DNA from: Dehalobacterium formicoaceticum
GTDB lineage: Bacteria; Bacillota; Dehalobacteriia; Dehalobacteriales; Dehalobacteriaceae
Direction: 5' to 3'
DNA: 64,000 nucleotides
Assembly: GCF_002224645.1 (NCBI RefSeq)
Contig: NZ_CP022121.1
Location: forward strand, 1,370,501-1,434,500
Part shown: positions 1 through 64,000 of the stretch, piece after piece
Position numbering within the stretch: the stretch's first letter is position 1
Layout of the letters: each line of letters starts with the position of its first letter
Notes under the pieces: generated by a model
Told to the model about the DNA's origin: nothing
The model's database searches: none
What the model saw: only the letters and a program-made list of their open reading frames with translations
Position numbers and translations under genes: made by a program

Positions 1-674
1 GGCCGGACGGAAAGGCACAGGTGACAGTGGAATACGATGATGAAACACCGGTACGAGTTGATACGATAGTGATTTCTACCCAGCATAATCCTGAAGTTTC
101 CTTGGATACCATCCGTAAAGATATTCTGGAGCAGGTGGTTCCAGCTGTGATACCTGAAGAACTTTTGGATCATCAAACCCGATATTTTGTAAATCCTACT
201 GGACGTTTTGTGATTGGCGGTCCTCAGGGGGATGCCGGTCTAACCGGGAGAAAGATCATTGTGGATACATACGGGGGATATGCTTGCCACGGGGGAGGAG
301 CTTTTTCAGGTAAGGATCCCACCAAGGTGGATCGTTCTGCTGCTTATGCCGCCCGCTACGTGGCGAAAAACATAGTGGCAGCAGGACTGGCTAAGCGATG
401 TGAAATTCAACTGGCCTATGCTATTGGTGTGGCGGAGCCAATCTCCATATTTGTAGATACCTATGACACAGGAAAAATCGGTACAGAAGAAATGATTGAT
501 TTGATCTGGAAGCATTTCGATTTAACTCCGGCAGGCATCATTAGGGAATTGGACCTTAGACGGCCAATCTATAAGCAAACAGCTGCCTATGGCCATTTTG
601 GCCGTCTCGATTTGGAACTCCCCTGGGAAAGATTGGACAAGGTAGACATGCTGCAAGAAAGCATCAGGAAATAA
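1..674 (+). CDS. metK: S-adenosylmethionine synthetase, C-terminal part (window edge)
   Basis: Makes S-adenosylmethionine from methionine and ATP in the cytosol. The reading frame is open from the first bases (frame starting at base 3) so the true start lies outside the window; about 223 residues of the roughly 390 usual for the family are present. The family signatures [14 protein letters not shown] and [16 protein letters not shown] (ATP, Mg and K binding region) are intact, and the C-terminal end is complete. A hairpin terminator follows directly, so metK is probably the last gene of its transcript. SAM is the cosubstrate of the radical SAM proteins and the methyltransferase downstream, but no operon link is seen. 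Confidence 0.97.
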
Positions 675-691
675 AATAGATAAAGAAACGC

Positions 692-722
692 AAAAACCTC
701 CTTGGAGCAGGAGGTTTTTTGG
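692..722 (+). terminator. Rho-independent terminator after metK
   Basis: A 9-bp inverted repeat, AAAACCTCC at 693-701 and GGAGGTTTT at 710-718, is followed by a T run. It lies 18 bases after the metK stop. Because the stem starts with A residues it can also work for the convergent minus-strand flavodoxin genes. Confidence 0.9.
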
Positions 723-740
723 TTCTTTTGATGAAAGATT

Positions 741-1412
741 TTACTCGAGATAAAACTTGCGAGATAAGTCTTTGACGCCGAATTTCTGAGCGTTTTGTTT
801 GGCCCGATAATTTAAAAATGCAGCCAGGGGGGTGTAAAGAATCGGGGGGATGTTTACAGTTAAAAGCTCCTGAACCTGGAAAGAAATTTTTCTGTCAGCC
901 AAGAGATCATCCAGAGCTATTTGAAAAGCATGGGTGATTTTTTTGCCCTTTTTACCCAAGTTTTCCAATAGGGCTCCATTAATGATTGCTCCACCACCGT
1001 ATCCCAGTCCGCCTAACCACTTCATTTCCGTTTCTTCCGCAAAGAAACGGCAGGATTCCAGCAATGGTTCACAAAGCTTCACATTGGGAAAACCACATTG
1101 GCCCAGGGCAAAGAAACGTTTGTTTCGCAGTAGATCCGATGCTTGCCAGGCAAGTTCCTCCAGAAACCAAATGACCGGATAGGGTAAGGTGTCTACGTAC
1201 AAAGGAGTTATCAGGCCGATCATATCATATTGGGGGATGATTTTTTTAATATCGGAAAAGTCTTTTTTTTGATTGAAATAATCAATAATATGGATGATTT
1301 CCCCGGCATGGCTTTGATTCTCAGCCAGTATTTTGAAGGTGCGGGCAAAGCTGAAGGAGGTTCCTTTTTTGCGCGGGCTGCCGTTTAGCAGCAGTATTTT
1401 TTGTTGTGTCAT
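741..1412 (-). CDS. Flavodoxin-fold NAD(P)H-dependent oxidoreductase family protein
   Basis: A 223-residue protein beginning with the phosphate-binding loop LLLNGSPRKKGTS typical of the FMN-reductase / flavodoxin-like family. The middle part (LITPLYVDTLPYP, then GQCGFPN) matches the FMN-contact regions of that family. No signal peptide or iron-sulfur motif is visible; the C-terminal third is less conserved. It starts one base after the stop of the gene at 1414-1968, with a GAGGTG ribosome site inside the end of that gene, so the two are one transcript. Substrate unknown; an FMN-dependent electron-transfer or reductase role is inferred from the fold. Confidence 0.8.
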   Translation of the reverse strand: MTQQKILLLNGSPRKKGTSFSFARTFKILAENQSHAGEIIHIIDYFNQKKDFSDIKKIIPQYDMIGLITPLYVDTLPYPVIWFLEELAWQASDLLRNKRFFALGQCGFPNVKLCEPLLESCRFFAEETEMKWLGGLGYGGGAIINGALLENLGKKGKKITHAFQIALDDLLADRKISFQVQELLTVNIPPILYTPLAAFLNYRAKQNAQKFGVKDLSRKFYLE

Positions 1413-1413
1413 A

Positions 1414-1968
1414 TTATTTTTTCACCTCATCCAATACGATATCCAGCTCTTTTTCAGTAACTGCCATATCATCTGTTGGTTTTAGCAGCAAAGTGCTGCA
1501 AGAAGATTGCATGTTTAATGCATTGGCTGAGACCAGCCTTCGAAAATTATTCTCATGACCTGGGTGGTTTTGCTGGGGTAGCATACCAATGGCAATGATA
1601 TGTTTTCTGCCATAACGCATGGAATGCAGCAGGTGCCCATCCTCCTTGATATAAAAGGGCAACCCTATGGGCATGGTTCTGTCCATGGCCTTTTTCAGTA
1701 ATGAGGAATAGCCGCCAAATCTCACCTTTGTCAACAGAATCATCACCTTACTGGAGGCCATGGCCCGCAAGATCTGAGACATATCATCCTTGATCACACA
1801 TTGGCCGGGTGTCTGACATCCGCAAGAACCACAGGATGTGCAGGGTAAGATATTCATATCTTTAAGTCGGAAGACGGAAAAAACCTCTCCTTTTGCTGCT
1901 AACTGTTTTGTCAGGTACTTGCTGAAGGGATTTTCGCAATTGAACCCATCTAAGATCACTGTATTCAT
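1414..1968 (-). CDS. Iron-sulfur flavoprotein-like NADPH-dependent FMN reductase
   Basis: A 184-residue flavodoxin-family protein. It carries the motif CTSCGSCGCQTPGQCVIKDDM, with closely spaced cysteines near residue 45, as in archaeal and clostridial iron-sulfur flavoproteins, where such cysteines hold a 4Fe-4S cluster. Start chosen at ATG 1968 because AAAGGAG lies 8 bases upstream; an in-frame TTG six bases earlier is less likely. It is first in a two-gene minus-strand operon with the flavodoxin-like gene at 741-1412. The family passes electrons from ferredoxin to small oxidants; the partner here is unknown. Divergent from the biosynthetic cluster that begins at 2224. Confidence 0.8.
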   Translation of the reverse strand: MNTVILDGFNCENPFSKYLTKQLAAKGEVFSVFRLKDMNILPCTSCGSCGCQTPGQCVIKDDMSQILRAMASSKVMILLTKVRFGGYSSLLKKAMDRTMPIGLPFYIKEDGHLLHSMRYGRKHIIAIGMLPQQNHPGHENNFRRLVSANALNMQSSCSTLLLKPTDDMAVTEKELDIVLDEVKK

Positions 1969-2223
1969 GATCAAAACTCCTTTAAATAAGACATTTTTTT
2001 GCAGTTTGCACTGTTTCTAACTAATTTTATCATATACATGATCATGAACAAGTTAAGTTATCAATAAAAAATGATGACAAATTTTAAAATTGTTAAATAA
2101 ATGTTCACATAATTTCATAGGATTTTTAAAATCTCTTAATGGTATTCAATCAGAGGATGGGATAGACTCAGCATGTTGGTTGAATTTGGTTAAATGAATA
2201 CATAGGAGGTAAGGGGACTAAGA

Positions 2224-3180
2224 ATGGTTATGAACGCAAAATATGCTTTCTTGTTTCAGGGAGTGGGCACCAGCTACCGAGATTATTTACATCTTTTGGA
2301 TCAAGATCAAAAGGAAGAATTGCAGCAGTATTCTATGATCACCAAGAAAGAGTTGGATCTGGATTTATGGGGATATTTATTTGATGCCAAATCTACAGGT
2401 TATGATCCGCTGTTTTGCGATTGGATCTCTCTTTACACCATTGACCAGATAGTCTATCATACTTATCTTCAGATGGGGCTCTGCCCGGATATCTTTCTCG
2501 GATACAGCATGGGATTGATTACTGCGATGGTGTGCGGGGAGGCTCTTTCATATGCTCAAGGGCTGCATATGCTGTTAAGTATATATGAGTACCCGCGTCA
2601 TGCGTTCCGCCGCGATGAGACGATGGCTGCCATCATTGGGATGACCTGTAAAGATGTAGATATAATCATTGGAGAATACAATTTGGCTGACGATGTGGAA
2701 ATCGCTATTGAAAATAATGAACATTGTATTGTGGTCTCCGGTCTGAAAAAAGGCGTATATAAGGTGATGAACCATGCTGAAGAAAAGGGTGCTTTGAAGG
2801 TGAAAGAAGTAAATTCCCCCTATGCTTTTCATTCCACCCATGCCGCACAGGGCATAGAACATTTTGCTAATTTTGTGGAAAAAGTTCCTGTTGGCCACTG
2901 TGTCGTTCCTATCATGTCCTGCTTCGATCAGGAAATCATTTGGCAGTCAGATGATCTCAAACATCAACTGGTGAGAAATATGACAGGACGGATGGATTGG
3001 ACATCATCCATTACGAAAATTGGAGCATCGGGTATTCAAAATTTTGTGGAAGTGAGCCTTAACGATTCTTTAATCAAATTTTCCAGGACGATTGACAGGA
3101 ACTGTCAGTTCATGACTTATAAAAAAATTCTCCAATCAGGATGCCGACTTGAAAACATGAATGTCGCTGTGGCTTTATAA
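2224..3180 (+). CDS. Divergent FabD-type acyltransferase / acyl hydrolase
   Basis: A 318-residue protein of the malonyl-CoA:ACP transacylase family. The nucleophile elbow is GYSMG (Ser95) and the catalytic His is in YAFHS (His203). Two residues used for malonyl handling are changed relative to the FabD at 40805 in this window: the Gln of FPGQGSQ is Val (FQGVG), and the Arg of VRFRG, which binds the free carboxylate, is replaced in the aligned segment LLSIYEY. By family knowledge this argues against malonyl transfer and for transfer of a non-carboxylated acyl group or hydrolysis, as in the acyl hydrolases of trans-AT polyketide systems. First gene of the cluster; RBS GGAGG lies near 2205. The malonyl supply may come from the housekeeping FabD. 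Confidence 0.75.
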   Translation: MVMNAKYAFLFQGVGTSYRDYLHLLDQDQKEELQQYSMITKKELDLDLWGYLFDAKSTGYDPLFCDWISLYTIDQIVYHTYLQMGLCPDIFLGYSMGLITAMVCGEALSYAQGLHMLLSIYEYPRHAFRRDETMAAIIGMTCKDVDIIIGEYNLADDVEIAIENNEHCIVVSGLKKGVYKVMNHAEEKGALKVKEVNSPYAFHSTHAAQGIEHFANFVEKVPVGHCVVPIMSCFDQEIIWQSDDLKHQLVRNMTGRMDWTSSITKIGASGIQNFVEVSLNDSLIKFSRTIDRNCQFMTYKKILQSGCRLENMNVAVAL

Positions 3181-3260
3181 GAATTCGACTTGATTGTCCG
3201 TTAACATTATGAAAATTTTTGTTGCTGGGAAAGGTTAACTTTAGAAGGAGAATGTCTAAC

Positions 3261-4616
3261 ATGAAAATACTTTTTGTCTATCCCAAATTTCGTAAGTATT
3301 TGGAAACGAACCCTAATATCCTAAAAGCCATTGGCGCACCTGTATATGCAGAATATAAAGCCATGCCCTCCTTGGGCATCCCAATCCTGACGGCGCTTAC
3401 TCCTGATGAACATGAATTGCATTTTGCCGACGGTAACTTGGAAGATATCCCTTATGATGAGGATTTTGATCTGGTGGCCATCAATTCCTTTACTCCTCAG
3501 GCCAAATATGCCTATGAAGTGGCAGATAAATTTCGCGCCCGTGGAATTCCGGTAATTTTGGGGGGAATTTTTCCCTCTAATTATCCGGAAGATTGCAGCA
3601 AACATGCGGATGCTGTTTTTGTTGGTGAAGCAGAACTGGGTTGGCATGAAGTCTTGGCTGATGCTCAAAGAGGGCAATTAAAACCCATATACAATGCCGG
3701 TTGCAATTTTGATGTAGAAAAATATGTTATACCTGACCGTCGTTTATTTAAGCATAAAAAGGGCTATGATTGGCGGCCCCTTCTCCTGCAAAATTTTCGA
3801 GGATGCCAGTTTAATTGTGCTTATTGCGCTATTTCCAACACCAACGGAAAAAAGATGCGGATGCGTCCCATCGATAACATCATGCAGGAAATAGAAGAAA
3901 ATATGGATTTGGACGGCATTTATATTGGTGATGATCAGTTTTTGCTCCCGGATCCGGAAATTGAAAAATACTCTCTCGAATTTTTCTCTCGCCTGAAAGA
4001 ATTGAATTACCAGAAAAGTATTCTGCTCAGCGCTTCCCCCTTACTCAACAAAAATCCTAAACTATTACAATTGATTCGGGACTGCGGTGTTAACACCCTT
4101 TATTTTGTCTTTGGGTGGGACCCAGTGGCCATTCGCGCCCTTTCATATAATGATCCTCATGATGCGGAAGAGAGTATTAAGGCCGTTCAGGATGCAGGTT
4201 TTAATATCTTTGCCTCGATCGGGGTGGGACAAGATGCTGATACACCAGAAATTTTCCCTCGTACCATCGACTTTTTAGAACGAAACCGGATCAATCATGC
4301 GGAATTTTGGATCCAAACACCCTTCCCCGGGACACCGGCCTGGCGCAAATACAAAAAAACCGGGAGAATTCTCACAGAAGATTTTGATATGTATAACGGA
4401 GCCCATGTGGTGTATCAGCCCAAGAAAATGTCGGTTCAGGAACTAGAGGACGGTTTCATCTATCTCTGGCAAGAGTTCTTTACCCGCTTTAATTTGCCGC
4501 CGGAAGAAGTGCTTCAATTTTATTCTATGAGCAGCGACTTTAAATCCAAGGTGGGGATTCAGGATCAAAATGATGAGCAAAAGGAAGAGCAGGGTAAACA
4601 GGAGCAGGCAATCTAA
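3261..4616 (+). CDS. B12-binding-domain radical SAM protein (BchE/P-methyltransferase-like class B architecture)
   Basis: A 451-residue protein with an N-terminal Rossmann-like cobalamin-binding region (VILGGIFPSNYPED and FVGEAELG are typical) and a radical SAM core beginning near residue 190 with CQFNCAYC, the CxxxCxxC cluster motif. Start taken at ATG 3261, 10 bases after AAGGAG; an upstream in-frame start has no ribosome site. Such proteins use SAM, a 4Fe-4S cluster and often cobalamin to methylate or rearrange unactivated carbon. No His of the classical base-on B12 motif is apparent. The stop overlaps the start of the oxidoreductase gene (TAATG), which means tight coupling. Substrate unknown. 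Confidence 0.85.
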   Translation: MKILFVYPKFRKYLETNPNILKAIGAPVYAEYKAMPSLGIPILTALTPDEHELHFADGNLEDIPYDEDFDLVAINSFTPQAKYAYEVADKFRARGIPVILGGIFPSNYPEDCSKHADAVFVGEAELGWHEVLADAQRGQLKPIYNAGCNFDVEKYVIPDRRLFKHKKGYDWRPLLLQNFRGCQFNCAYCAISNTNGKKMRMRPIDNIMQEIEENMDLDGIYIGDDQFLLPDPEIEKYSLEFFSRLKELNYQKSILLSASPLLNKNPKLLQLIRDCGVNTLYFVFGWDPVAIRALSYNDPHDAEESIKAVQDAGFNIFASIGVGQDADTPEIFPRTIDFLERNRINHAEFWIQTPFPGTPAWRKYKKTGRILTEDFDMYNGAHVVYQPKKMSVQELEDGFIYLWQEFFTRFNLPPEEVLQFYSMSSDFKSKVGIQDQNDEQKEEQGKQEQAI

Positions 4617-6724
4617 TGGATAGGATCCAGGTAAAAGATAATGCCATTCTCACTATCGATCTAACGGCATCAAAATCATCAAAGGTAGAAATAACGCGGT
4701 CGCAAAGGAAAAATTTTGTAGGCGGCATGGGGATTAATACCCAGATTCTTTATGAATCCGATGCCATGTATCATGATGCTTTATCAGAGAAAAATGTGCT
4801 GATTTTTGGGGTCGGACCTGCCGTAGGAACCGGGCTTCTGGCGGGTAACCGCTGTACGGTGACGGCACGCAGTCCCATCACAGATATGTATGGGGATTCC
4901 AATGTTGGGGGGGATTTCACTGTCAAAATGCGTTCTGTCGGGGTGGACCACCTGGTTTTTACAGGTAAGGCGGAAAAGCCGGTCTATGTGGTTATCAATG
5001 CGGAAGGTGAAGTCAGTATTTTGGACGCCTCCGATCTTTGGGGCATGTGGACAGATCGGGTCACCGACCTTCTAATGGAGCGTCATGGCAAGCATGCGGA
5101 GGTGGCCTGTATCGGTCCTGCCGGAGAAAAGCTTGTACGCTATGCCAGTGTGGTGATGTCCAAATGTCATGTTGCCGGGCGTACGGGCATGGGTTGTGTC
5201 ATGGGATCAAAAAACTTAAAGGCCGTTGTCATTGAGGGCAACAAAAAATGGCAGCCCCCCATGTATGATCGGGAGGAAATCGGCCGGATCCGTAAATTAT
5301 GGCTGGAACAGTGCCGTACTTCCGTTGTGTCCAAAATGGGGGGTATTGAAGGCACTCTCTTCCTTATAGAAACCTATGACAAGGACAAGCATGTTCCGGT
5401 GCGTAACAGCAAGACACCCCACGATGAAAAAATGAAAAATATTTATTCCAATGAGTTTAAATACGGTTACCAGACCAAAAGGAAAGCCTGTTATGCCTGT
5501 CCTGTGGCCTGCGCCAAAGAATATGAAATCAAGGAAGGCAAGTACAAGGGAGACAAAGGGGACCGTATTGATTACGGGACCGTAACCAGCCTGGGGCCTT
5601 GCCTGGGGATTTTTGACTGGGGAGATATTATCCATCTGAAGCTGTTAACGGATTATTTAGGCATGGATACCATTGAAATAGCCGGTGCTATCGGCTTGCT
5701 TATGGAATGTACGGAACGCGGCTTAACAGATGGAACTCCGGCGGAGGAGTTTCCCATCGAATTTGGCGATACGGAGAAGGTAGAGAAATTATTTTACCGC
5801 ATTGTCAACCGGGAAGGGATAGGTGATCTGCTGGCGGAGGGCGCTTATCGGGCAGCTGAGGCGCTGAAAGCACAAGAGTATGTCTTTACTATAAATAAGT
5901 CCACCACCGGCCTTCACTCCAAGGACCGTTTGGCATGGTCTATGGCTTATATGACCTCCACCCGTGGGGGGGACCATTTAAAGGCTTTTGTTTTCTCTGT
6001 ACTAAGCAAAGGATATTTTGCCAGCGTCGTTTCAAAATATATTTTTAAAATGGATGCCAACAAAGCCATTGACCAGCCGGAAAGACAGGGACGCATTGTA
6101 GCCTGGCACGAGAATTACAAATCCATCATCGATGCTTTGGGCATTTGTATTTTTGCCATTCATGGCGTTCCCAACAAAGGACATGCTTTTTTCCATGATT
6201 TTGCCCAAGTGATGAAGGGCTTGTACAACCTGTATTGTACCGATCAAGATATTTATTACGCCGGAGAACGGATTTACCAGCTGCAAAATGCCTTTAATAT
6301 CCGCTGCGGGCTGACCTTAAAGAATTATCAATGGCCGGTGCGTAAACAAGACACGGACATTGACCCGGAGTATGTTCTGGAAACCACGATCAAAACCCGG
6401 GATGAAGCAGGGATGCTGCCGGAATATTTCACTTTCCGAGGTTTGAACCCGGAGGGCAAACCAACGTCAGCAAGATTTCAGGAATTAGGATTAGATCCCC
6501 GGGACAGGGAGGGCGAACCAAGCATTTTGGTGCAGGATGACCATGTCACCTCCATCCCGGAATTGTTTCAAATGGTTGGCTTAAATGCTAATTTAAGCAA
6601 GATTGACCGCCTAAAGGGAGAAATGATTTCATGGTTATTGTGCCGGTTGCTGGAAAAGCGGGATAAGCGTGACGAAAAAGCTTATTTCAAAAAGAAAAAA
6701 GCACAGGCGCTTGACATAATGTGA
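4616..6724 (+). CDS. Tungsten-dependent aldehyde:ferredoxin oxidoreductase family protein
   Basis: A 702-residue member of the AOR family, which binds a bis-tungstopterin and one 4Fe-4S cluster. The N-terminal domain has FVGGMGINTQIL and GPAVGTGLLAGNRC. The cluster ligands are CYACPVAC (Cys292, 295, 299) and a distant Cys511 in DALGICIF, the usual spacing. GRTGMGCVMGSKNLKAVV matches the pterin region. The family interconverts aldehydes and carboxylates with ferredoxin; relatives such as BamB act on aromatic thioesters, so the reaction here is open. It is translationally coupled to the radical SAM gene before it. Being inside a biosynthetic cluster is unusual for AOR. A tungstate importer and two MoeA genes lie at 31.3-36.8 kb. 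Confidence 0.9.
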   Translation: MDRIQVKDNAILTIDLTASKSSKVEITRSQRKNFVGGMGINTQILYESDAMYHDALSEKNVLIFGVGPAVGTGLLAGNRCTVTARSPITDMYGDSNVGGDFTVKMRSVGVDHLVFTGKAEKPVYVVINAEGEVSILDASDLWGMWTDRVTDLLMERHGKHAEVACIGPAGEKLVRYASVVMSKCHVAGRTGMGCVMGSKNLKAVVIEGNKKWQPPMYDREEIGRIRKLWLEQCRTSVVSKMGGIEGTLFLIETYDKDKHVPVRNSKTPHDEKMKNIYSNEFKYGYQTKRKACYACPVACAKEYEIKEGKYKGDKGDRIDYGTVTSLGPCLGIFDWGDIIHLKLLTDYLGMDTIEIAGAIGLLMECTERGLTDGTPAEEFPIEFGDTEKVEKLFYRIVNREGIGDLLAEGAYRAAEALKAQEYVFTINKSTTGLHSKDRLAWSMAYMTSTRGGDHLKAFVFSVLSKGYFASVVSKYIFKMDANKAIDQPERQGRIVAWHENYKSIIDALGICIFAIHGVPNKGHAFFHDFAQVMKGLYNLYCTDQDIYYAGERIYQLQNAFNIRCGLTLKNYQWPVRKQDTDIDPEYVLETTIKTRDEAGMLPEYFTFRGLNPEGKPTSARFQELGLDPRDREGEPSILVQDDHVTSIPELFQMVGLNANLSKIDRLKGEMISWLLCRLLEKRDKRDEKAYFKKKKAQALDIM

Positions 6725-6800
6725 AACTTCTATCAGTAGGGGTTTTCTTCATCCCCTACTGATAGTTAGTTGAACCAATCAGGAACTTAGCGTCCGTTAT
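6723..6800 (+). repeat. 78-bp hairpin repeat, copy 1
   Basis: This stretch is nearly identical (about seven mismatches in 78) to the reverse complement of 61993-62070. Its core is a perfect 13-bp stem, CTATCAGTAGGGG at 6730-6742 and CCCCTACTGATAG at 6753-6765, with a 10-base loop. It starts at the stop codon of the oxidoreductase gene. No T run follows the stem, so it is a poor intrinsic terminator. It may be a non-autonomous mobile element end or a structured RNA; no protein is encoded. Confidence 0.85.
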
Positions 6801-6901
6801 ACCCCACATATTTGAGGAAATTCCTGTTCCCAGTGAACTTATTTAACTTCAGCAGGTGTGTGTTCCCTGACCGCTAATGTGGGGGTTTTACGGACGGTTA
6901 G
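6786..6901. repeat. Long imperfect inverted repeat before the ACP gene
   Basis: The left arm 6786-6809 and the right arm 6877-6901 are imperfect reverse complements (roughly 19 of 24 positions), separated by 67 bases. Key shared words are CGTCCGT and CCCCACAT. The left arm overlaps the 78-bp repeat. The structure sits in the only sizeable gap of the first half of the cluster and could be the end pair of a small mobile element or a leader structure for the ACP gene; neither is proven. Confidence 0.65.
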
Positions 6902-6953
6902 TGCGTGATAAATAACAAGATTTCAAATCAAAAAAAATGCTAGGAGGATTAAA

Positions 6954-7259
6954 ATGGCTAATTTAACACCGGAAATTCGGCAAGAACTGCGGGAAATGAT
7001 TTATGAATTTTTCGCTGATGAATGTGATGTGACAGTTGAAGAATTATCTGACGATAAGAACATCATTGATGATTTGGATGGAGACTCTCTTTTGTTTGTT
7101 GAGTTGATTGAACTGATGAAGAAGAAATATCAACTTAATGTGCAGCTCCAAACCATCGGCAAATATTTATTAAAAAATCCTGCTGAAACCGTGGGACAGG
7201 TTATCGAAACCGCTTACCTGGTTTTTCAGTTTGAAAATGACATTGTGGAGGCCAGTTAA
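6954..7259 (+). CDS. Discrete acyl carrier protein
   Basis: A 101-residue carrier protein. The phosphopantetheine site is Ser45 in LDGDSLLFVEL, a variant of the usual DSLD. It is longer than the housekeeping ACP at 42552 (78 residues), with a longer helix and loop after the serine. AGGAGG lies 8 bases before the start. It is the only carrier protein of the cluster and there is no modular PKS, so intermediates are probably carried on this free ACP. Activation by the Sfp-type transferase at 18539 is inferred. The AT-like, crotonase, KAS III-like and FabF-like genes around it are the likely partners. Confidence 0.85.
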   Translation: MANLTPEIRQELREMIYEFFADECDVTVEELSDDKNIIDDLDGDSLLFVELIELMKKKYQLNVQLQTIGKYLLKNPAETVGQVIETAYLVFQFENDIVEAS

Positions 7260-7268
7260 CAGATCATC

Positions 7269-8033
7269 ATGGAAAAGGAAAAAAGCCAAGGATTCGTTTC
7301 CTTCGAAACTGTGGATCAGATTGGAACTATGACCATCCAAAATGGTAAGCAAAATAAAATTCCCCAGCCTGATTTTTTGGATGGGCAAGTACTGCTAAAT
7401 TGGATGGAAAGAGATGAATTGAAAGGAATCATTATAACCGGGGCAGGCCGATATTTTTCCAATGGTGCCGATCTGAATATGATACGCTCCCACCGTGAAA
7501 ATTCGTCAAGCTTTTGTAACAGCTTACAAAAAGGTAAATCTCTGTTGAACACCATTGAAAGGCTGCCCTTGGTGACCGTGGCTGCCATCAGTGGGATTTG
7601 TTTTGGCGGAGGCTGGGAAATTGCTTTAAGCTGCCAGTTCAGAATTGCCACGGAAAGTGCAATTTTCGCCTTTCCCGAGTCTGGATTGGGGATCATGCCG
7701 GGCATGGACGGCACCTTCCGGCTGCCGAGAAAAATTGGAAAAAGCAAAGCCCTGGAAATCATTCTTTCGGGCCGCACGATTGGAGCCGAGGAAGCTTTGG
7801 AATTGGGGTTAATTGATAGAATTGTACCCAACAAGGCGCATGTCCCGGCAGCCAGAGCATTTATTGATGAAATGACCCGGGATCGATCTCTGCGGCAGAT
7901 CAGAAGCATCGTCCAAGCCGTCAACAACACCCTTTTCCTGGCAGCAGAAGATGCCCAACGGGAGGAAAGCATCCTGTTTTTGGATCTGGTGCAAAATGAA
8001 TTGCTTCCCGAAGAAGCACGGGAGCAGAGCTGA
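7269..8033 (+). CDS. Enoyl-CoA hydratase/isomerase (crotonase) family protein 1
   Basis: A 254-residue crotonase. The first oxyanion segment is FSNGADLNMI and the second GICFGGGWEIAL; both acidic positions used by hydratases are present, Glu117 (GGGWE) and Glu137 (FPESGLGIMPG). It therefore can be an active hydratase or dehydratase, unlike many PKS decarboxylating relatives that lose one Glu. Ten bases separate it from the ACP gene. In beta-branching PKS cassettes a pair of crotonases dehydrates and decarboxylates ACP-bound glutaryl-type intermediates; three crotonases beside a free ACP recall that, but no clear HMG-CoA synthase homologue is present. Confidence 0.85.
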   Translation: MEKEKSQGFVSFETVDQIGTMTIQNGKQNKIPQPDFLDGQVLLNWMERDELKGIIITGAGRYFSNGADLNMIRSHRENSSSFCNSLQKGKSLLNTIERLPLVTVAAISGICFGGGWEIALSCQFRIATESAIFAFPESGLGIMPGMDGTFRLPRKIGKSKALEIILSGRTIGAEEALELGLIDRIVPNKAHVPAARAFIDEMTRDRSLRQIRSIVQAVNNTLFLAAEDAQREESILFLDLVQNELLPEEAREQS

Positions 8034-8068
8034 GAGAGAATCAATAAAGCAAGGTGAGGAAGAGATCA

Positions 8069-8583
8069 ATGTTAAAGATGCTAAAAATTTTTTTTTCCGG
8101 AGAGATACCGCCTATATCTTTTCCCACCTCCGTTTTTATTTCTAAGGAGGAGGCTGGGTTAGAAGATTTCGTACAACAAATCGCTGATACCGCAAAGTTC
8201 CGTCGCTGGTTTAATTTCTTTCCTTTTGTCTGGCTGACCTTTGACAATCCGCGTTTTGATGTAGGCAGCAGCGGGATGTTTTATTTTTCCTTTCCCCCTT
8301 CAGATATAAAATGACTTGTGTGGAAGTGGACCCAGGGAAATACTATCGTGCTGAATTCTCCGGTTTGATGACAGGTCATGTGACAACTCGCTTCATTCCT
8401 CAAAAAGACGGCATCCTTATGGATCATCCCTTGACGGTGACGGCAGTCAATCGCTGGGTTTACCTCTATTATTGGTTGTTTCTGCGACCGCCTCACCTTC
8501 CTTTTATGGCTTGGCGCTACAGCATGCTCAGAAAAAATTTAATTAAGGAAAGGGAAATAAAAAAACTAAAAAGCAAGGATTGA
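8069..8583 (+). pseudogene. SRPBCC/cyclase-like protein, split by an apparent -1 frameshift
   Basis: Two reading frames, 8069-8314 and the frame containing 8311-8583, look like one gene. The first starts at ATG 8069, with GGTGAGGA upstream. Switching frame in the C run 8294-8298 joins FYFSFPP to FRYKMTCVEVDPGKYYRAEF and gives a continuous 171-residue protein whose strand pattern and C-terminal helix (MAWRYSMLRKNLI) fit the SRPBCC (START-like) fold of polyketide cyclases and lipid-binding proteins. As written the first part ends at TGA 8312, overlapping ATG 8311. One C missing from the run explains the break; a real mutation, sequencing error or two coupled genes are all possible. A second SRPBCC gene is at 23453. 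Confidence 0.6.
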
Positions 8584-8589
8584 AATACG

Positions 8590-8991
8590 ATGAATCATGA
8601 ATATCTGTTTGAAGTCCAGGGCTATGAGCTTGACTCCTTTGGTCATGTTAACAACGCCGTTTATCTCAATTATTTAGAGGCAGCCCGCTGGAAATTTGTC
8701 CAGGAAACCAAGTGGCTGGATTATTTAGAAAAAGAAAAGATGTTTACCGCTGTGATTGAAACTAATATCCGTTATCTGCGAGAAATGAAACTGTTTGATC
8801 AGGGAATTGTAGCAAGTCTTTGGCAATATGATGGGAATTACTTAATTGTTCGGCAAAATATTTATTTGGTGCCCACTCGGAAAAAGATGGTGCGTGCCCA
8901 GGTGAAAATGGTTTTAGTGTCGGAAGAAAGGATTATCCATGAACTTCCCTCTTTCATGAAGGATGAAATGGATCAGAGGGCGACCCGATGA
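8590..8991 (+). CDS. Hotdog-fold acyl thioesterase (YbgC/FadM/4HBT family)
   Basis: A 133-residue hotdog protein. The motif ELDSFGHVNNAVYLNYLEAARW near residues 14-35 is the signature of the YbgC / FadM / 4-hydroxybenzoyl-CoA thioesterase group, with the active-site Asp in DSFGHVNN. Such enzymes hydrolyse acyl-CoA or acyl-ACP thioesters. It follows the SRPBCC gene by six bases and its stop overlaps the start of the next gene (ATGA). In this cluster it could release the chain as a free acid, which would be a possible substrate for the aldehyde:ferredoxin oxidoreductase; this is inference. Confidence 0.85.
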   Translation: MNHEYLFEVQGYELDSFGHVNNAVYLNYLEAARWKFVQETKWLDYLEKEKMFTAVIETNIRYLREMKLFDQGIVASLWQYDGNYLIVRQNIYLVPTRKKMVRAQVKMVLVSEERIIHELPSFMKDEMDQRATR

Positions 8992-9695
8992 ACGAACATG
9001 ATCCTACACTAAATTTTGCACCCGATTTTTTTGTTGAAGATCGCCTGGCCTTTCTATTTCTGGGGAAAGATTCCGGACTTAAGGCGATTATCCCGGAAAT
9101 TGACCAAGGGCTTATAAATGGGGAGATCTTAGCCTGTGCTCTTGTGACACGAGGAAAAGAAGATCCTTGTTCTATATCTCCCATGATGAAAAGAATCTTA
9201 TTAAACTGGCTCTGGGAACTCACCATTCCCACCGTTTTTGTGGCCACTAAGGGCCATTATGAGGAAAACTGGGTGGAATTGATGATGTGCTGTGATATAC
9301 GTCTGGGAAAAAAAGAGTTAACTATGCAATTTCCTTGGGAAGTTTCCCCGCCTGCCTTTGATCTTGAGGAGCGTTGTCAAGTGCTGATGGGTGTGGAGGG
9401 AAGAAAATCAGACTATCACCAACTTACCCAAGGAATTTTTGGAGGGGATGAACTTTATGAAATGGGTTTTTTTAATCATCTCTTAGGTCAGGAAGACCCG
9501 CTGCCGGAAGTAAAGCTCTTTTTCCGTAAAATTATTGGTGATAAGAGCCGGGATCAGATTAAAGCCATCGTGGACTGCTTTCATTATTATAAAAAATTAG
9601 GGCTTAAGACCTATCGGGATCTGCTTCTGGAGGAGGAGGCAAGACAGTTTTGTCGATTGGCGGCTCGGGAATTTTGGCATAAGGATAGGGGATAA
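8988..9695 (+). CDS. Degenerate crotonase-like protein
   Basis: A 235-residue protein that follows the crotonase layout weakly: IPTVFVATKGHYEENWVELMMCCDIRLG aligns with the kPvIAavnG..GGG.Elal.cDiria block, but the oxyanion-hole glycines are replaced by Glu-Glu-Asn. An acidic residue remains in FPWEVSPP. The N-terminal oxyanion segment is not recognisable. It starts inside the end of the thioesterase gene (ATGA) and is followed two bases later by another crotonase, so it may be a structural partner or a divergent enzyme such as a dehydratase. Assignment to the fold is from this pattern only. Confidence 0.6.
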   Translation: MNEHDPTLNFAPDFFVEDRLAFLFLGKDSGLKAIIPEIDQGLINGEILACALVTRGKEDPCSISPMMKRILLNWLWELTIPTVFVATKGHYEENWVELMMCCDIRLGKKELTMQFPWEVSPPAFDLEERCQVLMGVEGRKSDYHQLTQGIFGGDELYEMGFFNHLLGQEDPLPEVKLFFRKIIGDKSRDQIKAIVDCFHYYKKLGLKTYRDLLLEEEARQFCRLAAREFWHKDRG

Positions 9696-9697
9696 AA

Positions 9698-10423
9698 ATG
9701 AAATTCCAGAAAATTTCTTATGAGGAAAAAGGCCATATTGGCTATATTATCATCAATGATCCGCCGGCAAACATGATGACTGCTGACTTTTTCAGAGAAT
9801 TAATCCTTTTGGTGCGCTGTTATGTTATCGGATCTCCAAAGCAGGGCATTATCATTTCCGGCCGGGGCAGGCATTTTAGTTCCGGAGCCGATGTGGAACA
9901 GTTAAAAGAGATTGTCGGCACCCAAAGCCTAGGTAACAGTGATGGGTCAGTGACTGCTTATCCCGTATGGTATCTGGAAAATCGCAACACCTTCAATTAT
10001 TTTTGTAATTTGGACATTCCGGTGATCAGTGCTATTAACGGGTTATGTATCGGTTCCGGATTTGAGCTGGCCTTATGCAGCCATATCCGCATTTGCGGAC
10101 AAAACGGTATCTTAGGGTTACCGGAGTCCACCTTTGGTTTTCTGCCGGGTGTCACCGGGACTTTACGTTACACGGAGCTCATGGGATTGGGCAGAGGGAT
10201 GGAACTGGTCTTGAGCGGAGCTACATTTTCAGCGGAAGAAGGCTTAAGCTTAGGATTGGTGCATGGTGTAGTTGATAAGAAAGAAACTTTAACCTATTGC
10301 CAAGGACTGATGGATGCCATTCTCCAGTCCGGCGAAAAATACGAGAAAAAGAATACAGGGCAATACTTGGAAGCGTTTAACAAGGTTTATTACCAAAATC
10401 GAAATCAAGCAAAAGGACTGTGA
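9698..10423 (+). CDS. Enoyl-CoA hydratase/isomerase (crotonase) family protein 2
   Basis: A 241-residue crotonase with FSSGADVEQL (first oxyanion segment), NGLCIGSGFELAL and LPESTFGFLPG; both acidic positions, Glu123 and Glu143, are kept. It is adjacent to the degenerate crotonase (gap two bases) and four bases from the KAS III-like gene, so the run thioesterase - crotonase-like - crotonase - KAS III-like is one tightly packed unit. Hydration/dehydration or decarboxylation of ACP- or CoA-bound intermediates is expected from the family; the specific step is unknown. Confidence 0.85.
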   Translation: MKFQKISYEEKGHIGYIIINDPPANMMTADFFRELILLVRCYVIGSPKQGIIISGRGRHFSSGADVEQLKEIVGTQSLGNSDGSVTAYPVWYLENRNTFNYFCNLDIPVISAINGLCIGSGFELALCSHIRICGQNGILGLPESTFGFLPGVTGTLRYTELMGLGRGMELVLSGATFSAEEGLSLGLVHGVVDKKETLTYCQGLMDAILQSGEKYEKKNTGQYLEAFNKVYYQNRNQAKGL

Positions 10424-10426
10424 ACT

Positions 10427-11542
10427 ATGGAAAAGTACGTAAAACTTCTGGCGACGAGCTCTTATTTACCCGGTCAGCCAATCAAATTTGATGATATTAA
10501 CGAATATTTGGGTCCTTTTACTAATGCGCCCAAGAAGATTAAGCAATGGACGGAAAGAATCCAGCCGATCATGAAAGAAATGTTAGGCATTGAATATTGC
10601 TATTATGCTTTTGACAACAAAACGAGAACATTTCCTGAAGACAACCTGACTTTATCGGTAAAAGCTGCGGAAAAAGCCTTGGCGGAAGCAGGTTTGGAGG
10701 CGAAGGATATAGATCTCTTGATTTACGGTGGCGCTTATTCTCATCAGTTGCCTCCTCTTTCCACCCGGATCCAGGAAGCCTTAGGAATCGAACGTTGTGG
10801 GGAATTTCATATTCATTCCAACTGCACTTCTGTTTATAAAGGCCTGAAATTAGCCCATTCCCTCTTAAAAACGGGAGAATATAAAAACGCCTTAGTGGTT
10901 TCCTCCATTGTCGTCAGCTCCTGTTTTATTCCTGAATTTTATAACCAGGAGAAGATTACCAAGGAAGACATTTTTTTGCGCTGGTATCTCTGTGACGGAG
11001 CAGGTGCCTTTGTGCTATCGGCAGAGGATGAAAAAGATCATGGCTTTTATCTGGAAAATACCTATGTGGAATCATCCGGGGGCAAAAAAATGTCCGCCAT
11101 GTGCAATGATTATCCTTATCTTTGGAACAATCCCCTGTTGGATTACGAGAATTGTGCCCACCATATCCGTCAGCTCTATTTAAATGAATTAAAGGACCAC
11201 GCTTTAGAAGAAAATGGGAAAACCATTTTTTACAATGCTTTAAAAAGAATGCTGGACAGCCAGCACATCGATCTATCCTCTTTGCGTTATTTTGTTGTCA
11301 ATATGCCCTCCCGGGCCGTGCGGGATTATATTACCCAAGAATGTACGGAGTTCTTCATTGATTTAAATAAGTTTTACTCTGCCATCGAAGATGTTGGATA
11401 TGCCGGTCCGCCGGCAGCTATTATTTCCATGGATATCCTTTTAAAAAATCATACATTTCAAAACAATGATTTAATTTTTAGCTTCGTCATGGAGGTAAGT
11501 AAATATATGCAAGGCGGGTTTACCCTGCGTTATATTGAGTAA
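10427..11542 (+). CDS. KAS III-like (thiolase-fold) protein lacking canonical His and Asn
   Basis: A 371-residue thiolase-fold protein. The nucleophile is Cys133 in HSNCTSVYKGL, and GDG-type glycine stretches (CDGAGAFVLS) are present. Aligning with the FabH at 38850, the PHQAN His falls on Met293 (VVNMPSRAVR) and the catalytic Asn of GNMSS falls on Tyr325 (VGYAGPP). Without His and Asn, decarboxylative condensation as in FabH is unlikely; related proteins with altered triads transfer acyl groups or use other nucleophiles. It may act as priming enzyme or acyltransferase for the cluster ACP. An HMG-CoA synthase role in beta-branching was considered, but the family signature is missing. Confidence 0.75.
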   Translation: MEKYVKLLATSSYLPGQPIKFDDINEYLGPFTNAPKKIKQWTERIQPIMKEMLGIEYCYYAFDNKTRTFPEDNLTLSVKAAEKALAEAGLEAKDIDLLIYGGAYSHQLPPLSTRIQEALGIERCGEFHIHSNCTSVYKGLKLAHSLLKTGEYKNALVVSSIVVSSCFIPEFYNQEKITKEDIFLRWYLCDGAGAFVLSAEDEKDHGFYLENTYVESSGGKKMSAMCNDYPYLWNNPLLDYENCAHHIRQLYLNELKDHALEENGKTIFYNALKRMLDSQHIDLSSLRYFVVNMPSRAVRDYITQECTEFFIDLNKFYSAIEDVGYAGPPAAIISMDILLKNHTFQNNDLIFSFVMEVSKYMQGGFTLRYIE

Positions 11543-11609
11543 TCAAGCTATTGAGTATTGGGAACCAGAAAAAGACTTGATGAAAGAGAAAAAAGAGGAG
11601 ACATACAAA

Positions 11610-13034
11610 ATGAAGATTCTATTGATTAATCCTCCCATCCCTTATAAATATCGCATGTTTGACTATGCTGATGAGGAAGGTAAAAAGGCGATTTCCCGGA
11701 GAATTTTAGTGGGACCTCCCTTGGGCTTAAATGATATTGCCGGCATGCTGCGGGAAGAAGATGTGATCATTATTGATCAAAAGACGGAAATGGATCAGTA
11801 TCCGGATTATGATCCTCTTGAGGCGGCGGAGGAGGAAATCTACGCTTTCCAACCAGATATTGTGGGTATTACCTGCCTGACAGCTCAATACAATTATGTA
11901 CGGGAATTATTGGCCGTGATCCGCAAAATTAACAAGAATATTTTAACGGTAGTGGGCGGGGTGTACCCCACCTTATGCCCTCAGGAGTTTGCCGGGACAG
12001 GGGCGGATATTCTGGCCATTGGTATCGGAAAACTCAGTTTCTCTCAGATTGTACAGGAATATAAGGAAAAGGGTCGGGATGGAGATTATTCTCATATCTA
12101 TGGTTTAGCTCTCAGCAAAGGAAACGGTTTTGTCTTTACCAAATCCTTAGGTGAAATGAGCTATCAGGAATTCCAGGAACAATGCATGCTGGATGATTTT
12201 CTGCCTAATCGGGATTTAACGGAAAGATACGAATATATTTTTCCATTCCTGAATAAGAAAATTCAATACTTAAGCACGTCCCACGGCTGCACCCACCGCT
12301 GTAATTTTTGTACCCTTTGGCAACTGACAGACGGCCGCTATTTCTTCCGCAAAGTAGAATCGATGATCCGGGAATTAAAGGGGATGGATCAATATCCCAT
12401 CATCCGGTTTTGCGATGCTAATACCTTTGGCAACGTAAAAGAAGCCCAATACTTATTTGAAAGAATCATTGAGGAAGGCTTGCACCGTAATCATATGTAT
12501 TTTGCCGATTTACGCACGGATACTGTGCTCAAACATCCGGAGCTGATCCAGCTGGCCGCCAAGGCCGGATTAAAAGTGGCAGTGTGCGGAGTGGAGGCTA
12601 CCGATGATGAAGAGTTAGAGCGATACGAAAAGAAAAACAATGTGGAAACCATTAAAGAAGCCTACAAAATTATGAATGAAGCCGGTATGTTTGTTAACGG
12701 AAACTATATCATCCGCCCCGACTATACAGAAAAGGATTTTGAACGGGTGGGTCGTTTTATCGAAGATAATCCCATTTTCCATGCAGGACTGACGATTCTG
12801 ACACCTTTTCCCGGTACCCAGCAATGGGAGGAACTAAAAAGCCAGGTAGTAATTCATGATCTGGATTACTACAACCTCACCAATGCCGTGTTAAAGACTG
12901 CTCTGCCGGAAAAAGAATTCTATCACCGCTTGACGGAGCTTTTTAAAACCAGCGGACGAGCCACCGGGAAATTTTTCTCCCTTTATGGTAAGGAAGAATA
13001 TAAAAAGTTTGGTCTGCAGGTTGCCGGTATGTAA
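11610..13034 (+). CDS. Second B12-binding-domain radical SAM protein
   Basis: A 474-residue protein. The N-terminal part starts KILLINPP and contains PDIVGITCLTAQYNY and VVGGVYPTLCPQEF, typical of the cobalamin-binding region of BchE-like radical SAM proteins. The radical SAM motif is CTHRCNFC near residue 230, followed by FCDANTFGN and GLKVAVCGVEA. Start chosen at ATG 11610, after AGAGGAG; the longer in-frame version begins inside the KAS III-like gene and has no ribosome site. It differs clearly from the first radical SAM protein (3261). Methylation, cyclisation or rearrangement of the acyl chain is possible; substrate unknown. Confidence 0.85.
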   Translation: MKILLINPPIPYKYRMFDYADEEGKKAISRRILVGPPLGLNDIAGMLREEDVIIIDQKTEMDQYPDYDPLEAAEEEIYAFQPDIVGITCLTAQYNYVRELLAVIRKINKNILTVVGGVYPTLCPQEFAGTGADILAIGIGKLSFSQIVQEYKEKGRDGDYSHIYGLALSKGNGFVFTKSLGEMSYQEFQEQCMLDDFLPNRDLTERYEYIFPFLNKKIQYLSTSHGCTHRCNFCTLWQLTDGRYFFRKVESMIRELKGMDQYPIIRFCDANTFGNVKEAQYLFERIIEEGLHRNHMYFADLRTDTVLKHPELIQLAAKAGLKVAVCGVEATDDEELERYEKKNNVETIKEAYKIMNEAGMFVNGNYIIRPDYTEKDFERVGRFIEDNPIFHAGLTILTPFPGTQQWEELKSQVVIHDLDYYNLTNAVLKTALPEKEFYHRLTELFKTSGRATGKFFSLYGKEEYKKFGLQVAGM

Positions 13035-13047
13035 AGGAGGCATCACC

Positions 13048-14211
13048 ATGAATATTGGTATTATCGGCAAAGGAAAGATGGGCAGGAGCATTTTTGATTA
13101 CCTGCTGCAATTTGATCATCAGCTGGTTTTGGTCTGTCATAAAAAGGAGGATGTTATACCTGTGGCAGCATCCATTGAAAAGCAAATTCAAAAGAGATGG
13201 AAACGCGGTTTCCTGACAGATGAAGAATATGAAAGAAAAATCAGATCCTATAAGGTGGCGGATTGTCTGGCAGCGGTTAAAAAATGCTCACTGGTGATAG
13301 AGTCGGTCTCTGAAGAGCCATCATTGAAGCAAAACATCTTTCAAGGTCTGGAAGGAATCGTGGCTGAAGATTGTATATTAGCCACCAATACCTCTTCCAT
13401 TCCTCTCCAGATGGTTTTTGCCAAATGTCTGAACAAAGAGCGGTGTCTGGGCATGCATTTCTTCTTTCCAATACAGGTGATGCGTACCGTTGAAATCAAT
13501 ACTACCTTAGCTACTGCTCCTCAGTACATAAAAATTGTTCACAAGTTGCTGGAGCAGGGTGATAAGACTCCCCTCCTATTAGAAGACAAAGCCAATATGA
13601 TGCTGACTAAATTATTTACGATTTTGATTACCAAGATTTACAACATCTATGAGGAACGGGTCCTGCCCATAGATGAAATTGATGCTGTCTTAAAAGCCAA
13701 TCTTTTCACCTTTGGTTTATTCGAAATTATTGATTCTACCGGGATTCCCATCATCTTGACATGCATCGACAATTTTGTGGACGAGCGTTATCAGGAATTA
13801 TATACACCTTTTTATAACAAGGGGGTCAAGCTGCTTCAGGCAGGATATCCCGGGGGGATAGGCCATGAAGGAATAGCCTCCTATGAAAGAGAGCATCCTG
13901 AGCCTTTTCAGGAATTGAGTGCAGAAAAGCGTTTGGATTATCAGGAAAATATGGTTTTGCGTTTGCAGGGCATGATTACCAATGAATTGGCTTTTCTGCT
14001 CAGTCAGCAAGATGTGGGGAAAGACAGTTTGCTCACCGCCGTGCAGGAAGTGCTGGGTTTAGGAGAAGATCCCCGCCATATTTTGGAGACCTTGGGGGTA
14101 GAACCTATTGAGAATTGCCTCTGGAATGAATATGCTCTAACTCGTGATCCGATCTATCTGCCCTTAGATTTTAGTTTCCTCAGAAAAATCCCGATGGAAA
14201 CGATAGCATAA
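13048..14211 (+). CDS. 3-hydroxyacyl-CoA dehydrogenase family protein
   Basis: A 387-residue NAD-binding protein with GIIGKGKMG at the N-terminus, the SEEPSLKQ and TNTSSIP segments and the catalytic pair His137 (GMHFFFP) and Glu149, spaced 12 as in the family. A helical 3HCDH-type C-terminal domain follows. It oxidises or reduces the beta-hydroxy/keto group of acyl thioesters. Start chosen at ATG 13048 with AAAGGAGG 7 bases upstream; a longer in-frame version lies inside the preceding gene. With the crotonases and ketosynthase it completes a discrete elongation cycle (keto reduction, dehydration), apart from an enoyl reductase, which is not found in the cluster. Confidence 0.88.
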   Translation: MNIGIIGKGKMGRSIFDYLLQFDHQLVLVCHKKEDVIPVAASIEKQIQKRWKRGFLTDEEYERKIRSYKVADCLAAVKKCSLVIESVSEEPSLKQNIFQGLEGIVAEDCILATNTSSIPLQMVFAKCLNKERCLGMHFFFPIQVMRTVEINTTLATAPQYIKIVHKLLEQGDKTPLLLEDKANMMLTKLFTILITKIYNIYEERVLPIDEIDAVLKANLFTFGLFEIIDSTGIPIILTCIDNFVDERYQELYTPFYNKGVKLLQAGYPGGIGHEGIASYEREHPEPFQELSAEKRLDYQENMVLRLQGMITNELAFLLSQQDVGKDSLLTAVQEVLGLGEDPRHILETLGVEPIENCLWNEYALTRDPIYLPLDFSFLRKIPMETIA

Positions 14212-14232
14212 AATGCTAAAGGAGAAAAGACT

Positions 14233-15465
14233 ATGGAAAATGAACGTAAAACCGTGATAACCGGGATGGGTATGGTAACTCCCTTAGGAGGGAATGTGGA
14301 CACCACCTGGCAAAACCTTTTAGCCGGCCGCTCCGGCGCCAGGAAAATATCACTTTTCGATGCCAATGATTATGAAACTCAAATCGCCTGTGAAGTCAGT
14401 CCGGAATTTGAAGCTCAGGCGGCAAAAATTATTGCCAAAAGGGATCGCAAGAAAATGACCCGGACCACCCGCATGGCCATGTTAGCTGCTCAGGAAGCCA
14501 TTGTGATGAGCGGAATTGATTTTGATCGTTTGAATCGGCAGCGGGTTGCTGTGATTATGGGCGTGATTACCTCTTCCTACAATGAAATGGAGCGGGAGGA
14601 GTCTGATGCTCAGATCATCATCAAATCCATGCCCAATGCACCCAGTGCCTGGATATCCCTGCATTATGGATTGGAGGGCCCAAATTTTAATGTATCTACC
14701 GCCTGCGCCTCTTCCGCTTATGCTTTGGGACTGGGGCATCAAATGATTAAATCCGGTTTGGCGGATGTGGTTATTGCCGGGGGTGCAGATTCTCATATTG
14801 CCCCTGAATGCATCAAGGGCTTTAATCAAATCCTGGCGATGTCGGTGCGTAACGAGACTCCAGAGACGGCCAGCCGACCTTTCTCCCTTTCTCGAGACGG
14901 GTTTGTCATGGGAGAAGGAGCCGGGATTCTGGTGCTGGAATCCGAAGCCGGTGCCCGGGATCGAAATGCTCCTATTTATGGGGAACTGGCCGGCTACGCG
15001 CTGACCAGTGAAGCAATAGACATGACGGCGCCCAAGGAAAATGGTGCAGGGATGGCTGTGACCATGGAGAGAGCTCTAGCCGATGCCGGGGCCAGTAAGG
15101 CAGAGATCGACTATATTAATGCCCATGGCACTGCTACTTACTTAAATGACAAATATGAGACGATGGGGATTAAATCTTGCTTTGGCAGCCGAGGGAAGGA
15201 GTTGGCAATTTCTTCATCAAAATCCATGCTGGGGCATACTTTAGGCGCAGCTGGTGCCATTGAAGGAATTATCACCTTGCTGAGTATTTATCACAGTCGG
15301 GTGACACCTACCATTAATTATCAGGATGCGGATCCGGAACTGGATTTGGACTATGTGCCTAATCAGGCTAGGGATATGGGGATTCGCGCCGCCCTTTCCA
15401 ACTCTTTTGGTTTCGGCGGCCATAACGCCTCTCTTGTCTTTAAAAAATATGGGATAACGGGGTAA
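14233..15465 (+). CDS. FabF-type 3-oxoacyl-ACP synthase of the cluster
   Basis: A 410-residue beta-ketoacyl-ACP synthase II-like enzyme with a complete triad: Cys158 (STACASSAY), His298 (NAHGTATYLND) and His335 (KSMLGHTLGAAGA). GFGGHNASLVF closes the protein. It is a second FabF next to the housekeeping one at 43954 and differs from it throughout, so it is probably dedicated to the cluster ACP. AAAGGAG lies 7 bases before the start. It would carry out decarboxylative chain extension with malonyl-ACP, which makes the missing malonyl-binding residues of the cluster acyltransferase notable. Confidence 0.92.
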   Translation: MENERKTVITGMGMVTPLGGNVDTTWQNLLAGRSGARKISLFDANDYETQIACEVSPEFEAQAAKIIAKRDRKKMTRTTRMAMLAAQEAIVMSGIDFDRLNRQRVAVIMGVITSSYNEMEREESDAQIIIKSMPNAPSAWISLHYGLEGPNFNVSTACASSAYALGLGHQMIKSGLADVVIAGGADSHIAPECIKGFNQILAMSVRNETPETASRPFSLSRDGFVMGEGAGILVLESEAGARDRNAPIYGELAGYALTSEAIDMTAPKENGAGMAVTMERALADAGASKAEIDYINAHGTATYLNDKYETMGIKSCFGSRGKELAISSSKSMLGHTLGAAGAIEGIITLLSIYHSRVTPTINYQDADPELDLDYVPNQARDMGIRAALSNSFGFGGHNASLVFKKYGITG

Positions 15466-15472
15466 AAATAAG

Positions 15473-16498
15473 ATGAAACAATATTTAATCACCGGGGGAG
15501 CCGGTTTTATCGGAGCAAATTTTATTCGTTACCTTTATCAGCAAGAAAAAGGCGCCAAGGTGCGTGTTTTGGACAAACTCACTTACTCGGGAAATATGGA
15601 TAATCTGGCGGAATTCCAGGGAAAAGAAGGTTTTGAATTTATCCAGGGTGATATTTCTGATGATAGGGTAGTCAAAGCGACTATGAAGGATGTTCAGGTG
15701 GTCGTAAATTTTGCCGCCGAGGTGGCGGTGGATCGCTCCATCCAAGACCAGCAATCCTTTTTGAAAACTGATGTCTTAGGGGTTCATGTGCTTTTAGAAA
15801 ATGCCCTGGCCCAAAAGGAGCACTTGGAACGTTTTGTCCAAATCTCTACAGATGAGGTTTATGGTCAAATTCTGGAAGGGAGCTTCCGTGAAACCTCAGA
15901 ATTAAAACCCCGCAATCCCTATTCTGCCTCTAAGACAGGGGGGGACCGGCTCGCTTACAGTTATTTTGCTACATATCAGCTGCCGGTGATCATTACCCGG
16001 GCCTCCAATACTTATGGCCCCTGGGCCTATCCGGAAAAGGTGATTCCCCTTTTTATCACCAATATCCTTGAGGGGCTACAGGTGCCGGTTTTCGGTGAGG
16101 GTAGTCAGATCAGAGATTGGCTCTATGTGGAAGATCATTGCTCTGCCATTTACCATTTGATCCAAAAAGGACAAAACGGCGAGGTTTATAATGTAGGATC
16201 ACATCAGGAATACACCAATTTATCCTTGACTAAGATGATTTTAGACCTTATGAGCCGTGATGAATCATCCATTCGTTTTGTCGCGGACCGGCCGGGACAT
16301 GATTTCCGGTACAGCTTAGACACCGCCAAATTGCAGGGTACCGGCTGGAGCCCCAAATATGATTTACCCACCGGATTGAAAAAGACGGTGGACTGGTATC
16401 AAAACCATGAGGATTATTGGCAGAAGCTAAAAGCAAAGCTGGATCCGAGATTTGCTCAAGGATATTGGGGTGAAAAAGAAAAAAGTGAGGTGTCATAA
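15473..16498 (+). CDS. rmlB: dTDP-glucose 4,6-dehydratase
   Basis: A 341-residue short-chain dehydrogenase-type enzyme with GGAGFIGANF at the N-terminus, STDEVYG in the active site and the Tyr-Lys pair in NPYSASKTGGDRL. ASNTYGPW and RDWLYVEDH are typical of RmlB. It converts dTDP-glucose to dTDP-4-keto-6-deoxyglucose, the entry to deoxysugars. It is only eight bases after the ketosynthase and its stop overlaps the start of rmlA (TAATG). No rmlC is nearby; the epimerase/reductase at 22472 could reduce the 4-keto group. Confidence 0.93.
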   Translation: MKQYLITGGAGFIGANFIRYLYQQEKGAKVRVLDKLTYSGNMDNLAEFQGKEGFEFIQGDISDDRVVKATMKDVQVVVNFAAEVAVDRSIQDQQSFLKTDVLGVHVLLENALAQKEHLERFVQISTDEVYGQILEGSFRETSELKPRNPYSASKTGGDRLAYSYFATYQLPVIITRASNTYGPWAYPEKVIPLFITNILEGLQVPVFGEGSQIRDWLYVEDHCSAIYHLIQKGQNGEVYNVGSHQEYTNLSLTKMILDLMSRDESSIRFVADRPGHDFRYSLDTAKLQGTGWSPKYDLPTGLKKTVDWYQNHEDYWQKLKAKLDPRFAQGYWGEKEKSEVS

Positions 16499-17255
16499 TG
16501 CGGGGGGTTGTTTTGGCTGGCGGTCATGGTAAAAGGCTGCAGCCTTTAACGCTGGTTACTAATAAACATTTATTGCCGGTTTATAAAAAACCGATGATTT
16601 ATTATCCCATAGAGACACTGAGAAACGCCGGCATCAATGAGATTCTCATCGTAACATCAGGGGAATATTTAGGACATTTTTATCGGCTGCTGCAAACGGG
16701 GCGATCATTAGGTGTCAAGCTGCATTATGAAATTCAGGAGGGCAGCGACGGCACGGGGGCAGCTCTTCTTTGTGCCGAGGAATTTACTCGAAAAGATGAT
16801 TTCATGGTAATCCTGGGGGATAACATTGTTTACGAAAATGTCCGGAGTTTTATTGATGATTTTCAAGAGGAGAAGAAGGAATTTAAAGCAAAAATATTGA
16901 TCACCAAGGTAGATGATCCTAAGAAATACGGAGTAGTAGAGTTTGATGAAAAAAGGGTGACTCGGCTGGTAGAAAAACCGGCAGTGCCTTTTTCCAACTA
17001 CGTTAATACTGGATTATGGATCTTTCAGCCTGAAGCCTTCAATTACCTGAAGGAATTAAAAACAAGCCCCCGGGGGAATATGAAACCACCGATGTTCTAC
17101 ATTCCTATGCAGAACAGGGACTGCTGACTTATGGTATTTTGAAATCTAAATGGACTGATGCCGGTACTTTTGAGCAGCTTTTTAATGCCACTATGCTGGT
17201 TAAGGAATTAGAGGATGAAATAACCAAAAATGAAGTGAAAGCTAAGGGCGCCTGA
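16498..17255 (+). pseudogene. rmlA: Glucose-1-phosphate thymidylyltransferase, interrupted by a frameshift
   Basis: The frame from 16498 gives GVVLAGGHGKRLQPLT, LGDNIVYEN and VEKPAVPFSNYVNTGLW, clear RmlA features, but after TSPRG it runs into unrelated residues and stops at 17127. In another frame the expected end continues from 17076 as EYETTDVLHSYAEQGLL and WTDAGTFEQL to the stop at 17253-17255. Adding one G to the G run 17072-17076 restores one 252-residue protein. The break removes the conserved C-terminal part, so the gene as written is probably inactive unless the base is a sequencing error. The enzyme activates glucose-1-phosphate to dTDP-glucose for RmlB. Confidence 0.85.
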
Positions 17256-17278
17256 GTCCTGAGAGGAGATGGGGAGTC

Positions 17279-18514
17279 ATGAAAAAGATTTTATTTATTA
17301 GTTTTCCTGTTTATGGACACGTCAATCCTCAGATGAATTTTTGTAAGGAATTAGCGCAAAAAGATGTCCATCTGATCTATTACACCAATGAAAAATATTT
17401 CTCCAAATTTGCCGACACAGATGAGATTGAGCTGCGCAAATATCCGGATAGCTTTGTAAATTATTATGATAAATTGGCCGAAGACCAAACCCTTGCTCCC
17501 GGATTTATGTCTTTGCTCTATGTATTCTATACCTTAACAGAAAATGTTATCCCTTTTATCATGGAAGAAGTAAAAAAGGAAAAACCGGACTTGATTATTT
17601 GCGATAGCTTGGCTATTTGGGGAAAGGTTGCAGCCCGCTATTATAAGGTTCCCATGGCGTTCTTTTTTTGCGGACTGATGGGGGATTCCACAGCCATCAG
17701 TAAGTCGCCCTCCTTTAAGATGAGTCTGGTAAAGTCAATTATTTTTGATTTTCCATATGTCATCAAACTAAATAACTGTATCAAACGTATCCAAAAACAG
17801 TATGGTAAGCATGTGACGGATAGTATGCAGAATATCATGTCGCCTCAGGGACTTTTTTCTATAGTCATGACGTCCAGGGAATTTCATCCCGGGGGGGATG
17901 AGTATCCACCTAATATAAAATTCATTGGACCGGCTCACCGGGAGGATCATGAAATTCCAGAGACAAAAGATACTATTCTTGTCAGTATCGGAACCATTGC
18001 TATCAGCGATACCTTTTGGGATATTTGCATTGAAGCAGCCAAGGGACTGGGTTATAAAGTAGTGATTTCCTTTGGGGGAAACACAGCCAACCATGTTAGT
18101 GAACAGAGTCTATCTGATCAGGTGGAAGTTTATGACAATCTCAGTTTAGATGATTATCGCAACGTGCTTAAGCGATCAGTACTTTTTATCTCCCACGGAG
18201 GCTTCAACAGCATCAGCGACTCTATTCTCTACAGAACCCCATTATTGATCTGTCCTATCACCGCGGAACAGAACAGCAACGGCAAGATGATTGAAGAATA
18301 TGGCTGTGGGAAGCTCTATCCGGAAAAAAAGGTGCAGGCACCCAGATTGCGGGAGGAAATTATCAAACTGATTGGCAACAAAGAAATGGATGAAAATCTG
18401 GAAAAATATCGACAATCCTTTTTTAATGCCTTAGGTTACAAAAAAGTAGTTGAGGAGTTAAATAAAGAGTTTAATTTATATGAAAAAAAGGATGATCACT
18501 CAGTTCCAGCTTGA
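17279..18514 (+). CDS. Macrolide-type (GT1) glycosyltransferase
   Basis: A 411-residue GT1 family enzyme: N-terminal FPVYGHVNPQMNF as in macrolide glycosyltransferases, VSIGTIAISD in the second Rossmann domain and the donor-binding block SHGGFNSISDSI with PITAEQNSNG near residue 320. Such enzymes move a sugar from a nucleotide donor, here probably a dTDP-deoxysugar given the rml genes, to a hydrophobic aglycone or lipid. No signal peptide. GGAGATGGGGAG precedes the start. It is the only glycosyltransferase in the cluster, so the product probably carries one kind of sugar. Confidence 0.88.
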   Translation: MKKILFISFPVYGHVNPQMNFCKELAQKDVHLIYYTNEKYFSKFADTDEIELRKYPDSFVNYYDKLAEDQTLAPGFMSLLYVFYTLTENVIPFIMEEVKKEKPDLIICDSLAIWGKVAARYYKVPMAFFFCGLMGDSTAISKSPSFKMSLVKSIIFDFPYVIKLNNCIKRIQKQYGKHVTDSMQNIMSPQGLFSIVMTSREFHPGGDEYPPNIKFIGPAHREDHEIPETKDTILVSIGTIAISDTFWDICIEAAKGLGYKVVISFGGNTANHVSEQSLSDQVEVYDNLSLDDYRNVLKRSVLFISHGGFNSISDSILYRTPLLICPITAEQNSNGKMIEEYGCGKLYPEKKVQAPRLREEIIKLIGNKEMDENLEKYRQSFFNALGYKKVVEELNKEFNLYEKKDDHSVPA

Positions 18515-18538
18515 TGGTGAATGGGAAGGATGAAATAA

Positions 18539-19243
18539 ATGTCAGGAGATCAGATGCAGCAGCGGTTGCGGGATCAGTGTTTCTCCCTGCCGGCAGCACC
18601 CTACCTTTGGTTGGTGGATGTCCTGGATTATTATCGGGACTTGGACATAATTGAAGATTTTCTCTCCTCGGAGGAGAGTGAGAGAAGGGGTAAAATTCCC
18701 AACATCCAAATGCAACAATTGTTTTCTTTGCGCAAGGGGCTGACCCGCATGATTCTCGCCGATTTTTTTCAGCAGGACCCCAGGGAGATCCAATATCAGT
18801 ATGACAATGTGGGTAAGCCCTTTATCGACCGGCGGGAATTCGGGGGATATTCCTTTAATCTTGCCCATACAGGGAGATACTTACTGCTGGGCATTGGCGA
18901 AGAAGGGGAGATCGGGGTGGATGTTGAACGAGTCAATCCCAGCAGACGAACGGATTTGATGGGGGGGACTGTTTTCTCTCCCGAAGAGCTATCATCATAC
19001 AAAAGCTATGATTCATCCTCCCGCCTGCGCTCCTTTTATAAAACATGGGTACAAAAGGAGGCGGTGAGTAAAGCTTTAGGCCTGGGAATGGCTTTAGGTT
19101 TTACCTCTGTAACCCTACGCTCTAATCCCCGTTTTCAGGCAGAAGATTATCAGATTCAGATCAGCCTGGAACGGGGGCCCCTTCCCTTCCACATAAGTGT
19201 AAGAGAAAAAAATGATATTTTTTTGGCAGTGGCAGCTATCTAA
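18539..19243 (+). CDS. Sfp-type 4'-phosphopantetheinyl transferase
   Basis: A 234-residue PPTase with the family signatures GVDVERV (metal-binding Asp and Glu) and WVQKEAVSKALGLG, plus the substrate-binding FNLAHTGRY. Sfp-type enzymes move phosphopantetheine from CoA to carrier proteins of natural-product pathways. Finding it inside a cluster that has one free ACP strongly supports a secondary-metabolite role for the block. It is 24 bases after the glycosyltransferase and 45 before the methyltransferase. The primary-metabolism AcpS is not in this window. Confidence 0.93.
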   Translation: MSGDQMQQRLRDQCFSLPAAPYLWLVDVLDYYRDLDIIEDFLSSEESERRGKIPNIQMQQLFSLRKGLTRMILADFFQQDPREIQYQYDNVGKPFIDRREFGGYSFNLAHTGRYLLLGIGEEGEIGVDVERVNPSRRTDLMGGTVFSPEELSSYKSYDSSSRLRSFYKTWVQKEAVSKALGLGMALGFTSVTLRSNPRFQAEDYQIQISLERGPLPFHISVREKNDIFLAVAAI

Positions 19244-19288
19244 GATGATCTGCCAAGCGTCATGGAAAGAAAAAGGAGGTAGCGAAAA

Positions 19289-20068
19289 TTGGAGCAAAGT
19301 GAGGAGATGCACCGTAAGGTTTCACAAGCCAATGTGGATTATTATAATAAATGTGCCAAGCAATATGAGGTGATTGAGGAAACCATCTTTGCCCGGGAAA
19401 ATGAGGAGCGGGTTCATGGCATCATCAAAGAATTGGGCGGAAAGTATGAACAGGGCAGCTTATTGGATGTGGGCTGTGGTACCGGAAACATCTTGCGATT
19501 TGCCCTACAGCATTTCAAAGAAGTGACAGGGACGGATATTTCTGCGGAAATGCTGGAAAGATCCCGGCAATATACAGATCGTCTCGTCCAAGCTGACGCT
19601 TCCCAGCTGCCTTTTGATCATGATTCTTTTCATGTCGTTACAGCATATTCCGTACTGCATCATCTCTATGATCCTTTTCCGGTGATTCAGGAAATGTATC
19701 GGGTGTGTAAAAAAGGAGGCGTAGTTTTTACTGATAATGATCCCAACGGTTATTTTCAAAAAAGGTTTAAATGGTATAAAAACCTAAGAAAGAAATTATA
19801 TAAAAAGAAATATGACCAATCCCTGCCGGATGAAGGGAGCGCCTTTCAGGAAGATATGAAGCTGGCAGAATACCATCATTACTATGCCGACGGACTGGAT
19901 GCCCAAAGGATCAAAAACATGTTCGAAAAGGCGGGCTTTGCTGAGGTCAATGTGATGTTTCGTTTTCATCCCCGGCCTAACCTATTTACAAAAGTGATTA
20001 AGGTCCTTCTATTCTTTGAACCTAAGGAAAAAAAGTGTCCTTTCCTCATGGTTATGGCCACAAAATAG
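19289..20068 (+). CDS. SAM-dependent methyltransferase
   Basis: A 259-residue class I methyltransferase: LLDVGCGTGNIL (motif I) near residue 54, GTDISAEML and DASQLPF after it, then VVTAYSVLHHLYDP. Start is TTG 19289, supported by AAAGGAGGT 8 bases upstream and no better ATG. The C-terminal part (HYYADGLDAQRIKNMFEKAGF) is of the ubiE/COQ5-like type. It may methylate the sugar or aglycone of the cluster product; small-molecule O- or C-methylation is typical but not proven. Confidence 0.85.
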   Translation: MEQSEEMHRKVSQANVDYYNKCAKQYEVIEETIFARENEERVHGIIKELGGKYEQGSLLDVGCGTGNILRFALQHFKEVTGTDISAEMLERSRQYTDRLVQADASQLPFDHDSFHVVTAYSVLHHLYDPFPVIQEMYRVCKKGGVVFTDNDPNGYFQKRFKWYKNLRKKLYKKKYDQSLPDEGSAFQEDMKLAEYHHYYADGLDAQRIKNMFEKAGFAEVNVMFRFHPRPNLFTKVIKVLLFFEPKEKKCPFLMVMATK

Positions 20069-20094
20069 CTGCTTGGGATGGAGGTGATTAAAGG

Positions 20095-20826
20095 ATGATT
20101 GAAAACAGGCAGTTTAGAGAGATTATTGAGCAAGCGTTTAATTTGATCGGGCAGGAAGGCTTGGTTGGCCGGACAGACTGTGACCAAAGCGTGGAGAGCT
20201 TTATTTTTGATCAATTAAAAAACCTGGGACAGGATATGAAGATTGTTTCTGAAGAATATGGTACCTATGTGCTAGGAGAGCCGGAGATTACCGTCATTGT
20301 TGATCCTATTGACGGTAGTGGAAATCTGCTGCGGGGGATTCCTATTTATGCAGTAGCCTTGGCCGTGTGTGAGGGATCTTTAGACCGGGTATCCTTGAAT
20401 GATATTCGTTATAGTGTGATAGCCACGGTTTTCGGTGTTTTTGAGAATAGCCGAGAGGACGAGATGCAGGAGCAAAAAGAATGTACAATTCATAATCAGG
20501 AAGCTTTATTGCGCTGCTATGCCCGGGATTTTCGTATGCGGCTTCTGGGTGCTTCCACGGTGGAACTTTGCCTTTTGGCCGAGGGCAGCCTGGATGGTTT
20601 TATTGAAATAAAGGGGCTAAAAAGTGTGGATTTGATTCCGACCCTGTTAATTTTAAAGAAACACAGCTGTTTTTTTTCCGATAAAGCAGGAAAGGAGCTC
20701 GTCTTTCCCCTGGACGATCCCAAAAAAAATCAATTTTCCTTTGTGGCAGCACGCAATAAGGAGCTTCATCAGGATTTGCTGGCATTGATCGAAGCCGAGG
20801 AGAAAGGAGCAGATCAACATGGATAA
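20095..20826 (+). CDS. Inositol monophosphatase family protein
   Basis: A 243-residue member of the Mg-dependent sugar-phosphatase family. The metal-binding motif is DPIDGSGNLLRG near residue 73, and GSLDGFIEIKG near 165 is the second conserved Asp region; SEEYG supplies the acidic residue before. The family removes phosphate from inositol phosphates, fructose-1,6-bisphosphate, 3'-phosphoadenosine compounds or modified sugars. In this cluster a sugar- or inositol-phosphate is a likely substrate, though unproven. Its 3' end overlaps the ATP-grasp gene by eight bases. Confidence 0.82.
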   Translation: MIENRQFREIIEQAFNLIGQEGLVGRTDCDQSVESFIFDQLKNLGQDMKIVSEEYGTYVLGEPEITVIVDPIDGSGNLLRGIPIYAVALAVCEGSLDRVSLNDIRYSVIATVFGVFENSREDEMQEQKECTIHNQEALLRCYARDFRMRLLGASTVELCLLAEGSLDGFIEIKGLKSVDLIPTLLILKKHSCFFSDKAGKELVFPLDDPKKNQFSFVAARNKELHQDLLALIEAEEKGADQHG

Positions 20827-21814
20827 GATCAGAGCATTGGTGACCGGGGTAGGGGGAGCAGCCGGGGTGGGCGTGGTGCAATCCTTGCGGGAAAAGAATA
20901 TTTTCACCCTGGGTGTTAATTGTTTTGCTCTCACCGCCGGATTTAAACTGGCTCATGATTTTGCTGTAGTTCCTTTGGCGCGGGAGGAAAATTTTATTCC
21001 GGTCTTATTGGATTTATGCAAGGCCAAGAAGATTAATGTGCTGATTCCCACCGTTGATGAGGAACTGATCCTGTGTGCCAGGAACAGGGAACAGTTTCAA
21101 AGGATTGGGGTTAAGGTGGCACTGGGGGAGACGGAAACTATTGCAAAATGTCTGGATAAATGGATCTTTTTTCAGGAACTAAAAAGATACGATCTGCCCG
21201 TAGCCCAAACCTGGTCGGCTCGAGGTGAGTGCTCTGTCAGCAAGCTTAACTTCCCACTGATTGCCAAACCGCGCATGGGGCGAGGCGGCAGGGGTATACG
21301 GATTTTTCATGGACCTGAGGGACTGGGTGATTTTTTGGCACTGGGTGGGGACTATATTTTGCAGGAATATGTAGAGGGAGAAGAATTTTCCGTAGATACC
21401 TTAGCGGATTTTTATGGTCAAGGTTTGGTTGCTGTGCCCAGAAAACGCATTGAGGTTAAGGGCGGTGTTTGCTGGAAAGGATGTACAGTACATAATGAGC
21501 AGATCAGCGTTGCAGCTCTGGAAATTAGTGAGAAATTGGGTCTCAAAGGCCCTGCCTGCATGCAATTGAAGGTAAGCAAAGCAGGAGAAATCAAATTTTT
21601 TGAAATCAACCCCCGTATGGGCGGAACCACCAGTCTGACAAGAGCAGCCGGAGTGGACATCCCATATTTGACGGTTAAGCTGCTGATGGAAGGCACTGTT
21701 GATCCGGCAGAGCTTCGGTTCAGAAAAACATATATTTCCCGATATTTTGCCGATGTTTTTTTTACAGAGGATGAATTGCCTCAGGATGTGGAAGGAGAAT
21801 TGGGGCTTTTATAA
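20819..21814 (+). CDS. ATP-grasp ligase (carbamoyl-phosphate-synthase-like)
   Basis: A 331-residue ATP-grasp protein. The N-terminal preATP domain starts ALVTGVGGAAGVGV; the ATP-binding core has PLIAKPRMGRGGRGIR and the lid EYVEGEEFSVD; FFEINPRMGG holds the Mg-binding Glu and Asn. Such single-domain ligases join a carboxylate, activated as acyl phosphate, to an amine or other nucleophile. Within the cluster it may couple the acid to an amino group, for example one exposed by the PIG-L deacetylase that follows. The pairing with the deacetylase is suggestive only. Confidence 0.83.
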   Translation: MDKIRALVTGVGGAAGVGVVQSLREKNIFTLGVNCFALTAGFKLAHDFAVVPLAREENFIPVLLDLCKAKKINVLIPTVDEELILCARNREQFQRIGVKVALGETETIAKCLDKWIFFQELKRYDLPVAQTWSARGECSVSKLNFPLIAKPRMGRGGRGIRIFHGPEGLGDFLALGGDYILQEYVEGEEFSVDTLADFYGQGLVAVPRKRIEVKGGVCWKGCTVHNEQISVAALEISEKLGLKGPACMQLKVSKAGEIKFFEINPRMGGTTSLTRAAGVDIPYLTVKLLMEGTVDPAELRFRKTYISRYFADVFFTEDELPQDVEGELGLL

Positions 21815-21834
21815 GATTGAAAGGAGGCAAACCA

Positions 21835-22470
21835 ATGAAAATATTAGTGATTGCGACCCATCCTGATGATGAAGTATTGGGCTGTGGAGGCGCTATTGCC
21901 AAACATGTGGCGGATGGTGATGATGTCTACGTTTGTATTATGTGTTCCGGCACATCTCTGCGCTATCCGGATCAAACTTTGGCGCAAAAACGAAAGTCAG
22001 ATGCCGAAAAAGTCGGTTATTTCCTGGGCGTGAAAGAAGTCATTTTCTGTGATTTTCCTGTGATCATGCTGGATACCATTCCTCAGCTGGAGATTGTGAC
22101 AGCCTTGGAAAAAGTGATTTTTTCTGTTCAGCCGGAGGTTCTTTATACTCATCATCCGGAGGACATTAATTCCGATCATCGGGTGGTTCATCATGCCTGT
22201 CTTGTTTGGTGCCGCTCTTCGAAGACGCCGTTTTTAAAGAAAGTTCTTTTTTATGAAGTGTTCGGTTCCAATTTAAATTTTCATCCCAATTATTATATTA
22301 CTATTGATCAGTATCTGGCCTTAAAATTAGAATCCCTTTCGTTTTATACTACAGAAAATCAGGTCCAAACCAGGACTTTAGATACATTAGAAAAATTAGC
22401 GGCTTACCGCGGAGCGGAAATTAATCAAGGCTTTGCGGAAGGTTTTGTCCTCTATCGGGAGATTGAATAA
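21835..22470 (+). CDS. PIG-L family N-acetyl-sugar deacetylase
   Basis: A 211-residue zinc hydrolase of the LmbE/PIG-L family; the zinc site is HPDDE near residue 10 with HHPEDINSDHR further on. Members deacetylate GlcNAc-phosphatidylinositol, GlcNAc-inositol (mycothiol), bacillithiol precursors or antibiotic sugars. Start at ATG 21835 after AAAGGAGG; an earlier in-frame ATG lies before the ribosome site. With the inositol-phosphatase-like and ATP-grasp genes it forms a small amino-sugar-like module. The module is reminiscent of thiol-cofactor biosynthesis, but no cysteine ligase or GlcNAc transferase is seen. Confidence 0.88.
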   Translation: MKILVIATHPDDEVLGCGGAIAKHVADGDDVYVCIMCSGTSLRYPDQTLAQKRKSDAEKVGYFLGVKEVIFCDFPVIMLDTIPQLEIVTALEKVIFSVQPEVLYTHHPEDINSDHRVVHHACLVWCRSSKTPFLKKVLFYEVFGSNLNFHPNYYITIDQYLALKLESLSFYTTENQVQTRTLDTLEKLAAYRGAEINQGFAEGFVLYREIE

Positions 22471-22471
22471 A

Positions 22472-23353
22472 ATGAAAAAAACGATTCTTATCACCGGTGC
22501 CCGTGGTTTTTTGGGACGAAGCCTGATTGAGGGAATGGATAAAACCCGTTATGAAATATATGCCCTGGATTTTTTCCCCGAAGAAGATGAGGATTCCTCT
22601 CATATCGCTGATTATTTTTCTCGGGATATTTGCCGGTCTTTTCAATTGCCCAGGGATTTTGATGCCGTGATCCATTTGGCGGCTTTTAATCGGACCAATA
22701 TTGACAGTGATTATGATTATGAGCAGTTTCACAGGGTAAATGTTGCAGGTACGGAAAACGTGGTGCAAAGCTGTAATTTCAGACAATTTATCTTTTTCTC
22801 CAGCGCCAATATTTATGATAAGCGGGGTCTGCCCATTGATGAACATTCTCCCATCAAGCCTCATTCATTCTATGAACGATCCAAATATGAAGGAGAAATG
22901 GTGTGTCAGGAATTAATTCCCCCGGAAAAGCTGGTGATTCTCAGACCGGTGAACATTACCGGAATCAAGCAAAGCATGAACGCCATCGTGCCCTTTTTCT
23001 TTCGTCAAGGGATGGCACAGCAAACGTTGGAGGTTTTTGTACCTCAAAACAGGAGGATCCAGCTTTTGTCAGCTCATGATCTGGTGCGGGCTTTGGATAT
23101 GATCTTATCCCAGTCAGGGCTGGCCGGTATTTTTAATCTGGCCGGTTCTGATAATATTTCCGTTAAGGAACTGGGGGAAAAGGTGGTTGCCTTATGCCGC
23201 TCCCAGTCAAAGGTCATATGTACCAACAGTGATATGGAGGATTTTTCCCCAATCACCGCTGACAAGGCAAAAAAATATTTTCTTTGGCAGGCCGAGGATA
23301 ATATTTCGGCGATTTTGGAGGATTATTTACGTTACTTGATATCTATATCATAA
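22472..23353 (+). CDS. NAD-dependent epimerase/dehydratase family protein
   Basis: A 293-residue extended short-chain dehydrogenase: TGARGFLGRSL at the N-terminus, IHLAAFNRTN, FFSSANIY and the Tyr-Lys pair in YERSKYEGE. Start at ATG 22472 just after the deacetylase stop. By family it is a nucleotide-sugar epimerase, reductase or 4,6-dehydratase. Because rmlB makes a 4-keto-6-deoxy sugar and no rmlD is present, a 4-ketoreductase role is a reasonable guess. It ends the sugar-related part of the cluster. Confidence 0.85.
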   Translation: MKKTILITGARGFLGRSLIEGMDKTRYEIYALDFFPEEDEDSSHIADYFSRDICRSFQLPRDFDAVIHLAAFNRTNIDSDYDYEQFHRVNVAGTENVVQSCNFRQFIFFSSANIYDKRGLPIDEHSPIKPHSFYERSKYEGEMVCQELIPPEKLVILRPVNITGIKQSMNAIVPFFFRQGMAQQTLEVFVPQNRRIQLLSAHDLVRALDMILSQSGLAGIFNLAGSDNISVKELGEKVVALCRSQSKVICTNSDMEDFSPITADKAKKYFLWQAEDNISAILEDYLRYLISIS

Positions 23354-23452
23354 AGGAAAACTGCTATCAGCAGTGATACGCTTAGTAGGTGATATAGTAA
23401 TAATCCGCTTGGGAAAGATGATTAGCAAATCGGTTCAAGGGAGGATAGGATC

Positions 23453-23929
23453 ATGGGATATGCCGAGTCCAGCATTTTAATCGCAAAAAACGTTGCGGAG
23501 GTATTTCAATTTCTTTTGGCAGGGGAAAACAATAAGTTTTGGCGCTCAGGTATTCTGGATATTCAGCGAGTACCGGATCAGCCGGTAGTGGTAGGCACCA
23601 AATTTATTCAAGGCATGAAAGGACCTTTTGGCATACGCATCAAAGCCGATTACAAGATTATTTCCTGTGAAATGAATAAAAGGATATCTTTTCAAGTAGT
23701 GAACGGCCCCACTCAACCGGTAGGCACCTTTTTACTGAAAAAAAGAGGAAAAGGAACATATCTTACTTTTTCCATGGAGGATACCAGAGAAAGGAAGGGC
23801 AATCTTCTGGGGATCTGGAAAAAAAATCACCACCAAAGGGTAGTGGGGGCGGTCAAAAACCTCAAAACATATCTGGAATCACCGGCATATAAACAGAAAG
23901 TTTTAGTTAGCGAAGAACAAAAATCTTAA
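23453..23929 (+). CDS. SRPBCC (START-like) family protein
   Basis: A 158-residue protein with the SRPBCC pattern: NVAEVFQFLLAGENNKFWRSGI (helix and first strands), VGTKFIQGMKGPFG and a C-terminal helix KNHHQRVVGAVKNLKTYLE. This fold binds hydrophobic ligands and serves as polyketide cyclase, aromatase or lipid carrier. It follows a 99-base gap with only a short inverted repeat (CTGC/GCAG). Together with the broken SRPBCC gene at 8069 the cluster has two such proteins, which fits handling of a hydrophobic intermediate. Confidence 0.7.
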   Translation: MGYAESSILIAKNVAEVFQFLLAGENNKFWRSGILDIQRVPDQPVVVGTKFIQGMKGPFGIRIKADYKIISCEMNKRISFQVVNGPTQPVGTFLLKKRGKGTYLTFSMEDTRERKGNLLGIWKKNHHQRVVGAVKNLKTYLESPAYKQKVLVSEEQKS

Positions 23930-23947
23930 AACGGAGGCAAAAATGCC

Positions 23948-24541
23948 ATGAATGAAAATTTGTTATGGGTACCCAGGATGCTGATGATCGGCTCCGCAGG
24001 ACGAAACAGCGGAAAGACGGTTTTGGCCGACGCTCTCATTCGTCAATGGAAATCCAGACAACCTGTCTTGGCCTTAAAAGTAGCCACCGTGCAGGAGTTA
24101 GGCGGTGCCTGTGTGCGTGGAGGAAAAGGCTGTGGTTTATGTTCAAGTCTGAAAGACAGGTTTGAAATCGATGCGGAGACAGATCCCACCGGTGATAAAG
24201 ACACTAATCGGCTGCTGGCGGCAGGAGCTGACCAGGTATACTGGCTAAAAGCCCAAAAGGATTATTTGAGAGAGGGGACCCGAGAGCTGCTGGCACAAAT
24301 TACCTCCGATGGGATTATCATCTGTGAATCCAATAGTCTGAGGAATGTGGTACGCCCCGGCTATTTTATTATGATTGACAATTGTGGTGATGCTCCTTGG
24401 AAAAAATCAGCACGGGATGTAGCGGAGAAAGCAGATTTTATCCTGAGATCTCCCGTAGAGGAAAGTATCCCGCAGATATTAGAAAAAGTAAACCATGATT
24501 TTGGCTGGGTTTTAGATCATCTGATGAAAAAGCAGGCATAA
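23948..24541 (+). CDS. MobB-like P-loop NTPase
   Basis: A 197-residue protein with Walker A GSAGRNSGKTVLADAL at residues 15-30, resembling MobB, the GTP-binding partner in molybdopterin guanine dinucleotide synthesis. A cysteine motif GKGCGLCSSL and Cys in ACVRGG follow, not usual in MobB, and ICESNSL is a Walker-B-like strand. Its place in a cluster with a tungstopterin enzyme suggests a cofactor role, but it is separated from that gene by 17 kb and could equally be an ATPase of the product pathway. Function uncertain. Confidence 0.6.
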   Translation: MNENLLWVPRMLMIGSAGRNSGKTVLADALIRQWKSRQPVLALKVATVQELGGACVRGGKGCGLCSSLKDRFEIDAETDPTGDKDTNRLLAAGADQVYWLKAQKDYLREGTRELLAQITSDGIIICESNSLRNVVRPGYFIMIDNCGDAPWKKSARDVAEKADFILRSPVEESIPQILEKVNHDFGWVLDHLMKKQA

Positions 24542-24556
24542 TTCCCCGGAGGCAAA

Positions 24557-27061
24557 ATGAATATTCTCTTACGTTTTATTGTTAAATCCATGCTGGAAAA
24601 AAAATTAAGGACAGCGCTGATCATTTTTGCCGTGACCATTTCTGCATCTTTGTTTTTCGCTTCCTCGTCCATCTCCGACAATCTTATTGAAATCTATATG
24701 CAACGCGTAATGCAGACGTCAGGCAATGCGGAAATCCTCATCAAGCCGGGGGAAGATTCCCCTGCTCCTTTTGTCAATGTAAATGCAGCTGAAAAAGTCA
24801 GAAATCAAACGGAATACATCATTAAAGGGATTGACCGCAGGGTAAATCATCGTCTTGGTCCCAAACAATACGATTCGATGAATTTATGGGGTTTGGATCT
24901 GGAGGATTATAAAAATCTGCATGACCTTGTGATTATCGAAGAGAAAAATCTCAGACCCTTTACCAATAATAAAATCATTATAAGTCAAGCCACGGCGCAA
25001 GCATACCAATTGAAACCGGGGGATGAGATGGAGTTTTTCATCAACGGCGTCAGACGAAAATTTCAGGTAGCGGCCATTGCTGCCCCGGCAGGACTTTTTT
25101 TAAATGAGTCCGGGGCCACATACGGGATTGCACCATTTGACACCGTCAGCCAATATGTAGACACTGGGGGTAAGCCCAATGTGATCTTTGTCAAAGGCAA
25201 GGACCCGGCACAGGTGTCGGCACTAACCCAGGAGTTAGCCAAACATTATCCCAGATATGAGGTAGCCCCTCCCTTTACGGAAAAGCAATTTGCCGCTCAG
25301 GCTGGCGTGATCGCGACCCCGCTAATGTTAGTCACGGTTATGATCAGTTTTATGAGCATTTTTATAATCTACTCCTCCTTTAAAGTTATTACCCTGCAAA
25401 AGATACCCCTTTTGGGCACCTTTCGCAGTGTGGGCGCCAGCAAAAAAGTGGTGCATCAGGTGATGCTTCTGGAAAGCCTGATTTACGGCTTTCTGGGTGG
25501 AATCTTATCTTGTGTTCTGGGTGTCGTGGTTTTATATTTCCTGACGGTGACGGCTATTCCCTCAGAAATGCGGGGTTTGATTCCGGTAACCATGCATGTT
25601 TCTCCTCTGAGGATGTTTTTCACTTTTATATTGGCTAATGTGATCTGTTTTGCCAGCACCCTTTTGCCTATTATGAGGGTAGCCAATATTCCCCTCAAGG
25701 AAATTATTCTGAATCAGGTGTCTTCGCCTGTTAAAAGTAAGCCCAGGAGAATGCTGTTGGGATGGGTGCTGCTCTTTTTATCTATACTCTTACCCTTCGT
25801 GGTGCCCAGCTTTCTGGCTTTACCCGGCACCCTGGCTGCCATGTTTTGCGCTTTTTACGGCATGGTTCAGGTCCTGCCTCAGGTGTTACAGGGCAGCACT
25901 CTGATCCTCGGAAAACCCTTTGCCTTGGTATTTGGTAATATGGGAGGGCTGGCATTAAGAAATCTAAAAGGGGATAAGAGCATCCTGAATAGTGTGACAT
26001 TGATTACCATAGGAATTGCAATTTTATTGATGGTGAATACGGTGAGTGTAAATATGGTCACTGAACTGATCGATACCGTGGGGCGAACTATGATATATGA
26101 CATTAAGGTTTCTTTGCCTCAAATGGGGAAAAACCATGTGAGTGTCATCACCAGAAATCCTAACGTGAGCGAGGTTTATCCTATCTATCAGACCTATGAG
26201 GTGGAAATTGAGGAGTATCAAGATAAAATCAGCATGATTGACGGGGTGAATGGAACAGATTACCGGGAGTATATTCAGGTACGCTATCTGGGGGATCAAC
26301 AAGCTATGTTCCAGAAATTACAGGAGGGACGCAATATCATTCTGACCACTACCTTCCAAAAAAGGCATGGCTTAGTCCCAGGTGACCGGATGGCGCTTCA
26401 TCTGCCCAAGGGTGAAAAGGAATACACCGTAATTGGATTTATGGAAACGATGTTGAATGCGGGAGGTTTTGCTTTAATTGGTGACCGCTATGCCAAAATG
26501 GACTTGGCAGAAAATTATTTTTCCGGAGTTTATGTGAATCTGAAAGCTGGAGGGGATCCGGCGGCAGTGCGGGAAGAACTGAAAAAAGCTCTAAAAGAAG
26601 ACCAACCTGAGGTTGAGACCACGGAGGAATTTAAACTGGCCTTTCAAAAAAGCAACCAGCAGTTGATGAATATGCTGACCGGGTTTACTTTGGTAGCTTT
26701 GCTCATTGGTACGGTGGGGGTAGTGAACAACCTGATGATTAGTTTTATCGAAAGAAAACACAGCATTGCGGTTTTTAAATCTGTAGGAATGAGCAGGAAG
26801 CAGGTCATCATCATGATTTTGGCCGAGGCTCTTTGTCAAGGGCTGATTGGCGGAGGTGCCGGTATCTTGTTAGGGAGTATTTTGGTGGGCACGATGCCTC
26901 TTAGTCTGGAAGTGATGAAGATGGCTATGCCCATGCGCCATATGCCGGATATTTTTCATTGGTATTTAGCAGGAGCTATTCTCATCACGGTGGCCGCTTC
27001 TTTGCTCCCAGCCTTGCAGTCATCAAAATTACAGGTCATACAGGCTGTTAAATATGAATAA
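24557..27061 (+). CDS. ABC exporter permease, FtsX/MacB type with two FtsX domains
   Basis: An 834-residue membrane protein with an N-terminal membrane helix (IFAVTISASLFFASSSI), a large extracellular domain (about 45-245), three helices near 255-380, a second hydrophobic block near 400-460, another soluble domain and a final three-helix FtsX domain (SFIERKHSIAVFKSVGMSRKQVIIM and LITVAASLLPAL). The duplicated layout is that of MacB-like or LolCE-like efflux permeases that move lipopeptides, lipids or antibiotics. The ATPase and adaptor genes follow, giving a complete exporter that probably exports or extracts the cluster product. Confidence 0.88.
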   Translation: MNILLRFIVKSMLEKKLRTALIIFAVTISASLFFASSSISDNLIEIYMQRVMQTSGNAEILIKPGEDSPAPFVNVNAAEKVRNQTEYIIKGIDRRVNHRLGPKQYDSMNLWGLDLEDYKNLHDLVIIEEKNLRPFTNNKIIISQATAQAYQLKPGDEMEFFINGVRRKFQVAAIAAPAGLFLNESGATYGIAPFDTVSQYVDTGGKPNVIFVKGKDPAQVSALTQELAKHYPRYEVAPPFTEKQFAAQAGVIATPLMLVTVMISFMSIFIIYSSFKVITLQKIPLLGTFRSVGASKKVVHQVMLLESLIYGFLGGILSCVLGVVVLYFLTVTAIPSEMRGLIPVTMHVSPLRMFFTFILANVICFASTLLPIMRVANIPLKEIILNQVSSPVKSKPRRMLLGWVLLFLSILLPFVVPSFLALPGTLAAMFCAFYGMVQVLPQVLQGSTLILGKPFALVFGNMGGLALRNLKGDKSILNSVTLITIGIAILLMVNTVSVNMVTELIDTVGRTMIYDIKVSLPQMGKNHVSVITRNPNVSEVYPIYQTYEVEIEEYQDKISMIDGVNGTDYREYIQVRYLGDQQAMFQKLQEGRNIILTTTFQKRHGLVPGDRMALHLPKGEKEYTVIGFMETMLNAGGFALIGDRYAKMDLAENYFSGVYVNLKAGGDPAAVREELKKALKEDQPEVETTEEFKLAFQKSNQQLMNMLTGFTLVALLIGTVGVVNNLMISFIERKHSIAVFKSVGMSRKQVIIMILAEALCQGLIGGGAGILLGSILVGTMPLSLEVMKMAMPMRHMPDIFHWYLAGAILITVAASLLPALQSSKLQVIQAVKYE

Positions 27062-27066
27062 GGAAG

Positions 27067-27789
27067 ATGAAGGAACCAAGTATGAATAAAAATACAGCAC
27101 AACAGATGGGCAGTGAACAGTTAAATATCATTGAAGCCACCGGCGTCTATAAAAGCTATCCCTTAGGGGAAGTCCAGGTAGACGTCTTGATGGACATCAA
27201 TTTAAATATTAAGCAGGGCGGTTTTTACTCGATCATGGGTCCTTCCGGCTCCGGAAAAAGTACTTTGCTGTATTTACTAGGCGGGCTGGACAAACCGACC
27301 AAAGGCAGCATCAGGGTCAAAGGCAAGGAATTGGTTGGAATGGAAGATGAGGAGGAAAGTAAGATGAGAAGGCGGGAGATGGGATTTGTTTTTCAGTTTT
27401 ACAATCTGATCCCTAATTTGAGTGTGGAAGAAAATATTATGCTGCCGATTTTGTTGGATGGGAAGAAAATCAAGGATTATGAAAAGGATTTGCGAGAGAT
27501 TTTAGAGGTTGTGGGCTTGGAGGATAGAGGTAAATTCACGCCTCGGGAATTATCCGGTGGGCAGCAGCAAAGGGTGGCGATTGCCAGAGCATTGATCAAC
27601 CGTCCTGATTTGATCTTGGCGGATGAGCCCATCGGCAATCTGGACAGTAAAACAGGGACAGAAATCATGACGCTTTTTCAAAAAATTAATCTGCAACAAG
27701 GGAAAACCATTATTCAGGTCACTCACTCCCAGGAGGCGGCCGGTTATGGAACCCATCTTATCTCGGTGCGGGATGGACGAATATGTTAA
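27067..27789 (+). CDS. ABC exporter ATPase (LolD/MacB type)
   Basis: A 240-residue ABC ATPase: Walker [11 protein letters not shown]-loop FQFYNLIP, signature LSGGQQQRV and Walker B LILADEP with [12 protein letters not shown] as in LolD/MacB ATPases. It drives the FtsX-type permease at 24557. The start at ATG 27067 and another ATG 15 bases on are both possible; the N-terminal 20 residues are not part of the fold. The stop lies 30 bases before the adaptor start. Confidence 0.93.
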
Positions 27790-27818
27790 TCATTCAAGAT
27801 CAACCAGGTGGTGGAAAA

Positions 27819-28976
27819 ATGAAAAAATGTCTGACAGTTCTCTTATTGATGGTATCTTTAATCGGGACATCATGCAGTAACGGCGATGGGGAAACAGCGG
27901 GTGGTACGGAGGAAACCGTTACCTCGGCAGAACCGGGTATTGAGGTTTTTGGTGAAGTGGTGGTGGAAAATACAAAGGAAATCATGATTGATTTTCCCGC
28001 TGCTGTGGAGGAGATTTATGTAACAGAAGGGCAAACTGTGAGCAAGGGTGATCCCCTGATTCGTCTTAATTTTGAACAGTATCGAAACGAAATTGAACAA
28101 ATGAAAAAAGAAATATCCCTGAGAGCTTTGGAATATCAAAGCAAGGTGGGGGATGTAAGTGCCCGGGAAAAAGAGCTGCAACGGTTGAAGAATGAAAAAA
28201 GCACAAAAAGTGCAGGATTATCAAAGGGCACCGACCCAGAACTAAAGAGGCTGCAGGCGGAATTGGATCGGGCCAAACAAGCCGCAGCAGATGCCAAAAA
28301 TGATTTTGAAATCAATCAGGAGCTTTTTGACGCCGGCGCCTTACCTCAGGTGGAGTTGGACCGATCGAAAAGCGCATATCTGGAACAGACTCAGGTTCAG
28401 GAATCCTGTGTTCAAACCTTGGCAAAGGCAAAAAGCAACTTGGCAGAAGAGCTGAGGATCTTAGACACGACCATAGCCTCATTAGAGACAGAAATATCCC
28501 AGGCCGGAAAGGACAATCAATCCGCCCGGGATCAGCAAAGTCTGAACGAAGAGATGCTAAGGCTGAGGGTTCGGTCCATGGAGGAAAAAATCAGCAAAAG
28601 TTATTTTTCCGGGAATGATATTATATCAGATCTGGATCAGGGTGTGATAGCTCAAATTAATTGCGTGACGGGCAATGTCCTGGGAGAAGGGAATGACACC
28701 AGTATTTTGCGCATCATGGATATGGGCAGTATTCAGGTTGTTGCTGATGTGCCGGAAGAATTTATTGATGAAGTTCAGCTTGGCGCCCAGTGTGAAATTA
28801 CCTCTTACCATGATAAATTAAACACCTTTACAGGTAAAATCAAAAAAATATCAGATTTGGCGCTGCCCCAGGAAGGGGAAAAAATCATTAAGGTATACAT
28901 TGATGTGATGGAAGGGAAAGAAGCACTGAAACCCGGGTTTAGCGTAGATGTTAAATTTCAAGGAGATAAAAGTTAA
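27819..28976 (+). CDS. HlyD/MacA-type membrane-fusion (adaptor) lipoprotein
   Basis: A 385-residue adaptor. N-terminal signal MKKCLTVLLLMVSLIGTSC has a lipoprotein-like Cys at about residue 19 with a slightly unusual lipobox (GTSC). A barrel segment (EEIYVTEGQTVSKGDPLIRL) is followed by a long coiled coil, about residues 75-265 rich in Glu, Lys and Gln, then a second barrel half. This is the layout of MacA/HlyD adaptors that work with MacB-type permeases. Start at ATG 27819 after AGGTGGTGG. In a single-membrane cell such a pair usually exports peptides or glycolipids rather than spanning to an outer membrane. Confidence 0.88.
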   Translation: MKKCLTVLLLMVSLIGTSCSNGDGETAGGTEETVTSAEPGIEVFGEVVVENTKEIMIDFPAAVEEIYVTEGQTVSKGDPLIRLNFEQYRNEIEQMKKEISLRALEYQSKVGDVSAREKELQRLKNEKSTKSAGLSKGTDPELKRLQAELDRAKQAAADAKNDFEINQELFDAGALPQVELDRSKSAYLEQTQVQESCVQTLAKAKSNLAEELRILDTTIASLETEISQAGKDNQSARDQQSLNEEMLRLRVRSMEEKISKSYFSGNDIISDLDQGVIAQINCVTGNVLGEGNDTSILRIMDMGSIQVVADVPEEFIDEVQLGAQCEITSYHDKLNTFTGKIKKISDLALPQEGEKIIKVYIDVMEGKEALKPGFSVDVKFQGDKS

Positions 28977-29109
28977 TAAGCTCCAGCGAAAGTCCGATTG
29001 AGCAGATGGCTCTTTGGTAGGGTGTACCTATCGGGGGTCCATCTGAATTAAGAACTTGGGTCAAAGAAGATAAATTAAAAATTAGCTTAAAGTTAATGTA
29101 GGTGAGAAA

Positions 29110-29853
29110 ATGATGTCAGATGGCATGGTGAAAAAACTCCTATGTTTGGGAGATAGCATTACGAAGGGAATTTTTAGCAGTAATTATCTAAATTTAGCAC
29201 AAGAGATGCTTCAAGAGGCAGATATTAAGATCATCAATGGCGGAGTAAACGGAGATTTATCTTATACACTAAATCAGAGGCTAGAGTCAGCCTTGGAGTA
29301 TGCACCCGATTATATAACTCTTTTAATTGGTACTAATGATATTTTAATCAGCAGTTTTGATAAAATTCGTAACATGGCTGTAAAAGGGAAAAAGCTTAAA
29401 AAAGGTTATGTAACTACAAAGGAGGCCCATATCCGGGAAGTTGCTATGATTCTGTCTCAAATCAAAAAGAAATCTCAGATCAAGGTGGCTCTTTTTTCCA
29501 TTCCTATTTTGGGTGAGGAGATAAATAGTTTGGTAAATCAGCGGATTTTTGATTACAATGAAGGACTCCGTCACTTGGCAGCACAAGAAGATATTGTTTA
29601 CTTGGATTTGTATACCATGCAAAGGAACTATTTGGAGAAAAGTCCACAAATCCCTGGAATTATCGTTAATGAAGATATTTATAATCAGATTTATCTGGCT
29701 TTTATGAAACATTTTTTTCTAAGATGGTCATGGGACAAGATATCCAATCGTAATAAGATGCAGCTTACCATTGAAGGTGTTCATTTGAATTCGGTATCTG
29801 CCGAAATGGCTGCACGATTAATCTATGATTTTATTAATAAGGGAGACGACTAA
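29110..29853 (+). CDS. SGNH/GDSL-type hydrolase
   Basis: A 247-residue SGNH hydrolase: LGDSITKGI with the nucleophile Ser near residue 18, NGGVNGDL (Gly/Asn block), IGTNDI and the catalytic Asp/His region EGVHLN near residue 220. No signal peptide is seen, so it acts in the cytosol. Such enzymes are esterases, thioesterases or acyltransferases. It is translationally coupled to the acyltransferase gene that follows (TAATG). The pair is markedly A+T-richer than the cluster to its left, so it may be a later addition; it may trim or transfer acyl groups of the product. Confidence 0.8.
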   Translation: MMSDGMVKKLLCLGDSITKGIFSSNYLNLAQEMLQEADIKIINGGVNGDLSYTLNQRLESALEYAPDYITLLIGTNDILISSFDKIRNMAVKGKKLKKGYVTTKEAHIREVAMILSQIKKKSQIKVALFSIPILGEEINSLVNQRIFDYNEGLRHLAAQEDIVYLDLYTMQRNYLEKSPQIPGIIVNEDIYNQIYLAFMKHFFLRWSWDKISNRNKMQLTIEGVHLNSVSAEMAARLIYDFINKGDD

Positions 29854-31196
29854 TGACGAATAAAAAGGATATTCAGGCAGGCTATATGGAAAGCGGGTAT
29901 TGGGCTTTCGAAGGGAAGTTAGGCTGTAATACCATGTATTTAATTACCCGTTTTAAGAAAGAGTTGGATTTGAAAATTTTAAAAGAGAGCTTAGAAAATT
30001 TATCCCGGGACTTGCCTCTGCTATCTCGAAGAATGAAAAAAGGTTTTTGGCGGGATCAGTGGCAGGTAATTCCAGATTTTGATATTCAAAAATTGATTTA
30101 CCTCTATGAGGTAGATCTGGAGAATTTTTATGATCAAGCCTATGAAATTTTTATAAAAATGCAGGATAATCATATTACCCTTGAGAAAGAGCCACCGTTG
30201 AAATTAAAAATATTCAGGAACAAAAGCGGAGAAGAAAAACTAGTAGTATTTTGCATTCATCATGCCTTGGCAGACGGCAGGGGATGTTTTCAATTGGTTG
30301 AACTGCTGGGTAAGTATTACCATAGTATTTTGCATCGAATTCCATTTACTCCCCCTAAAAATGAGCGTCGGATGTTAAAATTCGTAACTTCTTTAAATTT
30401 GAAACATGTACTAACGATGTTTATGAGTAGCCTGAAAGGGATATCTCAGACAGTTAAGATGACATCGTTTAAACCTTTGATAAAAAATGAGATAACAAAG
30501 GACGAGGGAAATAGGGAGAATATTGAAAGAATCATTCTGAGCGAGGAAGATCTAAAAATGCTTAAGAATTTCTATCAGGATTATTCCTTTACGGTCAATG
30601 ATATAGTACTGTTGTTAACTTTGAAATTTATGGAACTACATAATCAGGCTTTAGAAAAGCCTTCTGATTATGTAGGGGTGGCTTTAGGGATAGATTTAAG
30701 GAAGTATTTAAAGATGGATTTTTTAAGTATCAGCAACTTCTCTGCCATGGAAATGTTTATTGTTTCTCAAAAAGATCTCGCAGATTTGGGCACTATGAAA
30801 CAAAAATTGCAGGATTTTAAAGAAAAACCCATCGGCCTTGGATTTGTTTTTCAATTTTTTCTAAATAGTATGTTCCCCATTAAGCTTCAAAAGAAGATTC
30901 TTGATAAATGGGCTCGAGATTTTATTATAAAAGGTTCAGAAATTATGGTTCAAACCACCAATGTGGGGAAATTGGATGATTATGTTGTACCATTTGGAGA
31001 TTTAGTGGAGAATATTTCATTCGTTGGCCCTTCTCCCCGATACGGTTTTCCTGAAATCAGTATCTCTGGATACAAGAATACCTTGACTATTTACTTCACC
31101 AAGTATTATGATTCAAATCAAATTAATCTGAAAACAAAAAATGAATGGAATGGCTTTTTAGAGGAAATCCTTCTTTGGAAGAAGAAGGCATCATAA
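29853..31196 (+). CDS. Condensation-fold acyltransferase (WS/DGAT/PapA-like)
   Basis: A 447-residue protein with the motif CIHHALADGRG near residue 140, the HHxxxDG catalytic signature of condensation domains, PapA acyltransferases and wax ester synthases. The later segment EIMVQTTNVGKLDDYV is like the N-x-G/DFG-type region of that fold. It probably transfers an acyl group from a thioester to a hydroxyl or amine. Coupled to the SGNH hydrolase. A modification of the cluster product by acylation is a reasonable inference. The next base on the right is a 110-bp hairpin repeat. Confidence 0.82.
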   Translation: MTNKKDIQAGYMESGYWAFEGKLGCNTMYLITRFKKELDLKILKESLENLSRDLPLLSRRMKKGFWRDQWQVIPDFDIQKLIYLYEVDLENFYDQAYEIFIKMQDNHITLEKEPPLKLKIFRNKSGEEKLVVFCIHHALADGRGCFQLVELLGKYYHSILHRIPFTPPKNERRMLKFVTSLNLKHVLTMFMSSLKGISQTVKMTSFKPLIKNEITKDEGNRENIERIILSEEDLKMLKNFYQDYSFTVNDIVLLLTLKFMELHNQALEKPSDYVGVALGIDLRKYLKMDFLSISNFSAMEMFIVSQKDLADLGTMKQKLQDFKEKPIGLGFVFQFFLNSMFPIKLQKKILDKWARDFIIKGSEIMVQTTNVGKLDDYVVPFGDLVENISFVGPSPRYGFPEISISGYKNTLTIYFTKYYDSNQINLKTKNEWNGFLEEILLWKKKAS

Positions 31197-31213
31197 CCTA
31201 CTGCTTCTTGATC

Positions 31214-31323
31214 AAATTCCAAGACTCCCACTTCTATAAGTGGGAGCTCCTATTTTCACTTCAGGTGGGGTAGATTCCCCATCAGAAGCCCCGATGTTCA
31301 GCTTTAGCTGAACGAGTTCACTT
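31214..31323. repeat. 110-bp multi-hairpin repeat, copy 1
   Basis: Near-identical to 49079-49187 (about six changes). It contains a perfect 9-bp stem CTCCCACTT at 31225 with AAGTGGGAG at 31238, a GGGG/CCCC hairpin in the middle and a perfect 7-bp stem GTTCAGC at 31296 with GCTGAAC at 31307. It overlaps the last codons and stop of the minus-strand moeA-type gene. The hairpin arrangement resembles ends of IS200/IS605-type elements, so it may be a non-autonomous relic; an intergenic repeat family with a terminator role is the alternative. Confidence 0.85.
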
Positions 31324-33229
31324 CTCCGATTTCATCTAATTTATAACCTCCAAGCTGGTGGAGAGCAGCTTTAAACTCCGGAGACTGAAGGGTACGGATA
31401 AATTCCTTGATCATATCCAAGCGCAAATACCTGGTAGGAATAGCAAAATCATAGGATTCCTCAGCAAGGGGAATGAAGTCTAAACCCATAGCCCGAGCCG
31501 CGGATAATACACCCATACCCAAATCCGCCGAATTCGATGAGATGGCGGCTGCTACTGCCATATGGGTGGTCATTTCCCGATCATAGCCGCTGATTTCCCC
31601 GGGATTAATACCTAAACCTTTTAATTGATAATCTACCAATAATCTCGTTCCGGCTCCTTTCTGCCGATTGACAAATTGAAGATCTTTTTCCTTAATATCG
31701 TTAAATCCCCGGATTCCTTTAGGGTTACCTTGCTTGACCATAAATCCTTGAATTCTTTTAACCCCTTTGATCAGTGACATATCCATATCCCCAAGATAGC
31801 GTTTGATATAGCTTACATTATAACTTCCGTCCCTTTCATCCAGTAAATGAATAGGAGCCAAATGTGCTTCTCCTCTTTTTAAAGCCATAATCCCCCCTAG
31901 ACTGCCCACATGAGCAGAGGCTAAAAAATAAGGGGAATTTACCTCTTGCATAAGATTTACGATGATATCCAATAAAAGATCATGGCTCCCGATAGACACA
32001 ATGGTGTGATCAATTTCATCCATAGATTTTAGGAGCTCAATTTGAACCTGCTCTCCTCCTTCCACTCCTTCGCTTTCCTGGGGGATCACCAATATCCCGT
32101 CAGCTCTCACCAGAGACATAGTCATTCCTGCTCCTCTGTTTAATGGTGTGGCAATAAGTTTATGATCCACCTTTCCTAATTTCATGCGTACATATTCTCG
32201 ATTTTGAAGGGATGAGACAATTCTTTTCGAGACTACAGCTTCTACCAAAGGTCTTTCTTTCGGCCTTTGACCTTGAAAGGCTTTAATCAGAGGACTGGCA
32301 AAGGTTTCGAAGGCAAAGAAGGCGGATACCGGATAGCCGGGAATACCAATAATAGGTTTTCCCTCAATGATGCCCAGGATGGTGGGCTTTCCCGGCTTCG
32401 CAGCAATTCCATGAACCAGCACCTCTCCCAGTTCCCTGATCAAGTTGACGGTATAATCTTCGGATCCTGCAGAGGAACCGGCATTAACAATCAAGATGTC
32501 GTTTTCCTGAACAGCTAGGGATATTTTTTCTTTCAAAAGCTGATAATCATCGGCTACCGGCTGATAACGGCAGGGAATTCCCCCCAATTGACGCGTCATT
32601 CCGGCAAAAACCCAGGAATTAGATTCAATGATGCTGTCGACCTTCATAGGTGCTCCCGGTTCTATGATTTCTGATCCTGTAGGAATAAGTCCGATTCTTG
32701 GTTGCTGATAAACATTTATCTCCGTAATACCACCGCTTAGCAAGGCACCTAAATCTACCGGTCTGATCTCATGGTTGGCAGTAATAATCAGCTCCCTGGC
32801 CACGATATCTTCACCAATGGGTCTGATATGCTGCCAAGGAGCCGCCCCTTTGATAATTTCAAAGGTATTTTCGTCAATTTCCACCAGATCTTCAATCATG
32901 ATAACTGCATTAAAGGGTTCACAGATGGGATCTCCCGTATCCAAAAAAACAAAATTTTCATTCAGTTTCAGCTGAATAGGGTTTCCCTCTGAAGCCCCGA
33001 AAGTATCTTTTGCTCTGACAGCAATGCCATCCATGGCTGAGGCATTGTAATTTGGCGAAGAATATTTGGCAAAAACCGGTTCTGATGTGATCCGCCCTAA
33101 AGAATTCACAGTGTTGATGACTTCCTTTTTTAAGTCTTTTATGTCGGGTGCGGCCCTATCCATAAAAAGCTCAAGGGCTTTATCCACTTCTAAATTGGAG
33201 AGATATACATTTCTTTCATGGATTTTCAA
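31304..33229 (-). CDS. MoeA-type molybdopterin protein fused to a periplasmic-binding-like domain
   Basis: A 641-residue protein. Residues 1 to about 405 are MoeA: GSSAGSEDYTVNLI, HGIAAKPGKPTILG and GIPGYPVSAF. From about residue 415 (SIGSHDLLLDII) to the end is a substrate-binding-protein-like domain (QKGAGTRLLVDYQL and NSADLGMGVLSAARAMGLDF), as in MoeA fusions of clostridia and archaea where this domain may sense or hold molybdate or tungstate. MoeA inserts the metal into molybdopterin. The gene overlaps the upstream moeA by four bases (ATGA). Its last codons and stop lie inside the 110-bp repeat, so the C-terminus (NSFS) derives from the repeat. Confidence 0.9.
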   Translation of the reverse strand: MKIHERNVYLSNLEVDKALELFMDRAAPDIKDLKKEVINTVNSLGRITSEPVFAKYSSPNYNASAMDGIAVRAKDTFGASEGNPIQLKLNENFVFLDTGDPICEPFNAVIMIEDLVEIDENTFEIIKGAAPWQHIRPIGEDIVARELIITANHEIRPVDLGALLSGGITEINVYQQPRIGLIPTGSEIIEPGAPMKVDSIIESNSWVFAGMTRQLGGIPCRYQPVADDYQLLKEKISLAVQENDILIVNAGSSAGSEDYTVNLIRELGEVLVHGIAAKPGKPTILGIIEGKPIIGIPGYPVSAFFAFETFASPLIKAFQGQRPKERPLVEAVVSKRIVSSLQNREYVRMKLGKVDHKLIATPLNRGAGMTMSLVRADGILVIPQESEGVEGGEQVQIELLKSMDEIDHTIVSIGSHDLLLDIIVNLMQEVNSPYFLASAHVGSLGGIMALKRGEAHLAPIHLLDERDGSYNVSYIKRYLGDMDMSLIKGVKRIQGFMVKQGNPKGIRGFNDIKEKDLQFVNRQKGAGTRLLVDYQLKGLGINPGEISGYDREMTTHMAVAAAISSNSADLGMGVLSAARAMGLDFIPLAEESYDFAIPTRYLRLDMIKEFIRTLQSPEFKAALHQLGGYKLDEIGEVNSFS

Positions 33230-34512
33230 TTCATCTTCACCTTTCCTCTTAAAAACTTCAAACCAATAATCTTATCGTAACCATCATAACAGGGTAACTT
33301 GAACAATTTCTCCTTTTTAATACCCTCTTTGTTTTGCTCGATTCTTACATAACCATCAGCCCTGGTCATTAAAGAGATGGCACCGGATTTACCATGAATT
33401 GGCTTGGCTAGATTATGCCCATCTTCCTTCTCGATCAACACCGGCTGATACGTTTCCTTGCCGGGTGCAGCATGAATATTGGCATCAGCGATCGCCATCA
33501 AAGAAATATTTTCTCGGCCCTTGTGACAGGTCATTTGGTTCATCAGGGTCTCAATGAATATTTTAAAAATAATGATGGCTGAAACCGGGTGACCGGGCAG
33601 GCCAAATAAAGCAGTGTCTCCCGCTCTGCCGATAATGGTTGGTTTACCCGGTTTTACGGCTACTCCATGGACAAAAACACCGGGAGGTCCTAAGGAATCA
33701 ATGACCTGGGCCGTAACATCTTTTTGGCCTACCGAGCTGCCTCCGGATATAATTAAAATATGGTTATCCGGGAGCAAAGACAGTAATTGATCTTTCAATC
33801 CTTGAAAGTCATCGGCAAGCACTCCTTTAAAGGTCACAATCCCTCCTGCTTCCGTAACCATATTGGCCAGCGCATAGGTGTTAATATCTCTGATTTTACC
33901 TAAGGGAACAGATCCAAAGGGATCGACAATCTCATCTCCCGTGGAAATCACTGCAACGCGGATCTTTTCAAAAACCTTAATACGAGCTATGCCCGCACCG
34001 GCCAAGGCACCAATATCCGAGGGCTTTATTCTCCGCCCTTTTTTGATAATACATGTTCCTTCTTTTAAATCCTCTCCCCTCATGATCACATTCTCACCCG
34101 GGGCGGAAGGACGATGGACAGCGATGGTGCCGGTATCCATCTGTTCCACATATTCTAACATCACCATGGCATCGGCACCTTTGGGGATCATTCCTCCGGT
34201 AGGCACATAAACAGCCTGTTCCGAGGAGACGGTTAGCTGTGTCACCTCCCCCATCTCTACTTTTCCGATGAGCTCCAGAAACACAGGCAAGCTATCGCTG
34301 ACGCCAAAGGTATCCTTAGCATGCAGAGCATATCCATCTACTGTTGCCCGCTGAAATTCAGGCAGGGGCACCGGAGAAATAATATCAGCAGCAGCTACCC
34401 TGCCTAAGCTTGCGCAAGTATCAATCTCTTCATGATCCAAGGATAGATCAGCAAAATAATGACTTAATTTATCTTTCGCCCCGGATACTGAATCGACATT
34501 CAGCAGTTTCAT
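33226..34512 (-). CDS. moeA: Molybdopterin molybdotransferase MoeA
   Basis: A 428-residue MoeA with GSSVGQKDVTAQVI, HGVAVKPGKPTIIG and GLPGHPVSAI, the conserved core motifs that bind adenylated molybdopterin and metal. It inserts molybdate or tungstate into the pterin. Two MoeA paralogues side by side are common in organisms that use both metals; with tupCBA directly upstream on the same strand, at least one probably serves tungsten. Start at ATG 34512; the tupC stop lies 17 bases upstream on the minus strand. Confidence 0.92.
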   Translation of the reverse strand: MKLLNVDSVSGAKDKLSHYFADLSLDHEEIDTCASLGRVAAADIISPVPLPEFQRATVDGYALHAKDTFGVSDSLPVFLELIGKVEMGEVTQLTVSSEQAVYVPTGGMIPKGADAMVMLEYVEQMDTGTIAVHRPSAPGENVIMRGEDLKEGTCIIKKGRRIKPSDIGALAGAGIARIKVFEKIRVAVISTGDEIVDPFGSVPLGKIRDINTYALANMVTEAGGIVTFKGVLADDFQGLKDQLLSLLPDNHILIISGGSSVGQKDVTAQVIDSLGPPGVFVHGVAVKPGKPTIIGRAGDTALFGLPGHPVSAIIIFKIFIETLMNQMTCHKGRENISLMAIADANIHAAPGKETYQPVLIEKEDGHNLAKPIHGKSGAISLMTRADGYVRIEQNKEGIKKEKLFKLPCYDGYDKIIGLKFLRGKVKMN

Positions 34513-34528
34513 TTCACAGCCTCCATTC

Positions 34529-35239
34529 TTATATGATTAATTCTCCCTTAATAAAATTCTTGGTTGCTGTCTCTTGAGGATTGTTGATGATGGTGTCCCG
34601 GCTTCCTTTTTCGACTATCCTTCCTTGATCCATAAAAACAATATCTTGACATAACCTTTTGGCTTGCACAATATTATGGGTAATTATGATCACTGTGGTT
34701 TTATTTTCTTTATTAATTTTTTTGATCATTTTCTCCATGACAAATATGGAGGTAGGATCAATATTAGCTGTGGGTTCATCTAAGAAAAGCAATTTAGGCT
34801 GAAAAACCAAGGCTCTGGCCAAAGATACTTTTTGGATTTCTCCGCCGGAAAGAGTCCCGGTTTTTTGATTCCGCAAAAACCAAAGGTCCATTTCCTCTAA
34901 AATAGTTTGCACCTTGGTTTGAATAATTTCTTTTTTCATCTTTCTCAGCCTAAGAGGATAAGCTACATCGTGAAAAACCCTGGTACTGAGTAAATATGGC
35001 TTCTGAAAAACCAAGGTCATATCCATGGTAGTTACCTTATTTGGCGGGAGGCCATCGAAGAAAATGTCTCCCTGGGTGGGTGATTCCAATCCGGCCATTA
35101 TTTTTATCAGGGTGCTTTTTCCCGCTCCATTGGGTCCGATAATCCCAACGATAGTTCCTTGAGCTATATTTAAGGTATCAATATCTAGGACCTTCCGATC
35201 TCCATAGACCTTAGAAAGATTTCTTATCTGCACATTCAC
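34529..35239 (-). CDS. tupC: Tungstate ABC transporter, ATP-binding protein
   Basis: A 236-residue ABC ATPase with Walker A GPNGAGKST, signature LSGGEIQKV, Walker B LLFLDEPTANID and the H-loop ITHNIVQAKRL. It energises the TupB permease just upstream (gap of one base). The order tupA-tupB-tupC followed by moeA is typical for tungstate uptake in clostridia. Assigned by context with TupA rather than by sequence alone. Confidence 0.9.
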   Translation of the reverse strand: MNVQIRNLSKVYGDRKVLDIDTLNIAQGTIVGIIGPNGAGKSTLIKIMAGLESPTQGDIFFDGLPPNKVTTMDMTLVFQKPYLLSTRVFHDVAYPLRLRKMKKEIIQTKVQTILEEMDLWFLRNQKTGTLSGGEIQKVSLARALVFQPKLLFLDEPTANIDPTSIFVMEKMIKKINKENKTTVIIITHNIVQAKRLCQDIVFMDQGRIVEKGSRDTIINNPQETATKNFIKGELII

Positions 35240-35240
35240 C

Positions 35241-35933
35241 TTACGAATCTCCTTGCTGAAAGTGGTAGAGAATAGAATTTATGATAAAAGCCAAGAGGAG
35301 CAATACGATGCCAATGGCAATTGCCAAATCATACTGGCCCATACTTTGGAGCATGGCAATAGTAGTGGTCATGACACGAGTATGACCTTTAATATTTCCC
35401 CCCACAATCATCACCGCACCTACTTCGGACACCGCCCGGCCATAGCCGGTAATAATGGCGGTAAAAATATTCACGCGCAGTTCATGAATCAAAAGAATAA
35501 GCACTTGCCATCTGTTGGCACCTAGTGTTTTTCCTAGTAACTTGACTTGCTCACCTCTTTCTTTAGTACCATTAAACACAATTCCGGTAATAATAGGAAA
35601 TAGAATACATATCTGGGCAAGAATCATCGCTGTGGGCGTAAAATTAATTTCTAAAAAGCCCAAGGGGCCTTTGCGGGAAATGAAGAGAAAAACAACCAAG
35701 CCCACCACCACTGGCGGCAGGCTCATAAAGGTATAAAGTATTCTAATGATAATTTTCTTGCCAGGGAAGTCTTTCAACCCCAGCCAGATGCCTGAAGGTA
35801 TGGCCCCCAGGGCAGCAATTAAAGTAGAAGTAAGGGAAACATACAGAGATAAAAGAATGATGTCATAAACTTCTCTATTCAAAGATGTTAGGAGCGTCAG
35901 AGCACCTTTTAATCCCATCCATATTTCACTCAC
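35241..35933 (-). CDS. tupB: Tungstate ABC transporter, permease
   Basis: A 230-residue membrane protein with about five to six hydrophobic segments (LSLYVSLTSTLIAALGAI, IIRILYTFMSLPPVVVGLVV, AIAIGIVLLLLAFIINSIL) and the ABC permease loop EVGAVMIVGGN near residue 165. It forms the membrane channel for the oxyanion delivered by TupA. It lies 15 bases after tupA. Confidence 0.9.
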   Translation of the reverse strand: MSEIWMGLKGALTLLTSLNREVYDIILLSLYVSLTSTLIAALGAIPSGIWLGLKDFPGKKIIIRILYTFMSLPPVVVGLVVFLFISRKGPLGFLEINFTPTAMILAQICILFPIITGIVFNGTKERGEQVKLLGKTLGANRWQVLILLIHELRVNIFTAIITGYGRAVSEVGAVMIVGGNIKGHTRVMTTTIAMLQSMGQYDLAIAIGIVLLLLAFIINSILYHFQQGDS

Positions 35934-35947
35934 TGGTATACACCTTC

Positions 35948-36838
35948 TTATTGAGCATTTGGTATGAACAAGGACTGTTTATATTCCTCCATACCAAATT
36001 TACTAATCAGTTGCTGGGTTTCTGCAGATAATATCCAATCGACAAAAACTTGGGCGGCGGCCTGGTTAATCTGATCATTCTTTTCAGGGTTCACAGCAAT
36101 CACACCATATTGATTAAATAATCTGCCCTCTCCTTCGGTGACGATGACCAAATCAACCTTATCCTTAATGGATAAATAGGTGGCTCTGTCCGCCAAAGTG
36201 TATCCATTCAGTTCATCAGCCATCATAATCACATCACCCATACCTTTTCCGGCTGAAAGGTACCAATCACCCTGAGGCTCCATGTTTCCCTCTGCCCACA
36301 AATTTAATTCCATTTTATGAGTTCCGGAATCATCACCTCGGGAGACAAAATTTTCCTGCTTTTCTTCGATTAATTCAAAAGCCTTGATAATGTCCTGGGG
36401 CGCATTTGTCTTGATTCCTGCAGGGTCATCCTTCGGCCCCACCAGAATAAAATCATTATACATGACATCAAATCGTTCTATACCATGTCCCTCTTGAACA
36501 AATTTCTCTTCATCAGCTTTAGCATGGACGAGTAATACATCTGCCTCTCCGTCCATTCCCATCTGGAGGGCCTTACCGGTTCCCACGGCAACAACCTTCG
36601 TATCAATGCCCGTTTCTTCCTTAAAGACAGGGAGAATATAATCTAATAGACCACTGTTTTCTGTGCTGGTGGTTGTCGCTAGAATTAAACTTTTGTTTTC
36701 CGCAACTGGTGCACTATTTCCTTGGTTTTGTTGATCTCCCGGTTCAGAAGATGTATTGGAGCTTCCGCAGGCTGTTAGCACAAGCAGCAATAAGCAGAGG
36801 GATAAAACCAGACTCTTTTGTTTTGAAAACCCTTTCAT
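35948..36838 (-). CDS. tupA: Tungstate-binding lipoprotein
   Basis: A 296-residue lipoprotein: signal peptide with lipobox LTAC at residues 21-24, then LILATTTSTENSGLLDYILP. The TTTS motif is the anion-binding signature that separates TupA (tungstate) from ModA. RGDDSGTHKMELNLW follows as the second ligand-binding segment. It captures tungstate outside the membrane. CAAGGAGGATT precedes the start. High-affinity tungstate uptake fits the tungstopterin oxidoreductase at 4616. The gene is the first of a tupABC-moeA-moeA operon. Confidence 0.93.
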   Translation of the reverse strand: MKGFSKQKSLVLSLCLLLLVLTACGSSNTSSEPGDQQNQGNSAPVAENKSLILATTTSTENSGLLDYILPVFKEETGIDTKVVAVGTGKALQMGMDGEADVLLVHAKADEEKFVQEGHGIERFDVMYNDFILVGPKDDPAGIKTNAPQDIIKAFELIEEKQENFVSRGDDSGTHKMELNLWAEGNMEPQGDWYLSAGKGMGDVIMMADELNGYTLADRATYLSIKDKVDLVIVTEGEGRLFNQYGVIAVNPEKNDQINQAAAQVFVDWILSAETQQLISKFGMEEYKQSLFIPNAQ

Positions 36839-37265
36839 TTTGAATCCTCCTTGATTATCATTAACTACTGATCTAGGGGTCAGTATCTGTGAGAAAAAAG
36901 TAAACCCTTATCCTATGTGGCACATTATTTTAATCCATATCTTAACATAATGCTGATAATAATGATGTTAATTTATTATTAAAAATTTATGGAGCAAAAG
37001 GACATTTCCATGGTTCATCACAGTAATGGAATAGAGAGAGGTACAACGCATAAAAGACTCGCAGTAAAAATCATTTATTTTGAAGCTGATTAAAGGTAAC
37101 TTATGATGTCAGCAATTATCAGTCGGTCGGTTTTTCCCGGATATGCAGGGTTTTAATCGTAAAAACGCCAATTTTGTATCCTTTATTTTCTTGCATCCTA
37201 TTATTCTCTGGGTTATAATACCTTATAACCTGGTCATAATATTAGATGATATTTAAGGTGGTAAA
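36839..37265. other. 427-bp divergent intergenic region, tupA / fapR
   Basis: No gene is visible. On the fapR side it holds a promoter and a 20-base palindrome (37191-37230). On the tupA side a short inverted repeat CTGAT..ATCAG-like (around 36868-36885) lies about 30 bases before the tupA start and could be an operator, but no known tungstate or molybdate motif is recognised. The middle part (about 36950-37180) is A+T-rich with nothing supported. Confidence 0.6.
37191..37230 (+). promoter_or_regulatory. Promoter and palindromic operator upstream of fapR
   Basis: A -35-like TTGCAT at 37191-37196, a 17-base spacer and a perfect -10 TATAAT at 37214-37219. The palindrome GGTTATAA-TACC-TTATAACC spans 37211-37230 and covers the -10 box. 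FapR of other Firmicutes represses its own operon from a palindrome at this position and is released by malonyl-CoA, so autoregulation of the fab operon is likely. The sequence of the palindrome differs from the Bacillus box. Confidence 0.7.
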
Positions 37266-37844
37266 ATGGAACCAAGATTTTCTGGGCGAAAGAAAAGACA
37301 TCAATATTTGGAAAAATATCTTGAAATGCATCCTTTTGTCACGGACGACGAACTTGCTCAATTTCTGGGGGTGAGTGTTGCCACCATCCGATTAGATCGT
37401 CAAATATTAGGTATTCCGGAAGTTAGAAAAAGGACGCGCTTTGTGGCACAGGATGCCTTTGAAAAACCTACAGCCCTCGACACTCATGAGGTTGTAGGTG
37501 AATTGATGGATTTGGAATTGAACAAAAGCGCCATCTCTGTCCTAACCATTACGGAGGACATGGTTTTAGCAAAAACCAAAATCGCTCGTGGTCATCATTT
37601 GTTTGCCCAAGCCAATTCTTTGGCGGTAGCAGTGGTCGGTGCGGAGATTGTTTTTACAGGCAGTGCCCGCATTCGTTACAAAAGACCTGTTTATCTTGGA
37701 GAGAAAATCGTTGCCAAGGCTACGGTAAAGACCCAGCGGGGCACAACCTTTCTGATCTCAGTGCATTCTAAGGTTGATTTAGAAATTGTTTTTAAAGCGC
37801 AGATTGTATTGTCCGTTCAGGATCATAAGTTTAAAAGGGACTGA
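37266..37844 (+). CDS. fapR: Transcription factor FapR, regulator of lipid synthesis
   Basis: A 192-residue protein: an N-terminal DeoR-like helix-turn-helix (DDELAQFLGVSVATIRLDRQ, residues 28-47) joined to a hotdog domain (SLAVAVVGAEIVFTGSARIRYKRPV). FapR represses fatty acid and phospholipid genes and is released by malonyl-CoA. AAGGTGG precedes the start. It heads the plsX-fabH-fabK-fabD-fabG-acpP run, as is usual in Clostridia. A palindrome over its own promoter is the likely binding site. Confidence 0.93.
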   Translation: MEPRFSGRKKRHQYLEKYLEMHPFVTDDELAQFLGVSVATIRLDRQILGIPEVRKRTRFVAQDAFEKPTALDTHEVVGELMDLELNKSAISVLTITEDMVLAKTKIARGHHLFAQANSLAVAVVGAEIVFTGSARIRYKRPVYLGEKIVAKATVKTQRGTTFLISVHSKVDLEIVFKAQIVLSVQDHKFKRD

Positions 37845-37856
37845 GGAGGCTTTTTC

Positions 37857-38846
37857 GTGAGAATCGCAGTAGATGTAATGGGGGGAGATTATGCCCCCGG
37901 GGAAATTATCACCGGAGCGATCCAGGCTGGGAAGCAGTTTCCTGATACAGAGCTTATTTTAGTCGGTCGAGAGGATCTGATTAAAAAGGATTTCTCCCAG
38001 CTTCCTTCCAATATCAGGATGCACCATGCTTCAGAAGTAATGGGTATGGATGAATCGGTGGAATCATTAAGAAAAAAAAAGGATTCCTCCATTTGGGTAG
38101 CAACAAAACTGGTGAAAGATAAAGAGGCAGACGCCGTGGTTTCGGCAGGGAGTACGGCGGCTCAGATGGCTTCCGCTCTGCTCCTGTTGAAAAGGATCGA
38201 AGGGATTGATCGTCCGGCTATTTCCGCCATTTATCCCACCCTCCAGGGAGGAAAGGTAATTTTGGATGTGGGGGCCAATGCCAATGCAGAAGCCAAACAA
38301 TTGGTGCAATTTGCACTGATGGGCAAGACTTATGCCGAGGTGATCCTCAAGATGCAAAATCCCAGGATAGCCTTATTATCCAATGGCTCGGAAGAAGGCA
38401 AAGGGAATGAAACCGTCGTTGCTGCCCACCAATTATTAAAAAATACTCAATTGAATTTTATTGGTAACATCGAGGGCCGGGATATTCCGGCAGGAACTTA
38501 TGATGTCGCGGTATGTGATGGATTTGTGGGCAATGTCCTGCTTAAAGTATCCGAGGGCCTGGGAAGCGCCTTATTTGCATTGATGAAAAAGGAATTTGAA
38601 AAGGATCTGCGGGGAAAATTAGGAGCAGCCCTGCTTTTACCCGGCTTAAAAAATATCAAAAAAATGATGGATTATGCTGAAACGGGCGGCGCTCCTCTTT
38701 TAGGCGTAAAGGGTGTCAGTATTATTTGCCATGGAAGCTCCAAGGCTCGTGCCATTGAGAACGCAATCAGAGTAGCAAGAGATTGTGTCGGCGGGCGTTT
38801 TATTGAGCAAATGGAAGTATCAATTGGTCAGGAAGGTGGAAGTTAA
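37857..38846 (+). CDS. plsX: Phosphate acyltransferase PlsX
   Basis: A 329-residue enzyme, MRIAVDVMGGDYAPGEII at the start, SAGSTAAQMASALLLLKRI and LLGVKGVSIICHGSSKARAI later, all typical of PlsX. It turns acyl-ACP into acyl phosphate for phospholipid synthesis at the membrane face. The start codon is GTG 37857 after GAGGAGG. It sits 12 bases after fapR and three bases before fabH. Confidence 0.96.
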   Translation: MRIAVDVMGGDYAPGEIITGAIQAGKQFPDTELILVGREDLIKKDFSQLPSNIRMHHASEVMGMDESVESLRKKKDSSIWVATKLVKDKEADAVVSAGSTAAQMASALLLLKRIEGIDRPAISAIYPTLQGGKVILDVGANANAEAKQLVQFALMGKTYAEVILKMQNPRIALLSNGSEEGKGNETVVAAHQLLKNTQLNFIGNIEGRDIPAGTYDVAVCDGFVGNVLLKVSEGLGSALFALMKKEFEKDLRGKLGAALLLPGLKNIKKMMDYAETGGAPLLGVKGVSIICHGSSKARAIENAIRVARDCVGGRFIEQMEVSIGQEGGS

Positions 38847-38849
38847 TAG

Positions 38850-39842
38850 ATGGAAATACGATCCGTAGGTATTGCCGGAGTAGGCTCTTATGTTCCGGAA
38901 CGCATTTTAACCAATGACGAATTGGAACAGATGGTAGATACGAGTGATGAATGGATTAGGACCAGAACGGGTATTTCTACCCGTCATATTGCGGCAGAAA
39001 ACCAGGCGACTTCAGATTTAGCTTATGAGGCGGCAAAGATTGCACTGGAGGATGCGGGGTTAAAAGCGGAAGAGTTAGATTTAATTATCGTGGCTACCAG
39101 TTCTCCGGATATGCTTTTTCCGGCGACCTCCTGTATTTTGCAGGAAAAATTAGGCATCAAGGGCAAGCCTTCCTTTGATATGGAAGCAGCCTGCTCCGGC
39201 TTTATTTATGGTTTGGCCGTGGGAGCTCAATTTATCGCTACAGGCATTTACGAAAATGTATTGGTTGTGGGTGCAGAAACCCTGAGCCGCTTGGTAGATT
39301 GGGAAGATCGGAATACCTGTGTCCTTTTTGGTGATGGCGCAGGTGCTGCTGTTTTAAGACCAGTGGAAAAAGGGAAAGGATTGCTTTCCTTCTACCTTGG
39401 TGCAGATGGCGGCGGAGGAGATTTGCTGAAGGTTGCCGCCGGGGGAGCGGCGCTGCCGGCCAGTTGCGAAACGGTTGAAAACAGGCTTCATTTCATTTCT
39501 ATGAAAGGCAATGAGGTATACAAATTTGCGGTGCGGGTAATGGGAAGCGCAGCTGTAACGGCTTTGGAAAAAGCAGGTCTCAGCAAGGATGATGTATCTT
39601 TTGTGGTTCCTCATCAGGCTAATATACGCATTGTGGAGGCTGCCATGCGCCGTTTGGGGCTGCCTATGGAGAAAGCCTTTATTAATTTAAATAAATATGG
39701 TAATATGTCTAGTGCTTCCATTCCGGTGGCTTTAGATGAGCTTTATCGGACCCAAAAACTGAAGGAGGATGATATCCTGGTATTGGTTGGCTTTGGTGCC
39801 GGTCTTACCTGGGGATCTGCAGTAATTAAGTGGAATAAGTAA
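38850..39842 (+). CDS. fabH: 3-oxoacyl-ACP synthase III
   Basis: A 330-residue FabH with all catalytic residues: Cys in AACSGFIYGL, His in PHQANIRIVEAAMRR and Asn in NKYGNMSSASIP. It condenses an acyl-CoA primer with malonyl-ACP to start fatty acid synthesis. It is the reference for judging the altered KAS III-like protein at 10427. Located in the fab operon between plsX and fabK. Confidence 0.97.
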   Translation: MEIRSVGIAGVGSYVPERILTNDELEQMVDTSDEWIRTRTGISTRHIAAENQATSDLAYEAAKIALEDAGLKAEELDLIIVATSSPDMLFPATSCILQEKLGIKGKPSFDMEAACSGFIYGLAVGAQFIATGIYENVLVVGAETLSRLVDWEDRNTCVLFGDGAGAAVLRPVEKGKGLLSFYLGADGGGGDLLKVAAGGAALPASCETVENRLHFISMKGNEVYKFAVRVMGSAAVTALEKAGLSKDDVSFVVPHQANIRIVEAAMRRLGLPMEKAFINLNKYGNMSSASIPVALDELYRTQKLKEDDILVLVGFGAGLTWGSAVIKWNK

Positions 39843-39858
39843 GTCAGGGAGGGGAAAT

Positions 39859-40812
39859 ATGTTTCAGACGGAACTCTGTAAACTACTAGATATTCAATAT
39901 CCCATCATTCAGGGGGGTATGGCCTGGGTGGCTACGGGAGAATTAGCTGCTGCTGTTTCTGAAGCTGGGGGGTTAGGAATTGTAGCAGCGGGAAATGCGC
40001 CCCCGGACATTGTGCGGCAGGAAATTCGTAAGGTACGGGAGAGGACCCAAAAGCCTTTTGGCGTTAATGTTTATTATCTTTCACCCTTTGTGGATGATGT
40101 CATTCAAATTGTCATGGATGAGAAAATCCCGGTAGTCACTACCGGAGCGGGGAATCCGGGCAAACATGTGCCGCTTCTTAAAGAGCAGGGAATTAAGATC
40201 ATCCCGGTGGTATCATCACCGATTTTGGCCAAAAGACTGGAGCGGGTAGGTGCGGATGCTTTTATTGCCGAAGGCATGGAATGCGGCGGTCATGTGGGTG
40301 ATATTACCACCTTCCCCTTGGTGCCCCAGATTGTTGATGCCGTAAAAGTTCCTGTTGTCGCTGCCGGAGGTATTTATGACGGTCGGGGCTTGATAGCTGC
40401 CCTCGCTTTGGGGGCATGCGGGGTTCAAATTGGCACTCGTTTTATCTGCGCCACTGAATGCACAGCCCATGAAAATTTCAAAAAAGCAATTATTAATGCC
40501 AAAGAGAGAGATACAGTTTTAACCGGTACGGACGGTCACTTTGTACGGGTGCTCAAAAACAAACTAACCAAAGAATTTGAACGCATGGCGCGAGAAAACG
40601 CTGTGCCGGAAGATATTGAAAATCTGGGTACCGGACGATTGCGGGCCGCCGTGGTGGACGGGGATGTGGAAATGGGGTCCCTGATGGCAGGACAAATTGC
40701 CGCCGCGATCACAAAGATTCAACCGGCCCGGGAAATTATTGATGAAATTATGATGCAAGCGGAAAAAACCTTAAACTCTTTATCTTCTCTCAAGGAGGAA
40801 GCTCATGAATAA
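39859..40812 (+). CDS. fabK: Enoyl-ACP reductase II
   Basis: A 317-residue FMN-dependent TIM-barrel enzyme with IQGGMAWVATGELAAAVSEAGG at the N-terminus, EGMECGGHVGD and AAGGIYDGRG for flavin binding, as in FabK. It reduces enoyl-ACP in the last step of each elongation cycle and replaces FabI, which is not seen in the window. GGAGGGG lies before the start; the 3' end overlaps fabD by eight bases. Confidence 0.94.
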   Translation: MFQTELCKLLDIQYPIIQGGMAWVATGELAAAVSEAGGLGIVAAGNAPPDIVRQEIRKVRERTQKPFGVNVYYLSPFVDDVIQIVMDEKIPVVTTGAGNPGKHVPLLKEQGIKIIPVVSSPILAKRLERVGADAFIAEGMECGGHVGDITTFPLVPQIVDAVKVPVVAAGGIYDGRGLIAALALGACGVQIGTRFICATECTAHENFKKAIINAKERDTVLTGTDGHFVRVLKNKLTKEFERMARENAVPEDIENLGTGRLRAAVVDGDVEMGSLMAGQIAAAITKIQPAREIIDEIMMQAEKTLNSLSSLKEEAHE

Positions 40813-41746
40813 AATTGCCTTTGTCTTTCCCGGACAAGGATCCCAGTATGTGGGGATGGGGAAGGAATTTGCCGATCATTTCCCGGAGGCGGGAGCAGCT
40901 TTTGCCGAGGCGGATCAGGTTTTAGGCTTTCCTTTAACAAAAATTTGCTGGCAAGGACCTGAGGAAGAATTAAAAATTACATACAACACTCAACCGGCAC
41001 TGCTTGCGACCAGCATTGCTTGTTTAAGAATATTAGAGGGACATGGCATCAAGGCAGACTTCACAGCCGGACACAGCTTAGGTGAGTATTCTGCCCTGGT
41101 GGCAGCCGGTGCCTTGGATTATCTGGAAGCTTTAAAATTAGTCCGCTTTCGGGGTGAAGCTATGACCCAAGCGGTACCGGCGGGAGAAGGAACCATGGCG
41201 GCCGTTTTAGGAATGTCCAAAGAACAGATTCAGGAGCTCTGTGCCAAAGCCGGTGCTTACGGTGTGGTGGAGCCGGCAAATTTTAACTGCCCCGGTCAGA
41301 TTGTCATTGCCGGTGAGACACCGGCTGTGGAAAAAGCGGTAGCAATGGCGAAAGAAATGGGCGCTAAAAGAGCGCTGCTCCTGGCAGTAAGCGGGCCTTT
41401 TCATTCCAGTTTGCTTGTGACTGCTGCAAAAGCCATGGAAGCACGATTGCAAGAATCAAATATCAAAGATGCTCTGCTTCCGGTAGCCGCCAATGTCAAT
41501 GGCCGGTTGATTCAGACTCGTGAAGATATTCGGGAAGCCCTCACCGAGCAAGTAGATCATCCTGTTTTATGGGAAGACTGTATCGCAGCCCTGATGGAAG
41601 CCGGCGCAAATATTTTTGTGGAAGTTGGTCCGGGGCGGGTGCTTGGCGGCTTAATTAAGAAGATTTCCAAGGATGTTCAGATTTGTAATGTAGAAGACCT
41701 GGCTTCTCTGGAAAATACACTTGCGCTTTTAAAGGAGTGTCGCTAA
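40805..41746 (+). CDS. fabD: Malonyl-CoA:ACP transacylase
   Basis: A 313-residue FabD: FPGQGSQYVGMG, the nucleophile elbow GHSLGEYSAL, the carboxylate-binding Arg in VRFRGEAM and the catalytic His in SGPFHSSL. It loads malonyl groups on ACP. It contrasts with the cluster acyltransferase at 2224, which has lost the Gln and Arg positions. Starts inside the end of fabK, GGAGG nearby. Confidence 0.96.
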   Translation: MNKIAFVFPGQGSQYVGMGKEFADHFPEAGAAFAEADQVLGFPLTKICWQGPEEELKITYNTQPALLATSIACLRILEGHGIKADFTAGHSLGEYSALVAAGALDYLEALKLVRFRGEAMTQAVPAGEGTMAAVLGMSKEQIQELCAKAGAYGVVEPANFNCPGQIVIAGETPAVEKAVAMAKEMGAKRALLLAVSGPFHSSLLVTAAKAMEARLQESNIKDALLPVAANVNGRLIQTREDIREALTEQVDHPVLWEDCIAALMEAGANIFVEVGPGRVLGGLIKKISKDVQICNVEDLASLENTLALLKECR

Positions 41747-41747
41747 A

Positions 41748-42503
41748 ATGGGTTTAGAAGGAAAGGTAGCTTTGGTCACAGGAGGTTCCCAAGGGATTGG
41801 CAAAGCCGTAGTTTGGGAATTGGTACGCCAGGGATGCCAAGTAGGTGTAAATTATGTGGACTTTGGTCAGAATAGGGAACAAGCTGAGGCTTTGGTAAAT
41901 GAAATTCAAGCAGCAGGCAGTCAGGCCATGGCTGTTCAGGGTGACGTTGCCGTCGCAGCAGAAGTGGATGCCATGGTGCAAGCTGTAGCAGAACATTTTG
42001 GCCGGATAGATATTCTAGTAAATAATGCCGGGATCACTAAGGATAATTTAATCATGCGCATGAAGGAGTCCGATTGGGATGATGTGATTAATGTGAATCT
42101 TAAAGGCACCTTCAATTGTTGCAAGTCCGTTGTCAAGTTGATGATCAAGCAAAGATACGGTAAAATTGTCAATGTGGCATCTGTCGTTGCCTTGATGGGC
42201 AATGCCGGTCAGGGAAATTACGCTGCCAGTAAAGCCGGTATCATCGGTTTAACCAGGTCATTGGCCAGGGAACTGGCCGGCAGAAATATTAATGTTAATG
42301 CGGTAGCCCCCGGCTTTATTGCCACAGCGATGACCGATCAATTGCCGGAAAAAGCTCGGGAGAGTTTAATCAGCCAGATTCCTCTGCAAAGGTTAGGTAC
42401 CGCGGAAGATGTTGCCCGAGTCATTGCCTTTTTGGTGTCGGAAAATGCTGACTACATTACCGGTCAGACCATTCCTGTGGATGGCGGTATGGTAATGAAT
42501 TAG
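41748..42503 (+). CDS. fabG: 3-oxoacyl-ACP reductase
   Basis: A 251-residue short-chain dehydrogenase with TGGSQGIGKAV (NADPH site), NNAGITKDNLIMRM, and the Ser-Tyr-Lys set in NVASVVALMGNAGQGNYAASKAG. It reduces 3-oxoacyl-ACP. It starts two bases after fabD. Typical FabG length and motifs. Confidence 0.96.
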   Translation: MGLEGKVALVTGGSQGIGKAVVWELVRQGCQVGVNYVDFGQNREQAEALVNEIQAAGSQAMAVQGDVAVAAEVDAMVQAVAEHFGRIDILVNNAGITKDNLIMRMKESDWDDVINVNLKGTFNCCKSVVKLMIKQRYGKIVNVASVVALMGNAGQGNYAASKAGIIGLTRSLARELAGRNINVNAVAPGFIATAMTDQLPEKARESLISQIPLQRLGTAEDVARVIAFLVSENADYITGQTIPVDGGMVMN

Positions 42504-42551
42504 ATAAAGTTTGAAGTTTATGAAGTTTATATTGAAAGGGGGTGAATTTAG

Positions 42552-42788
42552 TTGTCCGTATTTGATAAAATTAAACAGATTGTAATTGATCAACTAGGTG
42601 TAGAAAATGAAGAGCAGGTTACCATGGAAACTTCCTTCAAAGACCTGGATGCTGACTCCCTTGATGTTGTTGAACTCATTATGGCGTTAGAAGAAGAATT
42701 TGATACTGAAATACCTGATGAGGATGCAGAAAAACTGACCACCGTAGGAGCTGCTGTCGAGTACATTAAGGAGAAACAAGAGGCTTAA
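42552..42788 (+). CDS. acpP: Acyl carrier protein of fatty acid synthesis
   Basis: A 78-residue ACP with the phosphopantetheine serine in [14 protein letters not shown], the consensus DSLD motif. The start codon is TTG 42552 with AAAGGGGG about 10 bases upstream. It carries the growing fatty acid chain. A strong terminator follows at 42797, ending this part of the operon. Confidence 0.96.
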
Positions 42789-42796
42789 GGTATTTA

Positions 42797-42829
42797 AGAT
42801 CCCCGTAGCTCCACTACGGGGATCTTTTA
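42797..42829 (+). terminator. Rho-independent terminator after acpP
   Basis: A 12-bp perfect stem, AGATCCCCGTAG at 42797-42808 and CTACGGGGATCT at 42814-42825, is followed by TTTT. It lies eight bases after the acpP stop. The second FabK-like gene therefore probably has its own promoter in the following gap, or is reached by read-through. Confidence 0.93.
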
Positions 42830-42982
42830 CCTGACAAACTTGGCGAAAGCCTCCCGCTCTCGCGGCAGTCAAACGCCAACTAAGTCATGCATTAGCAGTT
42901 CTAAACCTGGTAAGAAAATCGCTTATCAAGTCAAGAACCTGTGTCAAAATAAGGTGATCAGGATAGGGATTGGGGGATAAAA

Positions 42983-43957
42983 ATGCATTTACCTGCGCTG
43001 ATAATAGATAAAATTGTTGCCAAGATACCCATTATTCAAGGAGGAATGGCAACTCGTGTCTCTACCTCCCGTTTAGCAGCAGCGGTAGCCAACGAAGGTG
43101 GCATTGGAATCATTGCTGCAACCGCAATGAGTCCGGATGAATTAATTCAAGAAATAAGAACAGCGCGAAAATTATCTTCAGGAATTATTGGTGTAAATGT
43201 TTTATTTGCGGTACGAGATTTTGCCCTTCTGGTGAAAACAGCCTTGAATGAAGGCATTGATTTAGTAATTTCCGGCGCTGGTGTAGCGCGTGATATGTAT
43301 AAATGGGGCAGAGAAACAGATACCCCCATTGTACCCATTGTTTCTACGGCAAAACTTGCGTCCATGGTAGAAAAAATGGGTGCCTCCGCCGTGGTGGTGG
43401 AAGGTAAAGAGGCTGGGGGGCATTTAGGCACCGACCGGCGCGTAAGGGATATTGTACCTGAGGTGCGAAAGGCAGTGGATATTCCTGTGATTGCGGCCGG
43501 TGGGATTATTAACGGAGCGGATATTCGGGAAGCTTTTACCTGGGGTGCCAATGGAGTGCAAATGGGTACCAGATTCGCTGCCAGTGAGGAATCCAATGTT
43601 ACCGATGAATTTAAACAGATGTATCTGAAGGCGAAAAAAGAGGATGTTATTTTGATTAAAAGTCCTGTGGGTTTACCGGGCAGAGGGCTGAAGAGTACCT
43701 TAACTGAGAAATTGCTGCGTGGGGAAGATCTTAGCCCTGCTAAATGTAATGCTTGTTTGAAAAAATGTTCGAAAAATTTCTGCATCATGGATGCTTTAAA
43801 TAGTGCTCAGCAAGGATCCATTGAGGATGGGCTGGTATTTTGCGGAGAACAAGTGGAAAGAATTAAAGAGATTCTTCCTGTGAAAAAAATTTTTGAAAAT
43901 CTCAAAGCGGAGTTGGCCGCTTTGCCGGATCTGCCGGAACAAAAGGAGGCGACATGA
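42983..43957 (+). CDS. Second FabK/nitronate-monooxygenase-like flavoprotein with a Cys-rich segment
   Basis: A 324-residue FMN TIM-barrel protein: [38 protein letters not shown] and [15 protein letters not shown] match FabK and nitronate monooxygenases. Near residue 253 it has [13 protein letters not shown], four cysteines absent from the FabK at 39859, that could bind a metal or iron-sulfur cluster. Its position between acpP and fabF, with the 3' end overlapping fabF by four bases (ATGA), argues for a role in lipid synthesis, perhaps an alternative enoyl reductase or isomerase. Substrate unknown. Confidence 0.8.
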
Positions 43958-45198
43958 ATTTGAAGAATCGAGTTGTCATTACCGGGATGGGTGTAATTAC
44001 TCCCGTTGGGAATGATGTGGAGACATATTGGCATTCCTTGATGAATGGAATCTCTGGGATTGGGCCCATTACTCATTTTGATACTACAGGATATACCACG
44101 AGAATTGCCGGTGAAGTGAAAGATTTTGATCCGACTAAATTTATTGATAAGAAAGAAGCCCGGCGTATGGATCGGTATTGTCAGTTTGCTGTGTCGGCAG
44201 CCAAAATGGCCCGTGAAGATGCTGCTCTTGATATGAATACTGTAGACGGTCATCGGGTAGGGGTGATTTTGGGCAGCGGCATCGGCGGTGTTGCCACCAT
44301 GGAAGAACAAAAACAGGTTTTAATGGAGAAGGGACCGGGACGGATTAGTCCTTTCTTTGTACCCATGATGATCAGTAATATGGCCGCCGGTCAAATTTCC
44401 ATTGCTTTTGGTGCTTATGGGATCAATGAAACTATCGTCACTGCCTGCGCCTCAGGTACCAATGCCATCGGAGATGCTTTTAAAGTGATTCAGCGGGGCG
44501 ATGCAGATGTGATTTTTTCCGGAGGCACGGAAGCTCCTATCACTCCTCTTTCCGTAGCAGGTTTTTGCTCCATGAAAGCCATGTCCACGAGAAACGAAGA
44601 ACCGGAGAAAGCCAGTCGCCCATTTGACAAGGACCGGGATGGTTTTGTCATTGGGGAAGGGGCCGGGATTCTAGTTCTGGAATCCTTGGAGCATGCCCAA
44701 AAGAGAGGTGCGAGGATCTATGCTGAAGTCGTAGGCTATGGATCTACAGCGGACGGCTATCATATTACCGCTCCGGCACCGGAAGGGTCAGGGGCTGCCA
44801 GAGCAATGGCCAATGCTTTGGAGGATGCAGGTATCAAGCCGGAAGAGGTAGATTATATTAATGCTCATGGAACTTCCACTGATTTAAATGATAAGGGAGA
44901 AACCCAGGCCATTCATTCGGTCTTCGGCGAAGCTGCCTCAAAGGTCGCTGTTAGCTCTACCAAATCCATGATTGGTCATCTCTTAGGTGCAGCCGGTGCG
45001 GTGGAAGCAATTGCCTGCACTTTAGCCATTAACCATAGAATGCTTCCGCCGACCATCAATTATGAAACTCCGGATCCGGAATGTGACTTGGATTATGTAC
45101 CCAACCAGGCGCGAGAGGCAGAAGTGAATGTCACCATGTCCAATTCTCTCGGTTTTGGCGGACATAATGCCACAATTGTCATCAAAAAATTTGCGTAA
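43954..45198 (+). CDS. fabF: 3-oxoacyl-ACP synthase II
   Basis: A 414-residue FabF with the triad Cys ([15 protein letters not shown]), His ([14 protein letters not shown]) and His ([16 protein letters not shown]). It elongates acyl-ACP with malonyl-ACP. It starts inside the end of the flavoprotein gene before it and is followed by a terminator. This is the housekeeping paralogue of the cluster ketosynthase at 14233. Confidence 0.96.
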
Positions 45199-45205
45199 AG
45201 CTGCC

Positions 45206-45233
45206 AAGGGACGGGAACACCGTCCCTTTTTCT
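45206..45233 (+). terminator. Rho-independent terminator after fabF
   Basis: An 8-bp stem AGGGACGG at 45207-45214 and CCGTCCCT at 45220-45227, with a GAACA loop, is followed by TTTTTC. It separates the fatty acid operon from rnc. Confidence 0.9.
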
Positions 45234-45258
45234 AAATATATCTTGGGAAGGTGAAAGT

Positions 45259-45987
45259 ATGGATATGAATCAGGTTCGGCAATTTGCACAAAAACTGGCG
45301 GGGATGGGTATTAATTTAACAGATTTGGATCTTTTGAAGCAGGCCCTCACTCATCCCACCTATGCTTATGAACATAAAAAACAAAAATTGTTCCATAATC
45401 AGCGCTTGGAATTTTTAGGGGATGCGGTCTTGGGTTTGGTTATGGGAGAGTATTTGTATCAAAAATTTCCTCAAAAACCGGAAGGGGATCTCACGAAAAT
45501 GCGTGCGGCGGTAGTTTGTGCCGCCTCCTTGGCGGAACAGGCCAAAAATCTTGATTTTGGCAGTTATCTTTTGTTGGGTCGGGGAGAGGATTTAAGCGGT
45601 GGGCGGGAAAGGAATTCCGTTTTAGCCGATGCTTTTGAAGCTGTCGTGGGAGCCATTTATTTGGAGTGCGGATTGGAGGGCGCCCGGAAATTTCTCATCG
45701 GTTCCTTGGCAGGAACCGTGGAACGCCTTGAGCATGACAACATGGGAGATTACAAAACCATGCTGCAGGAATTGGTGCAAAAGTATGATGATGAAGGGGT
45801 CTCTTACACCATTCTCCATGAATCCGGCCCGGACCATCAAAAGGTATTTGTGGCCGGTGTTAAATATCGGGACGAGTTACTAACCCAAGGACAAGGAAAC
45901 AGTAAAAAGGAAGCCGAGCAAAAGGCTGCTCAGGCAGCTTTGGAGACCGTAGATTCCTGGAGACATCTTATTACGGAGAAAAAATAA
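45259..45987 (+). CDS. rnc: Ribonuclease III
   Basis: A 242-residue double-strand RNase. The catalytic motif is NQRLEFLGDAVLGLV near residue 48, and DAFEAVVGAIYLE supplies the second acidic pair. A C-terminal dsRNA-binding domain follows (GNSKKEAEQKAAQAAL). It matures rRNA and processes structured RNAs. Its stop overlaps the radical SAM gene (TAATG). In many Firmicutes rnc is followed by smc and ftsY; here other genes lie between. Confidence 0.96.
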   Translation: MDMNQVRQFAQKLAGMGINLTDLDLLKQALTHPTYAYEHKKQKLFHNQRLEFLGDAVLGLVMGEYLYQKFPQKPEGDLTKMRAAVVCAASLAEQAKNLDFGSYLLLGRGEDLSGGRERNSVLADAFEAVVGAIYLECGLEGARKFLIGSLAGTVERLEHDNMGDYKTMLQELVQKYDDEGVSYTILHESGPDHQKVFVAGVKYRDELLTQGQGNSKKEAEQKAAQAALETVDSWRHLITEKK

Positions 45988-47081
45988 TGGGCCGGGCCAA
46001 AAAACATATATTACCCTTTTTTATTCCTCATTTAGGCTGTCCCCATCAATGTATTTTTTGTAATCAGCACCATGTTTCCGGTTCTTCCGGTTTCCCCAGT
46101 GATGATGAGATTGCAGCAGCAATTCGTACCTGGGACCGGGCAGAACCGCCGGAGATCGCTTTCTATGGAGGCAGCTTTTCCGGACTGGATTTCTCCTGGC
46201 AGCGCTATTTCCTTACCCCGGCTTTTCAAGCCCTGAAAGAGAAAAAAATCAGCGGCATCAGAATTTCCACCAGGCCTGATTATATCAATCCTCAGATCCT
46301 TACTTTTTTAAAGTCTTTCGGTGTCAACACTATCGAATTGGGTGTGCAGTCCTTGGATGACCAGGTGCTGGCATGTGCCGAGCGGGGTCATACCGGGAAG
46401 GATGTTCTTGATGCCCTGGATTTGCTGAAAAAGGAAGGTTTTATCACCGGAGTGCAGTTGATGCCGGGACTACCGGGAGACAGCCCCCATAAGTGTATCC
46501 AAGGGTCCTTGACCCTGGCCCGTTTTCAGCCTAATCTGGCAAGAATTTATCCTGCATTGGTGCTAAAAGATACGTTTTTGCATAAACTCTTTCTAGAGGG
46601 AAGCTATCAACCCTTAAGTTTGCAGGAAGCTGTTGAGATCAGCAGAGACATGTTGGCCATCTTTCGCCTTTTTGGTGTTGAGGTGATTCGCACCGGTTTA
46701 CAACCAACCAAAGATCTCACTCCGGGAGAGCAATTGGCTGCCGGTCCTTTTCATCCTGCCTTTGGCGAATTAGTGGCGGCAGCCTTGGTTCGGGAACATT
46801 TGACTGTCCTGATCAGAGACTTCATGACCGGGAGATCTGAAAAGATAATCATCTTATGGGGTTCGCCCCGGGACTGTTCCCTGATGGCAGGACATAAAAA
46901 GGAGAATGTGATTTTTTTGAAGGATCAGTTTCATTTGCTGCATATTAAAATTGTTGGCAGCTGTACTATGGAACGGGGTAGTTTCGGGATTTCACTTGTT
47001 GATTCCGAGCAACCTGATTTTGTGCTTCCGGAGAGGCAATTTCTCCTTCGATATGTTAATCAAAGGTTGATGGCAATCTGA
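45987..47081 (+). CDS. Radical SAM protein, Elp3-like, short form
   Basis: A 364-residue radical SAM protein with HLGCPHQCIFCNQ (CxxxCxxC), FYGGSFSG, STRPDYINPQIL and ELGVQSLDDQVL, as in Elp3 and related proteins. It lacks the C-terminal acetyltransferase domain of full Elp3. Such short proteins are found next to rnc in Clostridia; a tRNA modification role is often assumed but not shown. It is coupled to rnc by a TAATG overlap. Not part of the biosynthetic cluster. Confidence 0.85.
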   Translation: MGRAKKHILPFFIPHLGCPHQCIFCNQHHVSGSSGFPSDDEIAAAIRTWDRAEPPEIAFYGGSFSGLDFSWQRYFLTPAFQALKEKKISGIRISTRPDYINPQILTFLKSFGVNTIELGVQSLDDQVLACAERGHTGKDVLDALDLLKKEGFITGVQLMPGLPGDSPHKCIQGSLTLARFQPNLARIYPALVLKDTFLHKLFLEGSYQPLSLQEAVEISRDMLAIFRLFGVEVIRTGLQPTKDLTPGEQLAAGPFHPAFGELVAAALVREHLTVLIRDFMTGRSEKIIILWGSPRDCSLMAGHKKENVIFLKDQFHLLHIKIVGSCTMERGSFGISLVDSEQPDFVLPERQFLLRYVNQRLMAI

Positions 47082-47102
47082 GAAAATGAGGGGGTAAATG
47101 GG

Positions 47103-47363
47103 ATGGAGGTTTTACGGGTAGCGGGAGATTCTGATGTAAAAGCTGTGGCAGGAGCATTAGTGGCAGTATTTAAAAGCCGGGGCAGGGTGGAGGTGCAAGC
47201 TGTAGGTGCAGGAGCTGTGAATCAGGCCATTAAGGCCATCGCCATCAGCAGGGGTTTTGTGGCCCCCAATGGAATTGATTTAGTTTTCATCCCGGCTTTC
47301 AGTGAAGTGGAGATTAATGATGAGAAAAAAACCGCCATCAAGTTTTTTGTGCAAAAAAGATAG
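47103..47363 (+). CDS. spoVS: Stage V sporulation protein S
   Basis: An 86-residue protein beginning MEVLRVAGDSDVKAVAGAL, with GAGAVNQAIKAIAISRGFVAPNGIDL. This is the compact, highly conserved SpoVS fold, involved in spore coat assembly and septation in Bacillus. Its presence points to a spore-forming lineage, though SpoVS-like proteins also occur outside it. A bidirectional terminator follows. Confidence 0.95.
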   Translation: MEVLRVAGDSDVKAVAGALVAVFKSRGRVEVQAVGAGAVNQAIKAIAISRGFVAPNGIDLVFIPAFSEVEINDEKKTAIKFFVQKR

Positions 47364-47403
47364 TGGGGTAAAAATCAAGGAAGATAAAAGGAAGATAAAG
47401 AGT

Positions 47404-47440
47404 AGGAGAAGGAGGTTATTTCCCCCTTCTCCTTTTATTT
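47404..47440. terminator. Bidirectional terminator between spoVS and the ASKHA gene
   Basis: A long stem AGGAGAAGGAGG / CCCCCTTCTCCT with a six-base loop, followed by TTTT on the plus strand. The last codons and the TAA (47416-47418) of the minus-strand gene lie inside the stem, so the sequence serves both convergent genes. Confidence 0.85.
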
Positions 47441-49023
47441 AATTTATCCTGAACACTGGGATAGAGATCCAGATTAGTATGGGGAAGAAATTTGCTTCCG
47501 GCGTACTTATCCATAAAGCTGATATTATCATTCATTTCAAAGTAGGTGATTTTAGCGGCGATCTTTTCACATTCCAGTCTTTTGGCGTTGGAGAGGAGTA
47601 CTTGACGGGCTCCTTCACCAGAGCTGTTGCCCAAGCGGATCATCCGTTCCCGAGGCAAGTCCGGATAGAGTCCAACGGTGACGGCGGATTCGATGGGAAT
47701 ATATTGGCCGAAGGCCCCGGCAGCATAGAATTTGTAGATTTCCTCCATGCTGCAGCCCACCCCTTCCACGAGAACCTCCAATGCGGTGTTAACAGCCCCT
47801 TTGGTACGCATGAGATTGTTAATGTCCTTTTGACTGATAAAAATATCCTTGCCATGGGCTGTTTCATCCTTTGTTACCAAGATAAATGCTTCCCTGCCAT
47901 CAAAAAAATGGGCGGCCCGATCAATGAGTCCGCTGAGAAACAGCTCTGCCAAAGCGTCGATTAGACCGGAACCGCAAATCCCCTTGGCGGGAGTACCATG
48001 AATGGTGGTGTAGGTGACATGAAAATCATCATCGATGGCGACACTGTCAATGGCGCCTTCTTCCGCCCGCATACCCCACTCTGTGACACCCCCTTCCAAA
48101 GCCGGTCCGGCGGCACCGGCACAGGCGACCAGCCAATCCTGATTGCCGATGACAAACTCACCGTTGGTACCTACATCGGCAAACAAAGATAGTCCTTCTT
48201 CCTTGTGCATTCCGCTGACCAAAATCCCCCCGATGACATCTCCCCCCAGATAACTGCCCACACTGGGCAGACAATAAAGGGGAGCCAAAGGATGGATCTG
48301 AAGGCCGATTTCCCGGGCGGTAATGATCTCCGGATTGTTCACCATGGGAATATAAGGTGCCCGGCAAATAGAAGCAGGGTTGAGCCCCAGCAGAAGATGA
48401 ATCATGGTTGTATTGGCACCGAGACACACGGCAATGATATCCTCTCTCTTTATGGAAGATCCCTGACAGACTTCCTCCACCAGGCTGTTTAAGGTTTCGA
48501 CAATTAAACCCTGCAAGGCTGCCAAACCTTCGGGACTGGCGGCGGCCATGATACGGGATAAAATATCCTCCCCCAGTTGAATCTGATGGTTATAATCCGA
48601 GGCCTGTCCTAAGATTTGACCTGTGATCATGTCCACTAGATAAACCACTACCGTAGTGGTGCCGATATCCACGGCAACACCTAGGTGAAAGGCAGACTGA
48701 TCTCCCTTTTCGATCTCCATCAAGCGCCAGGATTGTACTTGTTCCTGAGCATCAAAAAAACTATCAGCCGCCAGAGTGACGGTTATTTGTTGATCTTGGC
48801 TTTGACGGATTTTCTGGATTTCCGCCATTTTTGAGAGGGGAATGGTAACTGCTGTGCCTAATTCCCTGACCAGAGTCTGACGCAAGGTATCCACATCTCC
48901 CCGGTTATCGCCGCCCCGGCGGGGAGGTAATTTTATGACGATTTTTTTTGTTAAAGGATCTAAAGGAAAAGCAGAAGACGATGTTTGATCTGACAGAATC
49001 ACGATTTTTTTCTTCTTATCCAT
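47416..49023 (-). CDS. ASKHA-domain protein of the RACo/RamA family (DUF4445), without a ferredoxin domain
   Basis: A 535-residue protein. ATPase signatures DIGTTTVVVYLVD (about residue 118), GANTTMIHLLLG, ADVGTNGEFVIGN and CGSGLIDALAELFLSG belong to the ASKHA/DUF4445 family that reductively reactivates corrinoid proteins of methyltransferase systems. Family members often carry an N-terminal 2Fe-2S domain; here residues 1-110 contain no cysteine cluster, so that domain is absent and only the linker-type domain remains. No corrinoid protein is nearby. It is on the strand opposite to the surrounding rnc-smc genes. Role unproven. Confidence 0.85.
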   Translation of the reverse strand: MDKKKKIVILSDQTSSSAFPLDPLTKKIVIKLPPRRGGDNRGDVDTLRQTLVRELGTAVTIPLSKMAEIQKIRQSQDQQITVTLAADSFFDAQEQVQSWRLMEIEKGDQSAFHLGVAVDIGTTTVVVYLVDMITGQILGQASDYNHQIQLGEDILSRIMAAASPEGLAALQGLIVETLNSLVEEVCQGSSIKREDIIAVCLGANTTMIHLLLGLNPASICRAPYIPMVNNPEIITAREIGLQIHPLAPLYCLPSVGSYLGGDVIGGILVSGMHKEEGLSLFADVGTNGEFVIGNQDWLVACAGAAGPALEGGVTEWGMRAEEGAIDSVAIDDDFHVTYTTIHGTPAKGICGSGLIDALAELFLSGLIDRAAHFFDGREAFILVTKDETAHGKDIFISQKDINNLMRTKGAVNTALEVLVEGVGCSMEEIYKFYAAGAFGQYIPIESAVTVGLYPDLPRERMIRLGNSSGEGARQVLLSNAKRLECEKIAAKITYFEMNDNISFMDKYAGSKFLPHTNLDLYPSVQDKLNKRRRGK

Positions 49024-49042
49024 TTATTTCACCACCACTTAA

Positions 49043-49071
49043 AAGCCGCCGCCCAGGGAGAGCGGCGGCTT
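49043..49071 (-). terminator. Terminator downstream of the NYN gene
   Basis: A perfect 10-bp stem, AAGCCGCCGC at 49043-49052 and GCGGCGGCTT at 49062-49071. On the minus strand it is followed by a short T run (CTTTTAA). It lies between the 109-bp repeat and the start of the ASKHA gene, so it probably ends transcription of the NYN gene. Confidence 0.8.
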
Positions 49072-49078
49072 CGTTATT

Positions 49079-49187
49079 AAATTCCAAGACTCCCACTTCT
49101 ATAAGTGGGAGCTCCTATTTTACTTCAGAAGGGGTAGATTCCCCATCTGAAGCCCCGATGTTCAGCTTTAGCTGAACGAGTTCACTT
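49079..49187. repeat. 109-bp multi-hairpin repeat, copy 2
   Basis: The counterpart of 31214-31323, with about six differences including one single-base gap. The hairpins CTCCCACTT/AAGTGGGAG and GTTCAGC/GCTGAAC are unchanged; the middle hairpin CTTCAGA..TCTGAAG is better paired here than in copy 1. The right end overlaps the stop codon of the NYN gene on the minus strand. Confidence 0.85.
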
Positions 49188-49931
49188 GATTTTTATGTAT
49201 TTATGGGTGATATTGGGATTACTCGTTCTGCGGGATTGGATTTCAAATTTCTTTAAAGAGGAGATCAAAGGCGTCAGTTTGGCGTGACCGTAGTTTCTGG
49301 TATCAAAATCAGGATAACGTTTATTCAGCCTTTTTCCTACTTCTCCTAAAAATGCCCAGCCATCCTCATCAGAACAATCAGTGACAATAGTCCTGATGGC
49401 TTCGATCAGCTCTTCAATATTAGCCATACCGTCTTGCGGGGGTTCCTGTTTCTCGAACTTCTTTGTCCCATTGGTACTGAAAGTATCAGCAGGAATGGCT
49501 GCCAGGACTTCCAGGTATTTAAATTTTTCACAGGCGGCGATAAAGGGCTGCGGCGTCTTTTTTTCGCCCATACCGATTACATACATCCCCGCTTCTCTTA
49601 AGCGGGATGCCAGCTTGGTAAAATCGCTGTCACTGGACACAATGCAAAAACCATCAACATTCTTGGAATAAAGTATATCCATGGCATCGATGATTAAGGC
49701 AGCATCGGTGGCATTTTTACCTGTGGTACAGCTATATTGTTGAATGGGTGTTATAGAGTAATTAAGAAGTACTGTTTTCCAGGATGCCAGTTGAGGTTTG
49801 GTCCAGTCTCCATAAATTCTCTTATAGGTGGGGATGCCATGGTTGGAGATTTCATCAAATATGTATTTTATATATTTTTCCGAAACATTATCGGCATCAA
49901 TTAAAACGGCTATCTTTTTATCATTTTCCAT
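49182..49931 (-). CDS. NYN-domain nuclease-like protein with C-terminal OST-HTH/LOTUS domain
   Basis: A 249-residue protein. The N-terminal 130 residues are a PIN-like NYN domain with acidic residues in VLIDADNVSEKY, DAALIIDAMDIL and IVSSDSDFTKL, the usual metal-binding set. Residues about 165-249 (EDGWAFLGEVGKRLNKRYPDF) match the OST-HTH/LOTUS RNA-binding domain. Proteins of this make-up are thought to cut or bind RNA. It sits on the minus strand inside the conserved rnc-smc block; its TGA stop lies at the edge of the 109-bp repeat. Confidence 0.85.
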   Translation of the reverse strand: MENDKKIAVLIDADNVSEKYIKYIFDEISNHGIPTYKRIYGDWTKPQLASWKTVLLNYSITPIQQYSCTTGKNATDAALIIDAMDILYSKNVDGFCIVSSDSDFTKLASRLREAGMYVIGMGEKKTPQPFIAACEKFKYLEVLAAIPADTFSTNGTKKFEKQEPPQDGMANIEELIEAIRTIVTDCSDEDGWAFLGEVGKRLNKRYPDFDTRNYGHAKLTPLISSLKKFEIQSRRTSNPNITHKYIKIK

Positions 49932-50138
49932 TTAATATCCTCTGATTCACTCTGTATTAATTATTTAGACGTGTATTCTAAAAAAATTATAATACTTATT
50001 GTCTGCTGAGTCAAATAGCACTTCAGCCGAAAACTAACTGCCACTGATACCAAGAACTGCGTTCATGGCCCCCTCCGGATATTGGACTGTATCTTTTTCC
50101 TTAAAATCTATCAAGATATGCGTTTAAATGTATCTGTC

Positions 50139-50168
50139 TTGACTTGTTCCGATATGGTAAAATAAAGT
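50139..50168 (+). promoter_or_regulatory. Candidate promoter for smc
   Basis: TTGACT at 50139-50144 is close to a consensus -35; an 18-base spacer leads to TAAAGT at 50163-50168 as a partial -10. It lies about 30 bases before the smc start, which has GGGAGG upstream. It would be needed because the neighbouring upstream gene is divergent. Confidence 0.5.
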
Positions 50169-50196
50169 TTGTGAAAGATTTATTTGGGAGGACAAG

Positions 50197-53100
50197 ATGC
50201 ATCTTAAATCAATTGAGCTACAGGGATTTAAATCCTTTATCCATAAAACGAAACTGGAATTCGGGCCAGGGGTATCTGTGATTGTAGGGCCGAATGGCAG
50301 CGGCAAATCCAATATCACCGATGCCATTCGCTGGGTTTTGGGAGAGCAAAGTGTCAAAACCTTGCGGGGCAGCAAAATGGAGGACGTAATTTTTTCCGGT
50401 ACCAAAAAACGTAAGCCTTTGGGGATGGCAGAGGTCTGCCTGGTGCTGGACAACAGCGATGGTTTTTTGCCTTTGGAATTTAATGAAGTCAGCATCATCC
50501 GGCGCACCTATCGATCGGGAGAAGGTGAATATTTGATTAACAATGCGCCTTGCCGTTTGAAGGATATCCATCAGCTTTTTCAGGATACCGGCATGGGGAC
50601 GGATGGTTTTTCCATTATCAGCCAGGGCAAGGTGGATGAAATCTTATCTGCCAAGGCGGAGGATAGGAGAAGCATTATTGAAGAGACTGCCGGGATCGTT
50701 AAATACCGGAACCGGAAGAAGGAAGCTGCCCGTAAGCTTCAGGATACGGAGCAGAGTCTGGACCGGATCCGGGATATTATTTATGAGCTGGCATCACAAG
50801 TGGAACCTCTGCGGGAGCAAGCGGAGCGCGCGGAAGAGTACCGGGCTTTAAAGGAAGAAAGTGATCGTCTGGAAATAAACCTATTGGTTCATACCATGGA
50901 GGATACGTGGGCAAAGTTAAATGAAGCTCAGACGACGGGAGAAAAGAAACAACAAGAGCTTATGGAAACGGAAGCCCAGCGGGGAAAAAATGAAGCTCAT
51001 ATTGAAGAATTGCGTCTGCGGTTAGCAAAATGGGATGAAGAGATTAATGGCCTGCAGCAAAATGTGTTTCAGGTCTTTCGTCAGTTGGAACAAGAGGAGT
51101 CGGAAGGAAAACTAAAGAGAGCTCGCCGGGATGCAATCAGAGAAGAACTTGGGAAATACGAGAAGGAAATTGAGACATTGATTCAAGGATCATCCCAATT
51201 GGCTCAAAATATCGCCCTGGAAGAAGAGCGTTACCATACCTTACAAGGATCTGTACGGAATTACCGGGATTTGATCAAAGCCCGGGAGGATGCCCAAATG
51301 GAAAAATCCAGCGGGATTATCACTATGGAAAGAAATATTGAAAATTTAAAAAATAATTCCTTTGACCTGATGCAGCATATGGCTGAATTACGGAATAAAA
51401 TTTCCGCCTGCAGCCAAAAGGCAAAGACATTAGATCATCTATGGTCCAAATCAAAAGAGCAGGAAAAGGAATTCATGCAATTTATGGAGGAAAACGAGGA
51501 AAAGCAAAAGGAATTGGGCGTCGGCACAGAGGGGATGCGCCGGGAAATGACATTGGCGGAAGAAAGCTTATCTCATTTAACCCAAAAAATCCGCGTCACG
51601 GAAAAAACAGCAGAGCAGCTGAACGCCCGGCAGATGGACCAAAGAGAGCAGCTGCAATCTTCCAAAGCTCGGCTCAATTTATTGCAGGAAATGCAGCACG
51701 ATTATGAAGGCTATTTTCCTGGGGTCAAAGCGGTTTTATTGGCTGCCCGGAAAAAACATTTAGCGGCAGCAGGGGTCGTTGGGGTGATGGCGGAATTAAT
51801 CAAGGTGCCGGACCGGGTGCGTCTGGCCGTGGAAACGGCCCTGGGGGGCGGCCTGCAGGATATTGTTACAGAAACAGATGTGGATGCCAAAAAAATGATT
51901 GAGTATTTAAAAGGCATCAAAGGAGGACGGGCTACTTTCTTACCCCTGAATGTCATTCATCGGCCGGAAAACCAAGAATTAACGATGAAGATTCAAGGGC
52001 AAAAAGGCGTGCTGGGTTTTGCATCTGAATTGATCACCTGTGAGACAAAAGTGCGTCCGGCGGTGGATTTTCTTTTAAAACGGATTCTGGTGGTAGAAGA
52101 TATGGATGCCGCCTTGATCGCGGCCCGAACCCTTAAGCATCAGGTTAGGATCGTTACCTTGGAAGGGGATCAGATTCATTCCGGTGGTTCTTTGAGTGGC
52201 GGCAGTCAACAAAAGAAAGGGGGCAATCTCTTATCCCGTATCAATGAGATGGGTGTATTAGAGCAAAGGGTCAAAAATCTGACCCGGGAATTTCAAATAT
52301 CAGAACAAAGCCTGGCAGATTGCCGGGAAGGACTGCAGCGGGAGAAAAATATCCTGGAGCAAAAACAAGACCAGCTTCGGGAATGGGAACATCAATTGCT
52401 GCAAAATCAGCGGGAAGAGGGTCAGCTTAAAGAAGCCCGTACCATGGCCGAAAAGAATCTACAGGCAGTGCGTGAGGAAATTTTTGATAACAGACGGGAA
52501 AAAGAAGCACTGCATCGGGAAGAAAAGTTGCTTACCGAAGCAAAAGCAGAACAGGAAAAGGAAAATGAGAATTTGACGGCCGCTCTTTTGTCTCTTCAAG
52601 AAGAACTAAAAGAGCAAAAGGCAAATTTAAATGAAAAAAGTGATGATTTGACCGCTGCAAAAGTCAAGCTGGCCGGAGTGACCCAGGAAGAGGGGGAGGT
52701 AGTGCGGACCCTGCAACGTCTCAGTGAAGAAAAGGAAAGCCGCCATGCTCTCCAGGCCAAAAAACAAGAGGAAGCCAGGATCCTGGAATTGGAATTGGCA
52801 GAGAAGGAAACCGGGATTTTGGAGGGAAGCAAGCGGCTCTTGGATTTGAGCCGGGAAAAAGAAGCACTGGAAGGCCGGTTGAATGAGGAAAAACACAACC
52901 GCACAGCGGAACATCAGTATCTTACCGGGCTGGAAAAGGAAGACCGGGAAATGAGTAAAATCCAGGCCCAGTTAAACCAGGAACTGCACCAGTGGGAATT
53001 AAAAAGGAACCGCTGGGAGATGGAATGGGAGAAGCAAAGGGAAAGAATGGAGGAAAAGTTCAGTTTAACCTTTGAAAAAGCACTCCTGAAAAAGGAGGAG

Positions 53101-53775
53101 CTGCCCTCTAGAAAAGGGGCGACGATGAGAATTAATGAGATCGCCCGGGAAATAGACGCTTTGGGAACCATTAATCGGGGCGCGATCGAAGAGTATCAAA
53201 GGGTCTCTGAGCGATATGCATTTTTAACGGAGCAGCAACAGGATTTGGTCGAAGCTAAAACATCCCTGTTTAAGGTCATCGGTGAGATGGATCATATTAT
53301 GATCCGCCGTTTTCAGGATACCTTTGAACAAGTTAGTTTCCATTTTAACGAAACTTTTACCAAGCTTTTTGGCGGCGGCAGTGCCCAACTGCGCTTGACC
53401 GATCAGGAAAATATCTTAGAGACCGGTGTAGATCTGGTGGTGCAGCCTCCGGGGAAAAAATTACAGCATCTTAATTTGCTCTCCGGGGGAGAAAAGGCCA
53501 TGACGGGGATTGCCCTTCTTTTTGCCATTCTCAATGTCAAGCCCAGCCCTTTTTGCGTCTTGGATGAAATTGAGGCAGCTTTGGATGAGGCCAATGTGGA
53601 TCGCTTTGCCTCCTATATGCATGAACTTTCTCAAGTAAGTCAATTTATCGCTGTTTCCCACCGCCAGGGAACCATGGAGATCGCAGATGTGTTGTATGGC
53701 ATTACCATGGAGGAAAACGGGGTCTCCAAATGCTTATCTGTAAAACTGTCGGATCTGGAAGTGATTAGTGCTTAA
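50197..53775 (+). CDS. smc: Chromosome segregation protein SMC
   Basis: A 1192-residue SMC. Walker A is GPNGSGKSN near residue 32; two long coiled coils flank a hinge (about residues 500-650, including AAAGVVGVMAELIKVP and GGSLSGG); the C-terminal ABC signature is LLSGGEKAMTGIALLF with CVLDEIEAALDEANVDRF as Walker B and D-loop. It organises and separates the chromosome with ScpA and ScpB. Length is normal. The metallo-hydrolase and ftsY follow on the same strand. Confidence 0.98.
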   Translation: MHLKSIELQGFKSFIHKTKLEFGPGVSVIVGPNGSGKSNITDAIRWVLGEQSVKTLRGSKMEDVIFSGTKKRKPLGMAEVCLVLDNSDGFLPLEFNEVSIIRRTYRSGEGEYLINNAPCRLKDIHQLFQDTGMGTDGFSIISQGKVDEILSAKAEDRRSIIEETAGIVKYRNRKKEAARKLQDTEQSLDRIRDIIYELASQVEPLREQAERAEEYRALKEESDRLEINLLVHTMEDTWAKLNEAQTTGEKKQQELMETEAQRGKNEAHIEELRLRLAKWDEEINGLQQNVFQVFRQLEQEESEGKLKRARRDAIREELGKYEKEIETLIQGSSQLAQNIALEEERYHTLQGSVRNYRDLIKAREDAQMEKSSGIITMERNIENLKNNSFDLMQHMAELRNKISACSQKAKTLDHLWSKSKEQEKEFMQFMEENEEKQKELGVGTEGMRREMTLAEESLSHLTQKIRVTEKTAEQLNARQMDQREQLQSSKARLNLLQEMQHDYEGYFPGVKAVLLAARKKHLAAAGVVGVMAELIKVPDRVRLAVETALGGGLQDIVTETDVDAKKMIEYLKGIKGGRATFLPLNVIHRPENQELTMKIQGQKGVLGFASELITCETKVRPAVDFLLKRILVVEDMDAALIAARTLKHQVRIVTLEGDQIHSGGSLSGGSQQKKGGNLLSRINEMGVLEQRVKNLTREFQISEQSLADCREGLQREKNILEQKQDQLREWEHQLLQNQREEGQLKEARTMAEKNLQAVREEIFDNRREKEALHREEKLLTEAKAEQEKENENLTAALLSLQEELKEQKANLNEKSDDLTAAKVKLAGVTQEEGEVVRTLQRLSEEKESRHALQAKKQEEARILELELAEKETGILEGSKRLLDLSREKEALEGRLNEEKHNRTAEHQYLTGLEKEDREMSKIQAQLNQELHQWELKRNRWEMEWEKQRERMEEKFSLTFEKALLKKEELPSRKGATMRINEIAREIDALGTINRGAIEEYQRVSERYAFLTEQQQDLVEAKTSLFKVIGEMDHIMIRRFQDTFEQVSFHFNETFTKLFGGGSAQLRLTDQENILETGVDLVVQPPGKKLQHLNLLSGGEKAMTGIALLFAILNVKPSPFCVLDEIEAALDEANVDRFASYMHELSQVSQFIAVSHRQGTMEIADVLYGITMEENGVSKCLSVKLSDLEVISA

Positions 53776-53789
53776 AGAAAGAGGTGGTT

Positions 53790-54554
53790 ATGATCTGTCA
53801 AATTACCTACGTTGCCAATGCCGGTGTATTACTGGATTTTCAGGGCCAACAAATCCTGATTGATGGATTATGCTCTGCCGATATTGCACCCTTTCATGGG
53901 CTGCCGGAACCTATTAGAAAGAAAATCATGGAGAGCATCCCTCCTTATCATAATATTCAATTATTACTTTTTACCCACCATCATGGGGATCATTTTGATG
54001 CTTCCAGCACGGTGCAGTTTTTGGAAAAGCACCCCCAAGCCTGTGTCATCGGCAGTCAGGAAACCATTGATCAGATTGTGCATTTGGAGGCGAAGCTGAT
54101 TTCCCGGAGTTTCAGTCAGGAATCTGCACCCAGGCAAAGGAATAGATGTTTTCAAAGCCGAGATCTTGCCGTTCATTTATGCCCCATGGTTCATATGGGA
54201 CGGGACTATGAAAAAGTGGATCATCTTGCCTATCTGATTGAAGGAATGGGCAAGAAAATTCTCCATGTGGGTGATGCCAATCCCGTTTCGGAAAACTTTG
54301 AACATCTGTATCTGCTGGAGTCTTCAGTGGATTTATTGATTGCTCCTTTTCCCTATCTGACCCGTCCTTCAGCACGGCAAGTGATTGAAAATTATATCCG
54401 GCCGAAACAAATTGCTGCCCTTCATCTGCCCCGGAGGGAGAGGGATGATGAGAGATGGATTGCGGCGACGATGAAAAGCTATCATCGGGTGCAGGACCAT
54501 TTTATCCCCACCGTTTTCTTTAAAGAAACAGGTGAGAGCATCAAGATCTCCTGA
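53790..54554 (+). CDS. Metallo-beta-lactamase-fold hydrolase (UlaG-like)
   Basis: A 254-residue metal-dependent hydrolase with THHHGDHFDASS near residue 62, further His in PMVHMGRDYEKVDH, and ILHVGDANP for the metal-binding Asp. The compact layout resembles UlaG-type L-ascorbate lactonase or RNase Z relatives rather than true beta-lactamases. Start at ATG 53790 after AAGAGGTGG; an upstream GTG in frame is less likely. Function unknown. It lies between smc and ftsY. Confidence 0.8.
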   Translation: MICQITYVANAGVLLDFQGQQILIDGLCSADIAPFHGLPEPIRKKIMESIPPYHNIQLLLFTHHHGDHFDASSTVQFLEKHPQACVIGSQETIDQIVHLEAKLISRSFSQESAPRQRNRCFQSRDLAVHLCPMVHMGRDYEKVDHLAYLIEGMGKKILHVGDANPVSENFEHLYLLESSVDLLIAPFPYLTRPSARQVIENYIRPKQIAALHLPRRERDDERWIAATMKSYHRVQDHFIPTVFFKETGESIKIS

Positions 54555-54672
54555 TCTTTGGTGGGAGCGGTTTTCTTAAATTCGTCCGGTAGTAATCATA
54601 AAATTAGTATGATAAAATATGGATAAGGCCAGGAGGCCAATAGAACAAGGTGCAGATAAGGAGGATTACGGG

Positions 54673-55602
54673 TTGGGTTTTTTTAATAAGTTAAAAGAGG
54701 GTTTGACAAAAACCCGTCAGGGTTTTGTGGAGAAGGTCTCCACGGTGTTGACCTTCAACAAAACCATTGATGAAGATCTTTTTGAAGAGCTGGAAGAAAC
54801 GTTGATTCAAGCCGATGTGGGCGTCAATACCTCCATGAAACTGGTGGAAACGATGCGGCGGCGCGTGAAAGAAAGAAAACTGAAGGATGCTTCCCAGCTT
54901 CGGGAAGTCATGAAAGAAGAAATTGCTCATATCTTAGTAGGGGACAATGACGAACTGGGCTTAAATGTGGACAAAGACAAAAAGAATGTCATTTTAGTGG
55001 TGGGGGTCAATGGGGCCGGTAAAACCACCACCATCGGCAAACTGGCTCATCGTTTGAAGAAGGAAAATCATCGGGTTTTGCTTGCGGCAGGAGATACTTT
55101 TCGGGCCGCGGCCATTGATCAGCTGCTCATTTGGGGTCAGCGGGTCGGGGTAGAGGTTATTCACAATCAGGAAGGGTCTGATCCCGGGGCTGTTGTGTTT
55201 GATGCCTGTAAATCCTTAGCTTCCCGTCGGGATAATGTGCTGATCATTGATACCGCCGGTCGGCTGCAAAATAAAACTAACTTAATGGAAGAGCTGCGCA
55301 AGGTGGGAAAAATCCTTGCTCGGGAATTACCGGAGGCGAATGTTGAGGTTCTGTTGGTTTTGGATGCCACCACCGGCCAAAATGCCATTTCCCAAGCCCA
55401 ACTGTTCAGTGAAGTGGTCAACGTAACCGGGATTTGCCTTACGAAGCTGGATGGTACCGCAAAGGGTGGTGTCATTGTGGGTATTCGGGATGAACTGAAA
55501 ATCCCTGTCAAGCTGATCGGTATTGGAGAAGGGATTGATGATCTGAAAGATTTTCAGGCTGAGGAGTTTGCCGAGGCCTTATTTGCAGAGGAGGAAGCAT
55601 AA
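54673..55602 (+). CDS. ftsY: Signal recognition particle receptor FtsY
   Basis: A 309-residue SRP GTPase with GVNGAGKTTTIGKLA (G1), DTAGRLQNKTNLMEEL (G3), TKLDGTAKGG (G4) and an N domain (FFNKLKEGLTKTRQGFVEKV). It docks ribosomes with SRP at the membrane. Start chosen at TTG 54673, 8 bases after AAGGAGG; an in-frame ATG at 54619 would add 18 residues without a good ribosome site. The N-terminal acidic A domain is short. Confidence 0.95.
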   Translation: MGFFNKLKEGLTKTRQGFVEKVSTVLTFNKTIDEDLFEELEETLIQADVGVNTSMKLVETMRRRVKERKLKDASQLREVMKEEIAHILVGDNDELGLNVDKDKKNVILVVGVNGAGKTTTIGKLAHRLKKENHRVLLAAGDTFRAAAIDQLLIWGQRVGVEVIHNQEGSDPGAVVFDACKSLASRRDNVLIIDTAGRLQNKTNLMEELRKVGKILARELPEANVEVLLVLDATTGQNAISQAQLFSEVVNVTGICLTKLDGTAKGGVIVGIRDELKIPVKLIGIGEGIDDLKDFQAEEFAEALFAEEEA

Positions 55603-56376
55603 ATGGCACCCAAAATCGCAATTATTGGAGGAACCGGCGTTTACAATCCGGATATTTTATCAGATGTTCAGGAAATGATTGTGGAAAATGTGTACGGCAA
55701 AGCGAAGATGGCAAAGGGCACTTACCAGGGAAAAGAAATCATCTTTCTGGCTCGCCATGGCGCCACTCATTCCCTGCCGCCCCATTTAATCAATTACCGG
55801 GCGAATATCCGGGCCTTAAAAGAGATGGGTGTGGAAAGGGTGCTGGCTACGGCGGCAGTAGGTTCCCTGAATGAAACGATGGCCCCGGGAAGCTTTGTCC
55901 TGGTGGATCAGTTTTTAGATTTCACCAAAAACCGCATCAGTACTTTTTTTGATGGAGGGGAACAGGGGGTTACCCATACGGATATGACCAATCCTTATTG
56001 CCCTCAATTAATAAAGGTTCTGGCCCAAGAGGGGCAGAATTTGCCGATTACGGTGCATCAAGGAGGCACTTATGTTACTGCGGAAGGACCTCGTTTTGAA
56101 ACACCGGCAGAAATTCGCATGTTTAAAATGCTGGGGGGAGATGTGGTTGGTATGACCAGTGTCCCGGAAGTGGTTTTAGCTCGGGAAGCGGGCCTTTGCT
56201 ATGCCACCATTGGCATGGTGACGAATTTTGCCGCCGGCATTTCTCCCACGGAGTTATCCCACCAAGAGGTACTTGATGTGATGTCTGAGAACAGTGCTAA
56301 TTTGTCCAAACTACTGATGAAAACAGTGGAAAATATGCCGGAGGAACGTACCTGTAAATGCGGCATTGCTTCTTGA
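55603..56376 (+). CDS. mtnP: 5'-methylthioadenosine / 5'-deoxyadenosine phosphorylase
   Basis: A 257-residue nucleoside phosphorylase with GGTGVYNPDIL, ARHGATHSLPPHLINYRANI and EGPRFETPAEIRMFK, the MTAP signatures. It splits methylthioadenosine, and in many bacteria 5'-deoxyadenosine, into adenine and a ribose-1-phosphate derivative. It starts directly after the ftsY stop and leads a four-gene salvage run. Confidence 0.93.
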   Translation: MAPKIAIIGGTGVYNPDILSDVQEMIVENVYGKAKMAKGTYQGKEIIFLARHGATHSLPPHLINYRANIRALKEMGVERVLATAAVGSLNETMAPGSFVLVDQFLDFTKNRISTFFDGGEQGVTHTDMTNPYCPQLIKVLAQEGQNLPITVHQGGTYVTAEGPRFETPAEIRMFKMLGGDVVGMTSVPEVVLAREAGLCYATIGMVTNFAAGISPTELSHQEVLDVMSENSANLSKLLMKTVENMPEERTCKCGIAS

Positions 56377-56402
56377 AATAAATGAAGGATAGGTGGTTCT
56401 CG

Positions 56403-57431
56403 ATGCTTGAAACCATGCGCTGGGCAGACCATCAGCTGATTTTATTGGATCAGACCAAGTTGCCCGGCGAAGTGTGTTATTTTACCTGTACAAACTATCA
56501 AGATGTGGTTGACGCCATCAAAAGGCTGGTGGTACGGGGTGCTCCTGCCATTGGTGCTGCCGCGGCCTACGGCATGGTTTTGGCTGCCTGGTCAGGGAGT
56601 CAGAAGGACTCGGCCGCTTTTCATGAAGAACTGGGTCACGCTGCCCGGGAATTAGCAGCTTCCCGACCTACGGCGGTCAATCTTTTCTGGGCTTTGGACC
56701 GGATGAAGCAACGCATAAACCCGGCGCAAGCACCGGCCATGATCTATCAAACCCTCCTTGAGGAGGCTCATGGAATCCTAAGGGAGGATCTGATCCTGAA
56801 TCAGAAAATGGGCCGGCTGGGCCAAGAGCTGATTCCTCAAGCAGGGTCAATCCTCACTCATTGCAATGCCGGAGCATTGGCCACGGGCGGCTATGGCACC
56901 GCTTTGGGTGTGATTCGTGCCGCCCATGAAGCCGGGAAAAAGGTGCAGGTTTTCGCGGATGAAACCCGGCCTCTCCTCCAGGGGGCCCGCCTGACAGCTT
57001 TTGAATTGATGGAGGAAAATATCCCCGTGACCTTGATTACGGACAGTATGGCAGGTTCTGTGATGCAAAAGGGGTGGGTTGATCTGGTGCTGGTGGGAGC
57101 AGACCGGATCACAGCCAACGGCGACGTGGCCAATAAAATCGGCACTTACAGCCTGGCGGTATTGGCTCATGCCCATGGCATCCCTTTTTATGTGGCGGCC
57201 CCGGTCAGTACCTTTGATTTAACTCTTGCTGCGGGGGAGGATATCCCGATTGAAGAAAGAAGCCCGGAAGAAGTACGGAACATTTTCGGGTTTCAGAGCG
57301 CGCCCTTGGATGTACCTGTATTTAATCCGGCTTTTGATGTCACCCCCCATCATTTGATTTCGGCCATTATAACGGAAAAAGGTATCATCCACCATCCTGA
57401 TCAGGAAATTATTAAAAAAATAATCCTATAA
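56403..57431 (+). CDS. mtnA: Methylthioribose-1-phosphate isomerase
   Basis: A 342-residue enzyme of the MtnA/eIF2B family: DQTKLPGEVCYF, VRGAPAIGAAAAYGM, THCNAGALATGGYGTALGV with the catalytic Cys, and VGADRITANGDVANKIGT with the catalytic Asp. It isomerises 5-methylthioribose-1-phosphate (or 5-deoxyribose-1-phosphate) to the ribulose form. Start chosen at ATG 56403 after AGGTGG; an in-frame ATG at 56382 precedes that site. Next gene is a class II aldolase. Confidence 0.94.
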   Translation: MLETMRWADHQLILLDQTKLPGEVCYFTCTNYQDVVDAIKRLVVRGAPAIGAAAAYGMVLAAWSGSQKDSAAFHEELGHAARELAASRPTAVNLFWALDRMKQRINPAQAPAMIYQTLLEEAHGILREDLILNQKMGRLGQELIPQAGSILTHCNAGALATGGYGTALGVIRAAHEAGKKVQVFADETRPLLQGARLTAFELMEENIPVTLITDSMAGSVMQKGWVDLVLVGADRITANGDVANKIGTYSLAVLAHAHGIPFYVAAPVSTFDLTLAAGEDIPIEERSPEEVRNIFGFQSAPLDVPVFNPAFDVTPHHLISAIITEKGIIHHPDQEIIKKIIL

Positions 57432-57459
57432 GTGAACAGCCGGTCTGAGGAGGATTTTT

Positions 57460-58122
57460 GTGATTATTCATTCTGCAGTACAATTAAAAGATCAAATCAT
57501 CCAGGTGGGTAAAAAGCTGGTTGATGCTCAGCTGGTGGTGGGTACCTGGGGCAATATCAGCTGCCGCGTTCCCAACCATAAAAACTATCATATTACCCCC
57601 AGCGGGATGATTTATCATCAATTAAAATCGGGGGATATTGTGACCATGAATTTCGCCGGGGAGGTTGTAGAGGGAGACAGAAAACCTTCTTCAGAATTCA
57701 TTCTGCATCAAGAAATCTATAAAGCACGATCCGACGTAGGGGCTGTCGTTCATACTCACAGTAATTATGCCTGTTCTTTTGCCGTAGCCCAGGAACGGAT
57801 TCCCCCTGTTTTAGAGGAAGCGGCCCAGTTAATTGGCGGGCCGGTGGAAGTTGCCCGTTACGCACCCCCCGGTTCTCTGAAATTGGCTATTCATGGGGTA
57901 CGCGCCTTGGAAAACAGGAATGCCGTACTTTTAGCGAACCATGGTGTCGTGGCGGTAGGACGTTCCTTGGAGGAAGCTTTTACCGTAGCTGTATTAGTGG
58001 AAAAACTCGCCCAGGTTTTTTTAAACGCCAAATCTCTGGGCACGGCCCATGTTTTGAATGATGTGGAAACCAAAAACTTGCGAGAAAGTTTCTTGAAACA
58101 TTACGGACAAAGTAAGAAGTAA
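57460..58122 (+). CDS. Class II aldolase (fuculose-phosphate aldolase type)
   Basis: A 220-residue class II aldolase/adducin-type protein. WGNISCRV and SSEFILHQEIYK are typical; zinc ligands are VVHTHSNYA and the distal ANHGVVAVG. GTG start 57460 after GAGGAGG. Placed between mtnA and the deaminase it probably splits 5-deoxyribulose-1-phosphate or methylthioribulose-1-phosphate into dihydroxyacetone phosphate and an aldehyde, as in the bacterial DHAP shunt, rather than acting as MtnB. The assignment rests on the neighbours. Confidence 0.85.
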   Translation: MIIHSAVQLKDQIIQVGKKLVDAQLVVGTWGNISCRVPNHKNYHITPSGMIYHQLKSGDIVTMNFAGEVVEGDRKPSSEFILHQEIYKARSDVGAVVHTHSNYACSFAVAQERIPPVLEEAAQLIGGPVEVARYAPPGSLKLAIHGVRALENRNAVLLANHGVVAVGRSLEEAFTVAVLVEKLAQVFLNAKSLGTAHVLNDVETKNLRESFLKHYGQSKK

Positions 58123-58135
58123 ATGAGGTGCAAGG

Positions 58136-59443
58136 ATGAAGATATTAATTAAAAATGCTCTGATTTACCCCATGACAGAAGAAGCAGCCGCAAGGGAAGA
58201 ACCTTGTATCCGGGGAAATATTGCAATTTCTCAGGGCAAAATCAGCGGGGTGGGGCAGATCTCGGATGAGGAGGATTTTGACAAAATCATTGACGGCACC
58301 GATTGTGTGGCCATCCCAGGTCTAGTCAATACCCATACCCACGGGGCGATGACACTTTTGCGCAGTTATGCTGACGACATGCCCTTAATGGATTGGCTGC
58401 AGAAAAAGATTTGGCCGATCGAAAATTTGATGACCGATGCAGATATTTATTGGGGTACTTTGCTCAGCATTGTAGAAATGATTAAGTCCGGCACCACCAC
58501 CTTTGCAGACATGTATATTATGATGGATCAAGTGGCCCGCGCGGTAGATGAAAGCGGTATGCGGGGGGTATTGGCCCGGGGGATGACCGGCCTGGGTGCT
58601 AATGGGGAGAAGGCCTTGCTTGAATCCGTTGATTTTATCAAAAATTGGCAGGGCAAGGGAGAAGGACGGATTACCACCATGATGGGCCCTCATGCCCCTT
58701 ATACCTGTCCGCCGGATTTTCTGAAAAAAGCCCTCAGCTATGTGGAACAGCTAGGTGTGGGCATCCATATTCATTTAGCAGAAACCCTGACTGAAGTGGC
58801 TGATATCGAAAAAGAGTACGGTAAAAGGCCTGTTGCCTTGATGGATGAGGTCGGTTTGTTTCAGCATCATGTTTTAGCGGCCCATGTGGTTCATGTCAAT
58901 GAGCAAGAGATAGAACTCCTAGCTGATAAAAAGGTGAAAGTTGCCCATAATCCTCAAAGCAATATGAAGCTGGCCAGTGGCATTGCTCCTGTGGCTCAGA
59001 TGCTTAAGAAAGGGATTACTGTTGCCATCGGTACGGACGGCGCTTCCAGCAATAATAATTTGGATATGATTGAAGAGATGAGAACAGCCAGTTTTCTGCA
59101 GAAGGTAGCTGCCATGGATCCCACAGTTCTTCCAGCTTATCAGGTACTGGCAATGGCAACCCGTAACGGCGCCGATGCTTTGAATTTAACCGGGGAAATC
59201 GGTCAGATTGCGGTGGGGAAAAAAGCAGATATCATCTTGGTTGACTTTCATCAGCCCCATCTTTATCCTCATCATGATGCAGCAGCTCACCTTGTCTACG
59301 CCGCCAAGGGGAGCGATGTTAAGACGGTTCTGATTGATGGTAAGGTCGTGATGGAGAACCGTCAACTGCTGACTCTGGACGAAGAACGCATTTTGTATGA
59401 AGCTGAGAAATGCACCCGCCGGTTGGTAGAGCAAGTGAATTAA
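58136..59443 (+). CDS. mtaD: 5'-methylthioadenosine / S-adenosylhomocysteine deaminase
   Basis: A 435-residue amidohydrolase. Metal-binding NTHTHGAMTLLR, GPHAPYTCPPDFL, HIHLAETLTE, AAHVVHVNEQE and GTDGASSNNNLDM are the MtaD/DadD signatures. It deaminates methylthioadenosine, SAH or 5'-deoxyadenosine. Together with mtnP, mtnA and the aldolase it would remove by-products of SAM use, including the 5'-deoxyadenosine of radical SAM enzymes. Confidence 0.9.
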   Translation: MKILIKNALIYPMTEEAAAREEPCIRGNIAISQGKISGVGQISDEEDFDKIIDGTDCVAIPGLVNTHTHGAMTLLRSYADDMPLMDWLQKKIWPIENLMTDADIYWGTLLSIVEMIKSGTTTFADMYIMMDQVARAVDESGMRGVLARGMTGLGANGEKALLESVDFIKNWQGKGEGRITTMMGPHAPYTCPPDFLKKALSYVEQLGVGIHIHLAETLTEVADIEKEYGKRPVALMDEVGLFQHHVLAAHVVHVNEQEIELLADKKVKVAHNPQSNMKLASGIAPVAQMLKKGITVAIGTDGASSNNNLDMIEEMRTASFLQKVAAMDPTVLPAYQVLAMATRNGADALNLTGEIGQIAVGKKADIILVDFHQPHLYPHHDAAAHLVYAAKGSDVKTVLIDGKVVMENRQLLTLDEERILYEAEKCTRRLVEQVN

Positions 59444-59454
59444 AAGGAGCGGTT

Positions 59455-60060
59455 ATGCAAAATTGGATTATCAGCCTCATGGGGCAATATGGCTACTTAG
59501 GTGTATTTTTGTTAATTACTTTGGAAAACGTTTTTCCGCCAATTCCTTCGGAAGTCATTCTCGCTTTAGGCGGATTTATGACAACTTATACGGATCTGAC
59601 TGTTTTTGGTGTGATCATCGCTGCCACCGTGGGATCTGTTTTTGGCGCCATGATCCTTTATGGCATCGGGTATCTCATTGATGTCGATAAGCTGGAAAAA
59701 ATTGTTGGGCGTTTCGGTTATTTTCTGGGCTTAAAGGTAACGGATGTGCACAGGGCCGGTTCCTGGTTTCAGCGTTATGGATATTGGACCGTGTTTTTTT
59801 GCCGCATGGTTCCAGTGATTCGCAGTCTCATTTCCATTCCTGCCGGGATGTCTCAGATGAAATTTCCCCTTTTTCTTGTCTATACTATCGCGGGAACGCT
59901 GATTTGGAACACCATTCTCGTGCAGGCGGGGGCGTTCCTGGGCGCATCCTGGGAAGATATCATCAAATTTATGAATACATATTCTTACGCTACGTATACA
60001 GTGCTGGGTCTGGGGATTTTGGCTTTTATTATTTTCCGTTTGATGAAGAAAAAATCCTAA
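59455..60060 (+). CDS. DedA family membrane protein
   Basis: A 201-residue integral membrane protein: YGYLGVFLLITLENVFPPIPSEVIL near the N-terminus, FFCRMVPVIRSLISIPAGMSQM and several hydrophobic segments, the DedA/SNARE-associated pattern. DedA proteins take part in lipid flipping or membrane homeostasis. Start at ATG 59455 after AAAGGAG; a longer frame begins inside mtaD. Confidence 0.9.
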   Translation: MQNWIISLMGQYGYLGVFLLITLENVFPPIPSEVILALGGFMTTYTDLTVFGVIIAATVGSVFGAMILYGIGYLIDVDKLEKIVGRFGYFLGLKVTDVHRAGSWFQRYGYWTVFFCRMVPVIRSLISIPAGMSQMKFPLFLVYTIAGTLIWNTILVQAGAFLGASWEDIIKFMNTYSYATYTVLGLGILAFIIFRLMKKKS

Positions 60061-60113
60061 GGATTTAAAAGCACGGGGGGAAAGCTTTTTAGTTTTCTTA
60101 ATGAATCTATAAC

Positions 60114-60156
60114 TTAAAATTTAAGAATACATATGATATAATGATAATAATTAGCA
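60114..60156 (+). promoter_or_regulatory. Catalase promoter with PerR/Fur-type box
   Basis: A -35-like TTAAAA at 60114, 17-base spacer and -10 TATAAT at 60137-60142. Overlapping its 3' side is TGATAATAATTAGCA at 60142-60156, which matches the 7-1-7 Fur/PerR palindrome in 13 of 14 arm positions. Repression by PerR and release by peroxide would be expected for a catalase gene. Not verified by comparison. Confidence 0.6.
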
Positions 60157-60219
60157 AAATGCTTATTAATATATACTCTTGCTTTCACAATAGTAAAAAT
60201 GATGAGAGAGGTGATTAGC

Positions 60220-61935
60220 ATGACAAACAATGATCCCATGCAAAAGAACAGGTTAGGTGAACCTTTACCCAGCCGAAACGATGTCAAAGGTGAACATGCC
60301 GGTATAACGCGTGAGAATGGTGCCCCAGTGATCAACAACCAAGATACGATGACCGCTGGACCAAGAGGGCCCCAAGTCCTTCAGGACGCCTGGCTGCTTG
60401 AGAAGCATGCTCATTTCAACCGCGAGCTTATCCCGGAGCGGCGCATGCATGCCAAAGGATCCGGAGCCTTCGGTGAATTCACAGTCACACACGACATCAC
60501 GAAATATTCGAAAGCGAAGATTTTTTCCCAGGTCGGGAAGAAAACCAAGATGTTCATGCGCTTTTCTACAGTAGCCGGTGAGCGGGGTGCTGCCGATGCA
60601 GAGCGGGATATCCGCGGTTTTGCCATGAAATATTACACCGAAGAGGGGAACTGGGATCTTGTAGGCAATAACACACCTGTTTTCTTTTTTCGGGATCCGA
60701 AAAAATTTGTTGATCTGAATCATGCTGTTAAGCGTGATCCCCGCACCAATATGCGCAGTCCCAATAATAACTGGGATTTTTGGACATCCCTTCCTGAATC
60801 ATTACTCCAGGTATCGATTATCATGAGTGACCGGGGTATTCCTTCTTCTTACCGTTATATGCATGGATTCTCCAGTCATGCATACAGCCTGATTAATGCA
60901 GCCAATGAGCGGGTATGGGTTAAATTCCATTTTCGCAGTCAGCAGGGCATCCAGAACTTGACGGACCAGGAAGCGGAAATGGTGGTGGCAAAGGATCGGG
61001 AAAGTCATCAGCGAGATCTCTATACAGCCGTCGAGAAGGGAATCTTCCCTAAATGGACCATGTTTATTCAGGTTATGACAGAAGAACAAGCCAGAAACAT
61101 GCCGTATAACCCCTTTGATTTGACTAAAATGTGGTTTAAGAAGGATTTCCCGCTGATTGAAGTGGGCGAAATCGTACTTAACAAGAATCCGGACAATTAT
61201 TTTGCCGACGTTGAGCAATCAGCCTTTAACCCCGCCAACAATGTGCCGGGTATTGGTTATTCTCCGGACCGTATGCTTCAGACCCGGTTATTTGCTTATG
61301 GAGACGCCCAGCGCTATCGTCTTGGTGTCAACCATCATCAGATTCCTGTCAATGGCCCTCAGGGAGTAGAAAATCCTCATAGTTTTCATCGTGACGGCCA
61401 GATGAGAGTGGATGGAAACATGGGCAGCGAGCTTCATTATGAGCCCAACAGCTATGGCAATTGGACCGACCATCCCCAGACCGCCGAGCCGATTCAAGAA
61501 GGCGGCGATGTCTATCAGTATGACTTCCGTGCTGATGACCATGATTATTTTACTCAGCCGGGAATGCTTTTCCGAGGGATGAGCCCTGAACAAAAGCTGG
61601 TACTTTTTGAAAATACAGCACGGAACCTGGGGGACGCGACGCTGCAGATCAAGCATCGCCATATTAATCATTGTTACATGGCCGATCCCGAGTATGGCAA
61701 AGGAGTGGCTGAGGCTCTGGGTATCTCTTTTGACGATGTGGATCCGACACCGATGAAATCTGACAGCCACGATGCCTGGGTGCAGGATAATGCTCGTGGA
61801 GGGATAGACCTAAACGTGCCTACCATGCCTGCTAACCCTGCTACTGCCAAGGATTTGCCCCAGAACGGCCGCGATACCAATGCCAAAGATCCGGCTAGTT
61901 TGCATAGCTGGAAAGATGATCCCCAGTTGTTGTAG
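60220..61935 (+). CDS. katA: Monofunctional heme catalase
   Basis: A 571-residue catalase. Essential His is in [14 protein letters not shown], Asn in [12 protein letters not shown], and the heme-ligand Tyr in [14 protein letters not shown]. It breaks down hydrogen peroxide. The length is above the small-subunit type (about 480-500), with extra N-terminal ([10 protein letters not shown]) and C-terminal segments. Start at ATG 60220 after GAGAGGTG. A PerR/Fur-type box precedes it. Oxygen defence in an apparently anaerobic cell is known but worth noting. Confidence 0.96.
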
Positions 61936-62311
61936 TGGGCACTCGGCAAGAAAACCCCAATTATAATTATGATTGCCGATGATTTATTTTCGATAAAGGA
62001 CGCTTAGTTCCTGATCGGTTCAACTAACTGTCAGTAGGGGATGAAGAAAACCCCTGCTGACAGAAGTTTCGCTTTTTGAGGATGAGGTTCAAGACGCCAG
62101 CTGCTGTTTTGCACCTCATCTTTCTGTTTTGCCCATGAAAATCAGGGAACAAATGACCCAATTATTTCGTCAATAAGTTGGTAAAGTTTCTGCTATCTTT
62201 GGACTATGGATGGAGCTCCTGAAACTCTATAAAAAGTTCGAAAATTTGCAGGAAGATGAATGCCTCTGAGGGAATTAAGAACAGAGGAAAAGAATGAAAG
62301 GAGGAGATGGT
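61936..62311. other. 376-bp intergenic region after catalase
   Basis: No gene is seen. It contains a short inverted repeat CGGCAA at 61954-61959 with TTGCCG near 61974, which could be a terminator, the 78-bp repeat copy 2 at 61993-62070, and a stretch with no recognised feature up to the ribosome site AAAGGAGG just before 62312. Confidence 0.6.
61993..62070 (-). repeat. 78-bp hairpin repeat, copy 2 (inverted)
   Basis: Reverse-complement match to 6723-6800. The stem CTGTCAGTAGGGG at 62028-62040 pairs with CCCCTGCTGACAG at 62051-62063. Compared with copy 1, the third pair is G-C instead of A-T, a compensatory change, and one T-A pair has become a T-G wobble. It begins about 57 bases after the catalase stop. 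Confidence 0.85.
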
Positions 62312-63589
62312 ATGAAGAAAAGGTTTTTTGGGATGATCCTGGTAATGTTGTTGGCTGTCTCGGGTACAGCATGGGGCGCAGAGGATGACGGTACCTTTAC
62401 CAGGGGAGATTTTGCCGCCATGTTGGTAGACGCAGCTCAACTGACAGGAGAGGAAGGGGATCAAGGTCCGGCTTCTTTGCTGGTGGAAAAAGGAATTATT
62501 CAGGGATATCCGGGAGGAGATATGGGTTTGGAAAAAGAAATCTCCCGCCTGGAAGCTGTCAGTTTTGTGGGACGGACCTTGGGGCTGAAGGATGATATAA
62601 GTCCGCCGGAACAGGGTAATGCTCCTTTAGACGCCACACATTGGGGCTATAATCTTTATTCCTGGCTCAATTATCATGGCTTGATCACAGGAGAACCCGG
62701 CGACATATTAAACGCGGAAGAAGGGGCTGCTTTTCTGAATAAGGTCTTTACTTCCCAACCGGAAGCGCTTCAAATCGTAGAAAAAACTCAAGAAGCTGTT
62801 CAGGCAAAGAACCAGACCTTGAGTATGGTTTTGGAGGGCACCATGAAGATGACCCCAAGATTAGGGGTAGCGGGTGCCGAAGAAATTCCTCTCGGGGATT
62901 CGAAGATGAGAATTGAACAGGAAATGGTATTGCCGGATCAGATCCATCAGAAAATTACCATGACGATGGTCCTGCCGGGCAGCGGGGAAGAAACGATGAC
63001 GATGGAAACCTATATGGCTGGCGGTGAGATGTATCAACAGCTCCCAGATGAGGAAATCGGAACCATGAAATGGTACCGTTATCCAAAAGAACTGATGCCT
63101 GATCTGAAGGAAATCATGGAAATGGCTGAAAAGCAGGGGAATGCTATCCCGTCGGAATTAGAAGAGTACCTTCATTATAATTTGCTGGGGACGACACAGG
63201 TTGGCGGAGAAGAGGTTCACCGAATCGCTTTTTATGGCCGTATCGATGATCTCAGCAAATTCTTAAACGCCGCCATGGGTCAATTTGGGGATAATGCGGA
63301 TTTACAGCAAGCCATGAGCCAGTCTATAGAAATCATTGATTCTATAACCTACTGGGGTATTGAACATATCGGTGTTGCTGACTATTTACCCCGCAATGCC
63401 GAACTTAACATCATCATGACATATAGTGATGAATTCATGGGAGAACCCATGCCCATCAGCGCTTTGGAGATGATGATGAATTTTGAGGAGTATCGTTATG
63501 GGGATGATTTGGTGATTCAGGTTCCTCAGGAAGCATTAGATGCCCCGATGCTGGAGCTGCCGGACATGAACCAGCCCATGATACAGTAA
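62312..63589 (+). CDS. Secreted protein with SLH-like N-terminal domain
   Basis: A 425-residue protein. Signal peptide MKKRFFGMILVMLLAVSG with likely cleavage after AWGA (near residue 24). Residues about 30-140 hold two or three weak S-layer-homology-like repeats (FTRGDFAAMLVDAAQL, ISRLEAVSFVGRTLGL). The rest (about 160-425) is a beta-rich domain of unknown type with repeated acidic segments (EMVLPDQIHQK, TMTMETYMAGGEM). SLH domains bind the cell wall, so it is likely surface-attached. Start at ATG 62312 after AAAGGAGG. Confidence 0.75.
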   Translation: MKKRFFGMILVMLLAVSGTAWGAEDDGTFTRGDFAAMLVDAAQLTGEEGDQGPASLLVEKGIIQGYPGGDMGLEKEISRLEAVSFVGRTLGLKDDISPPEQGNAPLDATHWGYNLYSWLNYHGLITGEPGDILNAEEGAAFLNKVFTSQPEALQIVEKTQEAVQAKNQTLSMVLEGTMKMTPRLGVAGAEEIPLGDSKMRIEQEMVLPDQIHQKITMTMVLPGSGEETMTMETYMAGGEMYQQLPDEEIGTMKWYRYPKELMPDLKEIMEMAEKQGNAIPSELEEYLHYNLLGTTQVGGEEVHRIAFYGRIDDLSKFLNAAMGQFGDNADLQQAMSQSIEIIDSITYWGIEHIGVADYLPRNAELNIIMTYSDEFMGEPMPISALEMMMNFEEYRYGDDLVIQVPQEALDAPMLELPDMNQPMIQ

Positions 63590-63593
63590 TTGT

Positions 63594-63923
63594 TTATCCT
63601 TGCCGTGGTGCCCAAAGAATCACGGCAACGCCTGCCAAACAAATGAGGGCGCCAATCCAATCATAAATGTCCGGGGTTTTGCGGTCAATACCCCAACCCC
63701 AGAGGACAGAAAGTATGACAAAAACTCCCCCGTATGCGGCATATACTCTGCCGAAACTGGGGAATTTTTGTAATGTAGGAATAATTCCGTACAGAACTAA
63801 AATCAGACCTCCCGTCAGGCCGTACCAGGCAGGTCTGGATTCTCGGAGCCATAGCCAGATCAAATAGCCGCCGCCGATTTCTGCCAGACCTGCCAGAATA
63901 AAAAGCATCACTGCATGGAGCAT
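63594..63923 (-). CDS. YnfA (UPF0060) family membrane protein
   Basis: A 109-residue protein with four hydrophobic segments: [57 protein letters not shown] and [18 protein letters not shown]. This is the UPF0060/YnfA pattern, a small multidrug-resistance-like family. Start chosen at ATG 63923, which has GGGAGGGAAAGG upstream; a longer frame to 63965 has no ribosome site. Convergent with the SLH-type gene. Confidence 0.9.
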
Positions 63924-64000
63924 TACCTTTCCCTCCCTAATGAGTATTTCGTTCAGTATACACAAAAAGGGGAGCGGTGTCTATTTACTTATTTTAATAG

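Follow-up and report, generated by a model that had tools for sequence, protein, structure and literature searches.

An aldehyde:ferredoxin oxidoreductase (AOR) gene of Dehalobacterium formicoaceticum (positions 4616–6724, + strand) belongs to a clade that is linked to one biosynthetic gene cluster in seven genomes. Positions are those of the window, i.e. the whole 64,000-nucleotide stretch of DNA analysed. Recruitment of the AOR into the cluster is strongly supported by sequence comparison, and its predicted active site differs from that of an ordinary AOR. We lean towards the view that the enzyme belongs, as a tailoring enzyme, to the conserved core of an undescribed ACP-dependent glyco-polyketide or lipid pathway, where it would reduce a non-aldehyde substrate by two electrons at low potential.

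The AOR gene and its surroundings

The gene encodes an AOR/WOR-family oxidoreductase of 702 amino acids with an ATG start and without internal stops. Both AOR domains scored far over the Pfam cut-offs (AFOR_N, PF02730, 1e-65, 221.7 bits; AFOR_C, PF01314, 1.2e-83, 281.8 bits), and PF01314 has no other match in the D. formicoaceticum DMC genome (3,766,545 bp). As in the Class I layout, no small subunit was recognised at its side, nor were Bam partner subunits or bamC-I-like genes among the neighbouring ORFs in the window.

The TAATG overlap with a B12-type radical SAM gene, described in the original prediction, was exact: the TAA of rSAM1 (3219–4616, +) occupies 4614–4616 and the ATG of AOR 4616–4618, with one base shared. 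The B12-binding and Radical_SAM domains of rSAM1 were likewise confirmed. This coupling is specific to the window cluster, with rSAM1 beside AOR in 0/6 related clusters; the conserved radical SAM partner is instead rSAM2 (11535–13034, +). The predicted ACP gene (6954–7259, +) follows 229 bases after the AOR stop. A perfect 13-bp hairpin (fold z -4.35) lies in this gap just 3' of the AOR stop, so AOR and ACP do not necessarily share a transcript. A riboswitch search upstream of AOR and of ACP gave no Rfam match at gathering threshold. Two weak matches there, at the level of E-values, were snoRNA families and were taken as chance.

Gene content of the cluster

All cluster genes described in this section are located on the + strand. 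A FabD-like malonyl/acyl transferase (AT, 2224–3180) with a GYSMG motif precedes rSAM1; its counterpart lies immediately 5' of AOR in the G761, G873, G331 and G884 clusters. The ACP (PP-binding domain) has kept its DSL serine and crotonase ECH1 (7269–8033) both catalytic Glu residues in 7/7 clusters. An SRPBCC/START-fold protein (8054–8583) is encoded by two overlapping frames here and by a single intact ORF in five relatives. Searches with it gave general helix-grip matches only, and a specific aromatase or cyclase was not found. The thioesterase that had been predicted in the cluster is a 4HBT (hot-dog) protein (8590–8991), present in 7/7 clusters. It is followed by a degenerate crotonase-like protein without Pfam match (8988–9695), which is similar in G761, G873, G331 and G332 and has a diverged ORF as its positional counterpart in G914 and G884, and by crotonase ECH3 (9698–10423) with both catalytic Glu residues kept.

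The KASIII-like protein (10427–11542) is nearest to the StlD/DarB subfamily. Compared to StlD, Cys133 is retained, His is changed to Asn and Asn to Tyr; the catalytic His and Asn are missing in every member readable at those positions. Against the curated StlD/DarB family model it scored 102.2 bits (cut-off 450). An HMG-CoA-synthase beta-branching cassette, suggested by the layout of KASIII and crotonases, was discarded, given the closer affinity of the KASIII to StlD/DarB and its missing catalytic His. The core radical SAM protein rSAM2 is B12-type and BchE/HpnR-like with a conserved CxxxCxxC motif. A 3-hydroxyacyl dehydrogenase (HBD-like, 12985–14211) and a FabF-type ketosynthase (KS, 14233–15465) with intact Cys-His-His complete this part. 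Catalytic residues are conserved in AT, ACP, KS, ECH1, ECH3 and rSAM2.

Further genes include RmlB- and RmlA-like nucleotide-sugar genes (15473–17127; 70% and 74% identity to G914), a GT28/UGT-like glycosyltransferase (17279–18514) and an Sfp-type phosphopantetheinyl transferase (18539–19243), the latter two each in 6/7 clusters. A PIG-L-like deacetylase and an NAD-epimerase (21817–23353) share 58% and 42% identity with G914. A P-loop protein (23948–24541), weakly MobB-like and under the Pfam cut-off, has homologues in the G761, G873, G331 and G884 clusters, and a condensation-domain-like acyltransferase (29853–31196) in G761, G873 and G331.

Conservation of the cluster and phylogeny of the AOR

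The cluster was found in D. formicoaceticum, G761, G873, G331, G332, G884 and G914. Common to all seven genomes at one locus with AOR are AT, ACP, two crotonases, the thioesterase, the KASIII-like protein, the BchE/HpnR-like radical SAM protein, HBD and the FabF-type KS. In G331 and G332 this core is split over two contigs, breaking at or near the KASIII gene. A flavodoxin is present in the G761, G873, G331 and G884 clusters. No alcohol dehydrogenase, aminotransferase or other enzyme acting on aldehydes was recognised in the shared core.

Relatives of the AOR were located in a GTDB genome scan with an alignment, a single AOR sequence having given none because exact patterns were too strict. 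A search of 291 genomes with KASIII only gave three new clusters, all with AOR (3/3); three of the seven clusters were located by KASIII alone. Among 299 genomes of the host's phylum the KASIII search returned ordinary FabH only, and no AOR neighbourhood in that phylum had the cluster in common. The AOR clade is present in only 2/197 genomes around G331, and a plasmid search yielded distant AORs only (23–32%).

In a tree constructed without BamB, FOR and GAPOR, the seven cluster AORs were monophyletic (100% SH-aLRT) and separate from PfAOR, which grouped with AORs of other genomes. Among these were additional paralogues from the cluster-bearing genomes G873 and G884, placed next to PfAOR. The sister group consists of the L079 and G511 AORs, which share 33–39% identity with the cluster clade and also have Gly for Glu313; in contrast to the cluster clade, ACP, KS and KASIII neighbours are missing. 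A distinct clade always beside such clusters had been named beforehand as the supporting pattern, and this was observed: 7/7 clade members are located in the cluster, and 7/7 genomes with the cluster KASIII also have the AOR. The opposite outcome, a position within a catabolic clade whose neighbours recur in unrelated species, was not found. The original assignment of the AOR to a biosynthetic cluster is thereby supported.

Active site and predicted fold

The [4Fe-4S] ligands C292, C295, C299 and C511 of the window AOR are kept in 7/7 cluster AORs. Of the second shell, the Thr243 equivalent is Thr247 (Thr or Ser across the clade) and the His448 equivalent is His454, retained in the clade. The Glu313 position is occupied by Gly (Gly321 in the window AOR) in 7/7 sequences. 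At the Tyr427 position, where the local alignment varied by one or two residues from run to run, a conserved Tyr or His is absent in 7/7. The NTC motif with the Cys metal ligand of YdhV has no counterpart in the Glu313 region of the clade, as aligned to the YdhV rather than the BamB sequence. The window AOR carries a C-terminal extension of ~75 aa. Its predicted fold (pLDDT 86) had 1AOR as closest solved structure. Among the nine PDB sequence relatives BamB scored lowest (146 bits vs 263 for PfAOR), and it ranked last within the AOR family in the fold search.

Glu313 is retained by every characterised aldehyde-oxidising clade (PMC12096430); for CaAFOR it is described as perfectly conserved and required for proton exchange (PMC12727526). 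The change to Gly, the loss of Tyr427 and the missing Cys ligand thus leave both the usual acid-to-aldehyde chemistry and BamB membership unsupported. Replacement of Glu313 extends to other uncharacterised AOR clades (35/161 rows of the sample) and to the non-cluster sister pair, so its loss probably predates recruitment and is not in itself enough to define the reaction.

Tungstate and molybdopterin genes

Two MoeA-type molybdopterin metallotransferase genes (31304–34512, - strand) and a putative tungstate-type ABC transporter block TupC-TupB-TupA (34529–36838, - strand) lie further downstream in the window. The binding protein matched no NCBIfam model other than TupA (248.5 bits, cut-off 400), and the TupB model scored 152.9 bits (cut-off 320). 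An adjacent MoeA pair (53% and 43% identity) and a similar tup block (TupA 51%) also flank the G914 cluster, which is adjoined by moaA-tupABC-moeA-moeA-moaC-MOSC/mogA. These nearby genes are suggestive of a tungsten bis-pyranopterin in the AOR, and tungsten rather than molybdenum is assumed here. Since D. formicoaceticum also encodes a third MoeA and two further molybdopterin enzymes, the tup and moe genes need not serve the AOR alone.

Proposed role and alternative explanations

The clade, its cluster association, the residue changes and the tungstate and molybdopterin genes near the window and G914 clusters are read directly from sequence; metal, direction and substrate of the AOR and the product of the pathway are inferred. 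A chain would be built by an iterative type II set (AT, ACP, FabF-type KS, HBD and crotonases), with the KASIII-like and START-fold proteins probably helping in folding or cyclisation and the BchE/HpnR-like radical SAM protein modifying the chain. The thioesterase would free it and the glycosyltransferase attach a sugar. The AOR, which probably holds one [4Fe-4S] cluster and a tungsten bound by two pyranopterins, may exchange electrons with ferredoxin or the cluster flavodoxin and reduce a pathway intermediate, either ACP-bound or as the released aglycone, at an unsaturated, aromatic or keto group, rather than interconvert acid and aldehyde. His454, Tyr320 and Thr247 might replace the Glu313 proton relay.

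The original prediction had the thioesterase yield a free acid, here a fatty or polyketide acid, which the AOR would reduce to an aldehyde with low-potential ferredoxin, like CaAFOR with acetate. Thioesterase and AOR each occur in 7/7 clusters, Thr247 and His454 are retained, acetogens have low-potential ferredoxin, and AFORs can reduce acids in vivo if the aldehyde is drawn off (PMC12727526). Such a reaction is nevertheless unlikely given Gly for Glu313 in 7/7, the lost Tyr427 and the lack of a recognised aldehyde-consuming step in the shared core. Somewhat less probable still is that the AOR oxidises an intermediate, e.g. by O2-free aromatisation of a cyclic dione or a water-dependent oxidation, and passes electrons to ferredoxin or flavodoxin. 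The cyclic diones of StlD/DarB, the nearest relatives of the KASIII, require oxidation to resorcinols, for which an anaerobe cannot use oxygen; a DarA-like aromatase was not recognised in the clusters, which do contain the START-fold protein and flavodoxin. Yet without the StlD/FabH His and Asn and with a KASIII score far under the cut-off, a DarB-type dione is not established, and W centres favour very low potentials.

Ring reduction of the BamB type, also proposed originally, survives as a kind of reaction that the AOR could perform, but the enzyme is not a BamB. A class II benzoyl-CoA reductase variant dearomatising a pathway-made ring is improbable: BamB and YdhV too lose the aldehyde second-shell residues, and the crotonases and HBD are reminiscent of the benzoyl-CoA route, but the YdhV-type Cys ligand is missing, Bam partner genes were not recognised next to the AOR, and similarity to BamB is the weakest. 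Anaerobes often have AORs, and catabolic roles prevail among those characterised (PMC13328260), so an ordinary aldehyde-detoxifying enzyme beside the cluster by chance was also considered. This is very hard to reconcile with the same clade within the same cluster in seven genomes, an active site unlike the aldehyde type and the separate PfAOR-clade AORs of G873 and G884.

For the favoured reductive tailoring role, we more tentatively propose a third AOR/WOR active-site type, with neither Glu313 nor Cys ligand. It may catalyse a new tungsten-dependent reaction in glycosylated polyketide or lipid biosynthesis of strict anaerobes; in at least some lineages, genes for its own tungstate uptake and cofactor insertion would adjoin the cluster.

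Comparison with known systems

For most of the 92 AOR/WOR clades described no role is known, and those that have been characterised act mainly in catabolism or detoxification (PMC13328260). Literature searches for biosynthetic clusters that contain an AOR returned nothing relevant. The occurrence of one clade beside the same gene set in seven anaerobes suggests that the AOR family also helps to build natural products. Its fixation in the cluster gives an AOR/WOR clade a specific, testable role; within the literature searched, this would be the first case in which comparative genomics links a tungsten-type enzyme to a pathway for a secondary metabolite or specialised lipid. The cluster also points to an unexplored compound class of strict anaerobes and to chemistry at low potentials that is out of reach for aerobic pathways.

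Dialkylresorcinol clusters of the StlD/DarB type share the nearest KASIII relative, an ACP and a phosphopantetheinyl transferase. They differ in the KASIII itself (102 vs 450 bits, His and Asn missing in the window protein), in the unrecognised DarA-like aromatase and in the HBD and crotonases present here. The BamB/YdhV clade, like the window AOR, is without the aldehyde-type second-shell residues; the window AOR has neither the Cys metal ligand nor recognised partner subunits, and BamB is the least similar of the solved members. WOR5/ASOR of Pyrococcus furiosus is a precedent for altered second-shell residues with a new substrate class, although WOR5 retains the Glu and has a polyferredoxin subunit, whereas the window AOR has lost the Glu and no such subunit is adjacent. 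With AOR sensu stricto (PfAOR, 1AOR; CaAFOR, 9G7J) the window AOR shares both Pfam domains, the four Fe-S Cys residues, the Thr243 and His448 equivalents and the Class I layout, and its predicted structure has the PfAOR fold (TM 0.91 over the 1AOR length). At 29–34% identity to these enzymes, it differs in the Glu313 to Gly replacement, the changed Tyr427 and DPR motif, the C-terminal extension, its separate clade and its location in a biosynthetic cluster.

Gene and host

Dehalobacterium formicoaceticum DMC (CP022121) is a strict anaerobe living on dichloromethane (PMC5597755). The aldehyde:ferredoxin oxidoreductase (AOR) gene at 4616-6724 is the sole AOR in its genome (single contig, 3,766,545 bp). 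The ORF is intact, with both AOR domains well above cut-off, and the TAATG overlap of its start with an upstream B12-type radical SAM gene (radical SAM1, 3219-4616) was confirmed. An AlphaFold2 model (pLDDT 85.8) adopted the AOR fold and carried a terminal helix of ~40 residues (662-701) past the end of PfAOR. In a fold search with the model, 1AOR (PfAOR) was the closest structure and BamB ranked last within the family. The gap between the AOR and ACP genes (6722-6953) is strongly folded (z -4.35), gave no Rfam match and contains a perfect 13-bp hairpin right after the AOR stop, with no U-tract.

Cluster conservation

The nearest AORs among GTDB genomes were L077 (57% identity, Clostridia MAG, G331) and L078 (42%, labelled Proteobacteria, G332), below which identity fell to ~34%. 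Both lie amid homologues of the window's cluster genes; the remaining core was located on second contigs, resuming inside the KASIII gene. None of the other AOR loci from the GTDB search had the ACP/KASIII set nearby. A search for AORs in relatives of G331 yielded G761, with the entire cluster on a single contig; for comparison, the cluster AOR clade was present in just 2 of the 197 genomes of that search. Three further clusters (G873, G914, G884) were retrieved by KASIII, without the AOR, from 291 genomes, and all three carry the AOR in the same locus. A chance neighbourhood of AOR and cluster is very unlikely. Because the seven genomes are partly related, no formal probability is claimed. 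The noted embedding in a biosynthetic cluster was borne out, the locus with its ACP-based core being shared by 7/7 genomes.

AOR, ACP, the crotonases ECH1 and ECH3, thioesterase, KASIII, a second B12-type radical SAM protein (radical SAM2, 11535-13034), 3-hydroxyacyl dehydrogenase (HBD) and a FabF-type KS are common to all seven clusters. Acyltransferase (AT), START-fold protein, glycosyltransferase and Sfp-type transferase occur in six; genes missing from G332 may be explained by contig ends, and a separate AT-like ORF is present there (L166, 928-2160). Catalytic residues are conserved in AT, ACP, KS, ECH1, ECH3 and radical SAM2. The KASIII-like protein (10427-11542) keeps its Cys and lacks the His and Asn of FabH/StlD in all clusters readable there; judged from these residues, it is therefore probably not a decarboxylating ketosynthase, and possibly a non-decarboxylating cyclase or acyltransferase. 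None of the other six clusters yielded radical SAM1, so the translational coupling of the AOR is local, not ancestral. The START-fold gene (8054-8583) is split across two overlapping frames in the window and is a single intact ORF in G761, G873, G331, G914 and G884. As the DMC genome was sequenced by PacBio only (PMC5597755), the split may be real or an assembly error.

Metal-supply genes, possible electron partners and surroundings

At 31304-36838 the window encodes a pair of MoeA proteins together with a Tup-type transporter. The G914 cluster is bordered at its AT end by a similar moeA/tup block, accompanied by moaA, moaC and a MOSC/mogA gene. The G761 and G331 clusters each contain a MobB-like and a MOSC/MoCF gene, and those of G873 and G884 a MobB-like gene. 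Elsewhere the D. formicoaceticum genome encodes a third MoeA and, besides the AOR, two molybdopterin enzymes; the supply genes may therefore be shared.

Two flavodoxin-fold/FMN-reductase-like genes (741-1974) diverge from the window cluster, and similar genes adjoin AT-AOR in G884 (L217, 9043-10250). Inside the G914 cluster lies an indolepyruvate ferredoxin oxidoreductase (L214, 12467-14868; iorA model 706 bits), which might supply both an aryl-acetyl starter and reduced ferredoxin. Agr-like genes (AgrB-type protein, sensor kinase, response regulator) flank the G914 cluster on both sides (L215, 1284-4131; L228, 3127-6141), which suggests quorum-type control. The host's apparent primary fatty-acid set (plsX, fabH, fabK, fabD, fabG and fabF types, by reading) is near the window cluster, at 37266-45198.

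Phylogeny and active site

Trees of 161 AORs were computed by a quick method, with sampling biased toward near relatives. The cluster AORs grouped together at 100% SH-aLRT support; this is the distinct clade anticipated by the original prediction, in trees whose only references were PfAOR and YdhV (no BamB, FOR or GAPOR sequences). PfAOR was placed far from this group, with paralogues that G873 and G884 carry in addition to their cluster AOR. The sister pair, L079 and the AOR of G511, lies outside any cluster.

In an alignment with PfAOR, all Cys ligands of the Fe-S cluster (four) are retained in the cluster AORs, as are Thr243 (Thr or Ser) and His448. Glu313 is replaced by Gly in 7/7, Glu311 has mostly become Asp, and both Tyr427 and the DPR motif that goes with it are altered. 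Glu is absent from the Glu313 column in 35 of the 161 sampled AORs; the cluster type is therefore one of several unexplored variants. The sister pair has Gly as well. The sister AORs (L079, 10001-11899; L201, 6618-8438) have no biosynthetic neighbours.

Proposed role

At the level of sequence, comparison of the loci establishes that the altered AORs form a single clade whose members are a constant part of an ACP-based cluster, a stronger form of the original observation. From the families present, AT, ACP, KS, HBD and crotonases would build a chain, radical SAM2 would contribute radical chemistry, the thioesterase would release the product and glycosylation would follow. With less certainty than these steps, the AOR would reduce a pathway intermediate (unsaturated, aromatic or keto) at low potential, in partnership with ferredoxin or flavodoxin. 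The original interpretation held in part. Its proposal that the acid freed by the thioesterase is reduced to an aldehyde is possible but disfavoured, because Glu313 is lost and aldehyde-using steps were not recognised among the genes of the shared core. Oxidative operation of the AOR is a smaller possibility.

According to a review (PMC12096430), the Glu at position 313 is conserved in AOR, FOR, GOR, GAPOR and WOR5; in BamB and YdhV the second-shell residues are missing, and the metal is bound by a Cys. The cluster AORs differ from the aldehyde-type clades in lacking the Glu and, as judged by alignment with YdhV, from BamB and YdhV in lacking the Cys ligand. The enzyme family is known; the variant and its setting are new.
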